Shown piece after piece: positions 1 through 64,000 of a DNA stretch of 64,000 bases. The translations under genes and the position numbers were made by a program. Under the pieces are notes generated by a model. The model searched no databases. It saw only the letters and a program-made list of their open reading frames with translations, and was not told where the DNA came from. This DNA is from Sneathiella aquimaris (lineage in GTDB: Bacteria > Pseudomonadota > Alphaproteobacteria > Sneathiellales > Sneathiellaceae). How positions within the stretch are numbered: the stretch's first letter is position 1; every line of letters begins with the position of its first letter. Location: assembly GCF_026409565.1 (NCBI RefSeq), contig NZ_CP112881.1:3417501-3481500 (forward strand). Reading direction: 5' to 3'.

Positions 1-283
1 GGAGCGTTTCCTGCAAAAACTTGAAAATCGACTTTGTTCGCATTCTTTTTTGATGTCGGATCAGCCGTCATCTGCGGATATTGCAGTTTTCCCGTTCGTC
101 CGGCAGTTTGCGAATAGTGACCGCAGCTGGTTTGATAATGCCCCGTACCCTGCCGTTCAGAAATGGCTGGAATACTGGGTCACATCGGCCCCGTTTAAAA
201 CCATTATGGCGAAACGCGCTGAATGGGTTCCAGGGGAACCCGGCCCGGTTTTTCCAGATTTTACTCAAAGGACATGCCTGTAA
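1..283 (+). CDS. Glutathione S-transferase, C-terminal fragment (5' end outside window)
   Basis: The reading frame is open from base 2 and ends with TAA at 281-283, leaving 93 residues of a protein that starts before the window. The piece looks like the all-helical C-terminal half of a glutathione S-transferase: it has the segment SSADIAVFPFVRQFA, the usual S-x-A-D-I-A-x-x-P motif of helix 6, followed by the P-x-V-x-x-W-L pattern near the end. The family conjugates glutathione to electrophiles or acts in related thiol chemistry in the cytosol. The N-terminal thioredoxin-like half with the catalytic residue cannot be seen, so the class and substrate are unknown. The stop codon overlaps the next start by one base, which suggests cotranscription. 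Confidence 0.85.
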   Translation, partial: ERFLQKLENRLCSHSFLMSDQPSSADIAVFPFVRQFANSDRSWFDNAPYPAVQKWLEYWVTSAPFKTIMAKRAEWVPGEPGPVFPDFTQRTCL

Positions 284-780
284 TGGACGCCCGGTTTTTT
301 AAAGAGAGTGGCGCGGATTTTAGCGACTGTGATACCTATCGTTATCGGCTCTGGCGGCGATGGGATGATGGACCAGCTGTTTCCTTTTTAATGCTGAACC
401 CGTCAACCGCGGATGCATCGCGAAATGATCCAACGGTTGAGCGATGTCACCGCCGTGCCATATCCATGGGCTTTGGTGCGTTGGAAGTGATTAATATATT
501 TGGCTTTCGCGCCACGGATCCTAAAGATCTGAAACGGGCGTCAGATCCTGTCGGCCCGGCAAATGATGACGTCCTCATTGAGAGCATTTCACGGGCGGAC
601 ATGACCATCTGTGCGTGGGGCAGCCATGGGGATCATCAGGATCGGCATCTGGCGGTTCGTAAGATGCTCAGAGACAATGCCTTAAATGTACATGTCCTCG
701 CGTTGACATCAAAGGGACAACCAAAACACCCCTTATACATACCGTATTCCGAAACACCGAAACCCTGGAACGACATCTAG
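283..780 (+). CDS. DUF1643 family protein
   Basis: A 165-residue protein of the DUF1643 family, recognised from the N-terminal pattern YRYRLWRRW, then FLMLNPSTAD, NDPTVERC and NIFGFRATDP, and the later ICAWGSHG segment. The biochemical role of the family is not established. The start at 283 is chosen because AAAGGA at 267-272 lies about ten bases ahead; an ATG at 274 in the same frame has the same purine stretch almost touching it. The ATG shares its A with the stop of the glutathione transferase gene, and thymidine kinase follows after three bases, so the three genes look like one transcript. Confidence 0.82.
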   Translation: MDARFFKESGADFSDCDTYRYRLWRRWDDGPAVSFLMLNPSTADASRNDPTVERCHRRAISMGFGALEVINIFGFRATDPKDLKRASDPVGPANDDVLIESISRADMTICAWGSHGDHQDRHLAVRKMLRDNALNVHVLALTSKGQPKHPLYIPYSETPKPWNDI

Positions 781-783
781 ATC

Positions 784-1365
784 ATGGCGAAACTATATTT
801 CTATTATTCAACAATGAACGCCGGAAAATCCACGACGTTGCTGCAATCCAGCTTCAACTATGAAGAGCGCGGAATGCAAACGCTGCTGCTGACCGCAGCA
901 TTTGACGACCGGTACGGCCAAGGAAAAATCACATCTCGTATTGGACTTGAAGCAGAAGCCAGCCTTTTTTCTGACGACACTGACTTGCTGGAACTGGTCA
1001 CGAACACCCTCAAAGACAGGCAAATAGACTGTGTTATGGTGGACGAAAGCCAGTTTCTGTCCCGTGATCAGGTATTTCAACTCTCAGAGGTCGCTGACCA
1101 GCTCAAGATCCCGGTCCTCTGCTATGGACTTCGAACTGATTTTCAGGGCAATCTTTTTGAAGGCAGCCGCCATTTACTGGCCTGGGCCGACGAATTAAAG
1201 GAACTTAAAACCATCTGTTTTTGTGGCAGCAAGGCGACGATGGTGATCCGCGTCGACGAAAATGGCGACCCTATTCGGGAAGGGGCCCAAAAAGAAGTGG
1301 GCGGCAATGATCGTTACGTTGCCTTATGCCGCAAGCATTTCAAACAATATACCTACGGCGATTAA
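784..1365 (+). CDS. tdk: Thymidine kinase (type II)
   Basis: A 193-residue thymidine kinase, which phosphorylates thymidine with ATP in the salvage pathway. The P-loop is near the N-terminus (MNAGKST, residues 11-17), the Walker B-like DESQF segment is around residue 87, and a C-terminal lasso carries cysteines in TICFCGSKA and YVALCRKHF that fit the structural zinc site of this family. Length is normal for the bacterial enzyme. The ATG follows the DUF1643 stop by three bases, and the 3' end overlaps the convergent DUF423 gene by four bases. Confidence 0.95.
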
Positions 1366-1745
1366 TCTTTCCTGACGTTCAGAAAGCCGCCGATTGCAAG
1401 GAAAAGCCATCCCGCAATCATGAGGATACCGCCGGTTGGTGTTATATAAAAGCCAATGGCTTCCCCGGTGAAGGAACGCACATACAAGGAACCGGAGAAG
1501 AAAAGAACTCCAAGTGTCAGAAGGCTTGCGGACAGGTGAAAGTATCTGTGCCCTTTTGACACTTTTCCGGTCAGCAAACCGATTACCAATATTGGCGATA
1601 TTGTCACCATATGAAACAGTAATGCCGTGTTGTGAAACCGCCCGACAACAACCTCTTCTGCGGGAAGATGGGCACCAAGCGCGCCCAGAATAATGGCAGC
1701 GGCGCCTAATATTGCGCCAACAGAAATCCAAGGGAAAGTCATCAT
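1362..1745 (-). CDS. DUF423 family small membrane protein
   Basis: A 127-residue integral membrane protein of the DUF423 (YgdD-like) family. It has four hydrophobic segments (about residues 5-25, 40-60, 70-90 and 98-120) and the conserved G-A-L-G-A-H motif near residue 22, followed by the HNTALLFHM segment. Function is not known; the protein sits in the cytoplasmic membrane. The gene converges on thymidine kinase with a four-base overlap. The acyl-CoA dehydrogenase upstream on the same strand is separated by an intrinsic terminator, so this gene probably has its own promoter. Confidence 0.85.
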
Positions 1746-1753
1746 TTCCTCAC

Positions 1754-1780
1754 AAAAAAGCTGGAGAAAATCTCCAGCTT
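1754..1780 (-). terminator. Intrinsic terminator after the acyl-CoA dehydrogenase pair
   Basis: A perfect 10-bp stem (1758-1767 with 1771-1780, arms AAGCTGGAGA and TCTCCAGCTT) closes a three-base loop. Read on the minus strand it is followed by a run of T. It lies just downstream of the gene ending at 1805 and ahead of the DUF423 gene. Confidence 0.85.
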
Positions 1781-1804
1781 TATAATATGGGTGCCTTTAA
1801 TCGT

Positions 1805-2932
1805 CTAAGACAAGTCTGAATAACGGCTCAGATGATAATCTGTGTTCCCGAAAAGCATTTCCAGTGTCGATAAACGCTTGAAGTAATGCCCGATAGAATA
1901 TTCATCAGTCATCCCCATGCCACCATGAAGCTGCACAGATTGCTGACCAATAAACTTGGCCGCCTTACCGATTTGAGCTTTTGTCGCAGAAACAGCCTTC
2001 TTCGTATCCAGATCATATCCCAGATCCAGCTTCATCGCGACCATGTCTGACATGGACTTGGATTGCTCAGCTTCCATATACATATCCACCATGCGATGTT
2101 GAAGAACCTGAAACTTTCCAATTGGTGTTCCAAACTGCTTGCGTGTCTTCAAATACTCATTTGTAATCTCATTAGCTGCCGCCATGGCGCCAACAGCTTC
2201 GGCACATAAGGCACCGATTGCGCGATCTACAATCTTTTCAATTACCGGAAAGGCCTTGCCTTCTTCGCCCAAAAGCGCTTCGGCTTTCACGCCATCAAAG
2301 TGAACATCTGCCGCTCGAAGGCCATCTACGGTGCGATATCCCTGTATGTCCAGCCCTGCAGCTGCTTTATCTACAACAAACAGAGAAATACCGTCAGCGT
2401 CTCGTGAATCTCCGCTGGTTCGCGCCGAAACGATCAACTTATCGGCCGTCGCACCATGATAAACAACGGCTTTATGACCGTTCAGAACATATTCATTTCC
2501 GGATTTCGTCGCGGTTGTTTCAACATCATTGAGATTAAAACGGGATTGTTTTTCAGCATAGGCGAAGGCCAGCATCAACTCACCCTCGATTACCGATGGA
2601 ATGATTGCCTCAATCTGTTCATTGCTTCCAGCTTCAACGACTAAGCCACCGCCCAAAATTACGGTTGAGAAGAAGGGCTCCAAAACCAGTCCGCTGCCCA
2701 TGCTTTCCATCATGATCATGGTTTCAACGGCATTGCCACCAAATCCACCAACATCCTCAGAGAAAGGCATTCCCAACCAGCCGAGTTCCGCCATTGTCTT
2801 CCAGTGTTCGAGGCTGTACCCCAAATCCGTTTCTGCCAACTTCATTCTGGCTTCAGGAGAATAGTTATCCTGCACAAACCGATCGACGCTGTCTTTCAAC
2901 AGGGATTGTTCGTCTGAAAGTTCAAAATCCAT
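1805..2932 (-). CDS. Acyl-CoA dehydrogenase, possibly the non-catalytic partner of a heteromer
   Basis: A 375-residue FAD-dependent acyl-CoA dehydrogenase. The N-terminal helical domain runs to about residue 120, the central beta domain to about 215, and the C-terminal four-helix domain carries the usual RKQFGTPIGKFQVLQHRMVDM segment. The C-terminal G-G-x-N-E-I motif that carries the catalytic glutamate in the neighbouring enzyme is not visible; the corresponding part reads GHYFKRLSTLEMLFG. It is only 12 bases downstream of a 398-residue acyl-CoA dehydrogenase that does have that motif. Paired unlike subunits of this sort form alpha2-beta2 enzymes in steroid side-chain degradation, so a heteromeric enzyme is a reasonable inference. 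Substrate is unknown. Confidence 0.88.
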   Translation of the reverse strand: MDFELSDEQSLLKDSVDRFVQDNYSPEARMKLAETDLGYSLEHWKTMAELGWLGMPFSEDVGGFGGNAVETMIMMESMGSGLVLEPFFSTVILGGGLVVEAGSNEQIEAIIPSVIEGELMLAFAYAEKQSRFNLNDVETTATKSGNEYVLNGHKAVVYHGATADKLIVSARTSGDSRDADGISLFVVDKAAAGLDIQGYRTVDGLRAADVHFDGVKAEALLGEEGKAFPVIEKIVDRAIGALCAEAVGAMAAANEITNEYLKTRKQFGTPIGKFQVLQHRMVDMYMEAEQSKSMSDMVAMKLDLGYDLDTKKAVSATKAQIGKAAKFIGQQSVQLHGGMGMTDEYSIGHYFKRLSTLEMLFGNTDYHLSRYSDLS

Positions 2933-2944
2933 TTTTATTATTCC

Positions 2945-4141
2945 TTATAATCCCAGAACCATTTTAGAGATGATATTTCGTTGAATTTCGTTACTGCCAC
3001 CGTAAATGGAAGCGGCTTTGAGGTAAAGATGTTCTGCCATCGGTCCGGTCGCATAATCCGGACCAATGGGCGCTTCATTAATACCAGCGTAATCGCGCTG
3101 CGCTTCGTAAGGCGCGCCATACATGCCCAAAGACTCGACCAGCAAGTCGGTCAGACGTTGCTGAATTTCAGTGCCTTTGATTTTCAGTAAGGACGGTTCT
3201 GCTGAGAGCTTTTTGCCACTTTCCAGCATGGAGATCATTCGAAGTTCCGTATATTCCAATGCCATCAGATCTATTTCGATCTGATTGAGCTTACGCATAA
3301 AGTCCCGGTCTTCTTCCAGATAACCGCCATTCACACGCTCATTTTTTGCAATTTGGCGTAACCGCGCAATTTTCCGTTTTGATTGGGCGACCCGGGCGAT
3401 TGTTGTCCGTTCGTTGCCCAGCAGGAATTTAGCATAGGTCCAGCCCTTGTTTTCTTCTCCGATCCGGTTTTTCACAGGCACACGAACATCATCAAAAAAG
3501 ACTTCGTTCAATGTATGCTCTTTATCCAGACCGATAATTGGCTTGAGCGTTATACCCGGCGTTTTCATGTCGATTAATAAAAAGGAAATACCTTCCTGTG
3601 CTTTTGCCGAGCTGTCGGTACGCACGAGACAGAAAATCATGTCTGCATATTGCGCGTGCGATGTCCATATTTTCTGGCCGTTGACAATATAGTCATCCCC
3701 GTCCCGAACAGCTTTCGTTTGCAACGAGGCCAGATCAGAACCCGATCCCGGCTCCGAATATCCCTGACACCACCAGTCATCAGAGTTCAAAATACGTGGG
3801 AGATAAAAATCTTTTTGCTCTTGATTACCAAAAGTGTAAATCACCGGACCGACCATACTGACACCAAATGGCATTGGCGCCGGGGCAGAAGCCGCCCCCA
3901 TTTCCTGTGCGAATATATATTTCTGGGTCGTCGTCCAACCGGTGCCCCCATATTCAACCGGCCAATTTGGTGCCATCCAGCCCTTTTTATGCAGGATTTT
4001 CTGCCAACGTTGCTGCCCTTCTTTGGTAAAATGAAGTCCGCGATCACATCGATCTTTAACGTCCTCAGGTAGCTGGGTTGCAAAAAATTCTCTGACTTCC
4101 GCCTGAAAGGCTAAATCTTCATCACTGAACGACAAATCCAT
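2945..4141 (-). CDS. Acyl-CoA dehydrogenase
   Basis: A 398-residue acyl-CoA dehydrogenase that introduces the trans-2 double bond into an acyl-CoA and passes electrons from FAD to electron-transferring flavoprotein. Visible family features are YSEPGSGSDLAS in the FAD/substrate region (about residue 130), the segment [19 protein letters not shown], and the C-terminal YGGSNEIQRN, whose glutamate is the expected catalytic base. A good ribosome binding site (GGAGG) precedes the ATG at 4141. It is followed after 12 bases by a second, unlike acyl-CoA dehydrogenase lacking the last motif. Substrate cannot be read from sequence; multi-ring or branched acyl chains are possible. Confidence 0.92.
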   Translation of the reverse strand: MDLSFSDEDLAFQAEVREFFATQLPEDVKDRCDRGLHFTKEGQQRWQKILHKKGWMAPNWPVEYGGTGWTTTQKYIFAQEMGAASAPAPMPFGVSMVGPVIYTFGNQEQKDFYLPRILNSDDWWCQGYSEPGSGSDLASLQTKAVRDGDDYIVNGQKIWTSHAQYADMIFCLVRTDSSAKAQEGISFLLIDMKTPGITLKPIIGLDKEHTLNEVFFDDVRVPVKNRIGEENKGWTYAKFLLGNERTTIARVAQSKRKIARLRQIAKNERVNGGYLEEDRDFMRKLNQIEIDLMALEYTELRMISMLESGKKLSAEPSLLKIKGTEIQQRLTDLLVESLGMYGAPYEAQRDYAGINEAPIGPDYATGPMAEHLYLKAASIYGGSNEIQRNIISKMVLGL

Positions 4142-4292
4142 TGGGGTTCCTCCATTATAAAACAGGGCATCTCACGTGCCCATTTCAGCCTATGCTAGGC
4201 CGAGACGAAACTGAATGCAAGCCCACCTTAACTGCGGGAAACAAGAAAATTAAAAATACGATTTTCCGAACGAAATCAAACGACGCCTGCCC

Positions 4293-5879
4293 TTATTCCA
4301 GAACCGAAAATCTTGTATTTCCGTCCCGTTCGACCTGCGGGACCAACGCGACTTCCCAATCCAGATATTCCTGCATTCTTTGGCGAATCTTTTCCCGGTT
4401 GTCATAGGGCTTATACCACAGATCATCCTGTTTACTCAGCAGCCGCGTATCCCCTTCTTCCGTTGGCAGCCCCGCTTGCCGCCACCCTTCATTACCGCCC
4501 GTCAACACATGAACAATGGCAAGCGGCCTTGCCGCCTTCACATCTCTAACAGCCAAATGTGCCAACCGTTCATCGTCAGCGGTAATCACAATATATCCAA
4601 CGAGAGGCAGGAAATTCAGATCCTCTGCAATCCGGGACCGAATAATCCAATAAGACCCCGGTATATGGGATTTTCGATAGGCAAGAGAATTCGCAAGGTC
4701 AAGAACCGCGGCGGCCTCACCAGATGCGTTGACAGCATCTAATTCCAACGGTGTTATATCCCCGCGCTGTGCCGTCTGGTCATCCCTGCCTGAGGCCAGT
4801 TCAAACCCCCTTAAATCGGTTAGAACAAAAACGTTCGACCATCCGATTTGTTTAAGCCAGGAAGCACTCATCCAGGCGCGTACTTCCCTGTCATCCACCA
4901 AGACCAAATGAGCGTTTTTAACGGCCACATATTCATCGGTCGCCTGAACAAGCTGACCGCCCGGCGAAAAGTGACTGCCAGGAATATGCCCCGCCGCAAA
5001 GTCCTCAATCGTCCGCACATCCAGCACAAACAGACTGATTTCCTCTGCTTGCCTTTGCAACGCTAAAAGGCCATCTTTTTCCAACAATTCAACGCCTGCC
5101 TTCACCCCGACGGTACGGGCGGCCCGCACGCTGCGGTCCAGATTTTCACGGGATGGTTCAGGGGCAATGGTGTTTGCATGATTGGCAAGGTTGTGGCCTG
5201 CCAGGTACCACCCCATTGTACCGTCTTTAAGCGCCATAACCGGATTTTTAATCCCGGCGTTAATCAAAGACTGCGCCCCAATAATACTGCGTGTCCTGCC
5301 CGCGCAATTAACAACAATAGTCGTCTTTTCGTCCGTTACCGTTTCAAAAACCCGGTGAACCAGTTCGGCGCCGGGCATATCAATCGCACCCGGAATGCTC
5401 ATCCGGTGATATTCATCAAACGGACGACTATCAAACACGACGATATTTTCGTCCGCCTCCAATCGCTGTTTCAACTCATCGGCTGTAATATGCGGCGTTC
5501 CGCAGTGATGTTCGACAAATTCACCAAAGGCTTTGCTGGGAACATTCACACCCGAAAAAATTTCAAACCCTGCGCCATGCCAACCAAGAATGCCACCGTC
5601 CAGAATTGACAAACTGGTGAATCCCATTTCTGCCAACGTCTGGGCTGCCCGGACGGAAAGCCCGTCCCCATCCCCCTGATCAATCAAACAGATGTCTACA
5701 GATTTGCGAGGCAGCTTTCGTTCAGCCTCCAATTCAAGCCGGCTAAGCGGCATTGAGGTTGCCCATAAAGGGTGCCCCTGTGCATAAACGCCTTGTTCCC
5801 GGACATCCAAAAAAGCAACTTCCGCATCGGAGGCAAGCTTTTGCTGCATCTGGGCGGGGGAGATTGTCTCAAATGACAC
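4293..5879 (-). CDS. Four-domain rhodanese-like sulfurtransferase with one active-site cysteine
   Basis: A 528-residue protein that reads as four rhodanese-like domains in tandem, roughly residues 1-108, 128-235, 258-370 and 380-475. Rhodaneses carry sulfane sulfur on a catalytic cysteine. Only domain 2 has the active-site loop (CAGRTRS, Cys192). The matching places in domains 1, 3 and 4 read DQGDGDG, DDREVRA and ADDERLA, without cysteine, so those domains are probably structural. The start is a GTG sharing its G with the TAG stop of the cysteine dioxygenase gene, which implies translational coupling. The pairing suggests handling of the sulfur released in thiol oxidation, possibly of persulfide or sulfite; the exact reaction is not known. 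Confidence 0.88.
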   Translation of the reverse strand: MSFETISPAQMQQKLASDAEVAFLDVREQGVYAQGHPLWATSMPLSRLELEAERKLPRKSVDICLIDQGDGDGLSVRAAQTLAEMGFTSLSILDGGILGWHGAGFEIFSGVNVPSKAFGEFVEHHCGTPHITADELKQRLEADENIVVFDSRPFDEYHRMSIPGAIDMPGAELVHRVFETVTDEKTTIVVNCAGRTRSIIGAQSLINAGIKNPVMALKDGTMGWYLAGHNLANHANTIAPEPSRENLDRSVRAARTVGVKAGVELLEKDGLLALQRQAEEISLFVLDVRTIEDFAAGHIPGSHFSPGGQLVQATDEYVAVKNAHLVLVDDREVRAWMSASWLKQIGWSNVFVLTDLRGFELASGRDDQTAQRGDITPLELDAVNASGEAAAVLDLANSLAYRKSHIPGSYWIIRSRIAEDLNFLPLVGYIVITADDERLAHLAVRDVKAARPLAIVHVLTGGNEGWRQAGLPTEEGDTRLLSKQDDLWYKPYDNREKIRQRMQEYLDWEVALVPQVERDGNTRFSVLE

Positions 5880-6463
5880 TATCGCGCCTCTCTTATGTCA
5901 GTATGTGCGGGAAAGACACGCCATTCAGCCGCGGGCTCACTCCAATAATTACGGTTCGGCAATTGCTCCAGCGCCAAACCGTACATATGAAAATTGAGAA
6001 CAGGGTCACCGTCGGCAATATGAATGCTGTGCACATCCTCTGCATGAAACGTAACACCTGTTCCGGCTTCGACGATCTGGCGGTCTTTCAATTCAACACC
6101 ATCTTCTCTTTTAAGGTAAAACCGGTTTTCCTCCTGACCAGTTATACCGACGATAACGGCCCAGGTCGTATGATCATGCGGTGGCGCGTTCACCTCTCCA
6201 TTTGCAACATTCGCATATAGGGCAAAGCGATGATCCGGGTCTTCTGACAAACGATACAAACAGCTTCGTCTTTTACTGTCTGGTTCCGGTGGCGGAAAGG
6301 CCTCCAGATTGAAAAGGTCTGTTTCCGAGGCCAGTTCAATCAGTTCGTTTCGTATGAAATCCAGCTTTGCCTGATCCGGTATTGTGGTTCCGATCTTGTC
6401 TCTGATCGCGTCAACGCTGCGTTTTATTCTCGTTCTTCGTTGCTCTGTAGTTGCCACAGTCAC
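5879..6463 (-). CDS. Cysteine dioxygenase-like cupin (thiol dioxygenase)
   Basis: A 194-residue protein of the cysteine dioxygenase family, non-heme iron enzymes that add O2 to a small thiol to give a sulfinate. The iron-binding histidines are visible as PPHDHTTW (His96 and His98) and in DVHSIHI (His145, or less likely His148). The bacterial family includes enzymes for cysteine and for 3-mercaptopropionate, and sequence alone does not separate them here. It is the first gene of a two-gene operon with the rhodanese that overlaps its stop codon, so both products very likely act on the same sulfur pathway. Confidence 0.88.
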   Translation of the reverse strand: MTVATTEQRRTRIKRSVDAIRDKIGTTIPDQAKLDFIRNELIELASETDLFNLEAFPPPEPDSKRRSCLYRLSEDPDHRFALYANVANGEVNAPPHDHTTWAVIVGITGQEENRFYLKREDGVELKDRQIVEAGTGVTFHAEDVHSIHIADGDPVLNFHMYGLALEQLPNRNYWSEPAAEWRVFPAHTDIREAR

Positions 6464-6566
6464 CTCCCTTTTTTCTTCATTGTATCAAGCGTCTCGCCGA
6501 AGGAAAAGCGAGAACACTGGATCCGCAACATCACCCTGAAACCCTACGCTGAACATTAAAGCGATT

Positions 6567-6595
6567 TTGCAAATTAGATATTTTTAATGTATAGT
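6567..6595 (+). promoter_or_regulatory. Sigma-70 promoter for the gene at 6668
   Basis: TTGCAA at 6567-6572 and TATAGT at 6590-6595 are separated by exactly 17 bases. Transcription would begin near 6602, giving a leader of about 65 bases. Confidence 0.6.
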
Positions 6596-6667
6596 GACGC
6601 CAATAAGAAAATAAGTGGATTGTCGCGTTTTTGATTGAGGGGAACAACCTGCAAAGGAGGATCCTTT

Positions 6668-7285
6668 ATGGAAAATGCGCAAAAACACCCATCTCCCGCC
6701 GTCAGAGAAGCCGTTGGTGTTTTCGACGATATCGGCGCCATACATGATTGTGTCGACGAACTGCAAAGTCAGGGGTTTGATCGCTCTGACATTACAATGC
6801 TGGCGCGGGATCAGGTTGTCGGCAGCAAATCTTTGCTTCCCATTGAAGACACCCTTCAAACTGAAGACAGCCCCAGCGCATTGCGCGGTCCGGTTATCGA
6901 GCCTGAATCCGTTGGTGATGCCAAAGGCGCGCTGTTGGGAGCTCCCATTTATATCCTGACATTGGCCTGTGCAGGGGTTTCGGCCGCGTTTGGTTTGTCA
7001 ACCGTTATGCTTCTTATCGTTTCGGCAATTGGCGGGTTGATAGGAGCTGGTATTGGCTTAATTCTTATGAACATTGTCGATAAACGGCAAACCGGATATT
7101 ACGACCGGCAGCTGGAACACGGTGGCATCCCATTGTGGATTCACACCCGCGATCCGGATCACGAGCAGAGAGCGATTGACATTCTCATGCATAATCGGGC
7201 GCGGGATGTTCATATCCATGACCTTGATGGCTTACCCTATGAAGTACAGGATGGCAGGACAACCGTTTATAAGATAATCCATTAA
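6668..7285 (+). CDS. Membrane protein with stress-protein-like N-terminal domain
   Basis: A 205-residue protein I cannot assign to a named gene. The N-terminal 45 residues (AVGVFDDIGAIHDCVDELQSQGFDRSDITMLARD, split here into its two parts: a V-F-D-D start and a G-F-D-R-S-D-I turn) resemble the small alpha/beta domain found in GsiB/YflT-like general stress proteins. Two adjacent glycine-rich membrane segments follow at about residues 80-105 and 110-132, then a soluble tail ending in a second small alpha/beta-like part with IHTRDPDHEQRAIDIL. The start at 6668 is set by AAAGGAGG at 6653-6660. It is monocistronic with a clear sigma-70 promoter. Confidence 0.7.
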   Translation: MENAQKHPSPAVREAVGVFDDIGAIHDCVDELQSQGFDRSDITMLARDQVVGSKSLLPIEDTLQTEDSPSALRGPVIEPESVGDAKGALLGAPIYILTLACAGVSAAFGLSTVMLLIVSAIGGLIGAGIGLILMNIVDKRQTGYYDRQLEHGGIPLWIHTRDPDHEQRAIDILMHNRARDVHIHDLDGLPYEVQDGRTTVYKIIH

Positions 7286-7291
7286 AATCCA

Positions 7292-7314
7292 CACCACCAT
7301 TGTGGTCGGTTTTC
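7292..7314 (+). terminator. Weak hairpin after the membrane stress-like gene
   Basis: Arms ACCAC (7293-7297) and GTGGT (7302-7306) form a short stem followed by CGGTTTT. It may end the upstream transcript; the stem is short so the call is tentative. Confidence 0.35.
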
Positions 7315-7408
7315 ACACACTCACGGCGTAAAATCAGACTTTACACGGCCGCAAAGGCACGCTATGGCCCATGCAATGAAAATCAAAAACTAAAGGATGC
7401 GTGCTAAA

Positions 7409-8836
7409 ATGTATATTAACGGGCAATGGCAGGACGCTGAAGATGGATCAAAATTTGTTGTCACCAATCCAGCAAATGGTGACATTATTGATCACGTGCC
7501 AAATGGCGGTGAAACCGAGGTAAAGACTGCGATTGATGCCGCGGCTGAGGCCTTTAAATCCTGGTCGAAAACCAGTGCATATCAACGCTCGTCTTTTCTC
7601 TATCGTGCGCATGGGCTAATGCTGGAGAGAAAAGAAGAGCTTGCTCGTCTCATGACAACAGAGCAGGGAAAACCCTTGAAAGCTGCCCGCAACGAAGTGC
7701 AATATGGCGCGGATTTTCTGCTTTGGTATGCAGAAGAAGCCAAACGTATTTACGGAGAAACCATCCCCGCACCGCGCGGTGATCAGCGCTTTATTGTTCA
7801 GCAACATCCAGTGGGCGTCGTCGCGGCAGTCACCCCGTGGAACTATCCGATCTCCATGCTTACACGAAAGATAGCCCCCGCCCTTGCGGCTGGGTGCACA
7901 ATTGTTCTGAAACCCGCAGAATCAACGCCGCTCTGCGCCATTGCCATGTTCAAAATTTTTGAAGAGGCCGGCATCCCTGCAGGCGTGGTCAATCTCGTTA
8001 CAGCCGAAAAACCTGCAGTTATCGGCGAAGAATTTGTCAGCAACCCGAAAGTTGCCAAATTGACATTCACAGGCTCGACCAATGTCGGGAAAATGCTGGC
8101 CCAGGGGGCTGCGGCCAATATGAAGCGTGTGTCAATGGAATTGGGCGGACACGCCCCGTTTATTGTCTTTGACGACGCAGATCCGGAACATGCGGCGAAA
8201 GGTGTTTCTTTGGTCAAATTCCTGAATACAGGACAAGCCTGCATCAGTCCAAATCGTATTTTCGTCCACAAATCAATCGTCGAGCCGTTCATTGAAACGC
8301 TGGAATCCCGTGTTCGTAAAATGCGCGGTGGGAATGGCCTTGAAGACGGCATCAGTATTGGACCGCTTGTCGGCCCCGGCGCGGTTGATAAAGTAGAGCG
8401 ACAGGTCAAAGATGCATTGGATAAAGGGGCCCGCCTTGTTTGTGGTGGCCATCGCCTCATTGAAAACGGTCTCGAAAAAGGGTTCTTCTATGCCCCCACC
8501 GTTCTGGCCGATGTAACCGAAGAGATGCTGATTTACCGCGAAGAAACATTTGGTCCGGTTGCCCCTATTCTGACCTTTGAAAGTGAAGACGAGGTACTGG
8601 AAAAAGCCAATGATACCAACTACGGATTGGCCGCTTACGTTTACACCCCAAATATCGGCCGGGCTTTCAGAATGTATGAAGGTCTGAAATTTGGCATTAT
8701 CGGTATAAATGATATCAATCCGACCGCTGCTGCGGCCCCATTTGGCGGGATGAAGGAAAGTGGTCTTGGCCGAGAAGGCGGTCACGAAGGAATTTCAGAA
8801 TATCTGGAAACAAAATTGGGTGGTTTCTCTATTTAA
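7409..8836 (+). CDS. NAD(P)-dependent aldehyde dehydrogenase, succinate-semialdehyde dehydrogenase type
   Basis: A protein of about 475 residues from the aldehyde dehydrogenase superfamily, closest in feel to succinate-semialdehyde dehydrogenase (GabD). The cofactor region PWNYPISMLTRKIAPALAAG, the glutamate in VSMELGGHAPFIVF, and the catalytic cysteine in NTGQACISPNRIFVH are all present, as is the C-terminal PFGGMKESGLGREGG. The enzyme oxidises an aldehyde to a carboxylate in the cytosol. The ATG at 7409 lies 12 bases after AAAGG; an in-frame ATG at 7397 directly abuts that sequence and is the alternative start. The exact aldehyde is not shown by neighbours, which are unrelated. Confidence 0.9.
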   Translation: MYINGQWQDAEDGSKFVVTNPANGDIIDHVPNGGETEVKTAIDAAAEAFKSWSKTSAYQRSSFLYRAHGLMLERKEELARLMTTEQGKPLKAARNEVQYGADFLLWYAEEAKRIYGETIPAPRGDQRFIVQQHPVGVVAAVTPWNYPISMLTRKIAPALAAGCTIVLKPAESTPLCAIAMFKIFEEAGIPAGVVNLVTAEKPAVIGEEFVSNPKVAKLTFTGSTNVGKMLAQGAAANMKRVSMELGGHAPFIVFDDADPEHAAKGVSLVKFLNTGQACISPNRIFVHKSIVEPFIETLESRVRKMRGGNGLEDGISIGPLVGPGAVDKVERQVKDALDKGARLVCGGHRLIENGLEKGFFYAPTVLADVTEEMLIYREETFGPVAPILTFESEDEVLEKANDTNYGLAAYVYTPNIGRAFRMYEGLKFGIIGINDINPTAAAAPFGGMKESGLGREGGHEGISEYLETKLGGFSI

Positions 8837-8847
8837 TTTTCTAAGCT

Positions 8848-8880
8848 AGAGTTCCTCTACAAACTTGATAGGGGAACTCT
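8848..8880 (+). promoter_or_regulatory. Hairpin that hides the ribosome binding site of the M20 peptidase gene
   Basis: Arms AGAGTTCCTCT (8848-8858) and AGGGGAACTCT (8870-8880) pair over 11 bases with a single U-G wobble and an 11-base loop. The 3' arm contains the AGGGGAA ribosome binding site and ends one base before the GTG start. There is no T run, so it is unlike a terminator. Confidence 0.6.
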
Positions 8881-8881
8881 T

Positions 8882-10342
8882 GTGATTAAGAAAATCATTA
8901 TTGGTGTTGTTGGGGTTGTCTTGATTTTGGTCGCGGTCATCGCGTTCAAAACAATCACCAACACACCGAAAACAATCCAGGCGGAACAAATAAACAAAGC
9001 AAATATTGATGCGGATGCTGTCGCGCAGCGACTCAGCCAGGCGGTCCAGATCAAAACAATTTCGGTTTCGCATAGTGCCCCTGTCGCTCAGGCTGAGTTT
9101 GAAAAGCTGCATGCCCTGATTGACGCCTCTTTTCCACTTGTTGCCCAAAAACTAAAGAAGGAAGTGTTTGGCAATCACAGCCTCCTCTATACGTGGCAAG
9201 GCAGCGATGCCTCTTTACAGCCCGGCATCCTGATGGGCCATATGGATGTGGTCCCCGTCGAAGCGGGAACCGAGCAAAACTGGGAGCATCCTCCTTTCTC
9301 GGGAAAGATCATCGACGGCGCAATCTGGGGCCGCGGAACACTGGATGATAAACTCTCGGTCTTTGCTATACTGGAAGCTGCGGAATACCAACTCGCACAA
9401 GGTTTTTCTCCAAAACGGACACTTTACTTAGCCTTTGGTCACGACGAAGAAATCGGGGGTGAGAATGGCGCCGGTAAAATCGCGGAACATTTGAAAAACC
9501 AAGGCGTAAAACCAGCCTTCACGCTGGATGAAGGCATGGTTGTCGTAAAGGACATTATGCCAGGCATAAGCCAGCCAATTGCCTTCATTGCGTTGGCAGA
9601 AAAAGGATATTTAACACTTGAATTAACTGCAAGTGCAGAAGGCGGTCATTCCTCTATCCCGCCAAAAGCAACAGCTGTTGGCAAGATTTCACGGGCTATT
9701 GCACGACTTGAAGATAACCGCCTGTCCGCCTCCCTGCAAAGCCCGGTTTCCGATATGCTGGAAACACTGGCGCCTCATATGCCAATAAGTCTGAAAGCCG
9801 TAATTTCTAACCGCTGGCTTCTTGATCCTGTCCTTGTCGATCAGCTGGCAAAGGGGAAAACGACAAATGCAATGGTGCGAACCACAACGGCGGCAACCAT
9901 TATTAACGGCGGCACTAAAGACAATGTTTTACCCAGTACAGCACGGGCTACCGTCAATTTCAGGTTATTGCCCGGGGATACCATTGAGGACATCGTCGAC
10001 CACGTAAACAATGTTGTTGATGATCCAGATGTCACAGCAAAAATCATGCAGGGCAATAATCCGTCAAAGGTTTCCAGCAGCGACAGCAATAGCTTTAGAA
10101 TGATCGAAAAAACCGTTCGTGAAGTTTTGCCCGATGTTCTGGTTTCACCCGGATTGATGCTGGCCGGCTCTGATACAAAACATTATGAGCCATTTTCGGA
10201 AAATAGTTACCGCTTCATCCCCATGCGCTTCGGCCCCGAAGATATTGCCCGGGTTCACGGAACAAACGAACGGATCCATATCGACAATTATACAGAGATT
10301 ATTCAATTCTATATCCGTTTGATGGAAAATTCCGGCACTTGA
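8882..10342 (+). CDS. M20 family metallopeptidase, membrane-anchored
   Basis: A 486-residue zinc metallopeptidase of the M20 (carboxypeptidase S/ArgE-like) family. A hydrophobic N-terminal segment at residues 5-25 predicts a signal anchor, so the catalytic part is probably periplasmic. Metal and catalytic motifs are visible: GHMDVVPVE, WGRGTLDDK and the FGHDEEIGGENG segment with the general-base glutamate, followed by the dimerisation insert GGHSSIPP. Such enzymes trim C-terminal residues or N-acyl groups. The start is GTG at 8882, behind AGGGGAA, and this ribosome binding site is locked in a strong hairpin, implying translational control. Confidence 0.88.
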   Translation: MIKKIIIGVVGVVLILVAVIAFKTITNTPKTIQAEQINKANIDADAVAQRLSQAVQIKTISVSHSAPVAQAEFEKLHALIDASFPLVAQKLKKEVFGNHSLLYTWQGSDASLQPGILMGHMDVVPVEAGTEQNWEHPPFSGKIIDGAIWGRGTLDDKLSVFAILEAAEYQLAQGFSPKRTLYLAFGHDEEIGGENGAGKIAEHLKNQGVKPAFTLDEGMVVVKDIMPGISQPIAFIALAEKGYLTLELTASAEGGHSSIPPKATAVGKISRAIARLEDNRLSASLQSPVSDMLETLAPHMPISLKAVISNRWLLDPVLVDQLAKGKTTNAMVRTTTAATIINGGTKDNVLPSTARATVNFRLLPGDTIEDIVDHVNNVVDDPDVTAKIMQGNNPSKVSSSDSNSFRMIEKTVREVLPDVLVSPGLMLAGSDTKHYEPFSENSYRFIPMRFGPEDIARVHGTNERIHIDNYTEIIQFYIRLMENSGT

Positions 10343-10349
10343 TGCCGGG

Positions 10350-10769
10350 TTAATCTCCGATCAAATGAAGCGCCAGGTTACGAACATGTGCACGGGTTCT
10401 GTGTTCAAAAATATAGACCCCTTGCCATGTTCCAAGGCGTAACCGGCCATCGCGAACGGGAATGGTCAAGGAGACATCCGTCAAACTGGACCGAATATGG
10501 GCTGGCATATCATCCGGCCCCTCGGCGGTGTGCCGATATAGGGCCGGGTTATCAGGGGCAAGCTGATCATAGTAGGTCACCAAGTCCAGCAGAACGTCCG
10601 GATCCGCATTTTCCTGTATCGTCAACGATGCGGATGTATGCAGAATGAACACGGTCAATACGCCTTCTGAATAACCTATCTCCCTCACCCAGGACTGAAG
10701 ATGCCGGGTAATATCAAAAAGCCCCCGGCCCGAAGTTTGAAAATTCAGATCTCCACTGACTTGCCGCAT
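10350..10769 (-). CDS. YjbQ family protein (UPF0047)
   Basis: A 139-residue protein of the YjbQ/UPF0047 family. Seen features are the T-S-A-S-L-T-I-Q-E-N-A-D-P segment (HTSASLTIQENADP) and the C-terminal GTWQGVYIFEHR, both family hallmarks. The E. coli member can give weak thiamine phosphate synthase activity, but the natural role is not settled. Its 3' end meets that of the M20 peptidase gene seven bases away, with a small GC-rich hairpin (arms CCGGCA and TGCCGG) between and across the stop codon. Confidence 0.88.
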   Translation of the reverse strand: MRQVSGDLNFQTSGRGLFDITRHLQSWVREIGYSEGVLTVFILHTSASLTIQENADPDVLLDLVTYYDQLAPDNPALYRHTAEGPDDMPAHIRSSLTDVSLTIPVRDGRLRLGTWQGVYIFEHRTRAHVRNLALHLIGD

Positions 10770-10873
10770 CTTCCCGTCCTTATTTCACTTTTATAGCCCG
10801 GCCTGTGTTTTCCTGATCACAGATCGTAATCCCGCGCGTTAATTGAATGACATTCACACATGGAGCTTACCAG

Positions 10874-11050
10874 ATGAAAACAAATGGCGATAACGACAAG
10901 TGGGAAATTTATAAAGATAAGGGCGATGAATGGCGCTGGCGCAGAACAGCGCCAAACGGACGCATTGTCGGAGCTTCAACCGAAGGGTACATCAAAAAAC
11001 AGGATTGCGTTGATAATGCCATCCGAAACGGATTTCCAGAAACAGACTGA
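10874..11050 (+). CDS. DUF1508 (YegP-like) small protein
   Basis: A 58-residue protein matching a single DUF1508 repeat: WEIYKDKGDEWRWRRTAPNGRIVGASTEGY is represented by its W-E-I-Y-K-D-K start, the W-R-W-R core, and the G-A-S-T-E-G-Y turn, with a final C-V-D-N-A-I helix. Members are small cytosolic proteins of unknown role; tandem versions are common, a single copy is the minimal form. The ATG at 10874 is selected by GGAG about nine bases ahead; an ATG at 10847 is possible but less well supported. Confidence 0.75.
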   Translation: MKTNGDNDKWEIYKDKGDEWRWRRTAPNGRIVGASTEGYIKKQDCVDNAIRNGFPETD

Positions 11051-11148
11051 TCCAAGACACCCGGATTGTTCGCACGCTTAATTGCAAACGGTCTCTCTTT
11101 GCATTCTACTCGGGATCGGTCATACTGGTTTCAAAAAGCGAGATCCGT

Positions 11149-11562
11149 ATGACCCTTTCCAGTATTCCCGACGGCTTTAAAGTCTCTAAAGGCCGCGGCC
11201 CGTTCGCCGATAAAATCGGTCCCCTCTACTACAAAAAAGAAGACGATGGTCAATATCGTTACGGTTTTTTGGTGGATGAAAGCCTGACCAATTACAATGG
11301 CATTCTTCACGGCGGGATGATGATGAGCTTTCTCGACGAAATGATGGGCCAGACAATCTGGCAGGCGGTCGGCCGAAAAAGAACCGCAACCATCAGCCTG
11401 AATTTTGATTTCATTGCCAGTGCCAGAATTGGCGACTGGCTTGAAATGCGATGTGAGATTATCCGTCAGGGTGTCTCTGTGGTTTTTGTCCGCGGGGAAC
11501 TGGTCAACGGCGAAAAGATCATCATCACCGCTGATGGTGTCTGGAAAGTAATCGGCGCCTAA
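11149..11562 (+). CDS. PaaI-type hotdog thioesterase
   Basis: A 137-residue hotdog-fold protein of the PaaI thioesterase group. The core signature is N-G-I-L-H-G-G-M-M-M-S-F-L-D, with the histidine-glycine turn and the helix aspartate, followed by an ATISLNFDFIASA strand pair. It is likely to hydrolyse acyl-CoA thioesters in the cytosol; substrate is unknown. It runs toward the dienoyl-CoA isomerase gene on the other strand with only one base between stop codons. The general setting of acyl-CoA genes fits a thioesterase role. Confidence 0.83.
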   Translation: MTLSSIPDGFKVSKGRGPFADKIGPLYYKKEDDGQYRYGFLVDESLTNYNGILHGGMMMSFLDEMMGQTIWQAVGRKRTATISLNFDFIASARIGDWLEMRCEIIRQGVSVVFVRGELVNGEKIIITADGVWKVIGA

Positions 11563-11563
11563 G

Positions 11564-12415
11564 TCAGGGTTGCCGGCGGACAAGCTTCCTTGGTGGCAAC
11601 AAATCATCAAAGACAGGTTTTCGTTTTTCCGCGTTCGCTTTCGCCGCTTCAAACAGATCGTTGGAAAAGAACATCCCGGATTGCCAGACACTCATGTAAT
11701 TCAAAGCATCGTCCACGGAATGGTCGCGAGTGTAGTTTAACATTTCCTTGGTTCCGTGAACCGCAAGCGGTGACTTGGAGGCAATCGTTTCGGCGATTTC
11801 CAGAACGCCCGATATCATGGCGTCAGCATCCTTATATACGTGATTGACCAGCCCAACTTCTTTGGATTCTGCCGACATCATCCGGCGGCCCGTATATGCC
11901 AGCTCGCGCACGATGCCAGATGGTATAAGATGCGGCAACCGCTGCAACGTTCCTACATCTGCCGTCATCCCGATGTTAATTTCCTGAATGGTAAAAAAAG
12001 CATCCTCTGTGCAGTATCGCATGTCACAGGCAGAAACCAGATCAACGCCCCCACCAATACAGCCTCCCTGAACAGCGACAAGTACAGGTAAGCGGCATTT
12101 TTCGATAACCGTGAAGCTTTCCTGCATTTCCCGGACATTATTACGCATTTGCTCCCGAATGCGGGCAGGATCAGTTGCCGATTGCATATCACTTGCAATA
12201 TTGCCAAATGCGTTCAGGTCCAGCCCTGCTGTAAAATGCTTTCCCGTTGATGATATGACAACAACACGGGCAGACGCTGTTTTCTCAATTTCGGCGAAGG
12301 CATCCACCATTTCCTGCCAGAATTCCATAATCAGCGTGTTTAACTTTGCAGGTCGGTTTAACTGAATATGCGCGATATGATTTTCGATATTCAGCGCCAG
12401 CGTTGTGTAAGACAT
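11564..12415 (-). CDS. Delta(3,5)-delta(2,4)-dienoyl-CoA isomerase (ECH1-like crotonase)
   Basis: A 283-residue crotonase-superfamily protein with the features of ECH1, the enzyme that moves double bonds in odd-position unsaturated fatty acid breakdown. The GGGVDLVSACDMRYC segment, the catalytic-site glutamate in IQEINIGM and the typical ADVGTLQRLP are seen, as is the C-terminal RDHSVDDALNYM. The aspartates and glutamate used by the mammalian enzyme therefore all appear present. The ATG at 12415 was chosen because AAGGA lies about nine bases ahead and the homologous N-terminus starts there; in-frame ATGs exist at 12424 and 12442. Confidence 0.85.
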   Translation of the reverse strand: MSYTTLALNIENHIAHIQLNRPAKLNTLIMEFWQEMVDAFAEIEKTASARVVVISSTGKHFTAGLDLNAFGNIASDMQSATDPARIREQMRNNVREMQESFTVIEKCRLPVLVAVQGGCIGGGVDLVSACDMRYCTEDAFFTIQEINIGMTADVGTLQRLPHLIPSGIVRELAYTGRRMMSAESKEVGLVNHVYKDADAMISGVLEIAETIASKSPLAVHGTKEMLNYTRDHSVDDALNYMSVWQSGMFFSNDLFEAAKANAEKRKPVFDDLLPPRKLVRRQP

Positions 12416-12543
12416 CCCTGTCATTCCTTTTTCATTTTTCATTTTCGTTTTTTACGGACACCAGTTCCGCATTAGAGTTGCACTCATTTCTGTAGAGGGT
12501 ATAGACTCAGGTTTGTAATTGTTTTTTTATCAGGCTTTCCATC

Positions 12544-13485
12544 ATGAGTAACACCATTTCAATCGACGCCTTTACAGCGGCCCGAAAACGACTGTCTCCG
12601 TTTATCCGAAAAACTCCCATTATGGATGTTGAACTGGATACAAAGCAGAACGTTACTCTCAAACTGGAAAATCTGCAATTGTCTGGCTCGTTCAAGATAC
12701 GCGGGGCTTTAAACACTGTTTTAAACCTAGACAAAGAGGCCCTTGACCGGGGCTTGGTAACAGCGTCTGGTGGCAATCACGGGATGGGGGTCGCCGTCGC
12801 AGGCGCCCTTACCGGAACGCCTGCGACCATTTATCTTCCAACGAACACTCCCCAAAGCAAAATCGAAAAATTACGGGCAATTGCATCAGACGTTATCGTC
12901 CAAGGGGATGTTTGGGATGATGCCAATGAACTTGCCTTGAACGCCGTTGCAAAAGAAGGCAAAACCTATATCCATCCGTTTGCTGATCAATCTGTTATCG
13001 AAGGACAGGGCACACTGGCTCTGGAAATCCTTGAAGCGGCTCCCGCTCTCGATATCCTACTGGTCGCGATCGGCGGCGGTGGTTTGATTTCAGGGATCTC
13101 AGCCGCGGCAAAACTCCTGAACCCGAACATTCAAATTATTGGTGTTGAGGCCACTGGCGCCCCGACCCTGTTTGAAAGCTGCCGCAAAGGTGAGCTGGTT
13201 ACTCTTGAAAAAATCGCGACCCGGGCCAGCACTCTGGCACCGCGCCGGTCCGCGCAATCAAATCTGGACATCATTTCCAAAAACGTGGATCAAATTGTCC
13301 TTGTTGAGGACCAGGAAATGCAAGAAGCTGCCCAATGGTTATGGAACGCTTGTGGCATTGCAACCGAACTTGCCGCGGCGGCGGCGGTTGCTGCTTTAAG
13401 AACAGGGAAATTTGTCCCTGACAGCGCCGAAAAAGTAGGCGTTGTTATTTGCGGATCCGGCTATGACGGATTTCCAGAGATGTAA
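12544..13485 (+). CDS. Threonine/serine dehydratase (PLP-dependent)
   Basis: A 313-residue fold-type II PLP enzyme. The cofactor lysine sits in SGSFKIRGALN (near residue 45), the substrate/asparagine loop in ASGGNHGMGVA, and the phosphate-binding glycine loop in AIGGGGLISG. The family deaminates threonine or serine to the keto acid plus ammonia. There is no C-terminal ACT regulatory domain, so it is the catabolic short form rather than biosynthetic IlvA. The gene stands alone between convergent and divergent neighbours. Confidence 0.86.
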   Translation: MSNTISIDAFTAARKRLSPFIRKTPIMDVELDTKQNVTLKLENLQLSGSFKIRGALNTVLNLDKEALDRGLVTASGGNHGMGVAVAGALTGTPATIYLPTNTPQSKIEKLRAIASDVIVQGDVWDDANELALNAVAKEGKTYIHPFADQSVIEGQGTLALEILEAAPALDILLVAIGGGGLISGISAAAKLLNPNIQIIGVEATGAPTLFESCRKGELVTLEKIATRASTLAPRRSAQSNLDIISKNVDQIVLVEDQEMQEAAQWLWNACGIATELAAAAAVAALRTGKFVPDSAEKVGVVICGSGYDGFPEM

Positions 13486-13493
13486 ACAACCGA

Positions 13494-13712
13494 CTACGGT
13501 CGCATAAAATTATAATCCTCTTCTTCACTGAGATTTTCAGCGAAAAAAACCAGCTCACTGGCAATATCATCAAAAGATCGCGTTTTTTTGAACACGGCAA
13601 TCGCTTCGGCGATCAAGGCGCGCGCAAGCGCATCTTCTGAAATATTGTTGGTTTTTGCCTGCGCCAAAGCGTCATTAACGCAACTGCGGGCTGTCTCTGT
13701 GGCTGTTGGCAC
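13494..13712 (-). CDS. Hypothetical small helical protein
   Basis: A 72-residue protein I do not recognise. It starts at GTG 13712, seven bases after a strong AAAAAGGAG; the frame could be extended upstream, but that part is basic and has no ribosome binding site. The sequence is mostly alanine-rich helix (NDALAQAKTNN, then LARALIAEAIAVF) with an acidic end (NLSEEEDYNFM). No membrane segment, no cysteine pair. It ends nine bases from the dehydratase stop. Confidence 0.55.
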   Translation of the reverse strand: MPTATETARSCVNDALAQAKTNNISEDALARALIAEAIAVFKKTRSFDDIASELVFFAENLSEEEDYNFMRP

Positions 13713-13800
13713 TCTTATTCTCCTTTTTGAACACCGTACCGTTGCCGCTGACCGTCGGTCATTGATTTTGCGCAATAGCGCTGTTTTATGATATTTTTCT

Positions 13801-13822
13801 TTGACCAGACTTGGTTAGTCAA
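13801..13822 (+). promoter_or_regulatory. Candidate operator with TTGAC/GTCAA arms upstream of the acyl-CoA ligase
   Basis: TTGAC at 13801-13805 and GTCAA at 13818-13822 flank 12 bases, the same outer arms and spacing as the two MerR-type operators at 17368 and 40469. The centre, CAGACTTGGTTA, is not palindromic like theirs. It lies 57 bases before the ATG at 13880. Confidence 0.4.
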
Positions 13823-13879
13823 CGTAACCTACTAAGAAAAAATACCACAGGGAACCGCCAGTCGAATAAGGGGAATAAA

Positions 13880-15601
13880 ATGTCAGACTTTTCATGGGAA
13901 AAATCGTACCCACGAGGAGTAAACTGGGAAATCGAAATAGAGAACAAACCCGTTTACGCTTTTCTTGATGAAGCCGTTGCTAAATGGCCGAACAATAATG
14001 CCATCGATTTCATGTCCAAAAAAATCACATATCGTGAGTTGGATAACCTTGTTAATCGTGCTGCGAAGGGTTTTCAGGCGATGGGCGTCAAAAAGGGCGT
14101 TCATGTTGGACTATACCTGCCGAATTGCCCCCAATTCATCGTGTGTTTTTTCGGCATCTTGAAAGCGGGCGGAACCGTCGTTAATTATTCGCCATTGGAT
14201 GCAGAACGCGAGCTGGTTCATAAAATCGAAGACAGTGAAACCGATTTTATGGTGACCCTGGATTTGCAGGTGTTGTACCCGAATATTAAAGCACTTCTTG
14301 GCAAAACCCGACTGAAAAAGATCATCGTCGGCAACCTTAAAGAAGTATTGCCCTTTCCAAAGAATTTCCTGTATCCGATTGTAAAATCAAAGGAAATTGC
14401 GACATTCCCGCATAACGATCAGCATATCAGCTATAAAAGTCTTCTGGATAATGACGGCGTGTTCGAGGCTGTGCCAGTCCTCAACCCGGCGGAGCGGGTG
14501 GCGGTATTGCAATATACAGGCGGAACAACAGGTTTGCCAAAAGGCGCTATGTTAAGCCATAAAAATCTTGTCGCCGCATGCCAGCAACTCAGGGCGATGC
14601 AGGACGGCGAAGACGGCGTCCTGAAAGATGGCGTCGAACGGGTCCTTGCCGTTCTCCCTCTCTTTCACATCTATGCGCTAACCGTAAACATGAATTTCGG
14701 TATTGCCGGAGGTGCTGAAATAATCCTGCATCCAAAATTCGAACTTGATGATGTAATGAAGGATATCGACAAGAAAAAGCCAACCATGATGCCGGGCGTA
14801 CCGACCATGTATATGGCGATCGCTAACCATCCGGAAGTTGATAAATTTGACCTAACGTCGCTTAAATTCTGTGCCTCCGGTGGCGCACCTCTTCCTGTTG
14901 AAGTTCAGAATCTTTTCCAGAAAGTAACCGGTTGCCGCCTCCTGGAAGGCTGGGGTATGACCGAGACCTCTCCATCCGGCACATCGACCCCAATGACCGA
15001 GAAACGGGTTGCAGGCTCTGCTGGCGTTCCGGTGCCCGGCACAGAAATCAGAATCTTTGACGTGGCGGATCGCTCGAAAACAATGCCAGTCGGCGAAATT
15101 GGCGAGATCGGCATTAAGGGTCCGAACATCATGCTGGGATACTGGAAAAAACCAGAAGCTACAGCAGAAGCCTTTGTCGGCGATTTCTTCATGACCGGTG
15201 ATACAGGGTATCTGGACGAAGATGGCTATATGCATATTGTCGACCGGACAAAAGACATGATCACGTCTGGTGGTTTTAACGTTTATCCAAGAATTATCGA
15301 AGAGCAGATTTTCGAACACCCCTCCGTTGAGGAAGTTACCGTCGTTGGTATTCCTGACGATTATCGCGGGGAAGCGGCCAAAGCGTTCATCAAACTTCGC
15401 AGCGGCGCGGAGGAGTTTTCACTCGAAGAACTGCGAGAGTATCTTAAAGACAAGCTTGGTAAACATGAATTACCAGCGGCCGTTGAGTTCAGGCCGGAAC
15501 TTCCAAAAACACTGGTTGGAAAACTGTCCAAAAAAGAACTGGTTGAAGAAGAAAAACAAAAATACGAAGCCCGAAAGAAGGCGCAAACCGCAGCCAGCTA
15601 A
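13880..15601 (+). CDS. Long-chain fatty-acid-CoA ligase
   Basis: A 573-residue AMP-forming acyl-CoA synthetase, which activates a fatty acid as acyl-adenylate and then acyl-CoA. The P-loop-like YTGGTTGLPKGAMLSH is near residue 215, the adenine motif GWGMTETSP near 355, and the C-terminal ATP-lid residues GDTGYLDEDGY and VDRTKDMI precede the final K-T-L-V-G-K-L lysine. Length and motif order are those of FadD-like ligases. The start at 13880 follows AGGGGAA; the frame could extend upstream to 13811. A rightward transcript would feed the many beta-oxidation genes of the window. The 3' end is followed by a strong terminator. Confidence 0.92.
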   Translation: MSDFSWEKSYPRGVNWEIEIENKPVYAFLDEAVAKWPNNNAIDFMSKKITYRELDNLVNRAAKGFQAMGVKKGVHVGLYLPNCPQFIVCFFGILKAGGTVVNYSPLDAERELVHKIEDSETDFMVTLDLQVLYPNIKALLGKTRLKKIIVGNLKEVLPFPKNFLYPIVKSKEIATFPHNDQHISYKSLLDNDGVFEAVPVLNPAERVAVLQYTGGTTGLPKGAMLSHKNLVAACQQLRAMQDGEDGVLKDGVERVLAVLPLFHIYALTVNMNFGIAGGAEIILHPKFELDDVMKDIDKKKPTMMPGVPTMYMAIANHPEVDKFDLTSLKFCASGGAPLPVEVQNLFQKVTGCRLLEGWGMTETSPSGTSTPMTEKRVAGSAGVPVPGTEIRIFDVADRSKTMPVGEIGEIGIKGPNIMLGYWKKPEATAEAFVGDFFMTGDTGYLDEDGYMHIVDRTKDMITSGGFNVYPRIIEEQIFEHPSVEEVTVVGIPDDYRGEAAKAFIKLRSGAEEFSLEELREYLKDKLGKHELPAAVEFRPELPKTLVGKLSKKELVEEEKQKYEARKKAQTAAS

Positions 15602-15610
15602 AATAATCAA

Positions 15611-15641
15611 AACTCCCGGATGACCGTCCGGGAGTTTTTTG
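15611..15641 (+). terminator. Intrinsic terminator after the acyl-CoA ligase
   Basis: Perfect 10-bp stem (15611-15620 with 15627-15636, arms AACTCCCGGA and TCCGGGAGTT), six-base loop, then TTTT and further T-rich bases. Confidence 0.9.
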
Positions 15642-15654
15642 TTATGTAAAGAAC

Positions 15655-16203
15655 ATGAGTACTTTTTTAGCGATTGATTTTGAAACGGCGAATTATGGCT
15701 CAGATAGTGCCTGCGCTATCGGCCTTGTGCGGGTCGAAGACAAGACAATTGTCTCAGAAGAAGTCCGCCTGATTTGCCCCCCTACACCTGACTTCAACTT
15801 CACGCATATCCATGGGATCCGCTGGGAAGATGTTGAGTTCGAACCCACCTTCGATCATGTCTGGCCCGAGGTGGAACCGCTTTTTGAAGGCATCGACTTT
15901 TTAGCCGCCCATAATTCTGCTTTTGATCGCAAAGTCCTGAATAGTTGCTGCAAGACCTATGACCTCCCCATGCCCGAGCCGGAATTCATCTGTACCGTTC
16001 AGCTGGCGCGTAAAATGTGGGAAGTACGGCCAACGAAACTTCCAAATGTGGCCCATTTTCTTGGTCTGGATCTTGATCACCATGACGCCTTATCCGATAG
16101 CCGTGCCTGCGCAAATATTGTAATCGCTGCAGAACGGGACGGTTGGGATTTTGTCACGGGCTATGAAAATGTCGGCGAGCGGTATATCGCCTTCGACGGC
16201 TGA
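15655..16203 (+). CDS. DnaQ-like 3'-5' exonuclease
   Basis: A 182-residue exonuclease of the DEDDh type. Exo I is at the start (AIDFETAN, residues 6-13), Exo II in AAHNSAFDRKVL (about 85), and Exo III in LDHHDALSDSRAC with the histidine-aspartate pair (about 145). It is a free-standing relative of the epsilon subunit of DNA polymerase III and probably trims single-stranded DNA or RNA. Nothing is fused to it. It is likely a monocistronic gene; the next rightward signals are a Fur-box-like sequence and a short frame. Confidence 0.85.
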   Translation: MSTFLAIDFETANYGSDSACAIGLVRVEDKTIVSEEVRLICPPTPDFNFTHIHGIRWEDVEFEPTFDHVWPEVEPLFEGIDFLAAHNSAFDRKVLNSCCKTYDLPMPEPEFICTVQLARKMWEVRPTKLPNVAHFLGLDLDHHDALSDSRACANIVIAAERDGWDFVTGYENVGERYIAFDG

Positions 16204-16264
16204 CATTCCCTTTCAGAATATTCCAGTGCTAAAAGTATTTGCTTTTCTTCTTCATGTGTTTTTT

Positions 16265-16283
16265 AATAATGATTATCAATTGC
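16265..16283 (+). promoter_or_regulatory. Fur-box-like sequence
   Basis: AATAATGATTATCAATTGC matches 14 of 19 positions of the classical Fur consensus (GATAATGATAATCATTATC) by hand comparison. It overlaps an A/T-rich -10-like AATAAT and lies 17 bases before an ATG. No search was possible. Confidence 0.5.
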
Positions 16284-16299
16284 ATAAAAAGAATGAACT

Positions 16300-16464
16300 A
16301 TGGTCATACTGCGCAACCTAAACCCATCAATTCTCGCCAACCTCCTGGTTCTCTCGTCAAAGGAGCGTCAACAACCGTTGAGCCATGATCACCAGGGACA
16401 GAGTGTTTCATACCGGTCGCCGGCAGCGCCATTGCCGCGCAAAAAAGAAAAGGGTGACCATTAG
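16300..16464 (+). CDS. Candidate short Fur-controlled open frame (54 aa)
   Basis: A 54-codon frame not obvious as a gene, beginning 17 bases after the Fur-box-like sequence and ending in TAG at 16462-16464. The protein starts MVILRNLNPSILANLLVL, then is basic and glutamine/histidine-rich (KERQQPLSHDHQGQSVSYRS), with a lysine-rich end. The start has only a weak AAAAAGA ahead of it; an AAAGGAG at 16360-16366 could instead serve an in-frame TTG at 16378. The size and iron-box setting recall HemP/HmuP haemin proteins, but their Y-R-L-R and G-K-L-I-L motif is not seen. It may instead be an untranslated RNA. Confidence 0.35.
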   Translation: MVILRNLNPSILANLLVLSSKERQQPLSHDHQGQSVSYRSPAAPLPRKKEKGDH

Positions 16465-16485
16465 GTGCTTCCCGGGCCCAACGTA

Positions 16486-16522
16486 AAAAAGCCGCACCAG
16501 ATCACTCTGGCACGGCTTTTTT
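16486..16522 (-). terminator. Terminator of the basic 67-aa protein gene
   Basis: GCCG... arms at 16491-16500 and 16507-16516 form a 10-bp stem flanked by A and T runs. On the minus strand the two non-Watson-Crick positions are U-G wobbles, while on the plus strand they are C-A mismatches, so it fits the leftward transcript better, though it may work both ways. Confidence 0.75.
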
Positions 16523-16537
16523 GAATACATTAAAAAG

Positions 16538-16741
16538 TTAGGCAGCAGCTTTCGTTGCAGCCTGTACTTTTTTCAGCTGACGACGAGCCGCGTGGCGACC
16601 CATTTTAGCTGTAATTTTACGGGCAGCGCGCTGTGCGTTTGAGCGGGTGTTTTTTTCACCGCCGTTACCGCGACCACCGCCACCTGATTTCCGGCTTTTA
16701 CCACCCTGATTGCGGCCGTGCCGTGCTGATCTCGCTGTCAT
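16538..16741 (-). CDS. Very basic, glycine-rich 67-aa protein
   Basis: A 67-residue protein rich in Arg, Lys, Gly and Ala, with an N-terminal MTARSARHGRNQGGKSRKSG, a GGGGRGNGG stretch, and a C-terminal helix KITAKMGRHAARRQ. It has no acidic cluster, no membrane segment, and no family I recognise. Its charge suggests binding to DNA or RNA, like histone-like or ribosome-associated peptides; that is inference. It is a single gene with its own terminator, so it is probably expressed and real. Confidence 0.65.
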   Translation of the reverse strand: MTARSARHGRNQGGKSRKSGGGGRGNGGEKNTRSNAQRAARKITAKMGRHAARRQLKKVQAATKAAA

Positions 16742-16935
16742 GTGACTAGCTCCGTTCGGTTTTAACTTAAATTCGAAGCGCTTTTCTTAATCAATTGATC
16801 CGCAAAGGTACAGAGAAAATTTCATCTTTAGACAGAAAATCGTGAATTTGATGTTTTTTTCCAGTTTCCCTGTACACGAAGCGCCTCTTTTACGCAGATC
16901 AATGAGAGGAAGACCTAGAATCTACCTTCTGAACA

Positions 16936-16962
16936 GAAAAGGCGGCCCTCAAGACCGCCTTC
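16936..16962 (-). terminator. Terminator of the SCP2 gene
   Basis: AAGGCGG (16939-16945) pairs with CCGCCTT (16955-16961) around a nine-base loop; on the minus strand the stem ends in TTTTC. It lies 23 bases beyond the SCP2 stop. Confidence 0.6.
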
Positions 16963-16984
16963 CTGTGATGGGATCAAGAATCAA

Positions 16985-17287
16985 TCAACCAAACACGCTC
17001 TGCAACTTCATTGCAATGCCCATATTTCCTTCGATTTTCAACTTACCCATCATAAAAGCAGTTGTCGGATCCAGATCACCAGCCGCAAGGGCCTCAAAAT
17101 TTTCCTTTGTTATTTTGATGGTGCAATCTGCTTCTTTATCTTCATTGGTCACAACATTTGGAACAGTGTCCGCATCAACATGCACGATGCCGTCTCCTTT
17201 GAAGTCAAACTTCAATGTCGCGTCCAGACCACAGTCCTCGCCAATCCGCTCGCGCATTCCTTCTGTGATTTCTTCAAGTGTCGCCAT
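16985..17287 (-). CDS. SCP2 sterol-binding domain protein
   Basis: A 100-residue stand-alone SCP2 (sterol carrier protein 2) domain. Seen signatures are the strand CTIKITKENFEALAAGDLDP and the DPTTAFMMGKLKIEGNMG helix-turn, both standard for the fold. Such domains bind acyl-CoA or other hydrophobic molecules in the cytosol and often lie near beta-oxidation genes, as here. The start is ATG 17287, with GGGCTG behind GAAAGGG a few bases upstream; an earlier frame extension to 17320 lacks a good site. It is divergent from the carboxylase operon that begins at 17485. Confidence 0.85.
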   Translation of the reverse strand: MATLEEITEGMRERIGEDCGLDATLKFDFKGDGIVHVDADTVPNVVTNEDKEADCTIKITKENFEALAAGDLDPTTAFMMGKLKIEGNMGIAMKLQSVFG

Positions 17288-17367
17288 TTTTTCAGCCCTT
17301 TCCCGGTCACTGGATATCATTCACCTTGAAGCAAATTTTGCATAGAAAATCTGCTCTCTTTCACTCC

Positions 17368-17396
17368 TTGACGTTAACGTAAACGTCACCTACCAT
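17368..17396 (+). promoter_or_regulatory. Promoter of the carboxylase operon with MerR-type operator in the spacer
   Basis: TTGACG (17368-17373) is followed by a 17-base spacer and TACCAT (17391-17396). The palindrome TTGACGTTAAC + GTAAACGTCAC covers 17368-17389. It differs at only two positions from the palindrome in the MerR gene's own promoter near 40469, and sits at the same place relative to the -35 box. Operator in the spacer is the normal MerR arrangement. Confidence 0.7.
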
Positions 17397-17484
17397 GAAG
17401 TCAATTAAAGTTGTCAGGCTTCAAAATGAATAAGTAGAATAATCTGACACTGGGGACCCAATCACCTATCCAACGGAGCATTAC

Positions 17485-18351
17485 ATGTCTTATAATTCGA
17501 TTTTTCGGCCTGACTTGTTCAAAGGTCAAAAAATTGTTGTCACCGGCGGCGGGAGCGGAATCGGCCGATGTACCGCCCACGAACTTGTTTCTTTGGGTGC
17601 TGAAGTTGCTCTGGTGGGCCGAAATGAAGAAAAACTCGCCACAGTAAAGTCGGAAATAGAAGAAGTGGGCGGCGTTTGCACCGTTCATAGCTGCGACATC
17701 CGGGATGAAGCTGCTGTCACGGAAATGGTCACAGACATCATCGACCAGCATGGCGCTATTCATGGGCTCGTCAATAATGCAGGCGGTCAATTTCCTGCGC
17801 TGCTTGAAGATACGACCTTAAAAGGCTGGGAAGCCGTTGTTCGAACCAATCTAACGGGTGGATTTCTTGTCGCCCGTGAATGTTACACCCAGTGGATGAA
17901 AGAAAATGGCGGCGGGTCGATCGTCAATATCATCGCAGATATGTGGATGTCCATGCCCGGCATGGGCCATTCGGGTGCTGCCCGAAAAGGAATGCTAAGC
18001 TTTACGGAAACAGCCGCTTTGGAATGGGCAGGGTCCGGTACACGCGTGAATGCAGTTGCCCCCGGCTGGATCATGTCTTCGGGTATGGATACCTATCCTG
18101 ATTGGTATCAGGAGAAAATTCTGGGTCTGGCGCAAGCCAATCCGGCAAAAAGAATGGGAACAGAATCTGAAACCTCATCGGCAATTGTCTATCTGTTATC
18201 GGAAGCGGCCAGCTTTATTTCCGGAAGCTGTATCCGCGTGGATGGAGCCGCCCCGAATGCCAAGGGCAATTGGCCGATGGAAGATCACGACAACAATAAA
18301 CCCTTTAACGGTTTTCACCTTGCCGTCACGCCAAAGATTTTTCAAAAATAA
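17485..18351 (+). CDS. Short-chain dehydrogenase/reductase, AtuB/PECR-like
   Basis: A 288-residue SDR with the cofactor motif TGGGSGIG near the start and the NNAG loop. The usual Y-x-x-x-K active site is replaced: at its place is GHSGAARKGM, the pattern seen in peroxisomal trans-2-enoyl-CoA reductase (PECR: HSGAARAG), where the Tyr and Lys are also absent. The N-terminal MSYNSIFRPDLFKGQ resembles AtuB of Pseudomonas acyclic terpene catabolism. It heads the operon with the carboxylase subunits. It may reduce an enoyl-CoA, or oxidise a terpenoid alcohol or aldehyde as the AtuB name implies; the first seems more in line with the active-site sequence. Confidence 0.85.
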   Translation: MSYNSIFRPDLFKGQKIVVTGGGSGIGRCTAHELVSLGAEVALVGRNEEKLATVKSEIEEVGGVCTVHSCDIRDEAAVTEMVTDIIDQHGAIHGLVNNAGGQFPALLEDTTLKGWEAVVRTNLTGGFLVARECYTQWMKENGGGSIVNIIADMWMSMPGMGHSGAARKGMLSFTETAALEWAGSGTRVNAVAPGWIMSSGMDTYPDWYQEKILGLAQANPAKRMGTESETSSAIVYLLSEAASFISGSCIRVDGAAPNAKGNWPMEDHDNNKPFNGFHLAVTPKIFQK

Positions 18352-18380
18352 AGCCATCGCCGAACAGGGAACGCAAACAC

Positions 18381-20006
18381 ATGCCGGTCATTCAGTCTAC
18401 AATCGACACGAATAGCGAAACTTTTAAGAATAATCGCGCTGCCATGCTTGAAAAAATCGAAGAGTTTCGCGGGTTGGAACAAAGAGTTCGTGAGACATCG
18501 AATTCCAAAAAAGAGAAATTTGAAAAACGGGGTCAGCTTCTCCCCCGCGAACGGATCGCTCTTCTGCTCGATAAAGGGGCCCCTTTTCTACAGTTGTCGA
18601 CGTTAGCTGGTCTCGGCATGCATGATGATGACGGCAAAAAGGATGTATTGGGCGGCGGAATGATCATCGGAATTGGATATGTCTCAGGTGTCCGTTGCAT
18701 GATCAAGGCCTCTGACAGTGCGATCAAGGGCGGAACGATCGCCCCAATGGGGCTGGAGAAAAACCTGAGAGCCCAGGAGATTGTCCTTAAAAATAAACTC
18801 CCCGTCATTAATCTGGTAGAATCTGGTGGTGCGAACCTACTGTATCAAGCAGAAATCTTCATCAAGGGAGGGCAGGGTTTTGCCAATCAGGCGCGCATGT
18901 CTGCTGCCGGCATTCCGCAAATAACCGTTGTCCATGGATCCAGTACCGCCGGGGGGGCCTATCAGCCGGGCTTATCAGACTATGTCATCATGGTCCGCGG
19001 CGGTGCAAAAGTTTTTCTGGCAGGGCCGCCTCTTTTAAAGGCAGCGACCGGCGAAATTGCCACGGACGAAGAGCTTGGGGGCGCTGAAATGCACTCCACT
19101 ATTTCCGGCGTTTCAGAATACCTGGCTGAGAATGATGCAGATGGTATTCGTCTGGCGCGGGAAGTTATGGGTCACCTGCCCTGGAATGGCTCAAACGACG
19201 CAAATGCGCCGTCAGTCACAAATCATGATCAGCCTATATATGACATAGAAGAACTGCTCGGCATTGTCCCGACCGATTACCGCAAGCCCTATGATGTTCA
19301 TGAAGTCATTGCCCGCATTGTCGATGGTTCAGATTTCCTTGATTTCAAAGAGCTCTATGGCATTCAAACCGTTTGCGGACACGCTAAAATTGATGGGCAG
19401 GCCGTAGGGATCATTGGAAATAATGGTCCAATTGACGCGGACGGCGCTACCAAGGCGGCCCAGTTTATCCAGCTTTGTTGCCAATCGGGTACCCCGCTTT
19501 TGTTTTTGCAGAACACGACCGGATTTATGGTGGGTACCGATGCGGAACAATCGGGCATCATCAAACACGGATCTAAGATGATCCAGGCTGTAACAAACGC
19601 AACGGTCCCAAAAATCACGCTGCATATCGGGGCCAGCTTTGGTGCCGGAAATTATGGAATGTGTGGCCGCGCGTTTGATCCACGTTTTATTTTCGCCTGG
19701 CCGAACAACCGCGTTGCGGTCATGGGCGGCGAACAGGCTGCGAAAGTCATGTCGATTGTCACAGAAGAAAAATTAAAACGCATGGGACAAGAGCCAGATC
19801 GGGAAGCCCTCGGCAAGATGGAAGATCATATCATCAAGCGCATGGATAAAGAATCCGAGAGTTTATATGCAACAGCCCGTCTTTGGGATGACGGGATCAT
19901 TGATCCCAGAGACAGTCGCAAAATCCTGAGCTATTGCCTCTCCATTGCAAAAGAAGGCGATGTCAGAAAAACCAACAAAAACACATTTGGCATCGGCCGT
20001 ATGTAA
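18381..20006 (+). CDS. Acyl-CoA carboxylase, carboxyltransferase (beta) subunit, GCC/MCC type
   Basis: A 541-residue biotin-dependent carboxyltransferase subunit, of the group that includes 3-methylcrotonyl-CoA carboxylase beta (LiuB) and geranyl-CoA carboxylase beta (AtuC). It moves CO2 from carboxybiotin onto an enoyl-CoA. Both oxyanion loops are recognisable: GSSTAGGAYQPGLSD near residue 195 and NNGPIDADGATKAAQF with GASFGAGNYGMCGRAF near 415. The GGAYQPGLSDYV and FLAGPPLLKAATGE wording seems closer to AtuC than to LiuB, but that is by memory. It is followed 17 bases later by an acyl-CoA dehydrogenase and two genes on by the biotin carboxylase. Confidence 0.9.
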   Translation: MPVIQSTIDTNSETFKNNRAAMLEKIEEFRGLEQRVRETSNSKKEKFEKRGQLLPRERIALLLDKGAPFLQLSTLAGLGMHDDDGKKDVLGGGMIIGIGYVSGVRCMIKASDSAIKGGTIAPMGLEKNLRAQEIVLKNKLPVINLVESGGANLLYQAEIFIKGGQGFANQARMSAAGIPQITVVHGSSTAGGAYQPGLSDYVIMVRGGAKVFLAGPPLLKAATGEIATDEELGGAEMHSTISGVSEYLAENDADGIRLAREVMGHLPWNGSNDANAPSVTNHDQPIYDIEELLGIVPTDYRKPYDVHEVIARIVDGSDFLDFKELYGIQTVCGHAKIDGQAVGIIGNNGPIDADGATKAAQFIQLCCQSGTPLLFLQNTTGFMVGTDAEQSGIIKHGSKMIQAVTNATVPKITLHIGASFGAGNYGMCGRAFDPRFIFAWPNNRVAVMGGEQAAKVMSIVTEEKLKRMGQEPDREALGKMEDHIIKRMDKESESLYATARLWDDGIIDPRDSRKILSYCLSIAKEGDVRKTNKNTFGIGRM

Positions 20007-20023
20007 TAAAAGGGAAAAGAAAA

Positions 20024-21184
20024 ATGATTTACGGACCAGAACACAAAGAATTCATGAATTCCCTGTCCAAATTCATCGATCAGGAAATCAATCCCTATGT
20101 TGACCAATGGGAAGAGGAGGGCATCTTTCCAGCCCATGATCTGTTTAAGAAGATGGGTGATCAGGGATTTCTTGGGGTCTGCAAACCTGAAGAATATGGA
20201 GGCGCCGGTCTCGATTACTCCTTCAGTCTCGCAATGTCAGAAACGCTGGGCAAAATAAATTGCGGTGCGGTCCCCATGGCAATCGGCGTTCAAACGGATA
20301 TGGCAACCCCGGCGCTCGCCCGATTTGGTTCGGACTATGTAAAAGAAAATTATCTTCGCCACGCAATCTCCGGCGAGTATGTAGCCTGCATTGGGGTCTC
20401 TGAACCCGGCGCAGGATCAGATGTTGCGGGCATCAAATCCAACGCCCGGAAAGATGGCGACGATTACTTAATCAATGGTCAGAAAATGTGGATCACAAAC
20501 GGCACACAGGCCGATTTTATGTGCATGCTGGTCAATACAAGTGACGGGCCGATCCATTCCAGCAAATCGCTTATCGTTGTCCCGATGGACACACCGGGCA
20601 TCACCGTTGAACGCAAACTGGATAAGCTTGGCATGCGTTCATCTGACACCGCACAGTTATATTTTGACAATGTCCGTGTGCCTCAACGAAATATTATAGG
20701 CGAAGAAGGCATGGGCTTTACGTACCAGATGCTCCAATTTCAGGAGGAACGTCTTTGGGCCGCTGGCGCCGCTCTTCAGTCATTGGATAAGGTCATTGAT
20801 GACACCATTGATTATACCCGTCAAAGAGAAGCCTTCGGAAAACCGCTTCTGGACAATCAGGTCATTCATTTCAGGTTGGCAGAACTAAAAACCGAAGTTG
20901 AACTTTTACGCGCTCTCACCTATCGCGCGGTTGAGGAATATGTGGCCGGTGAAAATGTCACCATGCTTGCCTCAATGGCGAAGTTGAAAACCGGTCGCCT
21001 GACGCGAGAGGTCAATGACGCCTGCCTTCAATATTATGGTGGAATGGGCTTTATGAACGAAACTCATATCAGCCGGGCGTATCGGGATGGTCGATTGACG
21101 TCGATCGGCGGCGGGGCGGACGAGGTGATGTTGGGCATCATCTGTAAGTTAATGGATACCTTGCCCAGCAAAAAAAGAGGGTAA
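20024..21184 (+). CDS. Acyl-CoA dehydrogenase, AtuD/citronellyl-CoA type
   Basis: A 386-residue acyl-CoA dehydrogenase. Standard segments are visible: GVSEPGAGSDVAGIK, MWITNGTQAD, KLGMRSSDTAQLYFDNVRVP, and a C-terminal YYGGMGF. The catalytic glutamate is probably in QEERLWAAG, the position used by isovaleryl- and long-chain dehydrogenases, since the terminal motif reads GGGADEVM. The sequence pattern recalls AtuD, the citronellyl-CoA dehydrogenase of terpene catabolism, as well as isovaleryl-CoA dehydrogenase. Start is ATG 20024, after AAGGGAAAAG. It lies between the two carboxylase subunit genes. Confidence 0.88.
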   Translation: MIYGPEHKEFMNSLSKFIDQEINPYVDQWEEEGIFPAHDLFKKMGDQGFLGVCKPEEYGGAGLDYSFSLAMSETLGKINCGAVPMAIGVQTDMATPALARFGSDYVKENYLRHAISGEYVACIGVSEPGAGSDVAGIKSNARKDGDDYLINGQKMWITNGTQADFMCMLVNTSDGPIHSSKSLIVVPMDTPGITVERKLDKLGMRSSDTAQLYFDNVRVPQRNIIGEEGMGFTYQMLQFQEERLWAAGAALQSLDKVIDDTIDYTRQREAFGKPLLDNQVIHFRLAELKTEVELLRALTYRAVEEYVAGENVTMLASMAKLKTGRLTREVNDACLQYYGGMGFMNETHISRAYRDGRLTSIGGGADEVMLGIICKLMDTLPSKKRG

Positions 21185-21190
21185 GCATCA

Positions 21191-23161
21191 ATGGTTGCTT
21201 TCTCAAAAATCCTCATCGCCAATCGCGGCGAAATAGCCTGCCGGATCATTCGCACAGCCCACGACATGGGGTTTGAAACGGTGGCAGTTTTTTCGGATGC
21301 TGATAGGGACGCCCCACATGTACAACAGGCGTCCGAGGCCGTCGCAATTGGCCCCGCAGCCGCCAGTGACAGCTATCTGAAGATTGACACAATCATTGCC
21401 GCGGCAAAAACAAGTGGTGCCGATGCCATTCATCCGGGCTACGGGTTTCTTTCAGAAAATGCCAATTTTGCAGCTGCCTGCCAAAAAGAGAACATTACAT
21501 TTATCGGACCTTCTCCTTCCGCAATCTCACTTATGGGAAATAAGGCCGAGGCCAAACGCCGGATGATTGAGGCCGGTGTACCTTGTGTGCCGGGATATGA
21601 AGGCGAAGATCAGTCAGATGCGTTATTTATTCAGGCTGCGGACGCCATCGAATATCCGGTCATGGTCAAGGCCGCAGCGGGTGGCGGCGGCCGGGGAATG
21701 CGCCTTGTCAATAAAGCAGAGAAACTTGAAAAAGCGCTCTCAGCGGCGCGATCCGAAGCACAAAATGCCTTTGGCTCGGATGAGTTAATTCTTGAAAAGG
21801 CCGTAATTGAACCCCGCCATATCGAGATCCAGATCTTCGCAGATATGCACGGGAATGTTGTTCATTTAGGGGAAAGGGACTGCTCCATCCAACGCCGCCA
21901 TCAAAAGGTTATTGAAGAAGCCCCGTCTCCCGCAGTGTCTGCCAGTTTACGCTCGCAAATGGGAGCAGCGGCCGTGGCGGCGGCTAAGGCCATTCAGTAT
22001 TCCGGCGCCGGGACCGTAGAATTTCTGTTGTCCCAGGATGGCTCTTTTTACTTTCTGGAAATGAATACCCGACTTCAGGTCGAGCATCCGGTTACCGAAT
22101 GTATAACCGGGTTTGATCTGGTGGAGTGGCAGTTAAGGGTCGCCCGGCAGGAAAAATTGCCCGTGGACCAAAACGAAATTCACTTGTCCGGACATGCCAT
22201 CGAAGCCCGGCTCTATGCTGAAGATCCCTATAAAAGCTTCCTGCCCAAGGTTGGGACATTGTTAAAATGGGAGGCGGCTTCTGGCCCTGATCGACGAACA
22301 GACCATGGATTGAAGAACGGCTATGAAGTCACTCCCCATTATGACGCAATGATTGCCAAGGTGATTGCCTGGGGCCAAACCCGTGAAGACGCACGTCAGA
22401 AACTGATCCACGCCCTTCAAAATACTGTGGATCTTGGTCTCGTTACCAACCGACAGTTTTTAATTAACTGCTTGAAGCATGAAAATTTTGCTGCTGGGGC
22501 CGCAACAACTGCCTTTATCGACACCTATTTCCCTAAAAAGGTACTTAAGCGCCCGGAACCCACCTCAAGAGACCTTTTGCTTGCCGCCTGTCTTCACTTT
22601 GATTGCCGAAAGCACCAGCAGGGGCTTTCAACAGATGGTTGGGATAGCAGTGATGCGTTATGGGCGCCTGTCCGGTTGAATATTGCAGACAAAATACAGG
22701 ACTTTGAAATCAAGCAAATCGATGAATGTGCTTTGCTCATCAAAAGCGAAAATCAGGAATATTCGGCTCAGTTTTCAACCTCCGCGGACGGTCACGCTAC
22801 CCTTGCCTGCGAAGGACATCAGACCTCCGCGCGGTTTGCCTTTTCGCAAGGGACACTGTTTTTACAAACGCCAAACTGTCAGTTTTCAAGTAACGAGATA
22901 ACTTTGGCGACCGGCGAATCCGAGGCTGGCGCAGGTGACGGGCGCATCCTTGCCCCCATGAACGGCCGGCTCCTTCATATGCTGGCCGAGCCCGGCCAAT
23001 CCGTTACCAAAGGTCAAACCGTTGCCATCCTGGAAGCGATGAAAATGGAACATGAAATTACTTCAAAAATTGATGGGACCGTTAAAAGTATCGCCGCCAA
23101 GGCGGACGAGCAGGTCGCAACGCGGGCACTCCTGCTGGAAATTGAACCGGTGGAGGCCTGA
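21191..23161 (+). CDS. Acyl-CoA carboxylase, biotin carboxylase (alpha) subunit, GCC/MCC type
   Basis: A 656-residue fused protein: biotin carboxylase domain (about 1-450), a connecting domain, and a C-terminal biotinyl domain whose EAMKMEHE carries the biotinylated lysine (Lys618). The ATP-grasp glycine loop AAGGGGRGMR is near residue 160, and NTRLQVEHPVTE near 295. It carboxylates biotin with ATP and bicarbonate and works with the beta subunit encoded two genes upstream, as AtuF/AtuC or LiuD/LiuB do. The stop and the next start are adjacent (TGAATG), so translation is coupled. Confidence 0.92.
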   Translation: MVAFSKILIANRGEIACRIIRTAHDMGFETVAVFSDADRDAPHVQQASEAVAIGPAAASDSYLKIDTIIAAAKTSGADAIHPGYGFLSENANFAAACQKENITFIGPSPSAISLMGNKAEAKRRMIEAGVPCVPGYEGEDQSDALFIQAADAIEYPVMVKAAAGGGGRGMRLVNKAEKLEKALSAARSEAQNAFGSDELILEKAVIEPRHIEIQIFADMHGNVVHLGERDCSIQRRHQKVIEEAPSPAVSASLRSQMGAAAVAAAKAIQYSGAGTVEFLLSQDGSFYFLEMNTRLQVEHPVTECITGFDLVEWQLRVARQEKLPVDQNEIHLSGHAIEARLYAEDPYKSFLPKVGTLLKWEAASGPDRRTDHGLKNGYEVTPHYDAMIAKVIAWGQTREDARQKLIHALQNTVDLGLVTNRQFLINCLKHENFAAGAATTAFIDTYFPKKVLKRPEPTSRDLLLAACLHFDCRKHQQGLSTDGWDSSDALWAPVRLNIADKIQDFEIKQIDECALLIKSENQEYSAQFSTSADGHATLACEGHQTSARFAFSQGTLFLQTPNCQFSSNEITLATGESEAGAGDGRILAPMNGRLLHMLAEPGQSVTKGQTVAILEAMKMEHEITSKIDGTVKSIAAKADEQVATRALLLEIEPVEA

Positions 23162-24316
23162 ATGGAATTACTGGAACGTGCTCATAATCCAAACTTTACA
23201 CCGGAACATCTTGCTTTTCGCGAAACATTACGGCGATTTGTGGAAACAGAAATCGAACCGTTTGCCAGCCAATGGGATGAAGAGGAAACGTTTCCCCGCG
23301 CCCTCTACAAAAAGGCGGCGGATATTGGATTATTAGGCATAGGATATCCAGAGGAATTTGGCGGCATTGACGCTGATATATATTACCTGTTGGCAGGCGC
23401 AGAGGAACTGGGACGAGCTGGGGCTGGTGGCGTCACCGCGAGCCTGTTAAGCCACACAATCGGTGCCCCGCCCATCAAAAATGTAGGTAACCAGCAACAA
23501 AAAGAAAAATACCTGCCCAGAATCCTATCGGGTGAATGGATAAGCGCTCTTGCCATAACAGAACCGTCCGGCGGCTCGGACGTTGCCAATTTGCAAACCA
23601 CCGCCCGGAAAGACGGAGATCATTATATTGTAAATGGCTCCAAAACCTTTATTACCTCCGGCATGCGCGCTGATATTTATACGGTTGCCGTTCGGACAGG
23701 CGGTCCGGGCATGGGGGGCATCTCGCTCTTGCTTATTGATCGGGACACGCCCGGCTTCTCACGTACACCGCTTAAAAAAATGGGGTGGTGGGCGTCGGAT
23801 ACCGCGACCCTTTACTTTGACAACTGCAAAGTGCCCGCCGAAAACCTTTTAGGGACCGAAAATGCGGGCTTTCAAGCGATCATGTTGAACTTCAACTATG
23901 AACGTCTCTGGCTCGCCGCGGGGTGTATTTCTGCTGCAAGAGCCTGTTTCAATGAAGTGGCCGCGTATGCGCAAGAACGTATCGTTTTTGGCAAACCCCT
24001 TTCAGAAAAACAAGTGGTTCGCCATAAGCTGGTTCAAATGGCACAGGCCGTAAACGCATCGCAAGCGTATCTGGATCAGGTTGCCTGGCGTGTGGAGCAT
24101 GGGGAGCAACCGATCGCCGACATCTGTATGCTTAAAAACCAGGCGACAGAAACGATGGAATTTTGTGCCCGTGAAGGGGTACAAACCATGGGCGGCGCCG
24201 GTTATTTAAGAGGCCCGAAAGTCGAGAGGATCTATCGTGACGTCAGAGTAAATGCAATTGGCGGCGGGGCCGAGGAAATCATGCGCGACCTGGCCTCCCG
24301 CCAACTTGGCATTTAA
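23162..24316 (+). CDS. Acyl-CoA dehydrogenase, second in the carboxylase operon
   Basis: A 384-residue acyl-CoA dehydrogenase whose ATG directly follows the biotin carboxylase TGA. Typical segments are TEPSGGSDVANLQ, FITSGMRADI, MGWWASDTATLYFDNCKVP and YERLWLAAG (likely catalytic glutamate), with a terminal GGGAEEIM. It is clearly different from the operon's other acyl-CoA dehydrogenase, so the two probably work on successive intermediates, as AtuD and later enzymes do for citronellyl and branched acyl chains. The closing hairpin at 24321-24344 separates the operon from the convergent EF-hand gene. Confidence 0.9.
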   Translation: MELLERAHNPNFTPEHLAFRETLRRFVETEIEPFASQWDEEETFPRALYKKAADIGLLGIGYPEEFGGIDADIYYLLAGAEELGRAGAGGVTASLLSHTIGAPPIKNVGNQQQKEKYLPRILSGEWISALAITEPSGGSDVANLQTTARKDGDHYIVNGSKTFITSGMRADIYTVAVRTGGPGMGGISLLLIDRDTPGFSRTPLKKMGWWASDTATLYFDNCKVPAENLLGTENAGFQAIMLNFNYERLWLAAGCISAARACFNEVAAYAQERIVFGKPLSEKQVVRHKLVQMAQAVNASQAYLDQVAWRVEHGEQPIADICMLKNQATETMEFCAREGVQTMGGAGYLRGPKVERIYRDVRVNAIGGGAEEIMRDLASRQLGI

Positions 24317-24320
24317 CGGA

Positions 24321-24344
24321 AGGGCCGTAACAAAAAACGGCCCT
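24321..24344. terminator. GC-rich hairpin between the carboxylase operon and the EF-hand gene
   Basis: Arms AGGGCCGT (24321-24328) and ACGGCCCT (24337-24344) pair around AACAAAAA. Without a clear T run it is a possible bidirectional end point for the convergent transcripts, not a sure one. Confidence 0.5.
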
Positions 24345-24364
24345 CCTTCACGAAACGCGGCTTC

Positions 24365-24832
24365 TTAGCCTTTTTTATCGTCACCAGAATGACGTTTATG
24401 ATGGCGACCCTGCTTTGCATTCGCCAACTCAGCTGCTGAAATTCGGCCATCCCCATCTGTGTCCATTTTTTTGAATTTTTTCTCGTACCTGGCCGCATAT
24501 TCTTCCTTGCTGAGAAACCCATCACTGTTTGTGTCATATTTCATCATGCGTTTTGTGATGGCTCTTTCCCGCATTTTGTCATGCAAAGCCCGAGCTTCTT
24601 CTTTGGTAACCGCGCCATCCTTATCTGCGTCAAGCAGATCAAACATTTCTTCGCGAGACTTCAGCATTTCTTCTCTTGTTACCTTGCCGTCTTTATCAAG
24701 GTCATGGTTCTCCATCATCTTGGATGCCATGGCAGAGTGATGCATTCCCACCGTTTTCGTCGCAGCGATAACGGCCATGGGAAGCCCGACAACAGCAGCA
24801 GCTGCAAGCGCGATCGCGAGTTTCTTTTTCAT
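24365..24832 (-). CDS. Secreted EF-hand calcium-binding protein
   Basis: A 155-residue protein with an N-terminal signal (MKKKLAIALAAAAVVGLPMAV) and four EF-hand-type loops: DLDKDGKVTREE, DADKDGAVTKEE, DTNSDGFLSKEE and DTDGDGRISAAE. All four have the D-x-D/N-x-D-G pattern, so all may bind calcium. The tail is rich in histidine and lysine (KQGRHHKRHSGDDKK). The protein is likely periplasmic or secreted; its function is unknown. Start ATG 24832 follows AAAGGA, and the signal sequence begins there; longer starts upstream lack this. Confidence 0.85.
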   Translation of the reverse strand: MKKKLAIALAAAAVVGLPMAVIAATKTVGMHHSAMASKMMENHDLDKDGKVTREEMLKSREEMFDLLDADKDGAVTKEEARALHDKMRERAITKRMMKYDTNSDGFLSKEEYAARYEKKFKKMDTDGDGRISAAELANAKQGRHHKRHSGDDKKG

Positions 24833-24916
24833 ATTCAAATCCTTTCTGGTGACTATTTGTCCGTTTAACGAAACCGGCCCCAATAATCCGTCGCATTTTC
24901 TAAGAATAAATTTTCT

Positions 24917-24941
24917 TGAACAATGTTCATTTTTATGAACA
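24917..24941 (+). promoter_or_regulatory. Triple TGAACA/TGTTCA half-site array upstream of the crotonase operon
   Basis: TGAACA (24917-24922), TGTTCA (24924-24929) and TGAACA (24936-24941) form an inverted pair with one-base spacing and a second inverted pair (TGTTCAT-TTTT-ATGAACA) overlapping it. They cover the likely -35 region of the operon whose second gene is a TetR regulator. Confidence 0.6.
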
Positions 24942-24964
24942 AATGTAAAAAAAAGGAGGAAAAC

Positions 24965-25801
24965 ATGACCGAAGAGTGTGTTCTATATGAACGAGATGAT
25001 CGTATTGCGCGGATTACTCTGAACCGTCCCCATGCCCTGAACGCAATTAATGAAGAACTGCCGGGGGCCATCCGACGCGCTGTTGAGAAAGCAAATAATG
25101 ACGATGCGGTTCATGTTATTATTCTGCAAGGCGCAGGACGGGCTTTTTGTTCTGGCTATGATTTGAAAATTTACGCCGAAACCCCCGGCAGCAATCCGGG
25201 TTTTCAGGAAATGCCCTGGGATCCCACCATCGATTACAAAATGATGATGGGGAATACTCAGGATTTCATGAGTATTTTTCGATCCTACAAACCTGTTATT
25301 GCCAAGGTGCACGGATACGCCGTTGCTGGCGGTAGCGATATTGCTCTTTGCGCTGACATGGTCATCATGGAAGAAAACGCTCAAATCGGGTACCCACCAG
25401 CCCGTTTATGGGGATGCCCAACCACGGCGATGTGGGTCTATAGATTGGGGGTCGAACGGGCCAAGCGAATGCTTCTGACAGGCGATTTAATTGACGGCAG
25501 GGAAGCCAAGAAAATCGGACTTGTTCTGGATGCGGTTCCAGAAGACAAGCTGGAGGAACGCGTACTAGAGCTGGCAACGCGAATGGCGGGCATCCCTAAA
25601 AATCAGCTTATGATGCAAAAACTCATGATTAACCAGGCGCTGGATAATATGGGGCTCGCTTCAACACAAATGACAGCCACCCTTTTCGATGGCATCACAA
25701 GGCACAGCCCTGAAGGCGTCCATTTCAAAAAAAGATCCGAAGAAGTTGGCTTTCAGCAGGCTGTCAAGGAGCGGGACAGTAACGAGCCGATTTCCAGATG
25801 A
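24965..25801 (+). CDS. Crotonase-family enzyme lacking the hydratase glutamates
   Basis: A 278-residue enoyl-CoA hydratase/isomerase family protein: ITLNRPHALNAINEEL at the start, the oxyanion segments GRAFCSGYDL and VAGGSDIALCADM. In classical hydratases the two catalytic glutamates sit in GGGCE and in PE; here those places read AGGSD and PPARLWG, so ordinary hydration is doubtful and isomerase, hydrolase or another crotonase activity is possible. The ATG follows AAAAGGAGG. It starts an operon with TetR, two thioesterases and the aldolase, and its stop overlaps the TetR start. Confidence 0.85.
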   Translation: MTEECVLYERDDRIARITLNRPHALNAINEELPGAIRRAVEKANNDDAVHVIILQGAGRAFCSGYDLKIYAETPGSNPGFQEMPWDPTIDYKMMMGNTQDFMSIFRSYKPVIAKVHGYAVAGGSDIALCADMVIMEENAQIGYPPARLWGCPTTAMWVYRLGVERAKRMLLTGDLIDGREAKKIGLVLDAVPEDKLEERVLELATRMAGIPKNQLMMQKLMINQALDNMGLASTQMTATLFDGITRHSPEGVHFKKRSEEVGFQQAVKERDSNEPISR

Positions 25802-26442
25802 GCGATACAGCTTCCAAAACGGCACGAAAAAAAGAAATTGCTGCTTACAAACGACAGAAGATATTGACCGCCGCGTCGTCGCTTTTCAGGGAAAAAGGTC
25901 TTGAAGGCACCACGATGCGTGCGATCGCAACGAAGGCCGGTTATTCCACCGGTGCGCCCTATGCGTATTTTCAGTCCAAAGAAGAAATTTATGCTGACCT
26001 TCTGAGTACGTCTTTGATGCATTTGACGCGGGCCATCAAATTGGCGCCAAATCAAGCCGAAACGAACGAGCAAAAAATTCGCCAGGTTTTTACAGCCTAT
26101 TATCAGTATTACCAATCCCATGGCGAAGAACTACAGCTGGGTTTGTATCTGTTTTCCAGCGGTGAAATTAAAAAACGCGGCTTTTCAAAAGAGACCAACG
26201 ACCAGTTAAATGGACGGTTATTGAGTTTGATGGGCTTTATGGCCAATTACCTGCATCAGTTAGCGGGTGCGCCCCCTGATGTTGCGCAGTCCGAGACGCT
26301 TGATGCTATCACATATTTCACAGGAACCCTGATGCTTCATACAACCGGGCGGCTTGATATTATGCAGGTAAAAGATCAAGAAATGATCGACCGATACCTC
26401 ACTCAAATGCTAAAAAGAATCACCAAAGAAAAAGAAAAATAA
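25798..26442 (+). CDS. TetR family regulator
   Basis: A 214-residue TetR-type repressor. The DNA-binding helix-turn-helix runs over about residues 18-62 (ILTAASSLFREKGLEGTTMRAIATKAG, shown here only as its LFREKG and GTTMRAIA parts, then YFQSKEEIY). The C-terminal 150 residues form the ligand-binding helical domain; the ligand might be an acyl-CoA given the neighbours. The ATG at 25798 overlaps the crotonase stop by four bases. The triple TGAACA site upstream of the operon is the natural operator candidate. Confidence 0.88.
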   Translation: MSDTASKTARKKEIAAYKRQKILTAASSLFREKGLEGTTMRAIATKAGYSTGAPYAYFQSKEEIYADLLSTSLMHLTRAIKLAPNQAETNEQKIRQVFTAYYQYYQSHGEELQLGLYLFSSGEIKKRGFSKETNDQLNGRLLSLMGFMANYLHQLAGAPPDVAQSETLDAITYFTGTLMLHTTGRLDIMQVKDQEMIDRYLTQMLKRITKEKEK

Positions 26443-26465
26443 CAGGTTCAGGAGTTTTCCCGTAC

Positions 26466-26900
26466 ATGAGTGGATATATCGAGAGTTATAGAGGGCATGT
26501 CCTTGCCAGTGAATGCGACGTCATGGGCCATATGAACGTTCAATTTTATAACGCCTGCGTCAGTCAGGCGATGGGTACAATGTTTGGGGCGCTTGGCGTT
26601 ACGCCTCAAATCATGAATGAAACGCAGCGCGGATTTGCCGCCGTGGAACAGACCAATCGTTACCATGCCGAGTTACTGGCAGGCGATATCGTGCACATAA
26701 ATTCTGGCGTTCTTAAAACCTCATCGCGGACCATCACTTTTCAACACAAACTTTTCAACAGCAGCACGGAAACGCTCTCCTACGAGGCGACCGTCACCGC
26801 GGTGTACATGAACCTGGAAGCCCGGAAATCCGAGTTATTACCGGACGCACTTACTCGGAAAGCCGAGACACTTCTGTTAAAAGAAGGAGTGGGCGCATGA
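26466..26900 (+). CDS. Hotdog-fold acyl-CoA thioesterase
   Basis: A 144-residue 4HBT/YbgC-type hotdog protein. The active-site loop ECDVMGHMNVQFY has the aspartate and the G-H-M-N core of the family. It likely hydrolyses acyl-CoA or carnitine-type esters in the cytosol. A CAGGAG site precedes the ATG. Its stop overlaps the next start (ATGA), and the next gene encodes a double version of the same fold, so the two probably act together. Confidence 0.85.
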   Translation: MSGYIESYRGHVLASECDVMGHMNVQFYNACVSQAMGTMFGALGVTPQIMNETQRGFAAVEQTNRYHAELLAGDIVHINSGVLKTSSRTITFQHKLFNSSTETLSYEATVTAVYMNLEARKSELLPDALTRKAETLLLKEGVGA

Positions 26901-27814
26901 CAAACAACAATCTTGCAAAAGTAATCCCTGTATATAGGGGCGGCGTTGAAGCATGGGAATGCGATCAGATGCTGCATATGAACGTTCAGTTTTATTCCGC
27001 AAAAGCGATGGCTGGCTTTTCTCACTTACAGAACCGCATCGGACTGTCACCCGCCCGCATTCGCACCGAAAAGCACGGCCTTCGCTTTAAAACCCTGCGC
27101 ATACAGTATAAATCTGAAATGAGAATGGGGGCGTTAATGCATGGCGTTGCAGGCATTCGGTCCTTGGAAGAAGACGTTGTCTCCGGTTTCATACATTTAT
27201 ACGACACCGCAAAAGATACCATATCCGGGGTATTTGAATTTACCGCTGATTACCGCCAACTGGAAACCGGAGAACCTGCCCCGTTACCACAGGATGTAAA
27301 GTCCGCACTGGCCTCACTAGCGGACGCGCACCCGGATCAATACTGCCCGGCACCCATGAAGCATATTCTTCTTCCCGCAAAACCGATGGATCACATGTTC
27401 GAAACCAACCGTTCTGCAGTTGATGTATGGGAATGCGATGGGTTTGGGCAAATTGAAATGCGCCATATCATCGGACGCTTTTCGGACGCCGCCAGCCACA
27501 TCATGCAGTCCGTTGGCATAACACGGGAAATACAGATGCAGCGCAATTTAGGGTCTGCGGCATTGGAATATTTTGCAGAATTTCACCAGCCTATTCGAAA
27601 AGCGGCCTCTTTGGTTGTGAAAAGTGGTCTGCTGGATCGGATGGACAAAACATTTGCTTTTGGACACCACATGATCAATTCAGACAACGGTGAAATTGTG
27701 AATAATACGACGATCCTTGGATGTTACTTTGACATGACCGCCCGTAAAGCCGTAAAACTGCCCCAGGAATATCACGATGTTTCAGAAGAACGGCTTCTGA
27801 AGCATCAGATTTAA
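26897..27814 (+). CDS. Double-hotdog thioesterase-like protein
   Basis: A 305-residue protein with two hotdog halves. The first has ECDQMLHMNVQFY (near residue 17), with aspartate and the H-M-N core; the second has ECDGFGQIEMRHI (near residue 180), where histidine-methionine-asparagine is not kept. The second half is probably degenerate and makes a pseudo-dimer. The start ATG at 26897 overlaps the preceding stop by four bases. It might be a thioesterase for bulky acyl-CoAs, or a carnitine-type dehydrogenase-associated thioesterase; neither is shown. Confidence 0.75.
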   Translation: MTNNNLAKVIPVYRGGVEAWECDQMLHMNVQFYSAKAMAGFSHLQNRIGLSPARIRTEKHGLRFKTLRIQYKSEMRMGALMHGVAGIRSLEEDVVSGFIHLYDTAKDTISGVFEFTADYRQLETGEPAPLPQDVKSALASLADAHPDQYCPAPMKHILLPAKPMDHMFETNRSAVDVWECDGFGQIEMRHIIGRFSDAASHIMQSVGITREIQMQRNLGSAALEYFAEFHQPIRKAASLVVKSGLLDRMDKTFAFGHHMINSDNGEIVNNTTILGCYFDMTARKAVKLPQEYHDVSEERLLKHQI

Positions 27815-27834
27815 GCAAACCAGGGGAAAACGAA

Positions 27835-28911
27835 ATGACTTTGCAACTTCCAGCCGGTGTCGTTTTTGGTGAAGAATATCAGAAGCTGGTCAAAAACTGC
27901 AAAACGCACCGTTTTGCATTGCCGGCCGTCAATGTTGTTGGAACAAACTCAATCAATGCTGTCATGGAAGCCGCCGCACGGAATGGCTCTGACGTCATCA
28001 TTCAGCTGTCCAATGGCGGCGCTGCTTATTACGCAGGCCAGGGCCTTGAAGATGGCGAGGCGGCGAAAGTAATGGGGGCAGTCTCAGCGGCGCAGCACGT
28101 CCATCTTCTCGCCAAATATTACGGCATTTGTGCGGTTCTACATACAGACCATGCGAACCGGAAGCTGGTCCCCTGGATCGATGCGCTCATCGACTATGGC
28201 CACGACTACAAAAAACAGAACGGGGTGCCGCTTTTTTCTTCCCACATGCTCGACCTTTCAGAAGAATCGCTTGAGGATAATCTTGCGGAAAGTGAACGCA
28301 TGCTGAAGCGGGCAGTTGAATTGGATATGAGCATTGAAATCGAATTGGGCATTACTGGCGGCGAAGAAGACGGCGTTGGCTCGGACCTTGATACAATTGA
28401 CAATAGCCGCCTTTACACGCAACCCGAAGACGTGCTTGCCGCCTATGACAGGTTGAACGGTATTGGTCATTTTTCTGTTGCCGCGTCTTTTGGCAATGTT
28501 CACGGTGTTTACAAACCAGGCAATGTTCAGCTTCGCCCTGAAATTCTTCGCGAGTCTCAGGCGCATGTGAAGCAGGTCCGCGGTTTGGCCGACGAAAACC
28601 CGCTCGATTTTGTTTTCCATGGTGGATCAGGCTCAGAAGTCTCATCGATTGAACAAGCCATTGACTACGGTGTTTTCAAAATGAACATCGATACGGACAC
28701 GCAGTTTGCATTCGCACAGGGTGTCGGGAGCTATGTCGATGCTAATCCAGCCGCCTTCAAACACCAAATTCACCCGGAAACGGACGAGCCGCTGAAGAAA
28801 AAATACGATCCCCGGAAATGGCTGCGTGAAGGGGAGAAAAGCATTGTTGCACGGTTGGATCAGGCGTTTTCAGAACTACGCGCGAACGGAAAATCGGTCG
28901 CCAAACGCTAA
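27835..28911 (+). CDS. fbaA: Fructose-bisphosphate aldolase, class II
   Basis: A 358-residue class II (zinc) aldolase of glycolysis and gluconeogenesis. Recognised features are the VLHTDHANRK segment holding a zinc histidine, SSHMLDLSEE, HGVYKPGNVQLRP, the FHGGSGS loop and the VFKMNIDTDTQ segment. It cleaves fructose 1,6-bisphosphate to the two triose phosphates. Length is normal. It lies 20 bases after the double-hotdog gene, so it may be read through from that operon, an odd partner for fatty-acid-type genes. Confidence 0.93.
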   Translation: MTLQLPAGVVFGEEYQKLVKNCKTHRFALPAVNVVGTNSINAVMEAAARNGSDVIIQLSNGGAAYYAGQGLEDGEAAKVMGAVSAAQHVHLLAKYYGICAVLHTDHANRKLVPWIDALIDYGHDYKKQNGVPLFSSHMLDLSEESLEDNLAESERMLKRAVELDMSIEIELGITGGEEDGVGSDLDTIDNSRLYTQPEDVLAAYDRLNGIGHFSVAASFGNVHGVYKPGNVQLRPEILRESQAHVKQVRGLADENPLDFVFHGGSGSEVSSIEQAIDYGVFKMNIDTDTQFAFAQGVGSYVDANPAAFKHQIHPETDEPLKKKYDPRKWLREGEKSIVARLDQAFSELRANGKSVAKR

Positions 28912-28935
28912 TCGTCAAAGGCTTGCCTAATTTGT

Positions 28936-28975
28936 CCTCCTGTCCGTATTCTACTTGTTTGAAACGGGCAGGAGG
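28936..28975 (+). promoter_or_regulatory. Hairpin covering the ribosome binding site of the gene at 28982
   Basis: CCTCCTGTCCG (28936-28946) pairs with CGGGCAGGAGG (28965-28975), 11 bp with one wobble, around an 18-base loop. The 3' arm is the AGGAGG ribosome binding site itself. Confidence 0.6.
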
Positions 28976-28981
28976 AAAATA

Positions 28982-29287
28982 ATGACAGAGTTCTTTATTG
29001 GTATCGCCGGCGTCCTGGTGGGTGCCCTGATCACGTTGGCCGTGGATCTGCTAAAATATCGGCTTCAAACGTCCAAGACCAGAGATCTGGACAATCGGCG
29101 AAAAGCCCTTCTGGAGAGAATGCTGACACACCCGCCGAAGGGGACAGAGTGGCGCAGCCTAGCCTCATTATCCAGGGTCATTGGGGCCGACTATCCAACC
29201 ACGACCCGCTTGCTCATTGAACTTGGCGCCCGGGGAAACGAAAAAGAAAACGAGGTCTGGGCTTTATTGCGCGAAAAGCCGCTTTGA
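28982..29287 (+). CDS. Small membrane-anchored protein of unknown function
   Basis: A 101-residue protein with an N-terminal hydrophobic segment (FFIGIAGVLVGALITLAVDLL, about residues 4-24) followed by a basic soluble tail (KYRLQTSKTRDLDNRRKALLERML) and a helical C-terminus with the WRSLASLSRVIG stretch that could be a short DNA- or protein-binding helix pair. I do not recognise a family. The start at 28982 lies behind GGCAGGAGG, seven bases upstream, and that ribosome binding site is folded into an 11-bp hairpin, so the gene may be translationally controlled. Confidence 0.65.
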   Translation: MTEFFIGIAGVLVGALITLAVDLLKYRLQTSKTRDLDNRRKALLERMLTHPPKGTEWRSLASLSRVIGADYPTTTRLLIELGARGNEKENEVWALLREKPL

Positions 29288-29296
29288 TCTCCAAGG

Positions 29297-29830
29297 CTAT
29301 TCGGGTTCAAAAATAAGCGTTTCTTCCGGCTTTCCCGGAAGCCGCTCAGACCGTGTATGAAACAGCCCCAAACGTTCCAGCAAGCGCTGCGACTCTGTAT
29401 TATTCTGACTGGTAATCGCGATAATCGTGCCGAGCTTCAGAACATCATACCCATAGCTCAACAACGCTTGAGCCCCTTCAAAGGCATATCCCTTTCGCCA
29501 ATGATCAGGCAGATAAGCAAAACCAACATCCGGAAATGGCAATTCTCTGCGTTTGATCAATCCTGACAGACCAATGGCCTCTCCGCTCCGCTTAAGAACA
29601 ACAACGAAAGAGCCATATCCAATGGTCCGGTATTGCAAATGCAAATCCCGTATATAGTTACAAGCATCCTCCAGCTCATGGATTTCACGGTCACCGATAT
29701 ATTTTATAAAAGACGGCTGGTTCAGAAGTTCAAAAATAAAGGCAGCATCGGACAGGCGGGCTTTTCGAAACACCAAGCGTTCTGTTTCAAAGATCAGGTC
29801 ATTATTTCTGTCAGGTCTGCCCGCGGACAT
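29297..29830 (-). CDS. GNAT acetyltransferase, RimJ/RimL type
   Basis: A 177-residue GNAT N-acetyltransferase of the RimJ/RimL group. Seen features are FETERLVFRKARLSDAAFIFELL near the start, GEAIGLSGLIKR in the middle, and the acetyl-CoA loop in the RKGYAFEGAQALLSYG region (normally R-x-x-G-x-A/G). It would acetylate an N-terminal or side-chain amine of a protein or small molecule. It is convergent with the membrane protein gene, ten bases apart, and precedes a hairpin at 29878-29911. Confidence 0.85.
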   Translation of the reverse strand: MSAGRPDRNNDLIFETERLVFRKARLSDAAFIFELLNQPSFIKYIGDREIHELEDACNYIRDLHLQYRTIGYGSFVVVLKRSGEAIGLSGLIKRRELPFPDVGFAYLPDHWRKGYAFEGAQALLSYGYDVLKLGTIIAITSQNNTESQRLLERLGLFHTRSERLPGKPEETLIFEPE

Positions 29831-29877
29831 TTGGCCCCCTCTTTAGGCTGGCGAATAATGCCCTCTTAGCAGATTTG

Positions 29878-29911
29878 AACGGTGCGATACAAATATATGT
29901 TCCGCACCGTT
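29878..29911 (-). terminator. Hairpin after the FadB-like gene
   Basis: AACGGTGCG (29878-29886) pairs with CGCACCGTT (29903-29911) with a 16-base loop. It lies 11 bases after the stop of the leftward FadB-like gene. T run is weak, so this is a probable rather than certain terminator. Confidence 0.5.
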
Positions 29912-29921
29912 CCTGATTGCA

Positions 29922-32057
29922 TCAGGCCGCGTAAAAGACCTCGCCTTTTTCGGCCATATTTCTCAGCAATTTAGGCGGCGTAAATCGCGCGCCATATGCT
30001 TGTGCCAAACGGTCACATTCTGAAACAAACGTCTCAATCCCGGTTGTGTGGATCTGACTGATCGCTCCACCGCGTGACGGCGCAAAGCCCCACCCCAGAA
30101 TAGAGCCGACATCTGCATCTTCTGGCGTTGTCACAACATTTTCTTCCAGACAGCGCGCCGTTTCAACAGACTGAATAAAGATCAAACGCTTGATCACTTC
30201 ATCAACGCTTGGCTGTTCCTCTTCCGGCACTTGCGGGAAATGCTCTGACAGTTCTTTCCAAAGATGTTTCTTACCCCCTTCAGGATAATCATAAAACCCG
30301 TTGCCTTCGCGCTTTCCAACCCGGCCCAATTCTTCAACCATCTTTGTCACAGCATCATCACTGGGGGCCGCGATATACTTATCGCCGAGGTCTTGTTTTG
30401 TCTGGTTACGGATCTTGTAGATCAAATCCAGAGCAACCTCATCTGCAAGGGCAAGCGGACCAACCGGCATGCCAGCCATTTTACCAGCGTTGTCGATCAA
30501 CGCCGGGGACACCCCCTCGGCCAGCATTGCTATGCCTTCGCTGACATAGGTTCCAAAAACCCGACTGGTGTAAAAACCGCGGCTGTCATTTACAACGATC
30601 GGTGTTTTACGAATGGCTTTTACATAATCCATAGAGCGCGCCAACGTTTCCTGAGACGTTTCTTTACCGCAAATGATTTCAACCAATGGCATTTTATCGA
30701 CCGGAGAGAAGAAATGCAGGCCAATGAAATTGGAGGGGCGCTCACTCGCTTCGGCCAAACCTGAAATTGGCAAAGTCGATGTGTTGGAGGCAAAAATCGC
30801 ACTATTCGCAAGGACTGCCTCTGCTTTCGCGGTGACATCTGCTTTGATCTCGCGTTTTTCGAACACCGCCTCGATGACAAGATCGGCCTCCCTCAACTCA
30901 CCATAATCGGTGGTTGCGGTAATGCGCGACAGGATGCCTTCGGCTTTTTCTGCACCCATTTTCTTCCGCTTCACCGCTTTCGCCAGCAGCGTTTCTGAAT
31001 AGGCTTTGCCTTTTTCAGCCGCCGCAAGGTCTTGATCAATCAAAACAACATCCATACCAGCCTTCGCGCTGACATAGGCAATACCAGCGCCCATCATGCC
31101 GGCCCCAAGAACGCCCACTTTTGTGAATTTCTGGGTTGGAATGTCTTTTGGACGGGACGCCAGTTTATTTGCATTTCCAATACCGAAGAACAAACTGCGG
31201 ATCATGTTTTTGGCTTCCGGCGTGCTGCAGGTTTTGACAAAATAACGGGTCTCGATTTTCAGACCATTGTCAATATTAACGCAACATCCTTCATAAACGC
31301 AGGACATGATATTCAGCGCCGCTGGATAATTTCCGTGTGTTTTCTCCCGCAGCATCGCATTGCCTGCTGTGAACGTCATCATGCCGGATGGGCTCATCGG
31401 CGCACCGCCGGGAATGCGGAAGCCTTTTTTGTCCCACGGCTGTACCGCGTCTTCTGGTTTTGCTGATAAAATCCATTTTTTCGCGGCAGAAACCAAATCA
31501 TCCGATGAAACAATTTCATCAATAATACCAATTTTAAGCGCCTTCTCCGGGCTTAAATGTGTGCCTTCCAGCAATAAAGGCAAGGCCGCCTGAATGCCAA
31601 TCATACGCGGCAAGCGCTGAGTTCCCCCGCCGCCTGGCAACAGTCCGACTTTTACTTCCGGCAGTCCGATTTTGGCTTTCGGGTTATCAGCGGCCATACG
31701 CCGATGACACGCAAGACAGATTTCCAGCCCACCGCCTAGCGCGGTTCCATTGATCGCAGCAACGAACGGTTTTTTGGAAACCTCCATAGATCGGAACATC
31801 GTCTGAAGCTCCATTCCATTGGCAAACATTTCTTCCGCGCCGTTCCAGCCCTGAAGCATCTCAAGATCCGCGCCCGCAATAAAGTCCGGTTTTCCTGAGG
31901 AAATAACAACACCTTTGACAGCCTCGTCGCCGATTGCTTTTTCGATTGCATCGGCAAAGGCTGGAATGCTGTCATTATTAAGCACGTTCATACTGCGGCC
32001 GGGCATATCCCATTCGATTGTCGCAATACCATCGGCATCAACTGAGTAATTAATCAT
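29922..32057 (-). CDS. Fatty-acid oxidation multifunctional protein (hydratase-dehydrogenase, FadB/FadJ order)
   Basis: A 711-residue fused enzyme. The N-terminal crotonase domain (about 1-190) keeps both catalytic glutamates (LGGGLEICL and LPEVKVGLLPGGGGTQRLP); the C-terminal 3-hydroxyacyl-CoA dehydrogenase has the NAD motif GVLGAGMMGAGIAYVSAK near residue 315 and VVNDSRGFYTSRVF. It hydrates trans-2-enoyl-CoA and oxidises the 3-hydroxyacyl-CoA with NAD+. Hydratase first, dehydrogenase second is the FadB/FadJ order. It is the last gene of the leftward acyl-CoA dehydrogenase/thiolase operon, 15 bases after the thiolase. Confidence 0.92.
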   Translation of the reverse strand: MINYSVDADGIATIEWDMPGRSMNVLNNDSIPAFADAIEKAIGDEAVKGVVISSGKPDFIAGADLEMLQGWNGAEEMFANGMELQTMFRSMEVSKKPFVAAINGTALGGGLEICLACHRRMAADNPKAKIGLPEVKVGLLPGGGGTQRLPRMIGIQAALPLLLEGTHLSPEKALKIGIIDEIVSSDDLVSAAKKWILSAKPEDAVQPWDKKGFRIPGGAPMSPSGMMTFTAGNAMLREKTHGNYPAALNIMSCVYEGCCVNIDNGLKIETRYFVKTCSTPEAKNMIRSLFFGIGNANKLASRPKDIPTQKFTKVGVLGAGMMGAGIAYVSAKAGMDVVLIDQDLAAAEKGKAYSETLLAKAVKRKKMGAEKAEGILSRITATTDYGELREADLVIEAVFEKREIKADVTAKAEAVLANSAIFASNTSTLPISGLAEASERPSNFIGLHFFSPVDKMPLVEIICGKETSQETLARSMDYVKAIRKTPIVVNDSRGFYTSRVFGTYVSEGIAMLAEGVSPALIDNAGKMAGMPVGPLALADEVALDLIYKIRNQTKQDLGDKYIAAPSDDAVTKMVEELGRVGKREGNGFYDYPEGGKKHLWKELSEHFPQVPEEEQPSVDEVIKRLIFIQSVETARCLEENVVTTPEDADVGSILGWGFAPSRGGAISQIHTTGIETFVSECDRLAQAYGARFTPPKLLRNMAEKGEVFYAA

Positions 32058-32072
32058 TGTTTCCGACGCCCC

Positions 32073-33281
32073 TTATACACGTTCAATAATGGTTGCAGTG
32101 CCCATACCAGCACCTACACAGAGCGTAATCAGCGCTGTATTCTGATCCCGACGTTCAAGCTCGTCCAGAACCGTTCCCAAAATCATCGCTCCTGTCGCAC
32201 CAAGTGGATGTCCCATCGCAATGGCACCGCCGTTCACGTTTATTTCGCTATGGTCCACATTCATGACATCCATAAAGCGCAGAACCACGCCAGCGAAGGC
32301 TTCGTTCAGTTCCCAAAGATCAATGTCCGCCGCCGTCATACCGGCACGCTTCAACGCTTTTTCTGCCGCATAGCTGGGGCCGGTCAGCATGATGGAAGGT
32401 TCACTGCCGATAGAGGCAAAGGATTTAAAACGGGCCCGTGCTTTCGCATTGATTTTCTGGCCCGCTTCCTGATTGCCGATCAAAACCGCCGCAGATCCAT
32501 CAACAATACCGGACGAGTTTCCGGCATGATGCACATGGTTCAATTCTTCTACTTCCGGGTAGCGTTGCTTGATCACCGCATCAAACCCATATTGTGCGCC
32601 TTGAGCCGCAAAGGCCGGATCCAGCGCCCCCAGCGACTGCATGGTTGTTTCCGGGCGCATATGCTCATCATGATCTAGAATAGTCAAACCGTTCATATCT
32701 TTAACCGGAATGACAGACTTGCTGAAATAGCCCTTATCCCACGAATTTTTTGCCCGTTTCTGACTCTCGACAGCATAACTATCCACATCATCCCGGGAGT
32801 ATCCCCATTTCGTGCAGATCATATCCGCGCCAATTCCCTGAGGCGCAAAATAAGTACCAAACGCCACTTGTGGATCTGCCGACCAGGCACCACCTGACGA
32901 ACCCATTGGTACGCGCGACATACTTTCAACACCGCCGCCAACAGTCAGGTCGCTTTGTCCAGACATGACCTGTGCCGCTGCCATATTGACAGCTTCCAGG
33001 CCAGACGCGCAAAAACGATTAATCTGTACGCCAGATGCTTTTTCGTCATAGCCCGCATGAAGCGGGGCCACGCGTCCAATAACCGCGCCTTGTTCGCCCA
33101 CTGGCTCAACGCATCCTAAAATAACGTCATCCACCAAAGACGTGTCCAACTCGTTGCGTTCCTGAACCGCTTTCAATGTTGCCGCCGCCAGATTGATCGG
33201 TGTTACCTCGTGAAGAGACCCGCTGGCGCGCCCTTTTCCGCGAGGCGTCCTCACGGCATCATAGATAAATGCTTCTGTCAT
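32073..33281 (-). CDS. Acetyl-CoA C-acyltransferase (thiolase)
   Basis: A 402-residue thiolase. The acyl-accepting cysteine is in [15 protein letters not shown] (near residue 90) and the second catalytic cysteine in [10 protein letters not shown] near the end; [10 protein letters not shown] holds the usual histidine. It cleaves 3-oxoacyl-CoA to acyl-CoA and acetyl-CoA. Start ATG 33281 is chosen because AGGAGG is a few bases ahead and the homologous N-terminus ([13 protein letters not shown]) begins there; seven extra codons exist upstream. It lies between the acyl-CoA dehydrogenase and multifunctional protein genes. Confidence 0.92.
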
Positions 33282-33302
33282 AATTTCCTCCTGTCGCCGC
33301 AT

Positions 33303-34439
33303 TTATAGAGAGCGGCTGATTATTTCTTTCATGATCTCATTTGTGCCGCCATAAATGCGCTGCACACGGGCGTCTGCGTAACTTCTCGCCACGCGATATT
33401 CCCACATAAATCCATATCCACCATGGAGCTGCAGACATTCGTCAATCAGCTTGTTCTCAAGGTCAGAGCACCAGTATTTTGCCATCGCCGCAGTTGGCAC
33501 ATCCAGCTCACCCTTCAGCAACTCCTCGATACATTTGTCAACAAAAACCCGAGCGATCTGAAGTTCTGTCTTCATTTCGGCAAGTTTGAATTTTGAATTC
33601 TGAAACTGAATGATGTTCTTGCCAAACGCAGACCGGCTTTTTGTATATTCGATGGTGTCTTCCAGAACCGCTTCCATCGTGGCGGTTGCCCCAATCGCAA
33701 TTTGCAAACGCTCCCACGCCAGTTCCTGCATCAAGCAGAAGAAACCTTTTCCTTCACCGCCCAGCATGTTGCTTGCGGGGACACGCACATCATCAAAAAA
33801 CAGCTCTGCTGTATCCTGGGCCTTAAGCCCCAGTTTATCAAGATTGCGGCCTTTTTCGAAACCCGGTGTTCCTGTTTCTACCAAAAACAGAGTTGTCCCT
33901 TTGGCCCCCGCTTCTGGATCAGTTTTCGTGACAACAATGACAAGATCACACATAAAGCCATTTGTAATGAACGTCTTTGAGCCATTGATGACATAATCGT
34001 CGCCATCTTTAACCGCCCGCGTTTTCACACCCTGCAAATCAGAACCGGCCCCCGGTTCCGTCATGGCAATAGCACCGATCATCTCGCCGCTGGCCAGCTT
34101 TGGCAAATATTTCTTTTTCTGTTCTTCGGTACCGTAATTAAGAATATAGGGCGCTACAATTTCTGAATGCAGGCCAAAACCGGGGCCTGATGCCCCCGCC
34201 CGAGCCTGTTCTTCCATCATGATAATGCTGTAGAGTTTGTCCGCACCCGCGCCGCCATACTCTTCAGGGATTGGCATACAAAGCAGGCCTTGTTTTCCGG
34301 CTTCTGTCCAGGCCTCCCGGCTGATCTGACCATCCTTTTCCCATTGGGCGTGATACGGCATAATATGCTCTTCGTAAAACCGGCGAACGGATTCGCGAAA
34401 GATATTATGTTCCTCTTGGAAAAGTGTCCTCTCCATCAT
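33303..34439 (-). CDS. Acyl-CoA dehydrogenase
   Basis: A 378-residue acyl-CoA dehydrogenase heading a three-gene beta-oxidation operon with thiolase and hydratase-dehydrogenase. Seen segments are [55 protein letters not shown] and the C-terminal catalytic motif [12 protein letters not shown]. This is the full catalytic kind with the glutamate in the terminal helix. The start is ATG 34439, with another ATG right after it. A TGTTCAT-containing palindrome cluster lies 40-60 bases upstream. Confidence 0.92.
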
Positions 34440-34479
34440 TATAGTAATTCCCTTAGTTAATTGTTTTTATTTACTTATT

Positions 34480-34502
34480 TGTTCATTAATGACAATTTGT
34501 CA
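34480..34502 (-). promoter_or_regulatory. Palindrome cluster upstream of the acyl-CoA dehydrogenase operon
   Basis: On the plus strand TGTTCAT (34480-34486) is followed by TAATGACA, and TGACA (34490-34494) and TGTCA (34498-34502) form a second inverted pair. Read leftward, TTGACA of this pair is a good -35 box. TGTTCAT is the same half-site as in the crotonase operon promoter at 24924. Confidence 0.5.
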
Positions 34503-34538
34503 ATTTTTCGGCATAAAAAATTCCGGAACATCAATAAA

Positions 34539-34566
34539 GGCGGCAATAGTGTTCACCATTACCGCC
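34539..34566 (-). terminator. Intrinsic terminator after the large acyl-CoA dehydrogenase
   Basis: A 13-bp stem (34539-34551 with 34554-34566) with a two-base loop. Its two mismatches on the plus strand are G-U wobbles on the minus strand, so it fits the leftward transcript that ends with the gene at 34586. Read leftward it is followed by TTTATTG. Confidence 0.75.
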
Positions 34567-34585
34567 CCTATTTCAACACCAGATC

Positions 34586-36376
34586 TTAAAACGCTTCAGC
34601 GTCCAGCGCCATCATGGTTTCAGAGCCTGCGCTCATCTTGACCAACAGGGATGAAACATCCGGAATCATGCGTTCGAAAAAGAATTTGGCAGTCACAAGC
34701 TTGGTTTCGAAGAATTGTTTATCTTCGGCCCCTTCTGCTAATTTCTCTTTAGAAATCTTGGCCATCTGTGCCCACATAAAGCCCAGTGCAACCAAGCCGA
34801 ACATCTTAAGATATTCGGTTGAAGCCGCTCCTGCTTCATCCGGATTTTTCATTCCCTTTTCGCCCAACATGGCCGTCCCCTGCTGAAGCTTTGCAAAGGC
34901 TTTGGCCAAAGGCATCACATAGTCTTTCATCTCAGGGTTCATCATGTTTTCCTGAATGAACGCATCCACGGGATGGAAGAACTGACGAAGCGAGCGCCCA
35001 AGATTAGCTGGAATTTTACGTCCAACCAGATCGAGAGCCTGAATACCGTTCGCACCTTCATAAATCTGGGTAATCCGGGCATCCCGGACAAATTGTTCCA
35101 TACCCCATTCATGGATATAACCATGCCCGCCGTAGCACTGCATTGCGGTCGCGCTCAGTTCAAACCCCATATCCGTGAAATAAGCCTTGATCACAGGTGT
35201 GAGCAAGCCAAGTGCTTCATCCGCCGCGGCACGTTCCTCCGCATCAGGATGTTTTTCCACCATATCGACTTTCAAGCCGGCCCAAAGACCCAACGCGCGG
35301 GCCCCTTCCGTGAACGCCCGGCACATCAGCAGATTTCTACGAATATCCGGGTGAACGATAATCGGATCGGCTGCCTTTTCAGGAGCCTTAACACCAGAAA
35401 TCGAACGTCCCTGAAGACGGTCTTTGGAATATTCAACGGCATTCTGATAGGCGACCTCAGCCTGTGACAACCCTTGAACGCCTACACCCAACCGGGCGGC
35501 ATTCATCATCGTGAACATGGCACGCATACCTTTATGGGCTTCGCCCAACAGATAGCCAGTGGCATCCTCATAGTTCATGACACAGGTAGAATTTCCATGG
35601 ATCCCCATTTTATGTTCGATCGATCCACAGGCAACACCGTTCCGGTCCGCCGGGTTTTCATTACTGTCCAAATTGAATTTTGGAACAATAAACAATGAAA
35701 CGCCCTTAATACCATCGGGCCCGCCGGGTATCTTGGCCAAGACCAAGTGAACGATATTCTCCGCCATATCGTGCTCACCAGCAGAAATGAAAATCTTCGT
35801 ACCAGTGATTTTGTAGGTGCCATCGTCCTGCGGAACTGCTTTTGTCCGCATCAAGCCCAGATCCGTTCCGCAATGCGGTTCGGTCAGGTTCATGGTTCCT
35901 GTCCATTCACCAGACACCATTTTCGGCAGCCACATCCGTTTCTGCTCGTCCGTACCATGCTTGTATATCGCAGCATAGGCACCATGCGTGAGCCCCGGAT
36001 ACATGCCAAACGCCATATTGGCAGAGCTCATCATTTCGGCCAAGGCAATCCCAATCACGTGGGGCAAACCTTGTCCGCCATATTCTGGGTCGGCATCAAT
36101 GCCCATCCAGCCGCCTTCGCGATAATGGTCGTAGGCTTCTTTAAAGCCTGTTGGTGTTGTGACTTCTCCGTCCTTCCACGTACAACCTTCTTTATCTCCT
36201 ACCTGATTGAGAGGTTGAACAACCTCTTCCATCATCTTGGCACCTTCGCTCAAAATCGCATCAACCATATCTGGTGTCGCATCTTCGAAGCCTGGCAGGT
36301 TTGTCATACTGTCCAGACCCAACAGGTCGTTCAGTACAAACTTGATATCTTTAACAGGGGCGTTGTAAATCGGCAT
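34586..36376 (-). CDS. Acyl-CoA dehydrogenase, large FadE-like form
   Basis: A 596-residue acyl-CoA dehydrogenase with an extra C-terminal domain, the type that acts on medium or long acyl-CoA. Seen are [46 protein letters not shown], and a C-terminal [21 protein letters not shown] that holds the likely catalytic glutamate. The extra ~150 residues after that are helical. It is the last gene in the MerR/thiolase/fusion operon, 12 bases after the fusion gene, and ends at a strong terminator. Confidence 0.9.
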
Positions 36377-36388
36377 TATCGAACTCCC

Positions 36389-38722
36389 TTAATTACGCAA
36401 TGGCTTGCCGGTGGTCAGCATATGCTCAATCCGGTCAAGTGTTTTATGGTTCCTGATAAGGGTCATGAACCCTTCCTGTTCCAGTTCCAGCAGCCTCTTC
36501 TCTGTGACAGGCTCTGTAATGTCAGTGTCACCACCAGACAGAACTTTAGCCACCTGCTCGCTAACAACGGCGTCATACGCGGTTGCCCGGCCCATGGTCA
36601 CAAAACCTGAAACCGCCATATCAAAAGCAGCCGCGGCAGAAGGACCTGGCAGATAGGCTTCCTGACGTTCAGGGGCTTCGTACCCTTCAGCAAGTTGCAG
36701 CGCCTTCTTCTTGGCATCCGCAAGAACCCGTTTACGGTTCATGGTAATCTCATCCCCTTCACGGAGAATAAGCTGATCACGGGCTTCCGCCGCACTGGTT
36801 GAGACTTTTGCGGTTGAGATTGCTTCGAACACGCCGGACAAGGCTGGCATCGCGCCGCCGGGACGGCGTTTATTGTGCATGGCCCGCATGACAAGCTCTT
36901 TACAACCGCCAAATCCAGGGATAACACCAACGCCAACTTCCACAAGTCCCATATAACTCTCGGCATGGGCCTGCACAGCGTCTGCGGCAAGAACGATCTC
37001 ACAACCACCGCCCAGTGCCATACCAGCAGGAGCCGCAACAACAGGGAACGGTGCGTATTTCAACTTCATCAAGGCATTCTGGCCTTCAGAAATTGAGTTT
37101 TCGATCACAGGCCACATTGCAGCGTTTGCTGCAAACAGGGCGAGACCGACATTGGCACCGACGGAGAAATTATCTGCATCATGGCCAATGACAAGTGCCT
37201 TGAAACCTTTCTTGTTCAGTTTGGACGCCTGACCAAGCATGGTGACAATATCCTGATCGATCGAGTTCATTTTCGTATGAAGCTCTAGACAGGCCACGCC
37301 ATCGCCAAGATCCCAGATACTGGCTCCTCTATTCGACATGACCGGCTCGTTACCGCGCTTGATGTCAGCGAGTGTCCACGCACCTTCGGCCACTGGCACA
37401 ACGGCATATTCACCGTCCACTGTCATATAAAGGGCATCTGTTCCTTCTTCTTTATAAAGCGGGCGATCACCCACTTTCTTCAGGAAGGCAGGAACCGGCA
37501 TACCGTCCGCTTCCAAGCGGTCGATAAAATACTGTACGCCCATTTGGTTCAACTGCTCAAACGGACCGTATTTCCACGCATAACCTGTTTTCATTGCACT
37601 ATCGATTGCAATGATATCATCCGCAATTTCGCCGACCAGCGACGCCGAATAGGAAATGACTTTTGACAGGATAGACCAAGCATATCGGCCCCCGACATCA
37701 TCTGTTTCAACCAGCGCCCGCAGACCTTTGCGCGCCGCTTTCACAGATTTCAGGTTCGGCTTCTCTGCTTTTGCATATTCACCGGTTTTAAGATTGCGGG
37801 CTTCTTTGGTTTTCTTCCCGCCTTCTTTGTTCATCCGGTAAAAGCCACCCTTACCTTTACGGCCGGTATACCCTTCATCGATCATCTTGGCGATGGTCGC
37901 AACCATCGGGTGATCGGCATCATATTCCTGACAGAACGGGTCACTTTCAGGCAGTTCGTTCAACATGCTTTCGTTGACTTTCGGCCCAAGATCAATACCG
38001 GTGAGATCGCCTAGACCGAAGATACCGGTACTCGGAATACCCATAGGCTTTCCGCAAACCGCATCAGCCTCTTCTACACTCATATCAAGATCGAACGCTG
38101 ATTTGATCGCAACAAATGACCAGTAAATCCCGATCCGGTTTCCAATGAAACCGGGCGTATCGTAGCAGTCGACAACCTCTTTACCGAGGGACACATCGGC
38201 AAATTGACGCAACTCTTCAATAGCATCCTCGCGGGTCTGCTCACCCTTTACCAACTCGAACAACCGCATGTAGCGCGGAGGGTTGAAGAAATGGGTGATT
38301 GCAAAGTCACGCTGCAGACTGTCTGGCATTCCGGCCATGAGCGTTTTCAACGGGATGGTTGACGTGTTAGACGTAACAATGGAGCCTTTTTTGCGAACCC
38401 CATCAAGCTTTGTGTAAAGATCCTGCTTCAGGTCTGGACGCTCAATAATCGCTTCAACAATCCAGTCACAATCAGCAACAAGATCAAGATTGTCTTCCAG
38501 ATTTCCAGTTGTGACCAGCTTGGCGTTCCGTTTATGCATGAACGGCGCAGGCTTCGTCTTCAACATCTTGGCGACAGCGCCCTCCGCCAGCGTATTACGG
38601 TTATCCGCCCCCTCTGGCACGATATCCAGCAACACAGCGGGAATACCCGCATTGGCGACATGGGCGGCAATCGCAGCACCCATCACGCCAGCACCTATTA
38701 CAGCTACTTTTTCAATAGCCAT
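36389..38722 (-). CDS. 3-hydroxyacyl-CoA dehydrogenase/enoyl-CoA hydratase fusion, dehydrogenase first
   Basis: A 777-residue fusion in the reverse order from FadB. The NAD motif VAVIGAGVMGAAIAAHVANAG is at residues 6-26, followed by VVDCYDTPGFIGNRIG in the dehydrogenase; the crotonase part is C-terminal, with ALGGGCEIVLAADA and VEVGVGVIPGFGGCKE (near residue 610 and later), both glutamates kept. It hydrates enoyl-CoA and oxidises 3-hydroxyacyl-CoA. Start ATG 38722 follows GGAGG, two bases after the thiolase stop. The same genome has the FadB-order enzyme at 29922, so the two may serve different chain types. Confidence 0.9.
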   Translation of the reverse strand: MAIEKVAVIGAGVMGAAIAAHVANAGIPAVLLDIVPEGADNRNTLAEGAVAKMLKTKPAPFMHKRNAKLVTTGNLEDNLDLVADCDWIVEAIIERPDLKQDLYTKLDGVRKKGSIVTSNTSTIPLKTLMAGMPDSLQRDFAITHFFNPPRYMRLFELVKGEQTREDAIEELRQFADVSLGKEVVDCYDTPGFIGNRIGIYWSFVAIKSAFDLDMSVEEADAVCGKPMGIPSTGIFGLGDLTGIDLGPKVNESMLNELPESDPFCQEYDADHPMVATIAKMIDEGYTGRKGKGGFYRMNKEGGKKTKEARNLKTGEYAKAEKPNLKSVKAARKGLRALVETDDVGGRYAWSILSKVISYSASLVGEIADDIIAIDSAMKTGYAWKYGPFEQLNQMGVQYFIDRLEADGMPVPAFLKKVGDRPLYKEEGTDALYMTVDGEYAVVPVAEGAWTLADIKRGNEPVMSNRGASIWDLGDGVACLELHTKMNSIDQDIVTMLGQASKLNKKGFKALVIGHDADNFSVGANVGLALFAANAAMWPVIENSISEGQNALMKLKYAPFPVVAAPAGMALGGGCEIVLAADAVQAHAESYMGLVEVGVGVIPGFGGCKELVMRAMHNKRRPGGAMPALSGVFEAISTAKVSTSAAEARDQLILREGDEITMNRKRVLADAKKKALQLAEGYEAPERQEAYLPGPSAAAAFDMAVSGFVTMGRATAYDAVVSEQVAKVLSGGDTDITEPVTEKRLLELEQEGFMTLIRNHKTLDRIEHMLTTGKPLRN

Positions 38723-38724
38723 GA

Positions 38725-39861
38725 TTAGCAAGCCTCCAGAACAGTCGCGATCCCCTGACCACCACCGATACATTGTGTTGCAAGACCCAGGGATTTATCT
38801 TCACGCTGCAGCAGGCTTGCAACCTTACCCGTGATCCGGGCGCCGGTTGCCCCCATTGGATGGCCCAACGCAATGGCACCACCGTCAAGGTTTGTGTTGT
38901 CGTATTTCATACCGGATTCTTTAAGTACCGCCAAAGACTGAGCCGCGAACGCTTCGTTCAGTTCGATAATATCGATGTCCTGCAAAGTAAGACCTGCCCG
39001 TTTAAGCGCTTTTTCAGTTGCCGGAACCGGGCCAATCCCCATAATTTCAGGAGCACATCCTGCAACGGCGATGGATTTAATCCGTGCCATTTTAACAAGG
39101 CCGTTTGCGTCCGCATATTCTTCTGAACAAACAAGCGTCGCAGACGCGCCGTCCGTCAATGGAGAAGATGTTGCCGCTGTGACAGTGCCCGCTTCGTCAA
39201 AAGCAGGCTTCAGGCCAGCAAGTGTTTCCAAAGTGGTTTCCGGACGGATACAGCCATCCTGTTCAACCCGAATATTTCCCTGAACGATTGGAATAATTTC
39301 GTCATCGAATTTCCCAGCAGCCCGGGCTGCCGCCGCACGGGCGTGGCTTTCCACTGCCATTTCTTCCTGCTCCTGGCGAGAAATGGAATATTGCTTGGCA
39401 AGATTTTCGGCCGTAATCCCCATGGAAACATACGCTTCTGGATATTCTTTATACAGAGCCGGATGAGGCGCAGGATTAAAGCCGCCCATTGGAACCCGTG
39501 TCATGCTCTCGATGCCGCCACAAATAAACACGTCGCCCGCGCCCATCTGAATTGATCCAGCGGCCATGTGAATAGCCTGCATTGAAGAGCCACAGAACCG
39601 GTTCACGGTTGTTGCTGCAGCCGATTTTGGAATGCCTGCAAGAAAGCTGATGATACGAGCGACATTGAGGCCCTGCTCACCTTCCGGGAAAGCACTACCA
39701 ATGATGACATCTTCAATATCCTGAACATTTACGCCGCTTTTCTCGATCAGCCCCTTAACAACCTGACCGGTCATTTCATCGGGTCTGATTCTAACCATTT
39801 CCCCTTTATTCGCGAGGGTAAATGGAGAACGAGCGTATCCTGCGATGACCACGTTTTTCAT
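38725..39861 (-). CDS. Acetyl-CoA C-acyltransferase (thiolase)
   Basis: A 378-residue thiolase. Catalytic cysteines are in NRFCGSSMQAIHMAA (near residue 87) and CIGGGQGIATV at the C-terminus, with the GHPMGATGAR histidine motif between. It gives the last step of beta-oxidation. It is the first enzyme gene after the MerR regulator, about 150 bases downstream of it, and is followed immediately by the dehydrogenase-hydratase fusion. The gap before it has a nested hairpin. Confidence 0.92.
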   Translation of the reverse strand: MKNVVIAGYARSPFTLANKGEMVRIRPDEMTGQVVKGLIEKSGVNVQDIEDVIIGSAFPEGEQGLNVARIISFLAGIPKSAAATTVNRFCGSSMQAIHMAAGSIQMGAGDVFICGGIESMTRVPMGGFNPAPHPALYKEYPEAYVSMGITAENLAKQYSISRQEQEEMAVESHARAAAARAAGKFDDEIIPIVQGNIRVEQDGCIRPETTLETLAGLKPAFDEAGTVTAATSSPLTDGASATLVCSEEYADANGLVKMARIKSIAVAGCAPEIMGIGPVPATEKALKRAGLTLQDIDIIELNEAFAAQSLAVLKESGMKYDNTNLDGGAIALGHPMGATGARITGKVASLLQREDKSLGLATQCIGGGQGIATVLEAC

Positions 39862-39949
39862 GATCTAAATTTCCTTTCAGACATTTCATATTCCGCCTAC
39901 CCTGTCTGGAGACGGATTTAAAGGTGACAATTTTCTTATCTTTTATGCC

Positions 39950-39993
39950 CCCGACAGACCCTCTCTATGGAGGGACGTATGGCAGCTGTCGGG
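39950..39993. promoter_or_regulatory. Nested stem-loop in the MerR-thiolase gap
   Basis: CCCGACAG (39950-39957) pairs with CTGTCGGG (39986-39993), enclosing a second stem CCCTC (39959-39963) with GAGGG (39970-39974). No T run follows on the minus strand, so it is not a plain terminator. It may be an mRNA processing or stability element in the intercistronic region. Confidence 0.4.
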
Positions 39994-40010
39994 AAAATCT
40001 AATTTGTTGG

Positions 40011-40424
40011 CTAAGCGAGCTTTTTCTTAACTTCCGTTTCTCCAGCCTCTTGCAAGACCAGATGATCTTTTAAATCTGAAATTCCCTGTTCCAGTTCACC
40101 GATCGCTTCATTAATATCTTGGCGCTGCACCATAAGCTTTTCAAGCTGCTCTTCGCATTTTTGCAAAGTATATTTTAACTGCTCTGTTAATTCGCCCTCA
40201 GGATTATAAAGATCGATCATCTTTTTAATCTCTTGAAGACTGAACCCAAGACGCCGCCCTCTCAGGATCAATTTCAAACGAGCCCTGTCGCCACGGGAAT
40301 AAACGCGGGTTAGCCCTTCGCGGCCAGGCTCAACCAATCCTTTATCTTCATAAAAGCGGATTGTTCGGGATGTTACGCCAAATTCTTCCGCCAGATCCGT
40401 AATGGAATAACGTGCTTCACTCAT
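40011..40424 (-). CDS. MerR family regulator, LiuR-like
   Basis: A 137-residue MerR-family regulator. The N-terminal winged helix (SITDLAEEFGVTSRTIRFYEDKG, of which the TSRTIRFYE part is the family signature) is followed by a long coiled-coil dimer helix (EQLKYTLQKCEEQLEKLM). The match to LiuR-type regulators of branched-chain acyl catabolism is by recollection, not search. The start ATG 40424 is chosen because GGATGGA lies ahead and the conserved domain begins there; a longer start at 40454 exists. It heads the leftward operon and has two operator copies in its promoter; its short C-terminal region has no effector domain, so the signal is unclear. Confidence 0.85.
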   Translation of the reverse strand: MSEARYSITDLAEEFGVTSRTIRFYEDKGLVEPGREGLTRVYSRGDRARLKLILRGRRLGFSLQEIKKMIDLYNPEGELTEQLKYTLQKCEEQLEKLMVQRQDINEAIGELEQGISDLKDHLVLQEAGETEVKKKLA

Positions 40425-40461
40425 GGTTTTCCATCCAAAATACTGAATTAACAATAATGCG

Positions 40462-40490
40462 ACTATAGTTGACGTTTACGTAAACGTCAA
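40462..40490 (-). promoter_or_regulatory. MerR promoter with perfect palindromic operator in the spacer
   Basis: On the minus strand TTGACG (40485-40490) and TATAGT (40462-40467) are separated by exactly 17 bases. The arms TTGACGTTTAC and GTAAACGTCAA form a perfect 22-bp palindrome at 40469-40490 that includes the -35 box and reaches the -10 box. Confidence 0.75.
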
Positions 40491-40496
40491 TTAGCC

Positions 40497-40512
40497 TTTA
40501 CGTAAACGTCAA
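40497..40512 (-). promoter_or_regulatory. Second, partial copy of the MerR operator
   Basis: TTTACGTAAACGTCAA (40497-40512) repeats most of the operator; its centre is 22 bp, two helical turns, from that of the first copy. Two such sites in tandem favour cooperative binding. Confidence 0.6.
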
Positions 40513-40592
40513 AAAAAACGTGACAAACCTTCACATTTCCGTGCATATTCACGTTGTATTTGCTAATTTAGCGGTACAAATGTAACATTTCT

Positions 40593-40656
40593 CGACCCAT
40601 ATTTTTCAAAAACAAAGTAAAACCAATACTTTACCGATTATTTGAAAATTGGGTCG
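40593..40656. repeat. Long imperfect inverted repeat in the 40425-40816 gap
   Basis: CGACCCATATTTTTCAAA (40593-40610) and TTTGAAAATTGGGTCG (40641-40656) are complementary with a two-base bulge. GTAAA (near 40617) and TTTAC (near 40630) form a smaller stem inside the loop. The gap of nearly 400 bases also holds the MerR operators on its left and the direct repeats at 40744 on its right; no gene is seen in it. Confidence 0.55.
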
Positions 40657-40743
40657 GTAGTACTAATTTTTAAAACAACGCTTACCAACCCGTAGTTCCA
40701 AAACAAAATCTACAGGACTGGGACTGTATTTTTTGTTTCTCGC

Positions 40744-40782
40744 GCATACGCAAGAGAGCGGGGTGGCATACGTAAAAGAGCG
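40744..40782. repeat. Two 17-bp direct repeats upstream of the ArsR gene
   Basis: GCATACGCAAGAGAGCG (40744-40760) and GCATACGTAAAAGAGCG (40766-40782) match at 15 of 17 positions and start 22 bases apart, two helical turns. They lie 35 bases before the ArsR start, so they could be regulator sites. Confidence 0.5.
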
Positions 40783-40816
40783 TTTTTTGTAACCGTGCAA
40801 AAGGGGGAGCACAAAC

Positions 40817-41137
40817 ATGGAGGCATCAACCGCGAGCGATCGCAGTTATACCGAACTTGCTGACGTCTTACCGAGAGCAAGCAAGATATTGAAATCAATC
40901 GGCAACCAACGACGGCTTGAAATCCTAACCTGCCTTTCAAAAGAAGAGCTGTCCGTTGGAGAACTCGAAAGAAAAATTCAGATAAGTCAATCCGCACTTT
41001 CTCAACATTTGGGCAGACTGCGCAGAGACGACATTGTTACGACCCGAAGAGAAGCACAGACAATTTATTACTCTTTGTATAATGACAATATTCTTAAGCT
41101 TCTGAATTCGATTCATATCACAGCAGCCCAAGCCTAA
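40817..41137 (+). CDS. ArsR/SmtB family regulator, BigR-like with one cysteine
   Basis: A 106-residue winged-helix regulator of the ArsR family. The recognition helix lies in SQSALSQHLGRLRRDD (residues 57-72). Position and neighbours are like BigR/SqrR, sulfide-responsive repressors that sense persulfide through a pair of cysteines. Here only Cys39 exists, in ILTCLSKEE, and no second cysteine is found near the C-terminus, so a classical dithiol switch cannot form. The ATG follows AGGGGGAG. It is transcribed toward the TauE exporter gene 112 bases away. Confidence 0.82.
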   Translation: MEASTASDRSYTELADVLPRASKILKSIGNQRRLEILTCLSKEELSVGELERKIQISQSALSQHLGRLRRDDIVTTRREAQTIYYSLYNDNILKLLNSIHITAAQA

Positions 41138-41151
41138 TTCGACATTTTTTA

Positions 41152-41168
41152 TTCCTTTTCAAAAGGAA
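41152..41168. repeat. 17-base palindrome between ArsR and TauE genes
   Basis: TTCCTTTT (41152-41159), C, AAAAGGAA (41161-41168). It could be an operator or a hairpin for RNA processing. A wider inverted pair TACAAT (41173-41178) and ATTGTA (41191-41196) follows it. Confidence 0.4.
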
Positions 41169-41249
41169 ATATTACAATTTGTCCGTAATTATTGTATAGG
41201 CAGGGATAGTTTGATTATCAATTACCTGAAAAAAGGGTAAAATCGGAAT

Positions 41250-42173
41250 ATGCCTGTCTACCTACCCATAGCGGAAATTTCAGTAAATCTGTTTCTGATC
41301 TTGGGTATGGGCGGCGCTGTCGGATTGCTCTCAGGGATGTTTGGTGTCGGTGGGGGCTTTTTGATGACACCGCTCCTTATCCTGACCGGAATACCGCCTG
41401 CTGTTGCTGTTGCGACAGGCGCCAATCAGCTCGTCGCTGCCAGTGTTTCTGGTGTCCTGGCCCATTGGCGCCGCGGAAATGTCGACTTCAAGATGGGCTT
41501 TGTCCTGCTCATTGGCGGTGTCGTTGGCTCGTCCCTCGGCACCTGGATTTTTGCACTGCTAAAGTCCGCAGGCCAAATTGACCTCCTCATTTCGCTTTCC
41601 TATGTAGTGTTTCTGGGCATTATCGGTGGCCTGATGCTTTTTGAAAGCCTTGGCGCCTTACTTCGCAACCGCAAAGGCGGCGTCAGACGCAAGAAACTCC
41701 ACCAGCATTACTGGATCCACGGCCTTCCGTTCAAGATGCGCTTTAGAAAGTCCAAACTTTATATCAGTGCGTTAATGCCCCTGGGCCTTGGCTTCCTGGT
41801 TGGCATTCTGTCCGCGATCATGGGTGTTGGCGGCGGTTTTGTCATGGTCCCCGCCATGATCTACCTGCTGGGAATGCCGACCTCAGTCGTTATCGGCACC
41901 TCGCTCTTTCAAATCATATTTGTTACTGCCAACGTCACCTTTTTGCAGTCGGTCGCCACCCAAACAGTTGATGTGATGCTTGCCCTTCTGTTAATGAGCA
42001 GCGCAGTTATTGGCGCGCAATTTGGCACCCGAATTGGCGCAAAAATGAAAGGCGAGCAGGTTCGTTCCCTTCTTGCGGCACTTGTTCTGGCTGTTTGTAT
42101 CAAACTGGCTTTCGATTTGGTCCTGACGCCTGATGATCTTTACAGCTTTGGATTTATAGGAGGAAAAGGATGA
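41250..42173 (+). CDS. TauE/SafE family sulfur-anion exporter
   Basis: A 307-residue membrane protein with a run of seven or so hydrophobic segments; the N-terminal GMGGAVGLLSGMFGVGGGFLMTPLLI repeat is mirrored by GILSAIMGVGGGFVMVPAMI near residue 190, the two-fold G-V-G-G-G signature of TauE/SafE. The family exports sulfite, sulfoacetate or related anions. It follows the ArsR gene, and its stop overlaps the TIGR02186 gene by four bases (ATGA), which indicates a coupled pair. Sulfur metabolism fits with the cysteine dioxygenase region. Confidence 0.88.
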   Translation: MPVYLPIAEISVNLFLILGMGGAVGLLSGMFGVGGGFLMTPLLILTGIPPAVAVATGANQLVAASVSGVLAHWRRGNVDFKMGFVLLIGGVVGSSLGTWIFALLKSAGQIDLLISLSYVVFLGIIGGLMLFESLGALLRNRKGGVRRKKLHQHYWIHGLPFKMRFRKSKLYISALMPLGLGFLVGILSAIMGVGGGFVMVPAMIYLLGMPTSVVIGTSLFQIIFVTANVTFLQSVATQTVDVMLALLLMSSAVIGAQFGTRIGAKMKGEQVRSLLAALVLAVCIKLAFDLVLTPDDLYSFGFIGGKG

Positions 42174-42955
42174 AACATCTTTCCTTCCTGCATTCTATGC
42201 TTTGCCTCAATCTTATTGTCGGCTTTTTCTGCGGCACTTCTTTGAAAACGGCGAATGCTGATGGCTCGCTGGTAACGGACATTTCTTCCCATCTGATTTC
42301 TGTAACCTCCGACTTTACCGGCACTGATCTCCTTCTTTTTGGAACAATCAGGACAGATACACAGGACCTTGAAGACGAAAATGGCGACATCATTATTGTC
42401 GTTCGCGGCCCTGAAAAAGAAGTTGTTGTCCGAAAAAAAGAAAGGGTACTGGGCGTATGGGCGAATACGCAGTCGGTGAAATTGGCAAAAATACCCAGTT
42501 TCTATGCGTCTGCCAGCAGTCGGCCTGTGGAAGAAATCGCTTCTGAATCAACCCTTGCCCGCCTCAGAATTGGCTCGCAACGGCTTGTCTTTCAATCAAG
42601 CAGCACCAAGACGGAAACAAAAGAATTTCGCAAAGCCGTTATTCGTCAGCAACAGCAAGCACAGCTCTATATCGATAGCCAGTCAACTGTTCAGTTCTTA
42701 GGCCCTTCCCTGTTCCGAACCACTATTGATTTTCCAGCCAATGTTTCCGTCGGCACCTATGTCGCAGAATTCTATCTGTTTCGAGGCGGCGAATTGGTCA
42801 GCGCACAATCATCGCCACTCTTCATCGAAAAAGTGGGATTAGGACGACGCATTTTTGATTTCGCCCAGAACTACCCGGTCCTGCACGGTCTGGCGGCGAT
42901 CTTGCTTGCCCTCCTTGCCGGGTGGATTGCCTCAGCCGTCTTCCGTAAAGACTAA
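42170..42955 (+). CDS. TIGR02186-type membrane-anchored protein
   Basis: A 261-residue protein with an N-terminal signal (about residues 1-24), a mid-region of beta strands (FTGTDLLLFG, EDENGDIIIVVRGPEKEVVVR), and a C-terminal membrane helix (HGLAAILLALLAGWIASAVF, 238-258). It fits the family TIGR02186, which often travels with TauE exporters, as far as I recall. It is likely anchored in the inner membrane facing the periplasm and working with the TauE gene to which its start is coupled by overlap. No enzymatic motif is visible. Confidence 0.72.
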   Translation: MKHLSFLHSMLCLNLIVGFFCGTSLKTANADGSLVTDISSHLISVTSDFTGTDLLLFGTIRTDTQDLEDENGDIIIVVRGPEKEVVVRKKERVLGVWANTQSVKLAKIPSFYASASSRPVEEIASESTLARLRIGSQRLVFQSSSTKTETKEFRKAVIRQQQQAQLYIDSQSTVQFLGPSLFRTTIDFPANVSVGTYVAEFYLFRGGELVSAQSSPLFIEKVGLGRRIFDFAQNYPVLHGLAAILLALLAGWIASAVFRKD

Positions 42956-43067
42956 GACGCACAAGAACATTCCCACACCTCGAACATTCTGCTAATGATA
43001 ATATAAAATCAAGCAGGGCCGCAAAACCAAAAACATTCGGTCTTCTGCACCCGTCTGGAGCCAAAAC

Positions 43068-44306
43068 TTGCCGAACCGACAAACATCAGAATTTTCAGGA
43101 ATGGCGCTCGCTGTCGTTTTTCTTTGTTTTTGTATTGGCGTTATTGGCCGGATGGTCCCCGAACATTTTCCGAATCTGGTTGGTCCTCTGTTTCAAGAAT
43201 TCGGCTGGGTTCGTAGTCAAATCGCCTCTATTTTTTCAGTTTGCGCACTGGCAACCGGTCTATCTGGCCCGGTTGCAGGATTTTTGTACGACAGAATGGG
43301 GCCGCGAAAGCTTTATTCAATTGGCCTTTGCTTTGCCGGCGGCGGTCTGATCATCGCTGGGAATGCGAGCGGAATTTGGCATTTTTATCTGGGTTTGGGG
43401 GTTGCCGTGGGGTTTGCGGCGGCATGCTGCGGCAATGTTGTCAATTCCGCATTGGTGAGCCGCTGGTATCATGCAAAACTACCGCTCGCCATCGCCATTG
43501 TTTTTTCCTCTCTGGGGGCAGGCAGCTTTTTAGGCCTTTCTCTTTCGCAGATCCTGATCACCAATCTAGGGTGGCGTTCAACCGAGATTGTCATGGGCTT
43601 TGGAATATTGGCCATCATACCGATTATTCTCCTGCTGCCCTGGAAAAAACTTAACAGTGGGCGCCCTATTCCATCCTCCCCAAATGCCGTAACACCGACA
43701 GTCATGACAATACAGAACATGTCGTTGAAGCAAGCCATGAAAACACCAAGTTTTTGGGGATTTGCCACTGTTTTCTTTGTCACGGCAAACGGCATGTATT
43801 CCATTGTCATCCAAAGCGTGACCTATCTGATTGAAAAAGGCATGACGCCCGTTGAAAGCTCGTTCAACATTGGATTGACCGGCTTATTCATTCCCGTTGG
43901 TATGATTTCCTGCGGCTATTTCCTCACGCGCTTCAACAATATCGTGGTGGCGTTGGGAACTTACGCCTTCACAATGATCGGCATTAGCTTTTTGTGGATG
44001 TTTGACGGCCCCTCACACTATTGGGCGGTCATCGGGTTTATTCTCTTTTTTGGGCTGACCATGGGAACTCGCGGACCGGTCGTCGGCTCTTTTGCTGCAA
44101 AAATTTTCAGAGGGAAAAATTTCGGTGTCATATATGGCAGTATAACAACGGGCGGTGGCTTGGGGGCCGCTTCTGGCTCTTTTATTAGCGGGTGGATCTA
44201 TGATATAAGTCAAAGTTACGAAGCTGTTTTCTCATTTTCTTTGATTTGCCTGGTTGTTGGGGCTCTACCCTTCCTGGTTATTCCCACCATCAGAAATCAA
44301 GCCTAA
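43068..44306 (+). CDS. MFS transporter, OxlT/monocarboxylate type
   Basis: A 412-residue major facilitator superfamily protein with about 12 hydrophobic helices. The signature between helices 2 and 3, GFLYDRMGPRKLY, is seen near residue 73. Its overall layout recalls OxlT or monocarboxylate/anion exchangers. The start is TTG 43068, with GGAG ten bases upstream; an in-frame ATG at 43101 gives a slightly shorter protein. It lies 23 bases before the CoA-transferase-type operon and may bring in the acid handled there. Confidence 0.85.
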   Translation: MPNRQTSEFSGMALAVVFLCFCIGVIGRMVPEHFPNLVGPLFQEFGWVRSQIASIFSVCALATGLSGPVAGFLYDRMGPRKLYSIGLCFAGGGLIIAGNASGIWHFYLGLGVAVGFAAACCGNVVNSALVSRWYHAKLPLAIAIVFSSLGAGSFLGLSLSQILITNLGWRSTEIVMGFGILAIIPIILLLPWKKLNSGRPIPSSPNAVTPTVMTIQNMSLKQAMKTPSFWGFATVFFVTANGMYSIVIQSVTYLIEKGMTPVESSFNIGLTGLFIPVGMISCGYFLTRFNNIVVALGTYAFTMIGISFLWMFDGPSHYWAVIGFILFFGLTMGTRGPVVGSFAAKIFRGKNFGVIYGSITTGGGLGAASGSFISGWIYDISQSYEAVFSFSLICLVVGALPFLVIPTIRNQA

Positions 44307-44329
44307 AAAATAATAAAAAAGAGACAAGA

Positions 44330-45142
44330 ATGACACTTTCAATCGAACAACTGGTCGACAAAATACCAAACGGCGCCAAGATCGCTGTCCCTGCCGATTA
44401 CGCAGGCATTGCCATGGAAGCCACCCGTGCACTCATTCGCCGTAACGCCCACGACCTTCATATTGTTGGCGTCCCCACAAGCGGTTTGCAAAGTGAATTG
44501 CTGATTGGCGCAGGTTGCGTTTCGGTTTTTGAAAGCTCGGCTCTTACGTTGGGGGAATATAATCCTCCACCGCGCTTCAGCAAAGCGGTTAAGGACGGAA
44601 GCATCAGGCTGGTGGATGCGACCTGCCCTGCCATCCATGCAGCTCTGCAAGCCTCTCAGAAAGGCGCTCCCTTTATGCCTCTACGCGGCATCATCGGCAG
44701 TGACATTCTTCAGCACCACCCGGACTGGAAAGTGATAAACAACCCGTTCAACCAAGACGAAGACCCGGTCGTTATCATTCCTGCAATTCAGCCCGATGTC
44801 GCCTTGTTTCACGCCCCAATGGCCGACAAAGACGGGAATGTGTGGGTCGGCCGGCGTCGCGAACTGGTAAACATGGCGCAGGCTTCCAAAACGGCACTTG
44901 TGACTGTTGAAAAAATTGTAGAGACCAATTTACTGGAAGACGAAAAAATAGCCGCAGGCACTCTGCCTGCGCTCTATGTCGGTGGAATTTCCGTCTGCAA
45001 AAACGGCAGTTGGCCATTGGGCTTCTGGCAAGGTGCCAAAGAAGATACCGCCCATCTTTCTGATTACCGGGAAAGGGCAAAAACGGACGAAGGCTTTAAA
45101 AGTTACCTGCAAGAGTTCGTTTTTAGAGGAGAAGACAAATGA
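44330..45142 (+). CDS. CoA-transferase family protein, subunit A
   Basis: A 270-residue family I CoA-transferase subunit A (GctA/IpdA-like). Seen are the nucleotide-like AKIAVPADYAG, GAGCVSVFESSALTLGEYNPPPRF and FNPF... wording (INNPFNQDEDPVVIIPAIQPDVALFHAPMADKDGNVW, represented by VIIPAIQPDVALFHAP). The start ATG 44330 follows GAGACAAGA. It forms a pair with the next gene (four-base overlap), the typical two-subunit arrangement. The reaction may be transfer of CoA between acids or, as in IpdAB, hydrolysis of a ring acyl-CoA. Substrate is unknown. Confidence 0.83.
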   Translation: MTLSIEQLVDKIPNGAKIAVPADYAGIAMEATRALIRRNAHDLHIVGVPTSGLQSELLIGAGCVSVFESSALTLGEYNPPPRFSKAVKDGSIRLVDATCPAIHAALQASQKGAPFMPLRGIIGSDILQHHPDWKVINNPFNQDEDPVVIIPAIQPDVALFHAPMADKDGNVWVGRRRELVNMAQASKTALVTVEKIVETNLLEDEKIAAGTLPALYVGGISVCKNGSWPLGFWQGAKEDTAHLSDYRERAKTDEGFKSYLQEFVFRGEDK

Positions 45143-45876
45143 GCCTGTCTGATGACCGCAAAGCGTTGATCTGTTTTATTGCGGGCTTGCTCAAAGACTG
45201 CAATCACGTCGCCGTTGGCGCCTCCTCGCCTATTCCGGGCGCAGCCGCCCTTCTGGCGCGACAGTTTTGGGGGCAGCCGGTCCATGTCAATATTCTGGGC
45301 TCCGTGAAAAACAATTTTTTCACGAACGGCGCTCAGGAACTTTTTGATTGCGCCGCTCAGGGCCGTATTGACGCCTTTTTTCTGGGCGGTGGACAAATAG
45401 ACGGGCAAGCCAATATTAACCTCATGGGGCGCGGCGACTACCCTCTGCAAACCCCCAGATGGCCGGGTACATTTGGCTCTGCCTATTTGTATTTCCTGAT
45501 CCCCAAGGTGATACTTTTTCGAGAAGAACACACGCGTCGGGTCCTCGTGGATAATGTGGATTTTGTCAGTGCTCCGGGGAGCTCTGACGATACTATTTAC
45601 CGAAAAGGCGGGCCCTATGGTCTGCTGACCAACAAGGCATTTTTTCGCTTCAACAAAGAGAAAAGAAAATTTCATCTTCAAAGCATCCACCCGACAAGCT
45701 CTCTTGAAGATATTCTGGATAATACGGGCTTCTCTTTTGATTACGATGCGACGATACCATCAACACCCGCGCCAGATGCCGCCCTGCTTTCAGCGCTGGA
45801 CACTGATGTCGCCAAAGTCGTGAAAGAAGTTTATCCCCAATTTGCCTCACGCCTTTTTGGTGATAACGTAGCGTAA
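45139..45876 (+). CDS. CoA-transferase-like subunit B without recognisable catalytic glutamate
   Basis: A 245-residue partner of the preceding gene. The fold is that of GctB/IpdB: VAVGASSPIPGAAALLARQFWG near residue 24, GGGQIDGQANINLMGRGDY near 83 and a VDFVSAPG segment near 140. In family I CoA-transferases a glutamate near position 54 attacks the acyl-CoA; here that place reads NILGSVKNN, with glycine at 54. IpdAB, which lacks that glutamate, hydrolyses a ring acyl-CoA in steroid catabolism, so this pair may be a hydrolase. That is inference from one place in the sequence. Confidence 0.78.
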   Translation: MSLSDDRKALICFIAGLLKDCNHVAVGASSPIPGAAALLARQFWGQPVHVNILGSVKNNFFTNGAQELFDCAAQGRIDAFFLGGGQIDGQANINLMGRGDYPLQTPRWPGTFGSAYLYFLIPKVILFREEHTRRVLVDNVDFVSAPGSSDDTIYRKGGPYGLLTNKAFFRFNKEKRKFHLQSIHPTSSLEDILDNTGFSFDYDATIPSTPAPDAALLSALDTDVAKVVKEVYPQFASRLFGDNVA

Positions 45877-45925
45877 ACATCCGCTTGGCCGGATACCAAC
45901 AGTCGATAAAGGAATATAATAAAAA

Positions 45926-47122
45926 ATGTCCAAAAGTGCTCTTAGCGGACTAAAAGTCATCGATTTATCACGCGTTCTGGGAGGTCCTTTTTGCACCCAG
46001 ATCCTAGCAGACCATGGTGCAGAAGTCATTAAAGTCGAACCCCCTCAGGGCGATGAAACCCGTACTTGGGGCCCTCCTTTCAACGAAAACGGCTTATCTG
46101 CCTACTTCTCTGGTGCCAATCGAAATAAACGCTCGATCGCTTTGGACATCCGGGATGACAAGGGTAAGGAAATCTTACTCAAACTACTGGAAGACGCCGA
46201 TATCCTTGTTGAAAATTTTAAAACAGGGTCACTGGAAAAATGGGGTCTGGGATATGAGGATGTTCTAAGCGAAAAATTCCCGCGCCTTATTCACTGCCGG
46301 GTTACCGGATTTGGGGCCGATGGACCGTTTGGCGGGTTCCCAGGGTATGATGCAGTTATTCAGGCCTGGGCGGGACTGATAAGCATTAACGGCTCGCCTG
46401 AATCCGGGCAGGTTCGCGTTGGTATCCCCCTCGTTGATCTGGGAACAGGCATGAACGCCGTTATTGGAATTTTGATGGCGGTTAATGAACGCCACACCTC
46501 CGGCAAAGGCCAATCTGTAGAAGCCTCTCTATACGACACTGGCATTCAGCTTCAGCATCCGCATGCCCCCAACACCCTGATGAGCGGGAACGCCCCGAAA
46601 CTGACAGGGAACTCTCACCCCAATATTGCCCCGTATGATTTATATCAAACCGCCAGTGCGCCTGTTTTTCTTGGCATTGGTAATAATGGGCAATTCAGAA
46701 AATTATGTGAAGCCTTGGGCCGACCTGAAATACCGTCAGACGCCCGGTTCGTCGACAATAGTGCACGGCTCAGCCATCGGGATGAGCTGAACACCATTTT
46801 GGGAGAGTTATTGAAAGACAGGGACGGCGTAGAACTTGCCACTGAGCTGTTAAAAGCAGGCGTTCCCGCGGGTGCCGCCATGTCCGTGCCTGAGGCACTA
46901 GCACATCCACATACCAGGCATCGGGAAATGGTTGTTGAAAAAGACGGCTACTCGGGCACAGGGATCGCCATCAAAATGAGCAGAACACCAGGTGCAGTTC
47001 GCTCCGTTCCGCCCGGATTTGGTGTGAATGGCCGGGACATCCTCCGTGAAATCGGCTATGATGAAAGTGAGATTTCGTCCCTATCAGAAACAGGTATTTT
47101 GTGGGAAAATCCAAAAACCTAA
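45926..47122 (+). CDS. CoA-transferase, family III (CaiB/BaiF)
   Basis: A 398-residue family III CoA-transferase. The catalytic aspartate is in PLVDLGTGMNAV (near residue 172); ADHGAEVIKVEPPQGDETR and YFSGANRNKRSIALD are standard N-terminal features, and FGADGPFGGFPGYD is the loop near 135. It moves CoA between acids such as formyl, carnitine or branched acids. It lies 50 bases after the CoA-transferase-like pair and may activate the acid which that pair later acts upon. Confidence 0.9.
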   Translation: MSKSALSGLKVIDLSRVLGGPFCTQILADHGAEVIKVEPPQGDETRTWGPPFNENGLSAYFSGANRNKRSIALDIRDDKGKEILLKLLEDADILVENFKTGSLEKWGLGYEDVLSEKFPRLIHCRVTGFGADGPFGGFPGYDAVIQAWAGLISINGSPESGQVRVGIPLVDLGTGMNAVIGILMAVNERHTSGKGQSVEASLYDTGIQLQHPHAPNTLMSGNAPKLTGNSHPNIAPYDLYQTASAPVFLGIGNNGQFRKLCEALGRPEIPSDARFVDNSARLSHRDELNTILGELLKDRDGVELATELLKAGVPAGAAMSVPEALAHPHTRHREMVVEKDGYSGTGIAIKMSRTPGAVRSVPPGFGVNGRDILREIGYDESEISSLSETGILWENPKT

Positions 47123-47218
47123 GGGTCTGATATCGACGCTTTTTGTGGGCGCGCAAAAATATTCACTATAAAAAGGTCGGTGACTATCCGCCTTTCAAGC
47201 AATGAATGGATACATAGA

Positions 47219-49549
47219 ATGGTCAAATTTGGCGTTAATCAGTCAGTGAACAGGGTTGAAGACGACCGGTTAATTACTGGAAGTGGTCAATACACAGACG
47301 ACATTACTTTGGACGGTCAGCTTTACGCCTACATGCTACGCTCACCGGTAGCCCATGCGAAGATCCTCTCGGTTGATCTGGAAGAAGCAAAAAATGCCCC
47401 AGGCGTGGTGGATATTATCACTGGTGAGGAATTGGCCGCGGATAACGCCAACGAATTACCCTGCATGATCCCTCTGAAAAACCGTGACGGCAGTGATCGG
47501 GCTGACCCCGGCCATCCCGTACTGGCGACAGATGAAGTTCGGTATGTTGGAGATAATATCGCTCTGGTTATTGCGCAAAGCCTTTCGCAGGCGAAAGATG
47601 CCGCCGAGCTTATTTTCGTTGATTTTGACGAACTGGGCGCTGTCACGGACACGGCAAAAGCCGCAAATTCCGGACAGCCTCTTGTCCATCAGAATGTTCC
47701 AGAGAATAAAGCATTTGACTGGGAACATGGCAGCGCGGACGAAGTGGAGAGCATTTTTGATAACGCGGCCCATGTGACATCCGTTGACCTGATCAACAAC
47801 CGGGTTGTTGTCAATTCCATGGAACCACGCGGACTGATCGCTGATTGGGACCCGGCAGAAGAAAAAATGACCATCCGGATGGGTACGCAGGGTGGCTGGG
47901 TTTTAAAAGGATTATTGGCAAAAGCAATTTTGCATGTCCCGGAGGAGCAGGTTCGAGTCATCACACCAGATGTGGGGGGTGCTTTTGGCATGAAGCTCTT
48001 CTTTTATTCAGAATTGGCTTCTGTGGTCTGGGCCTCGCGCAAAATTGGTAAACCAATTAAGTGGATCGGCGAACGCAGCGATGCGTTCCTGTCAGACACA
48101 CAAGGACGCGACCACGTCACCAAAGCCGAGCTGGCGTTTGATGACAATCATAAAATCCTGGGCATGCGCGTTCATACCTATGCAAATCTCGGTGCGTACC
48201 TGTCAAGTTTTGGACCAATGATCCCGACAATGGCGGCACTGAAGGTTCTGCCCGGTGTCTATGACATTCCGGCCCTTCACTATCACTGTACAGGCGTCTT
48301 TACGAATACGGTTCCTGTCGATGCCTACCGCGGTGCTGGACGACCAGAAGCCATTTATGTGATCGAACGGCTCATGGATACAGCGGCAAACGAGCTTGGG
48401 ATTGGCCCGGAGGAGCTGCGCCGCAAGAACTTTATCCCTGTTGAAGCCATTCCATACACAACCGCGACCGGCTGTATTTATGATAGTGGCGAATTTGAGC
48501 GAGTGATGGATAAAGCGCTTGAAAATGCCGCCTGGAATGACTTTGGCAGTCGAAAGGCGGCCTCAGAGAGTGCTGGTAAAATGCGGGGAATGGGCATGTG
48601 CTTCTATATCGAAGCAACGGCTGGCAATCCTACAGAAACCGCGACCATCCGGTTTGAAGAAAATGACATTGTAACCCTCGCAGTAGGAACACAATCCTCC
48701 GGGCAGGGGCACTCAACCGCCTATGCGCAGGTTCTGGCCGACCGGATCGGGGTGCCTTTTGAAAATATCCGCATCATACAAGGGGATACCGACAAGATCA
48801 AATCAGGAGGGGGCACCGGTGGTTCCCGTTCTCTCACAACGCAAGGCCCGGCTATTCATAAAGCCAGTGACGAAGTGATTGATAAGGGCATGCAGTTGGC
48901 AGGGCATTTCCTGGAAGCAGCGGCCGAAGACATTGAGTTTTCAGCGGCTGAGGGTGAATTTTCCATCGCCGGGACAGACAGAAAAATTGGCATTCTGGAG
49001 ATCGCTCATCGTGCCCGCGGTTTGGGTCAGTTGCCGGAAGGTCTGGCTGAAGGTCTTGACAGTGAGGCCAGCTTTACGGTGGAGGCGTTTACTTATCCAA
49101 ACGGTTGTCACATCGCAGAAGTGGAAATCGACCCTCAGACCGGAACGACTGAAGTCGTCCGATATATTATCGTGGATGATTTCGGTACCATCGTCAATCC
49201 GGCTCTAGTGCGCCATCAGGTCATCGGTGGCATCGGTCAAGGGATCGGTCAGGCGTTGACAGAAAATACCGTCTATGACGACGACGGCCAGCTTCTGACC
49301 GGGTCCTTCATGGATTATGGTATGCCCCGCGCTGATGATGTGCCTCTGGATATGCTGTACGAAACCATTGAAATTCCCTGCACAATGAACCCGATGGGTG
49401 TGAAAGGATGCGGTGAAGCAGGTTGCATCGCCGCGCCTCCGGCAATCATCAATGCAACTGTTGATGCGCTTAAAGAAAAAGGCATTCAACATATCGACAT
49501 GCCAGCCACGCCCCTTAAAGTCTGGAACCTGTTACAACAAGCAAGCTAA
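47219..49549 (+). CDS. Molybdopterin hydroxylase large subunit (CoxL form II/XdhB-like), alone
   Basis: A protein of about 776 residues of the xanthine dehydrogenase/CO dehydrogenase large-subunit family. It has the molybdopterin-binding GGAFGMK and GGTGGSRS segments, the C-terminal glutamate in GVKGCGEAG, and VDAYRGAGRPEA. AYRGAGR is the form II signature; CO dehydrogenase form I has AYRCSFR, so CO oxidation is unlikely. The substrate may be an N-heterocycle or aldehyde. The FAD and 2Fe-2S subunits, normally next door, are not in the window. Start is uncertain: ATG 47219 begins at the conserved part, while a GTG at 47180 is possible. A terminator follows. Confidence 0.85.
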   Translation: MVKFGVNQSVNRVEDDRLITGSGQYTDDITLDGQLYAYMLRSPVAHAKILSVDLEEAKNAPGVVDIITGEELAADNANELPCMIPLKNRDGSDRADPGHPVLATDEVRYVGDNIALVIAQSLSQAKDAAELIFVDFDELGAVTDTAKAANSGQPLVHQNVPENKAFDWEHGSADEVESIFDNAAHVTSVDLINNRVVVNSMEPRGLIADWDPAEEKMTIRMGTQGGWVLKGLLAKAILHVPEEQVRVITPDVGGAFGMKLFFYSELASVVWASRKIGKPIKWIGERSDAFLSDTQGRDHVTKAELAFDDNHKILGMRVHTYANLGAYLSSFGPMIPTMAALKVLPGVYDIPALHYHCTGVFTNTVPVDAYRGAGRPEAIYVIERLMDTAANELGIGPEELRRKNFIPVEAIPYTTATGCIYDSGEFERVMDKALENAAWNDFGSRKAASESAGKMRGMGMCFYIEATAGNPTETATIRFEENDIVTLAVGTQSSGQGHSTAYAQVLADRIGVPFENIRIIQGDTDKIKSGGGTGGSRSLTTQGPAIHKASDEVIDKGMQLAGHFLEAAAEDIEFSAAEGEFSIAGTDRKIGILEIAHRARGLGQLPEGLAEGLDSEASFTVEAFTYPNGCHIAEVEIDPQTGTTEVVRYIIVDDFGTIVNPALVRHQVIGGIGQGIGQALTENTVYDDDGQLLTGSFMDYGMPRADDVPLDMLYETIEIPCTMNPMGVKGCGEAGCIAAPPAIINATVDALKEKGIQHIDMPATPLKVWNLLQQAS

Positions 49550-49575
49550 CAGACTGATTTAAAATTATAATCTGG

Positions 49576-49612
49576 AAAAACCCGAAAATTTTTTTAATTT
49601 TCGGGTTTTTTT
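49576..49612 (+). terminator. Intrinsic terminator after the molybdopterin gene
   Basis: A 15-bp stem (49576-49590 with 49596-49610, core CCCG/CGGG) followed by T7. Confidence 0.9.
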
Positions 49613-49705
49613 GCTTTGTTTATTGTTCCAGCGCCATATGGTTAATATTAGAGTATTGTAAAATAAAAATGTTCAGTTGATGTTCGACCAATAGTGGAGC
49701 GAGCA

Positions 49706-50152
49706 ATGGAAAATGATCAAAGCAAAGAACTTATTGAAGGAATACTCGGCAATATTATTGAAGGCAAAATCGAGCATGTGCTCCCTTTTCTAGCCGAAGA
49801 TGTCGAAGTCCATATATGTTTGGGCAATCAACTTTATACGGATAGTTTTACCGCAACATTTATGGGTCATAAAGGCGCCATGAATTTCGTGACGCTTCAT
49901 CACCATTTTCTTGATCTCTTGAAGGTCATTCCCACTGATTTTCATCAGGAACTGAACAAAGTGATTGTGCGAGGATATCTTGAATGCCGTTTGACGATAT
50001 CTGGTGAAAAATGGATCTCAAACTGGATGCAGATTTGGACATTTGAAGGCGATCAGATACGAAAAATCAGAATGTTCTCGGATTTCAAGCAACGGGCGAC
50101 ATCAAAAGCCCCTCAGACAACACGCCGTCTTTCATCCCACATTTCCCACTGA
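49706..50152 (+). CDS. SnoaL-like (NTF2-fold) protein
   Basis: A 148-residue protein with the layout of the NTF2/SnoaL fold: an N-terminal helix pair (LIEGILGNIIEGKIEHVLPFLAEDVEVHI, the E-H-V-L-P-F-L-A-E-D part being typical), then a curved sheet with WISNWMQIWTFEGDQIRKIRMFSDF. Such proteins are small lyases, isomerases or ligand binders; none is shown. The start ATG 49706 is set by GGAG ten bases ahead. It precedes an SDR gene by 200 bases and may be unrelated. Confidence 0.7.
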   Translation: MENDQSKELIEGILGNIIEGKIEHVLPFLAEDVEVHICLGNQLYTDSFTATFMGHKGAMNFVTLHHHFLDLLKVIPTDFHQELNKVIVRGYLECRLTISGEKWISNWMQIWTFEGDQIRKIRMFSDFKQRATSKAPQTTRRLSSHISH

Positions 50153-50358
50153 GCAACAGGCCCGGAATTCGTCAGATCCTGAATCTCCACATTAAAACCA
50201 AATCTAACTTTCAGGTCTAAATACAAGGGGAGCCCCTTTGTTGCGGCCCCATCAAAAAACTAATTTTCTTAACCCCGACATGGTGGACCGCTTTACTGAA
50301 ACCGATCTTCCCGCTAAGACATTGAAATGGGAAACACATATTGCTCGGGAATTTATAA

Positions 50359-51117
50359 ATGACGCAAAAAATTGCCATTGTTACAGGTGCGGCTCGCGGT
50401 ATCGGTCTTGCCACCACACGCCTTTTTCTTCGGGAGAACTGGCAAGTCGCCATGGTTGACCGGGACGAAGAAGCCCTGCTGGAAGCCGCTTCTGAATTAA
50501 CCGGCGTTTTTCCCATTGGCGCCGATGTCGCTAAGCCCGACGCTGTTCGCAATGCGATCCAACAGGTCTCCGATCATTTCGGTCGTCTGGATGCCCTCGT
50601 CAACAATGCAGGTGTTGCCGATTTTGGCCCGATCGAGGAAACTGACTTTGCCCGCTGGCGCCGCGTCATGGACACCAATATCGATGGCGTCTTCCTGATG
50701 TCTCAAGCCGCAACATCGGCCCTGAAAGAAACGCAGGGGGCAATTGTTAATATAGCGTCCATCTCCGGCCTGAGAGCATCGACTTTGCGCGTCGCCTATG
50801 GCACCTCCAAGGCGGCTGTAATCCATCTGACGAAACAACAGGCTGCTGAACTTGGCGAATATGGCATACGGGCCAACTGCGTCTGCCCTGGTCCCGTTAG
50901 AACCAAATTGGCGATGGCTGTGCATACCCCGGACATTATTGCAGCTTATCACGATGCCATTCCATTAAACCGCTATGGCACAGAAGAAGAAATCGGCGAG
51001 GTCATTGTTTTCCTGTGTTCTGAAAAGGCCAGCTACGTCACCGGGCAAATCGTCGCCTCAGACGGTGGCTTTGAAAGCACAGGTGTCGGCCTTCCCTCTT
51101 TGCGCGGAAACGCCTGA
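50359..51117 (+). CDS. Short-chain dehydrogenase/reductase
   Basis: A 252-residue classical SDR with all the key parts: TGAARGIGLATTR near residue 9, NNAGVADFG near 84, the serine in NIASISGLRA and the active-site YGTSK near 150, followed by the CPGPVRT loop. It oxidises an alcohol or reduces a ketone with NAD(P). It is most like FabG/glucose dehydrogenase-type enzymes; no substrate is evident. The start ATG 50359 has a GGGAAT ahead. Confidence 0.9.
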   Translation: MTQKIAIVTGAARGIGLATTRLFLRENWQVAMVDRDEEALLEAASELTGVFPIGADVAKPDAVRNAIQQVSDHFGRLDALVNNAGVADFGPIEETDFARWRRVMDTNIDGVFLMSQAATSALKETQGAIVNIASISGLRASTLRVAYGTSKAAVIHLTKQQAAELGEYGIRANCVCPGPVRTKLAMAVHTPDIIAAYHDAIPLNRYGTEEEIGEVIVFLCSEKASYVTGQIVASDGGFESTGVGLPSLRGNA

Positions 51118-51211
51118 CAGTCACGAAACATGCACGAACAAGAAGCGCGCGCCACTCGAACGATCCCAAAAGGATTATATTCCGTTCTCGATTTTCAGGT
51201 TGGGAAGAAAT

Positions 51212-51288
51212 GGCGCACCGGGGAAGATTCGAACTCCCGACCCCTAGATTCGTAGTCTAGTGCTCTATCCAGCTGAGCTACCGGTGCG
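51212..51288 (-). tRNA. tRNA-Arg (anticodon ACG)
   Basis: On the minus strand the 77 bases from 51288 fold as a tRNA. The acceptor arms are GCACCGG and CCGGTGC, followed by discriminator G and an encoded CCA. The anticodon stem CTAGA/TCTAG encloses loop CTACGAA, giving anticodon ACG, read as arginine CGU (inosine at the wobble place). The T arm has the TTCGAAT pattern. No integrase lies beside it. Confidence 0.93.
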
Positions 51289-51558
51289 CAGGCAGTGATT
51301 TTTACCTCACGACAGAAGCGCTAAAACGTTCCTGTCTGCTGCGGATCGGGAAACTACTTAAAAGATCAGACTATTGCAAGGGGAGATTTCAAAAAAACAG
51401 TAAAATACTGAAAATAATTCCTTTCTTGTCGCCGCGCGCTTCAACGGCTAGTATTTGGCTCTGTTTTACTGTATTTAGAAGACAGATTGTTCGAACAGGG
51501 GGATCCGTAAACCCGGATAAAGGGCTTTACATCCAAAAACGATAGAGTGTTTCACAAT

Positions 51559-52740
51559 ATGGTATATCGCATTACCCGACCCATTGTGCTGAGTGCAGCT
51601 TTACTCGCAGCAGGTTGTTCATTTGTAGATGAATCGCTGATGCCGGCGCTTACAGGAGAGGAGCCCGCTTCGGCTCAGCAGCCTGTTGCCATTGCCGCAT
51701 CCGACGCAGAAAAAAATCCTGACCCGACGGTAAGTGGCGCAAATGGTGCGTTGCCGCCTGCCCTTGGTACAACAAATTTTGTGACCCCGGGTGTCACACC
51801 AGCGCCGAATACCGGTACATTTGTTGGTCAGAAAGTCGCCGTTCTTCGGAGCGAACTTGGCGCATTGCAGGAACGTCTAAAACTTAGAAACCAGCAATTG
51901 CAGCAGATCCGAACAACAACAACTGGTAATTCACAGACTTACCACGGAACAATCGCCGCGATTAATACGCGCTTGCAAGTGGGCACAACACCGGGTAATC
52001 CGGTCTTGATTAACCAGTGGAATCAAGCGCAGCTTCAACTGGAACGAATCGGTGCTGATATTTCATCGATGAATAGTCTGGCAAACGCTGTCGCCAGTGA
52101 TTCCAGCATGTCTGCGTATCTTCTTGAGTCAACCCGCGCCGCTTACGGCCTGTCGGGTGCCATCGAAGAGGACCATCGTCAGCTGGCCATTTTGGAAGAC
52201 GAAACCAACAGAACCGTTGTTCTGGTTGACCGGCTTTTAAACGAGCTGTCTGAAGATATCAGTCGCCAGACGGCTTATGTTGGCAATGAACGGTCCAACT
52301 TAACCACACTCTCTCATTCCATTAAAAACGGTGAGCTTCTGGGGTCTAGCCTTGCAAGCCGGGCATATCTAAGCCCTGCACCTGTGGCGTCTTCGTCACC
52401 GGTTCTTGGCACAAACACCCAGAATTTTGCTGCTGGAAATCGTCAACCACTTGTTGTCATTCGCTTTGATCGTGCAGATGTTCCTTATGAACAGGCACTC
52501 TACACAGCGGTCAACAGAACGCTTCAGGGACGGCCTCAGTCTGTCTTTGATGTCGTCGCGATTACGCCAATGCAAGGCGGGGCGGCAAATGTTGCGATTA
52601 ATCAGTCGAAATCAACACGGAACGCTCAGCGGGTTCTACGCTCGCTGACAGATATGGGCTTACCAGCTTCGCGTGTCAGCCTGTCTGCTTCATCCAGCGG
52701 ACAAGCGGTTACCAATGAAGTTCATATTTATGTTCGGTAA
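51559..52740 (+). CDS. Lipoprotein with OmpA-like C-terminal domain
   Basis: A 393-residue lipoprotein. The signal ends at the lipobox LLAAGC (residues 17-22), predicting lipid attachment at Cys22. The middle is a helical/coiled region (LGALQERLKLRNQQLQQIR and QAQLQLERIGADI); the C-terminus (VVIRFDRADVPYEQALYTAVNRTL, SKSTRNAQRVLRSL, and the final VHIYVR) is a variant of the OmpA/MotB peptidoglycan-binding fold. It is probably an outer-membrane-anchored periplasmic protein. ATG 51559 is taken as the start; a GTG at 51547 exists. A terminator follows. Confidence 0.78.
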   Translation: MVYRITRPIVLSAALLAAGCSFVDESLMPALTGEEPASAQQPVAIAASDAEKNPDPTVSGANGALPPALGTTNFVTPGVTPAPNTGTFVGQKVAVLRSELGALQERLKLRNQQLQQIRTTTTGNSQTYHGTIAAINTRLQVGTTPGNPVLINQWNQAQLQLERIGADISSMNSLANAVASDSSMSAYLLESTRAAYGLSGAIEEDHRQLAILEDETNRTVVLVDRLLNELSEDISRQTAYVGNERSNLTTLSHSIKNGELLGSSLASRAYLSPAPVASSSPVLGTNTQNFAAGNRQPLVVIRFDRADVPYEQALYTAVNRTLQGRPQSVFDVVAITPMQGGAANVAINQSKSTRNAQRVLRSLTDMGLPASRVSLSASSSGQAVTNEVHIYVR

Positions 52741-52760
52741 TTGATCCTTTTATATTTTAA

Positions 52761-52795
52761 AAAAGGCGGTGATTTATTTCGCCGCCTTTTTTGTG
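52761..52795 (+). terminator. Intrinsic terminator after the lipoprotein gene
   Basis: AAAAGGCGG (52761-52769) pairs with CCGCCTTTT (52782-52790), then TT and G. Likely bidirectional. Confidence 0.85.
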
Positions 52796-52837
52796 CATTC
52801 TCTTAAGAACGCGTTACACGCACCATCTGTTGGCAGT

Positions 52838-52866
52838 CTATTGCCCGCCTATTGCCCGCCTATTGG
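52838..52866. repeat. Short tandem repeat, 11 bp
   Basis: CTATTGCCCGC occurs twice in tandem (52838-52848, 52849-52859) and a third time as CTATTGG. The 347-base gap 52741-53087 holds two terminators, this repeat and no convincing gene. Confidence 0.6.
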
Positions 52867-53044
52867 CCATTCCAGCACGTTGAGCAGCTGCGTTCAATGT
52901 CGCCCCCTCCCCCACACACGGATCAATATAAGGTCGCCTGTTGGTCTATTATACCGCCTGAAGGCACCCGCGCACCGGGCGACTTTCAAGCCCTGTCAGA
53001 GCCGCTTTCCGTTTTGGAACGAGGGAGAAAAGCCTTATACCAAA

Positions 53045-53070
53045 AAAAGCGGCGCTCTCGCACCGCTTTT
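53045..53070 (-). terminator. Intrinsic terminator after the TRAP transporter operon
   Basis: AAAAGCGG (53045-53052) pairs with CCGCTTTT (53063-53070), and the minus strand then runs into a T-rich stretch. It sits 18 bases past the stop of the TRAP large permease. Confidence 0.8.
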
Positions 53071-53087
53071 AATGACCTCGAATGGCT

Positions 53088-54638
53088 TTAATAGACAATC
53101 CCGGGAAGCCAGGTCGCCACTTTGGGAACCAACCAGATCAAAGACACCCCAACGATCTGCAACACGATGAAGGGAACAACGCCCAGATAAATATGGCCTG
53201 TTGTTATTTCCTTGGGTGCAGCCCCTCGCAAGTAAAATAGCGAGAAACCAAAGGGTGGTGTCAGGAAGGACGTTTGAAGATTAATTGCAATCAGGACCGC
53301 GAGCCACATCGGATCATGCCCCATCAGGATCAGGGCGGGGGCGATTAATGGCAGCAAAATGACTGTGATTTCAACAAAGTCCAGAAAGAAACCAAGGACA
53401 AAAATAATTGCCATACAAAAGATGAGCGCCCCTGTTGGCCCGCCAGGCATCGATTTCAGGATCTCAGTAATGCGTTCTTCTCCGCCCAGACCAACAAAAA
53501 CGAGACTGAAAATGCTCGCTGTCAGAATAGTTGCAAAGATCATCGCCGTGACTACCATGGTAGACGACAAGGTTGGCTTCAAAATACTGTTCGTAAAGGT
53601 CCTTTTAAGAGACACAAACAGGGCCATCCCCCCGATAAAGGTCAGCGTGGCAAACAAAAACGCCATCGACCATTCAAACAATCCAGCATCCGATCGTTGG
53701 ATCCGTACAGGGAAGAGACCAGCCAGAACCGCCAGTAATAACAAAGACGCTCCGCCTGCCATCATTAATGTTGGGGAAGCTTTCATGCGAACCCCTGCCA
53801 TCAACAGTGCCCCTACAGCACCAACAGAGGCGGCTTCTCCAGGCGTTGCCACCCCGCCCAAAATAGCGCCCAGAACGGCAACAATCAGCAGAACAGGCGG
53901 CACGACCGCGAGGAATATTTCACGAGCGGTGGGTTTCACGACACTTTCGCTCATGGCTGGTGCATCGGTTGGGATCAACCAGGCGCGCATCAGCATATAA
54001 AGAATATAAATTCCAACAAGCAACAATCCGGGCATAAGAGCAGCGGCAAATATCTGACCGACAGAAATTGTCTCAATGGTGAATTTGCCCTGCGCAAACT
54101 GGGCTTGCTGATAAGCGTTGGACATGACGTCCGACAAAATGATCAACAGGGTCGATGGCGGTATGATCTGGCCCAATGTACCAGACGTACACACAACGCC
54201 TGACGCCAGTTTTGGATTGTACCCGTTCCGAAGCATTGTCGGTAAGGCAATCATTCCCATCGCAACGACGGTCGCACCAACAATCCCAGTAGAGGCCGCC
54301 AGTAACGCGCCGACCAGAATAACCGAAACACCAAGTCCGCCACGAACACGGCCGAAAAGCCGACCCATGGTTTCCAGAAGATCCTCGGCAATTCTACTTT
54401 TCTCGAGAACAACCCCCATAAAGACGAATAACGGAATGGCGATCAGGACATCATTGGTCAAGAGACCAAAGATTCGCTGACCCAGCGCCCCCAGAAGGGA
54501 CAGGTCGAATGATCCGGTCAACCAACCAAGCAAGGCAAAAATACTGGCGACGCCAGCAATGGAAAAAGAAACCGGGTAACCCAGCAGGATAGCGCCAATC
54601 AAGGCGGCAAACATTAATAAATCGAGAGGGAGGGTCAC
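53088..54638 (-). CDS. TRAP transporter large permease (DctM/FcbT3-like)
   Basis: A 516-residue membrane protein with about 13 hydrophobic helices. It has the family segments GVVLEKSRIAEDLLETMGRLFG, GATVVAMGMIALPTMLRNGYNP and GTLGQIIPPSTLLIILSDVM, and the end LQTSFLTPPFGFSLFYLRG. The ~90-residue extra in the middle makes it longer than ordinary DctM and like FcbT3/COG4664 of the mannitol/chloroaromatic group. It is the transmembrane channel of a sodium-coupled uptake system with the two genes upstream. The start overlaps the DctQ stop by four bases. Confidence 0.9.
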   Translation of the reverse strand: MTLPLDLLMFAALIGAILLGYPVSFSIAGVASIFALLGWLTGSFDLSLLGALGQRIFGLLTNDVLIAIPLFVFMGVVLEKSRIAEDLLETMGRLFGRVRGGLGVSVILVGALLAASTGIVGATVVAMGMIALPTMLRNGYNPKLASGVVCTSGTLGQIIPPSTLLIILSDVMSNAYQQAQFAQGKFTIETISVGQIFAAALMPGLLLVGIYILYMLMRAWLIPTDAPAMSESVVKPTAREIFLAVVPPVLLIVAVLGAILGGVATPGEAASVGAVGALLMAGVRMKASPTLMMAGGASLLLLAVLAGLFPVRIQRSDAGLFEWSMAFLFATLTFIGGMALFVSLKRTFTNSILKPTLSSTMVVTAMIFATILTASIFSLVFVGLGGEERITEILKSMPGGPTGALIFCMAIIFVLGFFLDFVEITVILLPLIAPALILMGHDPMWLAVLIAINLQTSFLTPPFGFSLFYLRGAAPKEITTGHIYLGVVPFIVLQIVGVSLIWLVPKVATWLPGIVY

Positions 54639-55153
54639 GCCGCTTTCTCCTGAAGGCGAAGAAGATCACGGAACAGGCACGCAATACCCTGGGCCAATAT
54701 TAAGACACAAAAACCGGGAATAAGTGATTTCAACAGGAAAGACGCTGGAATTCCACCAACAGAAATGGGGCCTTCCCAGATGGACCACGACACCTGCACC
54801 GTTGGCCAGGACCAATAGAGAAGCAATATCATGGACGGAAACAGAAAGAACAAATGGCCAAACAGGTCAATGCCTGCTTTTCGGCGGGTTTGCATCTTGG
54901 CGTAAAAAATGTCAACGCGGACATGCCCATTTACCAGCAACGTATAGCCCGCGCCCAGCATGAACAACGTGCTATGAAGATAAAGCACCCCTTCATTGAG
55001 AAAAATAAAACTGATACCGAACACATATCTGAGCACAACGATGGAAAACTGCAATAGCACCATGACCAGAGCACACCATCTCACCGTATTTCCAACCATG
55101 TTGTTAATGCGGTCAAAAAAATTAGCTAAATTTTCCAAAACAAAAAGGTCCAC
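54635..55153 (-). CDS. TRAP transporter small permease (DctQ/FcbT2-like)
   Basis: A 172-residue membrane protein with four hydrophobic segments, the small permease of the TRAP transporter. The N-terminal half has NLANFFDRINNMVGNTVRWCALVMVLLQF, typical of DctQ, and the LNEGVLYLHSTLFMLGAGYTLLVNGHVRVD segment is a family landmark. Its stop overlaps the large permease start. It is in the middle of the three-gene operon. Confidence 0.88.
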   Translation of the reverse strand: MDLFVLENLANFFDRINNMVGNTVRWCALVMVLLQFSIVVLRYVFGISFIFLNEGVLYLHSTLFMLGAGYTLLVNGHVRVDIFYAKMQTRRKAGIDLFGHLFFLFPSMILLLYWSWPTVQVSWSIWEGPISVGGIPASFLLKSLIPGFCVLILAQGIACLFRDLLRLQEKAA

Positions 55154-55203
55154 TCAAAGAAAATGCGGGCTCTTGACTGAGCCCGCATCATAACAGCTAA
55201 AAT

Positions 55204-56289
55204 TTAGTATTTATAGTTTAGCGCTCGCGCGTTCATCTGACCGTTATCTGCGTATGGCATATATTCAGAGATCAACTTGCGATAGCCCAGGTAGCTTTCA
55301 ACAATGCGGCGGGTCAGCTCATCTTCATCTTCACGCAGATCTGCGATCACCTCACCGGCGGCGTTACCCATGGCCAGAATAACATCCTCAGGAAGCATCT
55401 TGACGTTGACACCCTGCTCCTCAACCATTTTTGGCAGGGCCATTGCATGTTTGGTCGCGTATTCCATCCAGACAGGGTTGTAGAGGCTTTCACAAGCGTA
55501 AGAAACAGCCTGTTTCAAATCGTCCTCCAGCTCGTTATAGGCATTTGCGTTCACAGCACATTCTTCTGCTGAAGACGGCTCGCCCACACCTGGATAGTAA
55601 TAATTTTTCGCAACTTGATAAAAACCCAGAGCGCTATCTGTCCAAGGACCAATAAATTCACCGGCATCCAGCGCGCCAGATTGCAAGGCCTGAAACATTG
55701 CGCGTCCACCCATAGCCTGAACAGCCATGCCCAGCTTGGAGCACATTTCAGAAGCAAGACCGGTTGTCCGGTAGCGTAGCCCCTTCAGATCATCAACCGA
55801 ATTGATTTCTTTCTTGAACCAGCCAGCCCATTGCGGGCCAGAGTTACCACACAGGAATGGCTTCAGATTAAAACGGCCATACATTTCGTCATATAGAGCC
55901 TGTCCGCCGCCATGGACCATCCAGCCCACCTGTTCATCAGCGCGCAAACCAAAAGGCTGGGATCCGAACATTAAAATACCTTTTGACTTGGATCCCCAAT
56001 AGGCGGGAACAGCATGATACAGTTCAGCTGTCCCTTGAGAAACCGCATCGAAAACACCGCGGCCCGGAACCAATTCGCCTGCGGCGTATAGCTTGACTTC
56101 AATCCGACCACCGGAAAGAGCGGTAATTCGATCTGCAAGTTTCTGCGCAGCAACACCCGGTCCAGGCAAATTTTTGGGCCATGCGGTTACCATTTTCCAT
56201 TGCCGCTTACCCGATGCAATTGCGGGTGTCGCGAATGTCGCGGTAGCTGCACCAACAGCAGCTGTTTTCAAAAAATCCCTGCGTTCCAT
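55204..56289 (-). CDS. TRAP transporter substrate-binding protein (DctP/FcbT1-like), Tat-exported
   Basis: A 361-residue periplasmic binding protein with a twin-arginine signal (RRDFLKTAAVG, near the N-terminus). Seen parts are WKMVTAWPKNLPGPG, the AAGELVPGRGVFDAVSQGTAEL segment and DAGEFIGPWTDSALGF, all typical of COG4663 (FcbT1), which bind hydroxy- or keto-acids or aromatic acids. The start ATG 56289 follows AAGGAGATT; an upstream extension has no ribosome binding site. It heads the operon and is divergent from the GntR regulator 178 bases away. Confidence 0.88.
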   Translation of the reverse strand: MERRDFLKTAAVGAATATFATPAIASGKRQWKMVTAWPKNLPGPGVAAQKLADRITALSGGRIEVKLYAAGELVPGRGVFDAVSQGTAELYHAVPAYWGSKSKGILMFGSQPFGLRADEQVGWMVHGGGQALYDEMYGRFNLKPFLCGNSGPQWAGWFKKEINSVDDLKGLRYRTTGLASEMCSKLGMAVQAMGGRAMFQALQSGALDAGEFIGPWTDSALGFYQVAKNYYYPGVGEPSSAEECAVNANAYNELEDDLKQAVSYACESLYNPVWMEYATKHAMALPKMVEEQGVNVKMLPEDVILAMGNAAGEVIADLREDEDELTRRIVESYLGYRKLISEYMPYADNGQMNARALNYKY

Positions 56290-56427
56290 TTCAATCTCCT
56301 TGTTTACCCCGTTGGGGTGGTCAGCGCCTTTATCAAGCATCTTGACGTCCGGTATGCCTCGCCTATGGCTTTTCCCAATCTTTTGACTATACTTGGACAT
56401 CATTGAATATGAGGACGCTTTATGCTG

Positions 56428-56443
56428 TTATGTATGCACATAA
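56428..56443 (+). promoter_or_regulatory. Candidate GntR operator in the dctP/gntR gap
   Basis: TTATGT (56428-56433) and ACATAA (56438-56443) are inverted arms around ATGC, 24 bases before the GntR start. This position would let the regulator control itself and possibly the divergent TRAP operon. Confidence 0.5.
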
Positions 56444-56467
56444 AAGTCAATAGGAAACCGTGAATCT

Positions 56468-57160
56468 ATGCGCCAGAATCAGTCTCATCAGTCCGTTCAG
56501 GCAGCTTTGCTTAAAAGAATTCATTCCGGAGAATGGACACCCGGATCCTATATCCCCGGCGAAGTTGATCTTGCCGCAGAATATGGCTGCTCCAGAACGA
56601 CTGTAAACCGGGCCCTTCGCCAGCTTGCAGAGAATGGTATTGTCGAACGAAAAAGAAAAAGAGGAACTCGGGTAACCCCGATGCCTGTTGCCCGTGCAAC
56701 TCTTGAAATCCCTGTTATCCGGCAAGAGGTCATGGACCGCGGCGGTCAGTACCAGCATAGTCTGCTCCTCAATAAACTTGGAAAGGCTCCGGCCTCTGTT
56801 TATGCCCGCCTGCAACTGCCTGAAAAAAAATTGCTTCATCTTCAATCCCTGCATCTTTGCGATAGCAAACCGTATATGTTTGAAGATCGCTGGGTGAACA
56901 CGGCTGCCACGCCGAATATTGAAAAGGCCCCTTTTGACAAAATAAGCCCAAATGAATGGCTTATTCAGGAAATCCCTTATTCAGACGGCGATATCAGTTT
57001 TTCCGCCTGCGCTGCGACACCAAAAATTGCGGAACATTTAGAAACATCAGTAGGAGCCCCGCTCTTTCTGATCGAGCGGACGACCCGCATGAATGAAACA
57101 GCAATTACCACGCTTAAAATGTATTACGGCGAAGGTTTCCGGATGAGCAGCAAGCTATGA
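56468..57160 (+). CDS. GntR family regulator, HutC subfamily
   Basis: A 230-residue GntR-type regulator with an N-terminal winged helix (GSYIPGEVDLAAEYGCSRTTVNRALRQLAENGIV, of which CSRTTVNRALRQL is the recognition part) and a C-terminal UTRA-type ligand domain (VYARLQLPEKKLLHLQSLHLCDSKPYMFEDRWVN). HutC-like members bind a small acid or histidine-like ligand; here it may sense the TRAP substrate. It is divergent from the TRAP operon. The ATG has AGGAAA ten bases upstream. Confidence 0.88.
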   Translation: MRQNQSHQSVQAALLKRIHSGEWTPGSYIPGEVDLAAEYGCSRTTVNRALRQLAENGIVERKRKRGTRVTPMPVARATLEIPVIRQEVMDRGGQYQHSLLLNKLGKAPASVYARLQLPEKKLLHLQSLHLCDSKPYMFEDRWVNTAATPNIEKAPFDKISPNEWLIQEIPYSDGDISFSACAATPKIAEHLETSVGAPLFLIERTTRMNETAITTLKMYYGEGFRMSSKL

Positions 57161-57214
57161 AAATAATTATAAAACAACGGCTTAAATTATAGACATCGTA
57201 AAAAAGAAAAATAA

Positions 57215-57229
57215 TTAGAATTATTCTAA
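57215..57229 (+). promoter_or_regulatory. 7-1-7 palindrome upstream of the peroxiredoxin-glutaredoxin promoter
   Basis: TTAGAAT (57215-57221), T, ATTCTAA (57223-57229). It matches the 7-1-7 layout of PerR boxes and the TTAGAA-TTCTAA core of Irr iron-control elements. It lies just ahead of the -35 box at 57237, suiting an activator or a Fur-family regulator. Confidence 0.5.
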
Positions 57230-57236
57230 AAACGAC

Positions 57237-57265
57237 TTGCAATACTTCAGGCAGGCCACTATATC
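57237..57265 (+). promoter_or_regulatory. Sigma-70 promoter of the peroxiredoxin-glutaredoxin gene
   Basis: TTGCAA (57237-57242) and TATATC (57260-57265) with a 17-base spacer; transcription would start about 35 bases before the ATG at 57307. Confidence 0.6.
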
Positions 57266-57306
57266 TCACCACAGAGTAATTATTGATAAACTTTTTGGAG
57301 AGAAAA

Positions 57307-58038
57307 ATGTTGCAGAATATGGAAGGCCAACCAATCCCGAACTGTTCATTTCCGGTCCGCGATGGTGACGCCTGGAAACAGGTAACAACAGATGACCTGT
57401 TTAAAGGGAAAAAAGTGATCGTGTTCGCTTTACCCGGTGCGTTTACGCCCACATGTTCTTCCACCCACCTGCCACGCTATAATGAACTTGCAAACACGTT
57501 CAAGGAATGTGGCGTCGATGACATCCTCTGCCTGTCCGTCAATGACACTTTCGTTATGAATGAGTGGAAAAAAGACCAGTCTGCAGAAAATGTTAATTTC
57601 ATTCCGGACGGTTGCGGCACTTTCTCCGAAGGTATGGGAATGCTTGTCGACAAATCAGACCTGGGCTTTGGTAAACGTTCATGGCGCTATTCAATGCTGG
57701 TGAACGATGGTGTTGTTGAAAAAATGTTTATCGAGCCAGAAGTTGACGGCGATCCATTTGAAGTTTCAGATGCCGACACAATGCTCAGCTACATCAACCC
57801 ACAAGCCAAAAAGCCTTCAGCGATTACTGTCTTTGCAAAGCCTGGCTGCAGCCACTGCACGCGTGCTAAAGCAGCCCTTGAAAAAGCGGGTCTGCAATAC
57901 GAAGAAATTACGCTGGGTTCTGATGCCACCTTCCGCAGCCTTGCGGCTGTATCCGGTGTTACATCAACACCGCAGATTTTCATCGACGGCAACAAAATCG
58001 GCGGTGCTGACGAGCTGGAAGCCTACCTCGCAGCATAG
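57307..58038 (+). CDS. Peroxiredoxin-glutaredoxin fusion
   Basis: A 243-residue fusion: a Prx5-type peroxiredoxin (residues 1-160, peroxidatic cysteine in PGAFTPTCSSTH) and a glutaredoxin (about 170-243, active site CSHC in FAKPGCSHCTRAK). The enzyme reduces hydrogen peroxide and organic peroxides with glutathione, the fused glutaredoxin replacing the usual separate partner. The start ATG 57307 is set by TTTTGGAGAG. It has its own promoter and terminator. Confidence 0.94.
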   Translation: MLQNMEGQPIPNCSFPVRDGDAWKQVTTDDLFKGKKVIVFALPGAFTPTCSSTHLPRYNELANTFKECGVDDILCLSVNDTFVMNEWKKDQSAENVNFIPDGCGTFSEGMGMLVDKSDLGFGKRSWRYSMLVNDGVVEKMFIEPEVDGDPFEVSDADTMLSYINPQAKKPSAITVFAKPGCSHCTRAKAALEKAGLQYEEITLGSDATFRSLAAVSGVTSTPQIFIDGNKIGGADELEAYLAA

Positions 58039-58086
58039 TCCATACCGACCCTGCATGAGAGTGCCCGGCGGGTCACTCTCATAAAA

Positions 58087-58116
58087 AAACCCGCCGGGAA
58101 ACCGGCGGGTTTTCTT
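58087..58116. terminator. Bidirectional terminator between peroxiredoxin and the peptide-binding protein
   Basis: AAACCCGCCGG (58087-58097) pairs with CCGGCGGGTTT (58102-58112) around GAAA; A and T runs on both sides serve both convergent genes. Confidence 0.9.
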
Positions 58117-58135
58117 GTGTCAGAGACTAGAAAAA

Positions 58136-59614
58136 TCAGTCTTCCCAAGACATCCGGGCAATATCTGTCACAAACAGGTGCCAGTTTGGCCAAACGCCGT
58201 TCAAGCCTTTACGAACAACCTGAACCGCAGCAAGCTGGAACAAGAAACCATTGACGGCATCTTCTGCAATCATTTTCTGGGCTTCCTGCAATTTTGCAGT
58301 TTTAACAGCTGGCGACAAAGCAACCTGCGCCGCGTTGATCACTTTATCCAATTCAGGATTTTCATAGTTGAAATAATATCCCTTACGAGAATAGATGCTG
58401 ATATCCATTGGCTCAACATGGCTTACAATCGAAAGGTCATAGTTCTTTTTCTTGTAAACTTCGTCCAGCCATTTTGGCCAGTCAACATTTTCAATGTTAA
58501 TTTTAAACCCGGCTTTATTCAGCTGAGAAGCCACAATCTGACCCCCTTTACGGGCGTAATCATCTACAGGAGGCAATTTTAGTGACAATTCCAAACCATT
58601 TGGATACCCGGCTTCCGCCAGCAGCGCTTTAGATTTTTCCGGGTCATACGGATAAGTCCCCGTCAAATCTACATAGTCTGGATGGTGAGGCGCAAAATGC
58701 GAACCGATCGGCGTACCATACCCAAACATTGCGCCATCAATAATTTCCTGACGGTTGATCGCATGGGCAATTGCCTGACGAACTTTCAGTTTTGAAAGCG
58801 CTTCACTTTTATTGTTTGTACTCAAAATGGTTTCACCATTTGTCGTACCTTCAATAATTCTGAACTGACCGGTCAGCGTAAACTGTTCCAATGTTTCATT
58901 TGGAACAGAGGTGAAATCAAGATCCCCTGTCAGCAGTGTTGCCATTCGGGCAGCATCATCATTGATAAACCGGAAAGTCGCGGTTTTAATCTTGAGGTTG
59001 GCTTTATCCCGATAGGTGTCTGCCATCGCAAGTTTGACAGAATCGCCTTTAATCCAACGGACAAGTTTATAAGGGCCGGTTCCCACGGGCTTCGTGGCAT
59101 TGCTACCGTCTGATTCAGGATCAACAATAACAGCAGTTGACTCACCCAACTGCGCAAGGAAATCGCCCCGTGGCTCTTTCAGTGTCAATATAACAGTCGC
59201 CGCATCTGGCGTTTCAATAGACGCGATGTTGGTGAAACGACCTTTACGCTTATTCACGCTGTTTTCAGCGGCGTTTTCTTCGAAGGTATATTTGACGTCT
59301 GAGGAGTCAAAATCAGAACCATCGTGGAATTTTACACCCTCTTCCAGTTTGAAGGTATAAACCAAACCGTCTGGGCTAACCGTCCAGCTTTTAGCCAGCG
59401 CTGGCTGAACATTACCGTCAATATCAATCCGGGTAAGCCCTTCAAAGATATTATAAAGTGTAATCCGGGAAATAGCGGCCGCAGCGCCCGTGCGCGGGTC
59501 CAGCCCCGGTGGCTCCAACCTCATACCATAACTTACAGATGTTTTTGCTGCTTCAGCAGTCATCGGTGCGATAACCGCGGATGCGACAGCAGCGGCAATT
59601 AGCAACTTCTTCAT
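58136..59614 (-). CDS. ABC transporter peptide/substrate-binding protein (family 5)
   Basis: A 492-residue periplasmic binding protein of the DppA/OppA type. It has a signal peptide (MKKLLIAAAVASAVIAPMTAEAA), the LEPPGLDPRTGAAAAISRITLYNIFEGL segment, TFKLEEGVKFHDG, and VRQAIAHAINRQEII. It captures peptides or related compounds for an ABC importer. No permease or ATPase gene lies in the window; the only partner is the P1/NylC-like hydrolase 15 bases upstream on the same strand. It probably feeds a separate transporter. Confidence 0.9.
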   Translation of the reverse strand: MKKLLIAAAVASAVIAPMTAEAAKTSVSYGMRLEPPGLDPRTGAAAAISRITLYNIFEGLTRIDIDGNVQPALAKSWTVSPDGLVYTFKLEEGVKFHDGSDFDSSDVKYTFEENAAENSVNKRKGRFTNIASIETPDAATVILTLKEPRGDFLAQLGESTAVIVDPESDGSNATKPVGTGPYKLVRWIKGDSVKLAMADTYRDKANLKIKTATFRFINDDAARMATLLTGDLDFTSVPNETLEQFTLTGQFRIIEGTTNGETILSTNNKSEALSKLKVRQAIAHAINRQEIIDGAMFGYGTPIGSHFAPHHPDYVDLTGTYPYDPEKSKALLAEAGYPNGLELSLKLPPVDDYARKGGQIVASQLNKAGFKINIENVDWPKWLDEVYKKKNYDLSIVSHVEPMDISIYSRKGYYFNYENPELDKVINAAQVALSPAVKTAKLQEAQKMIAEDAVNGFLFQLAAVQVVRKGLNGVWPNWHLFVTDIARMSWED

Positions 59615-59629
59615 ACCAGTCTCCCTACG

Positions 59630-60637
59630 TTAAAGTTTTTTTTCGAATAGTGACCGATAGCTTGGTAACGACCCTAAACTATCAGCGTGATATACTGCCC
59701 TGGCAACAGCCCGTGCGACGCAATCGGCGGCAATCGCTCCAATCCTTGCGACGGCCAGTGGTTCTGGTTGATCCAGTTTCCTTTTTTCTGTCGACAATGC
59801 AAAGATTGTATCCCCATCCAACGGCGTATGTACAGGACGGATCGCGCGGGCATACCCATCCTGTGCCATCATGGCAACGCGTTGAGCCTGAGATTTCGTC
59901 AGACTTACGTTGGTTGCCACAACTCCCAATGTTGTATTTTCCCCAAGACGTCCACTTTCTATCGCCTCAAGCGACAGATTCCCACCCAGAACCGGGGCGC
60001 CAGCGCCTCCAAATTCCTCATCCTGCTCAAATTCCCATGCCCAAAAACAATTCGTATCCGGAACGAGCGTACTACCAACAGGGTTTACAGCAATAAGCGC
60101 CCCCACCTGCACGCCGTCCTCGGAGATTGCCGAGCAACTGCCAAGCCCTCCCTTGATAAGCCCGGCCATGGCACCAAAACCAGCGCCCTGATTACCAAGA
60201 CTGAAATCTCGGGATATATTTTGCACCGCTTTGCGCCCCAGATCGCGATAAGGCGGGAATTCTCCCCATGACTTATCGCCGCCGTTCACCAAATCAAACA
60301 GGATCGCGGACGGTACAATCGGGACATTAAAGCCTCTGACTTCAAAGCCTTTTCCTTGCGCTGCAAGTTCAGCAACGGCACCAGAGGCCGCCTCCAATCC
60401 AAAAACCGAGCCACCGCTCAAAACGATAGAATCAACCCGATCGACCAGACAATCAGGTCTCAGCACCTCGGTTTCCCGGGTCCCAGGCCCGCCCCCGCGA
60501 ACATCAACCCCGGCGACTGCTGGCACATCTGGAACGATAGCCGTAACGCCTGACCAAGCCGTATCGTCATGGGCGTTTCCCACAGAAATACCATCGACGT
60601 CAGTAATTAGATTTTTTTCACCCGGTTTGATCATCAT
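59630..60637 (-). CDS. P1 family peptidase / NylC-like N-terminal nucleophile hydrolase
   Basis: A 335-residue P1-family protein related to DmpA aminopeptidase and the nylon-oligomer hydrolase NylC. The segments NAHDDTAWSGVTAIVP, GGGPGTRETEVL, LSGGSVFGLEAASG and GGLGSCSAISEDG are family marks. NylC cleaves itself between Asn and Thr in an E-N-T-T-L-G-V-V-A-T-N run; the same run occurs here, so self-cleavage at Asn234/Thr235 is predicted, with Thr235 as nucleophile. It would hydrolyse small peptides or amides. It is upstream of the peptide-binding protein in the same operon. Confidence 0.85.
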   Translation of the reverse strand: MMIKPGEKNLITDVDGISVGNAHDDTAWSGVTAIVPDVPAVAGVDVRGGGPGTRETEVLRPDCLVDRVDSIVLSGGSVFGLEAASGAVAELAAQGKGFEVRGFNVPIVPSAILFDLVNGGDKSWGEFPPYRDLGRKAVQNISRDFSLGNQGAGFGAMAGLIKGGLGSCSAISEDGVQVGALIAVNPVGSTLVPDTNCFWAWEFEQDEEFGGAGAPVLGGNLSLEAIESGRLGENTTLGVVATNVSLTKSQAQRVAMMAQDGYARAIRPVHTPLDGDTIFALSTEKRKLDQPEPLAVARIGAIAADCVARAVARAVYHADSLGSLPSYRSLFEKKL

Positions 60638-60867
60638 TGCTACTGGCTTATTCTTTTGGACCGAGAGTAATGAAAGCGTCCCCCCCGGTCAATGAAGACA
60701 CACCGAAACTGTAAACCGGAATATGGTTTGAAAACAAACAAAATAAATCAAACAACCTATTCTGCCAGATCGTGCATTGAAAATTGATGCTCATTGAGGG
60801 TAGCCGCTAAATATTGAAGGGCCACAGGGCACCGGCACAGATGAAAACCAACAGAAAAAAGCCGAAA

Positions 60868-61596
60868 TCATCCGATCAGTGGCATCACCTGAGATCCGAT
60901 GGTAAGCCCAAAATACGCATCGGCACGGCCTTGATTGACGGCTATTTCAATAAGACCATTTGCATTTACATAGGCAAGGGGCTCGCCAACAGCGACATCA
61001 GAGAAAACACGCACCAGTGGCAAAGAAACTTCCTTGATCCGGATGCGCCGGATGCCGTTCGCCCCCACCAGTCCGGTCATCGCGTTGCCATAATGGTCGA
61101 TATAGATGATCTGTGAAAGCTCGGCTGCACCGTTCTCTGTCAGTAGATCTTCCGGGGCGATGGGTTTCAGGTCCCGCTCAACGCTGTTCGTTTTAATTCT
61201 GGCAGCAATCGGGGCGAACAGGTCCCGCCCATGAAAACTGGCGGATAAGCTATCCGGCCGCCACACAATTTCCCAGGCCGCCGCGTTGGCATCCCTGCGC
61301 AACGCTTGTTCTAATAACCCGTTATCGGGACCGACAAACCACCGGTTGTTGCTTTTCACCACAAGCGCACGCCGATCGGTGCCAACACCAGGATCGACAA
61401 TACTCAGAAATACGCTGCCCTCTGGAAAATCAGCGGCATAGGCAGCCAGCAGATGCCCCGCCGCTGCAGGCGAGAATACGGGAGCTTCAGCGAAGAGGCT
61501 TAACACGTCGCCTTGATATCCTGCTTTTCGAATACTCGCGATCATTTGCGCCTGATAGGGTCCTGTCGCGCCAAAATCCGTAAAGAGAAGGATCAT
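60868..61596 (-). CDS. S-adenosylmethionine hydrolase (DUF62 / SAM hydroxide adenosyltransferase)
   Basis: A 242-residue member of the DUF62 family, which hydrolyses S-adenosylmethionine to adenosine and methionine (a relative of the fluorinase). Seen are LFTDFGATGPYQAQM at the start, SIVDPGVGTDRRALVV near 67, FVGPDNGLLEQAL near 92, and the FHGRDLFAPIAARI histidine-aspartate part near 128. The C-terminal domain follows with YIDHYGNAMTGL. It is probably a cytosolic SAM-control enzyme. Six bases separate it from the methyltransferase gene, both on the minus strand, a neat pair since both handle SAM. Confidence 0.88.
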   Translation of the reverse strand: MILLFTDFGATGPYQAQMIASIRKAGYQGDVLSLFAEAPVFSPAAAGHLLAAYAADFPEGSVFLSIVDPGVGTDRRALVVKSNNRWFVGPDNGLLEQALRRDANAAAWEIVWRPDSLSASFHGRDLFAPIAARIKTNSVERDLKPIAPEDLLTENGAAELSQIIYIDHYGNAMTGLVGANGIRRIRIKEVSLPLVRVFSDVAVGEPLAYVNANGLIEIAVNQGRADAYFGLTIGSQVMPLIG

Positions 61597-61602
61597 GCCC
61601 GG

Positions 61603-62373
61603 TCAGTCCTCTGGCATTTCCGCGACGATAAACAGACGCGAAAAGGGATAGAGTGTGGAACCGTCTTCACTTTGCGGATAGGCCTCATAGAGAAGTTTGG
61701 CATATTCCGCCTCGAAGGTTTTTACCTCATCCTCGTTCAAGGCTTCCAGAAAGGGTCTTAACGCCGTTCCCCGGGTCCATTCCAGAACCGCATTTTTGCC
61801 CTTTAAAACCTGAAAATATGTGGTCTCCCAAATATTGAGGAGCTGAACTTTAGAAGACAAAAGATCATAATACCAACTGATATCATGAACCGGCGCCGGT
61901 CGGACAAGCTTTCCTAATCTGTCAATCCAGGCGTCAGATTGCGCCAGTTCATAAAGTGTCTGATGAGAGGGTGCCAAAAAATTATTGGGCATCTGTACGG
62001 CCAGAACTCCGCCGGGGCGCAACTGGTTCAGCAGTCTTGGAAAAATCGTTTCGTGATCATCAAGCCAATGCAGCGCGGCATTACTGAAAATCAGGTTCCC
62101 TTTACTGACGGGGGAAAAATCATTAATTTCCTGAAGCTTCCATTCAAGTGAAGGATGGTCACTGGCCGCTTTTCGAAGCATCGCTTCAGAACTATCAATA
62201 CCAATAACAACCGCTTCTCCCCATCGTTTCGACAGCAAAGAAGTGACATTCCCGGTACCACACCCTAAATCATAAATAACCGAAGGCGAAGCAAGGGTGA
62301 CTTGCGATAACAGATCGAGTGCCGGGCGTAACCGGTGGTCAGTATACAGATGATAATGATCGGGATTCCAATT
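61603..62373 (-). CDS. tam: Trans-aconitate 2-methyltransferase-like SAM methyltransferase
   Basis: A 256-residue class I methyltransferase. The SAM-binding motif VIYDLGCGTGNVTSLL is near residue 32, followed by VIGIDSSEAML. The rest (IFSNAALHWLDDHETIFPRLLNQLRPGGVLAVQMPNN, with NAALHWL as marker) is typical of Tam, which methylates trans-aconitate to relieve a citrate-cycle by-product. Start ATG 62373 follows GGAGG; the upstream frame extension is not needed. It follows the SAM hydrolase gene in the same leftward transcript order. Confidence 0.88.
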   Translation of the reverse strand, partial: NWNPDHYHLYTDHRLRPALDLLSQVTLASPSVIYDLGCGTGNVTSLLSKRWGEAVVIGIDSSEAMLRKAASDHPSLEWKLQEINDFSPVSKGNLIFSNAALHWLDDHETIFPRLLNQLRPGGVLAVQMPNNFLAPSHQTLYELAQSDAWIDRLGKLVRPAPVHDISWYYDLLSSKVQLLNIWETTYFQVLKGKNAVLEWTRGTALRPFLEALNEDEVKTFEAEYAKLLYEAYPQSEDGSTLYPFSRLFIVAEMPED

Positions 62374-62495
62374 CATGGACTTGAATGCCTCCAACAATGA
62401 TCGAGGACGCAAAAGACGATAGAAACCCGATCACTTGATTACCGGGATGCGCCACTCTTTTCTGAGCGATAATATTGTAAGAGGGGCACTTCAAG

Positions 62496-62894
62496 TCAAT
62501 CCAGTTCGGCAGTATCCGTTTTTGCTTCCATGAACGGCCAGGCGAAAATGGATTTTTTCGTATCTGGCTCTTTCCCAAGATACTCCACCTTAGCGCCTTC
62601 AGAGCCTAACGCGCTGACAGTGCGAACACGTTCAGACGCTTCCGTATTATACGGATTTTTCGTGGCGTAACAATCAATGCCCCCAAGGGTCTTGTAGCAG
62701 TATACAGGCTCTTGCTTGATTTCTTCTCTTTTTTCTTTGCAGTAAGGGTCTCCGAAAACCATGTTGACAGAGGTGCAGTCCATTTCCGTCATTTGAGAGA
62801 TTTTTTCATCCACAACTGCGATCGCCGCTGACGTACAGCCCGAAACAGAAAACAGAGTAAAAACCGAAAAAACTACTGCCAGAAACCGAACCAT
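62496..62894 (-). CDS. Small lipoprotein with conserved cysteines
   Basis: A 132-residue lipoprotein. The signal ends with VSGC (Cys20), giving lipid anchoring. The mature part has cysteines in MDCTSVNMVFGDPYCKEKRE and VYCYKTLGGIDCYATKNPYN, spaced to form disulfides, followed by a polar tail. The N-terminal part resembles a small family of alphaproteobacterial lipoproteins, but I do not recall a name. The start ATG 62894 begins the signal; a much longer frame upstream overlaps nothing recognised. Function unknown. Confidence 0.7.
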   Translation of the reverse strand: MVRFLAVVFSVFTLFSVSGCTSAAIAVVDEKISQMTEMDCTSVNMVFGDPYCKEKREEIKQEPVYCYKTLGGIDCYATKNPYNTEASERVRTVSALGSEGAKVEYLGKEPDTKKSIFAWPFMEAKTDTAELD

Positions 62895-62964
62895 CGCCCG
62901 ACCTTCATCGTAAAGAAAAACAAATGTATAGGGACAGTATGCAAAATAACTAGTTTCTAAACTC

Positions 62965-64000
62965 TTAATCAGGCAACCGGATAACAAAAATAGTCCCTTT
63001 ATCATCCGTTTTTTCCACAAACAGGTCACCGCCATGGGCCTCAACAAGTTCCCGCGCAATGGAAAGCCCCAAACCCGTACCTCCATTTTTGACGGATCCA
63101 ACAAAGGGCTCAAACAAATGTTCCATCGCCATGGACGGAATACCGGGACCATTATCCATTACCTTTATAATAGATATGCCCTGTTCAGACTGTGCAGCCA
63201 CACAAATCTTCCCGTTGTCCTTTAGCGCCTCCGACGCATTTCTACATAAATTCAGTAGCGCACGATAGATTTGTTCCCGGTCAGCACAGAGAGTGAATTT
63301 TTCAGATACGCGAATGTCCCATTGAAGGCTCTTGCTTGCAGGTAGCGCAACCGAATCACACACTTCCTTAATCAGCGGGGCTAACAGAAACCTGCTTTTT
63401 TGCGGCAGCCTTTCTCCAGCTTTTCCGTACTTCAGGGTTTCCGTGCATAAATCAATGGCCCTGTCGATACTGGCAACCAGACGCGGGACAACTTTTTGTA
63501 CTCTTGGATCATCCAACTGGGCCAGTCCATCACTCACAATATGAGACGTGGATAGGATGTTCCGAAGATCATGGCTGATTTTCGTAACTGCCGTTCCCAG
63601 CGCGGCCAGATGCTGTTTCTGTTTCAGGGCGAAACGCAACCGTGTTTGCATGATTTCAAGCTCACGTTCCGCTATTCCTATTTCGTCCATCCGGCCTGAC
63701 GGAGAAATATTAACCTTTGGGTCTTCTGGTTTCCGCCGAAAGGCAATCATGCTGGCACTCAACCGACCCATGGGACGCACCAACAACCAGTGCAGGGACA
63801 GAAAAACAAGAACGGCCGTTACAACAGAGATTGCCAGGGATAACCAAAAAATATTCTTGGCATAGTCCAGCATCGCGGCCACCAGCGGCGCTTCATCCAG
63901 CACAATCTCCAAAGACGATGTCGGCGCATTCTCGATCGGTGACGTGACACGGATTATCCTGTTCTTCTGAACAAGAAGCGCCGCAGCCGCATCTTCAATA
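62965..64000 (-). CDS. Sensor histidine kinase (5' end outside window)
   Basis: The frame is open to the end of the window, so this is the C-terminal ~345 residues of a larger protein. A membrane segment (WLSLAISVVTAVLVFLSLHWL) is followed by a HAMP-like region with RPMGRLSASMIAFRR. The H-box is KISHDLRNILSTSHI; N-box LLNLCRNASEAL; G1 DNGPGIP; G2 GGTGLGLSIARELVEAHGG. It autophosphorylates on the H-box histidine and passes phosphate to a response regulator that is not in view. Stop is at 62965. Confidence 0.88.
   Translation of the reverse strand, partial: IEDAAAALLVQKNRIIRVTSPIENAPTSSLEIVLDEAPLVAAMLDYAKNIFWLSLAISVVTAVLVFLSLHWLLVRPMGRLSASMIAFRRKPEDPKVNISPSGRMDEIGIAERELEIMQTRLRFALKQKQHLAALGTAVTKISHDLRNILSTSHIVSDGLAQLDDPRVQKVVPRLVASIDRAIDLCTETLKYGKAGERLPQKSRFLLAPLIKEVCDSVALPASKSLQWDIRVSEKFTLCADREQIYRALLNLCRNASEALKDNGKICVAAQSEQGISIIKVMDNGPGIPSMAMEHLFEPFVGSVKNGGTGLGLSIARELVEAHGGDLFVEKTDDKGTIFVIRLPD

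Follow-up and report, generated by a model that had tools for sequence, protein, structure and literature searches.

Introduction

Gene pairs encoding a thiol dioxygenase and a rhodanese are already in print, as 3mdo-tst and as msdo with its rhodanese, and their function is unsettled there. In Pseudomonas protegens CHA0, 3mdo and tst (c14110-c14100; homologues PA2602 and PA2603 in PAO1) seem to form a transcription unit, and the passages on a tst deletion state that extracellular 3-mercaptopropionate was not significantly changed (PMC12947264). The values given at 8 h are 1968 pg per OD for the tst deletion, 1750 for the wild type and 2768 for the 3mdo mutant; the word sulfite is absent from the main text (PMC12947264). 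Variovorax paradoxus B4 and Advenella mimigardefordensis carry a cluster in which the gene for mercaptosuccinate dioxygenase (MSDO) accompanies those for a rhodanese and a cystathionine beta-lyase, as sections of one source describe (PMC5373536).

The arrangement studied here, from Sneathiella aquimaris, is a variant of this published pair type; "the window" below means the whole stretch of DNA analysed, 64,000 nucleotides in length. Like 3mdo-tst, it consists of a thiol dioxygenase followed by a four-domain rhodanese. The Pseudomonas pair differs in that its dioxygenase falls in the clade of 3-mercaptopropionate dioxygenase (3MDO), with Ser at a triad position where the window has Asn, and in that its rhodanese has a second cysteine in domain 4. 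The msdo cluster resembles the window in having a rhodanese gene and in its dioxygenase, the nearest to ours in sequence and fold (8vni). In contrast, the MSDO clade is separate in the tree and has His at the triad position, and no metC-like match was found in the 39 loci L009-L047; in the window the pair is directly flanked by acyl-CoA dehydrogenases and by a protein of 216 aa that matches no Pfam family. A third likeness is to proteins in which a sulfur dioxygenase is joined to a rhodanese. These persulfide dioxygenase-rhodaneses include CstB, Blh and PRF, and they differ from the window pair in acting on a persulfide and in having a metallo-beta-lactamase fold rather than a cupin. A bifunctional sulfur transferase and sulfur dioxygenase has been described in the text of PMC5823870.

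Layout of the locus

Both genes lie on the minus strand, the dioxygenase ORF first and the rhodanese ORF after it. The original prediction had them overlapping through a TAGTG, and this was confirmed, with both ORFs in place and one base in common:

5879-6463, minus strand: thiol dioxygenase gene, cupin fold (194 aa, GTG start; from the ORF list)
5877-5881, minus strand: TAGTG overlap of dioxygenase stop and rhodanese start (read from the sequence)
4293-5879, minus strand: four-domain rhodanese gene (528 aa, GTG start; relative of the solved chain 1yt8)
1805-4141, minus strand: two acyl-CoA dehydrogenase genes, downstream of the rhodanese (below the family cut-off)

A promoter and terminator scan returned 5 promoters against 2.7 (sd 2.1) in shuffles, and 3 terminators against 3.6. 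Within the family to which the window belongs, 24 of 25 genomes carry the rhodanese, and in a phylum sample 39 of 398 genomes have it at E up to 1e-30.

The acyl-CoA dehydrogenase genes are kept in order behind the rhodanese in those Sneathiella-type loci that reach far enough. They are not found there in L023, L024, L025, L031 or the Acidimicrobiia loci, and in L116 an acyl-CoA dehydrogenase gene is 1.8 kb away, with a minus-strand ORF in between. Because they are absent from this place in several loci, we do not count them in the module. As candidates for 3-sulfinopropionyl-CoA desulfinase they were rejected: they score 103.5 and 56.4 bits where the cut-off is 600, and none of 30 matches in the genome passed it. 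The two genes resemble the large and small subunits of pimeloyl-CoA dehydrogenase, below cut-off.

Active-site positions of the rhodanese

Pfam PF00581 matched three significant stretches of the rhodanese protein, and a whole-genome search placed four Pfam rhodanese matches above cut-off within its frame. Among solved chains, 1yt8 comes closest (E 7.9e-133, residues 15-528); we take it to be PA2603, and the similarity to this type of four-domain rhodanese is full-length. When the profile of domain 2 was aligned by HHalign with domains 1, 3 and 4 (E 2.2e-18, 4e-14 and 4.5e-16, respectively), Cys192 fell opposite Asp67, Asp329 and Ala434:

5544-5879, minus strand: rhodanese domain 1, residues 1-112, pseudo-domain with Asp67 at the Cys position (HHalign)
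5184-5507, minus strand: rhodanese domain 2, residues 125-232, catalytic Cys192 in the loop CAGRTR (HHalign)
5304-5306, minus strand: codon of Cys192 (sequence)
4764-5096, minus strand: rhodanese domain 3, residues 262-372, conserved pseudo-domain with the loop D329-D-R-E-V-R334 (HHalign)
4434-4754, minus strand: rhodanese domain 4, residues 376-482, Ala434 at the Cys position (HHalign)

The protein had been predicted to have a single cysteine. This is right for the four active-site positions, but there are three cysteines in all, Cys64, Cys126 and Cys192, and the first two are neither aligned with an active-site position nor generally conserved. The prediction that the other domains are not ordinary active rhodaneses was upheld by the residues at their Cys positions. 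Rhodaneses are recognised by a six-residue loop starting at the catalytic Cys, and in RDL2, with the loop CAKGVR, the terminal Arg is required (relevant passages of PMC8533005). Domain 2 carries such a loop, C192-A-G-R-T-R197, which like that of RDL2 has Cys first and Arg last.

Besides 1yt8 and the window, the 96 rhodaneses that we aligned come from 94 of 97 loci, the three left out being the fragment loci L032, L034 and L035. Cys192 and Arg197 are present in all 96 rows. In domain 3, position 329 is Asp in 95 rows (Glu in one) and position 334 is Arg in 96/96. Position 67 is Asp in 83, Gly in 12 and Ser in 1, and position 434 is more varied (Ser 29, Cys 25, Ala 20, gap 19, other 3). None of the 96 rows has Cys in the column of 67 or of 329; cysteines in the loop stretches of domain 1 (5 rows) and domain 3 (4 rows) are all off the catalytic column. 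Judged by alignment, one of the four domains has a predicted catalytic cysteine, and this pattern is not due to chance. Because Asp329 and Arg334 are so nearly invariant, domain 3 reads as a pseudo-domain conserved at its former active site and not as one in decay.

The loop of domain 4 varies with the dioxygenase partner. It has a Cys in all 20 rows with a 3MDO-type partner (1yt8 counted there on the above assumption) and in 0/30 window-type rows, where 21 have another residue and 9 have no letters. These nine are eight Acidimicrobiia without domain 4 and L031, whose rhodanese has its last part in another frame. A Cys is found there in 1/4 MSDO-type rows and in 6/34 rows without a recognised partner. 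Three-domain rhodaneses occur in Acidimicrobiia and in one alphaproteobacterial genus. Three-domain relatives at L095, L096, L103-L107 and L109, all from one genus with genomes of 6 to 8 Mb, are 410 aa long, have no domain 4 and lack a recognised dioxygenase neighbour. In a rhodanese tree made by a quick method, window-type rhodaneses do not form a single clade, so we do not claim strict co-evolution of the two proteins.

Family of the thiol dioxygenase

The original label, cysteine dioxygenase, was not supported. The nearest solved sequence is that of MSDO (8vni, E 2.8e-30), followed by 6xb9 (3MDO, E 5.7e-6) and 4qma (E 1.4e-4). An AlphaFold2 (AF2) model (pLDDT 94.5, from 29 alignment rows) also matched 8vni best (Z 26.4, rmsd 2.1, 186 residues aligned), ahead of 3MDO-type chains (Z 21.3 to 22.2) and mammalian cysteine dioxygenase (Z 18.9), and the modelled fold places the protein in the thiol dioxygenase (CDO-like cupin) superfamily. 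It had no Pfam match at E up to 10, CDO_I included. A 3MDO-type control (L119) matched CDO_I at 5.6e-7 and an MSDO-type control (L122) did not, so this test separates the families only in part.

Histidines at the three iron-ligand positions (His96, His98 and His145) are present in all 88 rows of a dioxygenase alignment, as are Trp101, Glu111, His159 and Tyr161, and Arg171 is found in all 86 rows with a letter there. Cysteine dioxygenase has a Cys for the Cys-Tyr crosslink, though not universally; the window enzyme has Val103 there. Its triad positions are Asn157-His159-Tyr161, which is not the Ser-His-Tyr motif described for 3MDO along with Arg168 (text of PMC8050391). Position 157 is Asn in 38/38 window-type rows, Ser in 21/21 3MDO-type rows and His in 21/21 rows from dioxygenases fused to a rhodanese (see below). 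The remaining 8 rows, five of the MSDO clade and those of L099, L101 and L146, all have His.

A careful tree of 62 rows, with a long-branch warning for L024, L122 and L031, recovered a window clade of 31 rows (99/91) that includes Acidimicrobiia, with the three fusions then known as its sister (94/90). The window did not group with 8vni, which lies in a separate MSDO clade of 5 rows (99/92), and 3MDO is far off (100/100). From sequence comparison we assign the window enzyme to a separate clade of thiol dioxygenases, closest to MSDO and with Asn at the Ser position of the triad, for which "cysteine dioxygenase" is a family-level nickname.

The same genome encodes a second, distant cupin of the thiol-dioxygenase kind (185 aa, L127:1324-1881; C1 near 1701090), and the whole-genome search found no Pfam rhodanese within 35 kb of it. 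A further cupin type stands directly before or after the rhodanese in three loci (L027:5389-5967, L026:2850-3383 and L036:7642-8184), to which we were led by a profile search contaminated with fused rhodanese sequence. By eye, the L027 and L036 proteins share the motif PHDH..SWA.YGQASG, and neither matched a Pfam family; L026 clusters with L036.

Gene pairing and natural fusions

A thiol dioxygenase, counted at 80 bits or more, is on the same stretch as the rhodanese in 59/97 loci, 39 of the 97 having been picked for their likeness to the window. For the phylum sample the figure was 23/44 loci, one with the dioxygenase 1.2 kb away. The other 21 had no recognised dioxygenase on the stretch, flanks being only about 1.5 kb in 29 of the 44 loci, and include all eight three-domain loci fetched from one genus. 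The pair genes are adjacent and mostly overlapping in both Proteobacteria and Acidimicrobiia. Of 31 separate window-type pairs, 26 have a start that shares 1 or 4 bases with the stop, and the other spacings are -11, +2, +2, +12 and +69 (starts inferred from alignment). The same rhodanese family is found with dioxygenases of the 3MDO, MSDO and window types, and for this reason its job seems to follow thiol oxidation generally.

Three single-frame fusions of dioxygenase and rhodanese were present in our first set. Further sampling took in 385 genomes from the same class as the window and, from another class, 250 of the order that includes G220. Twenty of 40 loci retrieved were fused; two of these repeat L071 and L087, and with L097 the fusions come from 21 distinct genomes (that of L149 is incomplete at its end). 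Outside the 21, four further long matches appear as single open frames (G562, G651, G450 and G656), and two that contain a stop (G422 and G920) were not counted as fusions. The fused rhodaneses have Cys at 192 in 21/21 and at 434 in none of the 20 that reach the position. The fused dioxygenases, 21 rows, group as a single clade (SH-aLRT 98) in a larger tree made by a quick method from 88 rows, so a single fusion, spread by descent or transfer, suffices; the window clade had SH-aLRT 94 and was not starred.

Because relatives join the two into one protein, the dioxygenase and the rhodanese very probably act together. Their coupling is strongly supported by the adjacent, mostly overlapping genes and the single-frame fusions, both read from genome sequence, which bear out the expectation of one pathway and make the link stronger than the original prediction could know. 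It is unlikely that the two are co-regulated sulfur-scavenging neighbours without a direct biochemical link: many family members do lack a recognised dioxygenase neighbour, but the start-stop overlaps and the presence of fusions in several families speak against it.

The fusions also bear on the earlier idea that the large rhodanese is a scaffold, binding the dioxygenase and taking sulfur directly from the oxidised thiol. They show that both parts can work tethered, and the loop of pseudo-domain 3 is as conserved as that of the active domain. However, a sulfinate holds no sulfane sulfur that the rhodanese cysteine could take (general chemistry), and the published account of the tst mutant reports no significant change in the thiol (PMC12947264). 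An AF2 model of the L071 fusion was confident for the rhodanese. For the bulk of the dioxygenase (46-192) it fell to pLDDT <50, probably owing to coverage by just three rows, and so gives no view of contact. Direct transfer on a scaffold is, like the enzyme name, not established, and we hold it to be improbable.

The order of action could also be reversed, with the rhodanese upstream making or delivering a persulfide from thiosulfate and a thiol and the dioxygenase oxidising it, as a cupin counterpart of CstB-like enzymes. Such an order has the same domain logic as published dioxygenase-rhodanese proteins, as far as the best 10 of 42 matches describe them, and fusions were found among the sampled genomes. 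The nearest solved relatives are nevertheless thiol and not persulfide dioxygenases, and we give this order little credence.

Neighbouring genes in other loci

Eight Acidimicrobiia loci have a gene of one cluster before the pair, and its member in L044 is an enoyl-CoA hydratase by Pfam. Members of the rhodanese family also adjoin an MSDO-type gene and a metC-like gene. L112 and L113, from the window's genus, hold a second module of an MSDO-type dioxygenase, a divergent four-domain rhodanese and a metC-like gene.

Thirteen plasmid regions were viewed, two of them without annotation. Taurine or sulfonate genes stand beside the rhodanese in three of the 13, one of which has TauD. Others have dioxygenase pairs or no evident sulfonate gene, with a cysteine desulfurase gene nearby in one; most regions without a dioxygenase lack a sulfonate gene. 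On a Ti plasmid of Agrobacterium salinitolerans (L120), genes for sulfonate uptake and a flavin monooxygenase adjoin a family member, and a small cupin gene comes next. On a plasmid of Comamonadaceae bacterium OTU4NAUVB1 (L129), overlapping genes for an acyl-CoA dehydrogenase (108.8 bits against the desulfinase cut-off of 600), a dioxygenase and a rhodanese lie in a row beside ssu genes. The thread through these contexts would be organic sulfur breakdown that releases sulfite.

In L129 the rhodanese is followed, on the other strand, by a short gene annotated as a molybdopterin-binding protein, which touches on whether the rhodanese serves a cofactor such as the molybdenum cofactor of a sulfite-oxidising enzyme. 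A role of this kind was suggested for the rhodanese of V. paradoxus B4 in part of PMC5373536, and in NCBIfam our rhodanese scores best with a MoeB-type model, though at 122.8 it stays far under the cut-off of 449. With no molybdoenzyme among the five window proteins run through Pfam, we regard a cofactor role as very unlikely.

Proposed function of the pair

We propose that the pair is a two-gene organosulfur module. The three-His iron enzyme would use O2 to oxidise the thiol group of a small carboxylated compound, and the resulting sulfinate would fall apart or be desulfinated to sulfite. In the rhodanese, Cys192 of domain 2 would bear sulfane sulfur in persulfide form and pass it to sulfite, yielding the less reactive thiosulfate. 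The pseudo-rhodanese domains 1 and 3 would be kept for structure or for binding a ligand or partner, possibly with contact between the two separate proteins; domain 4 has no cysteine in the window's lineage. Sulfite handling by the Cys192 persulfide after thiol oxidation is our best account, at a probability of roughly 0.4.

Sulfite as the acceptor is suggested by published chemistry and by the gene neighbours. Pathways with MSDO and with 3-sulfinopropionyl-CoA desulfinase release sulfite (sections of PMC5373536), and, of the two directions, that from persulfide and sulfite to thiosulfate is the strongly preferred one (passages of PMC10215317 and PMC8533005). Because 3-mercaptopropionate did not change significantly in the published tst deletion, a downstream role of the rhodanese fits better than a shared catalytic step. 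The silent deletion also counts against the sulfite account, as do the many rhodaneses without a dioxygenase neighbour and the sulfonate genes lacking from most dioxygenase-less plasmid regions.

A bolder reading, possible but rather doubtful, is that the cupin thiol dioxygenase and the one-cysteine chain of pseudo-rhodaneses form a true two-part enzyme, converting organic thiol sulfur to thiosulfate in one assembly. The conserved Asp-Arg pseudo-domains would then be docking or anion-binding sites, the dioxygenase a new Asn-triad subfamily and the whole a cupin counterpart of the metallo-beta-lactamase dioxygenase-rhodaneses.

Implications

The arrangement had been called not well characterised. 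That stands for its mechanism, but the pairing is in print and a solved relative, 1yt8, exists. Among the matches listed in a search of open-licence full texts, titles and abstract beginnings revealed no literature on the fusions or on the function of this pair. With a solved relative of the rhodanese and a published deletion, this widespread pair is now directly testable. The residue at the variable triad position (Ser, His or Asn) differs by clade and marks subfamilies of the dioxygenase, which may prefer different thiols. The natural fusions indicate that both activities belong together, and the pair is relevant to the ways in which bacteria get rid of the sulfite that organic sulfur yields.

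Follow-up and report, generated by a model that had tools for sequence, protein, structure and literature searches.

The promoter of a carboxylase operon in Sneathiella aquimaris carries a palindrome closely resembling the one in front of a merR gene of the same region, which raises the question of whether one regulator governs both. In the window (the whole 64,000-nucleotide stretch analysed; NZ_CP112881.1, positions 3,417,501 to 3,481,500), the 22-bp palindromes TTGACGTTAACGTAAACGTCAC (17368-17389) and TTGACGTTTACGTAAACGTCAA (40469-40490) differ at two of 22 positions, exactly as the first-pass annotation had stated. With up to three mismatches, their 20-bp core was found in the window only at these two boxes and in a degraded tandem copy (40492-40511), while 100 dinucleotide shuffles of the window yielded zero matches. 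On the evidence of sequence, a single LiuR-like MerR very probably controls both the carboxylase and the fad operons. There are strong grounds for reading the 17368 palindrome as the operator of the MerR encoded at 40011-40424, whose own promoter carries the same box and which is most likely a repressor released by an acyl-CoA (Table 1).

Table 1. Boxes, promoter elements and genes at the two loci (window coordinates).
Feature	Position	Strand	Evidence or remark
Divergent gene for an SCP2 sterol-carrier-like protein	16985-17320	-	PF02036
Predicted operator box before the carboxylase (atu-like) operon	17368-17389	+	TTGACGTTAACGTAAACGTCAC; kept at the same promoter in 20/22 listed relatives
Putative -10, TACCAT, 17 bp from the in-box TTGACG	17391-17396	+	Partial conservation in the genus
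Conserved TTGAC(A/T); may serve the divergent SCP2 gene as a -35	17399-17404	-	20/20 relatives
SDR oxidoreductase, first gene of the operon	17485-18351	+	
Geranyl-CoA carboxylase-type beta subunit (AtuC-like)	18381-20006	+	Bit scores and selectivity residue
Acyl-CoA dehydrogenase	19997-21184	+	
Biotin-carboxylase alpha subunit	21191-23161	+	
Acyl-CoA dehydrogenase, second in the carboxylase operon	23162-24316	+	
TetR gene within the carboxylase cluster	25798-26442		
Acyl-CoA dehydrogenase, thiolase and second FadB/FadJ-type gene (cluster continues)	29922-34439	-	
Acyl-CoA dehydrogenase (FadE type, 596 aa)	34586-36376	-	
3-Hydroxyacyl-CoA dehydrogenase/enoyl-CoA hydratase (FadB type)	36389-38773	-	
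FadA-type thiolase, next after merR	38725-39861	-	
LiuR-like MerR regulator, 137 aa	40011-40424	-	PF13411 and PF09278; tree
merR -10, TATAGT, 17-bp spacer	40462-40467	-	Mean 4.82 of 6 in 22 promoters; spacer of 17 only
Predicted operator box between the merR -35 and -10	40469-40490	-	TTGACGTTTACGTAAACGTCAA; upstream of merR in 22/22 relatives with sequence there
Degraded tandem copy of the box, 22 bp farther upstream of merR	40491-40512	-	Exact 16-nt repeat at 40497-40512

Each box is embedded in a putative promoter. At 17368 the plus strand reads TTGACG-17 bp-TACCAT, and the earlier description of a box that starts at a TTGACG -35 and fills a 17-base spacer held as given; at 40469, the strand had to be corrected, as the true promoter lies on the minus strand (TTGACG from 40490, 17 bp, then TATAGT at 40467-40462) and the plus strand has no -10 downstream. 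Across the 22 merR promoters compared, a good -10 occurs only at a distance of 17 bp from the in-box TTGACG. At the carboxylase promoter, about ten relatives of the carboxylase-bearing branch keep TACCAT or something close to it, which the other branch lacks. A second candidate promoter of the carboxylase operon, TTGTCA-18-TAGAAT (17411-17440), was dropped, showing no conservation in relatives. The spacing of the tandem merR boxes, 22 bp apart, suggests two dimers side by side. Comparable second copies, at the same spacing, occur in about seven relatives.

At its own promoter, in front of merR-fadA-fadB-fadE, MerR would thus occupy the 17-bp spacer, and it most likely represses, its place being between an optimally spaced -35 and -10. 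Such a spacer needs no untwisting, so that occlusion or repression fits best, and its length suggests repression over activation of the MerR type. The alternative, that MerR binds the box as a classical activator that twists the promoter, draws on its family membership and on the position of the box between -35 and -10. However, MerR-type activators use spacers of 19-20 bp, whereas that of the merR promoter, at 17 bp, is already optimal. Moreover, the protein has a single cysteine (position 90), hence no MerR-type metal site, and LiuR has been described as a repressor (PMC3223726). Activation is accordingly considered improbable.

The carboxylase box may serve more than one promoter. Alignment of 21 carboxylase promoters revealed only two conserved elements, the box and a GTCAA element. 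The latter, read on the opposite strand as TTGAC(A/T), lies ~18 bp from the core, its offset in all 20 relatives being identical or shifted by a single base (mean of 5.3 of 6 matches). The divergent SCP2 gene may use it as its -35, together with a -10 inside the box, where a weak candidate (TACGTT, 17381-17376) is found. With the SCP2 -10 so placed, one operator could cover two promoters, and the 17368 box may therefore also cover that of the SCP2 gene.

The carboxylase beta subunit scores 791 bits against the geranyl-CoA carboxylase (GCC) beta subunit 5ikl versus 543 against MCC beta, and has Gly where MCC has Phe191, without a three-residue insertion (EIFIK---GGQGF, the MCC counterpart being DREHFGRIF); both the Phe and the insertion are retained in the MCC paralogue of the genome. 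Gly and the missing three-residue insertion set the larger substrate pocket of geranyl-CoA carboxylase (PMC4673880). By its residues, the window carboxylase thus bears the geranyl-CoA carboxylase signature. In part of the genus (eight loci), the GCC beta gene is gone from the operon, and in some of these genomes an alpha-type gene still adjoins the dehydrogenase. The box still precedes the SDR gene in this part of the genus.

At the fad cluster, control would run via merR as the first gene of the operon, which carries no separate box for fad; we infer co-transcription from this arrangement, and a search of the merR-fadA gap found no terminator-like site. The 149-base gap (39862-40010, minus strand) contains an inverted repeat, CCCGACAG...CTGTCGGG, and its folding is slightly more stable than that of shuffled versions (z of -1.97); attenuation or RNA processing at this repeat is possible. 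MerR of this type is encoded once in the genome, the next best paralogue sharing 33-44% identity.

Sites across the complete 3.94-Mb Sneathiella genome were counted by pattern search with a 16-bp core at up to two mismatches. Five were found: two at merR, the one at 17368, and those at 1450290 and 1442028. The weak 1442028 site lies inside coding sequence and was rejected as a target, leaving only three strong target loci outside coding sequence, namely merR, the carboxylase operon and a diiron-oxygenase-like gene, the 1450290 site preceding a gene for a 367-aa AurF-like diiron protein. As a control, the reversed pattern gave 42 matches at up to three mismatches versus 10 for the real motif, which shows how seldom the latter occurs in this genome. 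The genome's true MCC lies elsewhere, at 1.40 Mb, accompanied by HMG-lyase and isovaleryl-CoA-dehydrogenase-like genes, and this 19-kb leucine (liu) region with its IVD-like, MCC and HMG-lyase genes contains no box at up to four mismatches. The predicted regulon thus gains a third site, at the diiron protein gene, and the leucine operon is outside it. An MBL-fold gene was also expected as a target in the window's genome, but the box is lost there.

The same sites recur in the order (26 genomes). A single MerR orthologue was found in 24 of the 26 genomes, and one to four boxes per genome at up to one mismatch; those inspected belong to four targets, which are merR, the first (SDR) gene of the carboxylase operon, the AurF-like gene and a gene for an MBL-fold hydrolase. 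In S. chinensis, two boxes with two mismatches each lie upstream of merR. Both relatives without the carboxylase-operon box, among the 22 listed, are incomplete genomes, and the AurF-like gene likewise has its box in 20 of 22. The MBL-fold gene is variable, with the box in 11 genomes at up to one mismatch and in more at two. No genome of the order lacks the hydrolase gene itself (L152; G000 2757531-2758571). The AurF-like/aldehyde-oxygenase-like diiron protein (L005:4141-5244) is a conserved member of the putative regulon in the order, and other alphaproteobacteria often have several AurF-like copies.

The association extends to other alphaproteobacterial families. A search of 386 genomes of the class for GCC-like beta genes outside Sneathiella returned 27 loci with DNA, of which 13, from six other families, have the box at the GCC operon within two mismatches (11 within one), and about half of the 27 have no detectable box. 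As an internal contrast, only two of 26 AurF-like loci outside the order have it (up to two mismatches). Genome scans of four of these other genomes gave a shared set of merR, the SDR-GCC operon and an MBL gene, here located behind an acyl-CoA dehydrogenase. Genome G131 has GCC, no MerR match at E<=1e-22 and no box anywhere in the genome. Some of the genomes whose GCC locus lacks the box do carry a more distant MerR, among them G091, in which the genome scan showed no canonical box. In betaproteobacteria, related MBL genes lie divergent to LiuR (five loci).

These distributions bear on a second alternative, in which each box has its own regulator, for example the TetR of the cluster at 17368 and MerR at 40469. 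That a TetR gene is located inside the carboxylase cluster, and that the Pseudomonas atu genes are under repression by the TetR-family AtuR (PMC4847356), would accord with it. Yet one and the same 16-20-bp core marks merR, the diiron and MBL genes and the carboxylase operon in different genomes, and G131, which has GCC, lacks the MerR match and the box alike. Separate regulators are thus very unlikely. Weighing against a single MerR are the missing box at about half of the GCC loci in other families, the partial conservation of the carboxylase -10, and the cluster TetR, which might act as an additional regulator or even as the principal one. By contrast, the co-occurrence of the boxes across the order and other families, and a sole MerR paralogue of this type, support the inference of one regulator at both sites; the first-pass proposal of a shared MerR gained from these observations and from G131. 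Chance or shared-ancestry resemblance without function, for which no supporting point was found, can be dismissed given the empty window shuffles, the reversed-pattern controls, a promoter alignment that conserves almost nothing but the box, and conservation across families.

Under control by one MerR, then, the protein would bind both its own promoter and the carboxylase-operon box, reaching there the conserved divergent element beside the SCP2 gene. An acyl-CoA intermediate, the natural guess for a ligand, would release it, and genes for the breakdown of straight-chain fatty acids and of geranyl- or methyl-branched acyl-CoA would be induced together. Terpene-type acyl-CoA carboxylation would then be under the same predicted switch as fatty-acid oxidation, in a small and sharply defined regulon with three target loci in the whole genome. 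Two uncharacterised genes, encoding the AurF-like diiron protein and the MBL-fold hydrolase, would be assigned to the pathway by their regulation. In a broader form, we lean slightly towards a fad-linked LiuR-type MerR, rather than an AtuR-type TetR, governing GCC operons together with the MBL-fold and diiron genes across several alphaproteobacterial families; if true, terpene and branched acyl-CoA catabolism would be wired to ordinary beta-oxidation.

The identity of the regulator was examined in a tree of 53 regulators, which splits into liu-linked and fad-linked members with 99/98 support. The Sneathiella MerR falls on the fad-linked side, among alphaproteobacterial orthologues beside fad genes, and outside the liu-linked clade. 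Liu-linked members of beta- and gammaproteobacteria were retrieved alongside it at ~50% identity; its DNA-binding half is 65-66% identical to both groups, and the C-terminal half diverges. The ACGTTTACGTAAACGT core precedes three of the liu-linked regulators, so the same box occurs on both sides of the tree. Clade position, shared box and similarity of the DNA-binding half thus mark the Sneathiella MerR as a LiuR relative by descent and predicted operator, and not as a regulator of leucine breakdown here.

The system is therefore of a known kind, the LiuR-type MerR regulon. LiuR is a MerR-family repressor (PMC3223726), with a regulon for branched-chain amino acid use in Shewanella, Pseudomonas and Rhodospirillum rubrum (PMC3223726, PMC5343134, PMC7238569). 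Both have a homologous regulator, the same palindrome before the regulator gene and autoregulation, here predicted. In contrast, the Sneathiella regulator belongs to the fad-linked sister clade, the leucine operon has no box, and the predicted targets are the fad, geranyl-CoA carboxylase and diiron-protein genes, with the MBL-fold gene in relatives. What may be new is the combination of predicted targets, in which geranyl-CoA carboxylase is joined by the SCP2, diiron and MBL genes and liu is absent. The Pseudomonas atu operon answers to the TetR-family repressor AtuR, which binds 13-bp inverted repeats between atuA and atuR (PMC4847356). Geranyl-CoA carboxylase genes are under control there as in the proposed system, but AtuR is of the TetR family, whereas Sneathiella has a MerR-type box and another gene order. 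Kazakov et al. (2009) reportedly predicted that LiuR orthologues control fatty-acid degradation in alphaproteobacteria, and here too, in an alphaproteobacterium, a MerR gene leads a fatty-acid breakdown operon. Located beside fad genes, alphaproteobacterial and in the same clade as the fad-linked orthologues, the Sneathiella MerR most likely belongs to the same group as those fatty-acid LiuR orthologues.
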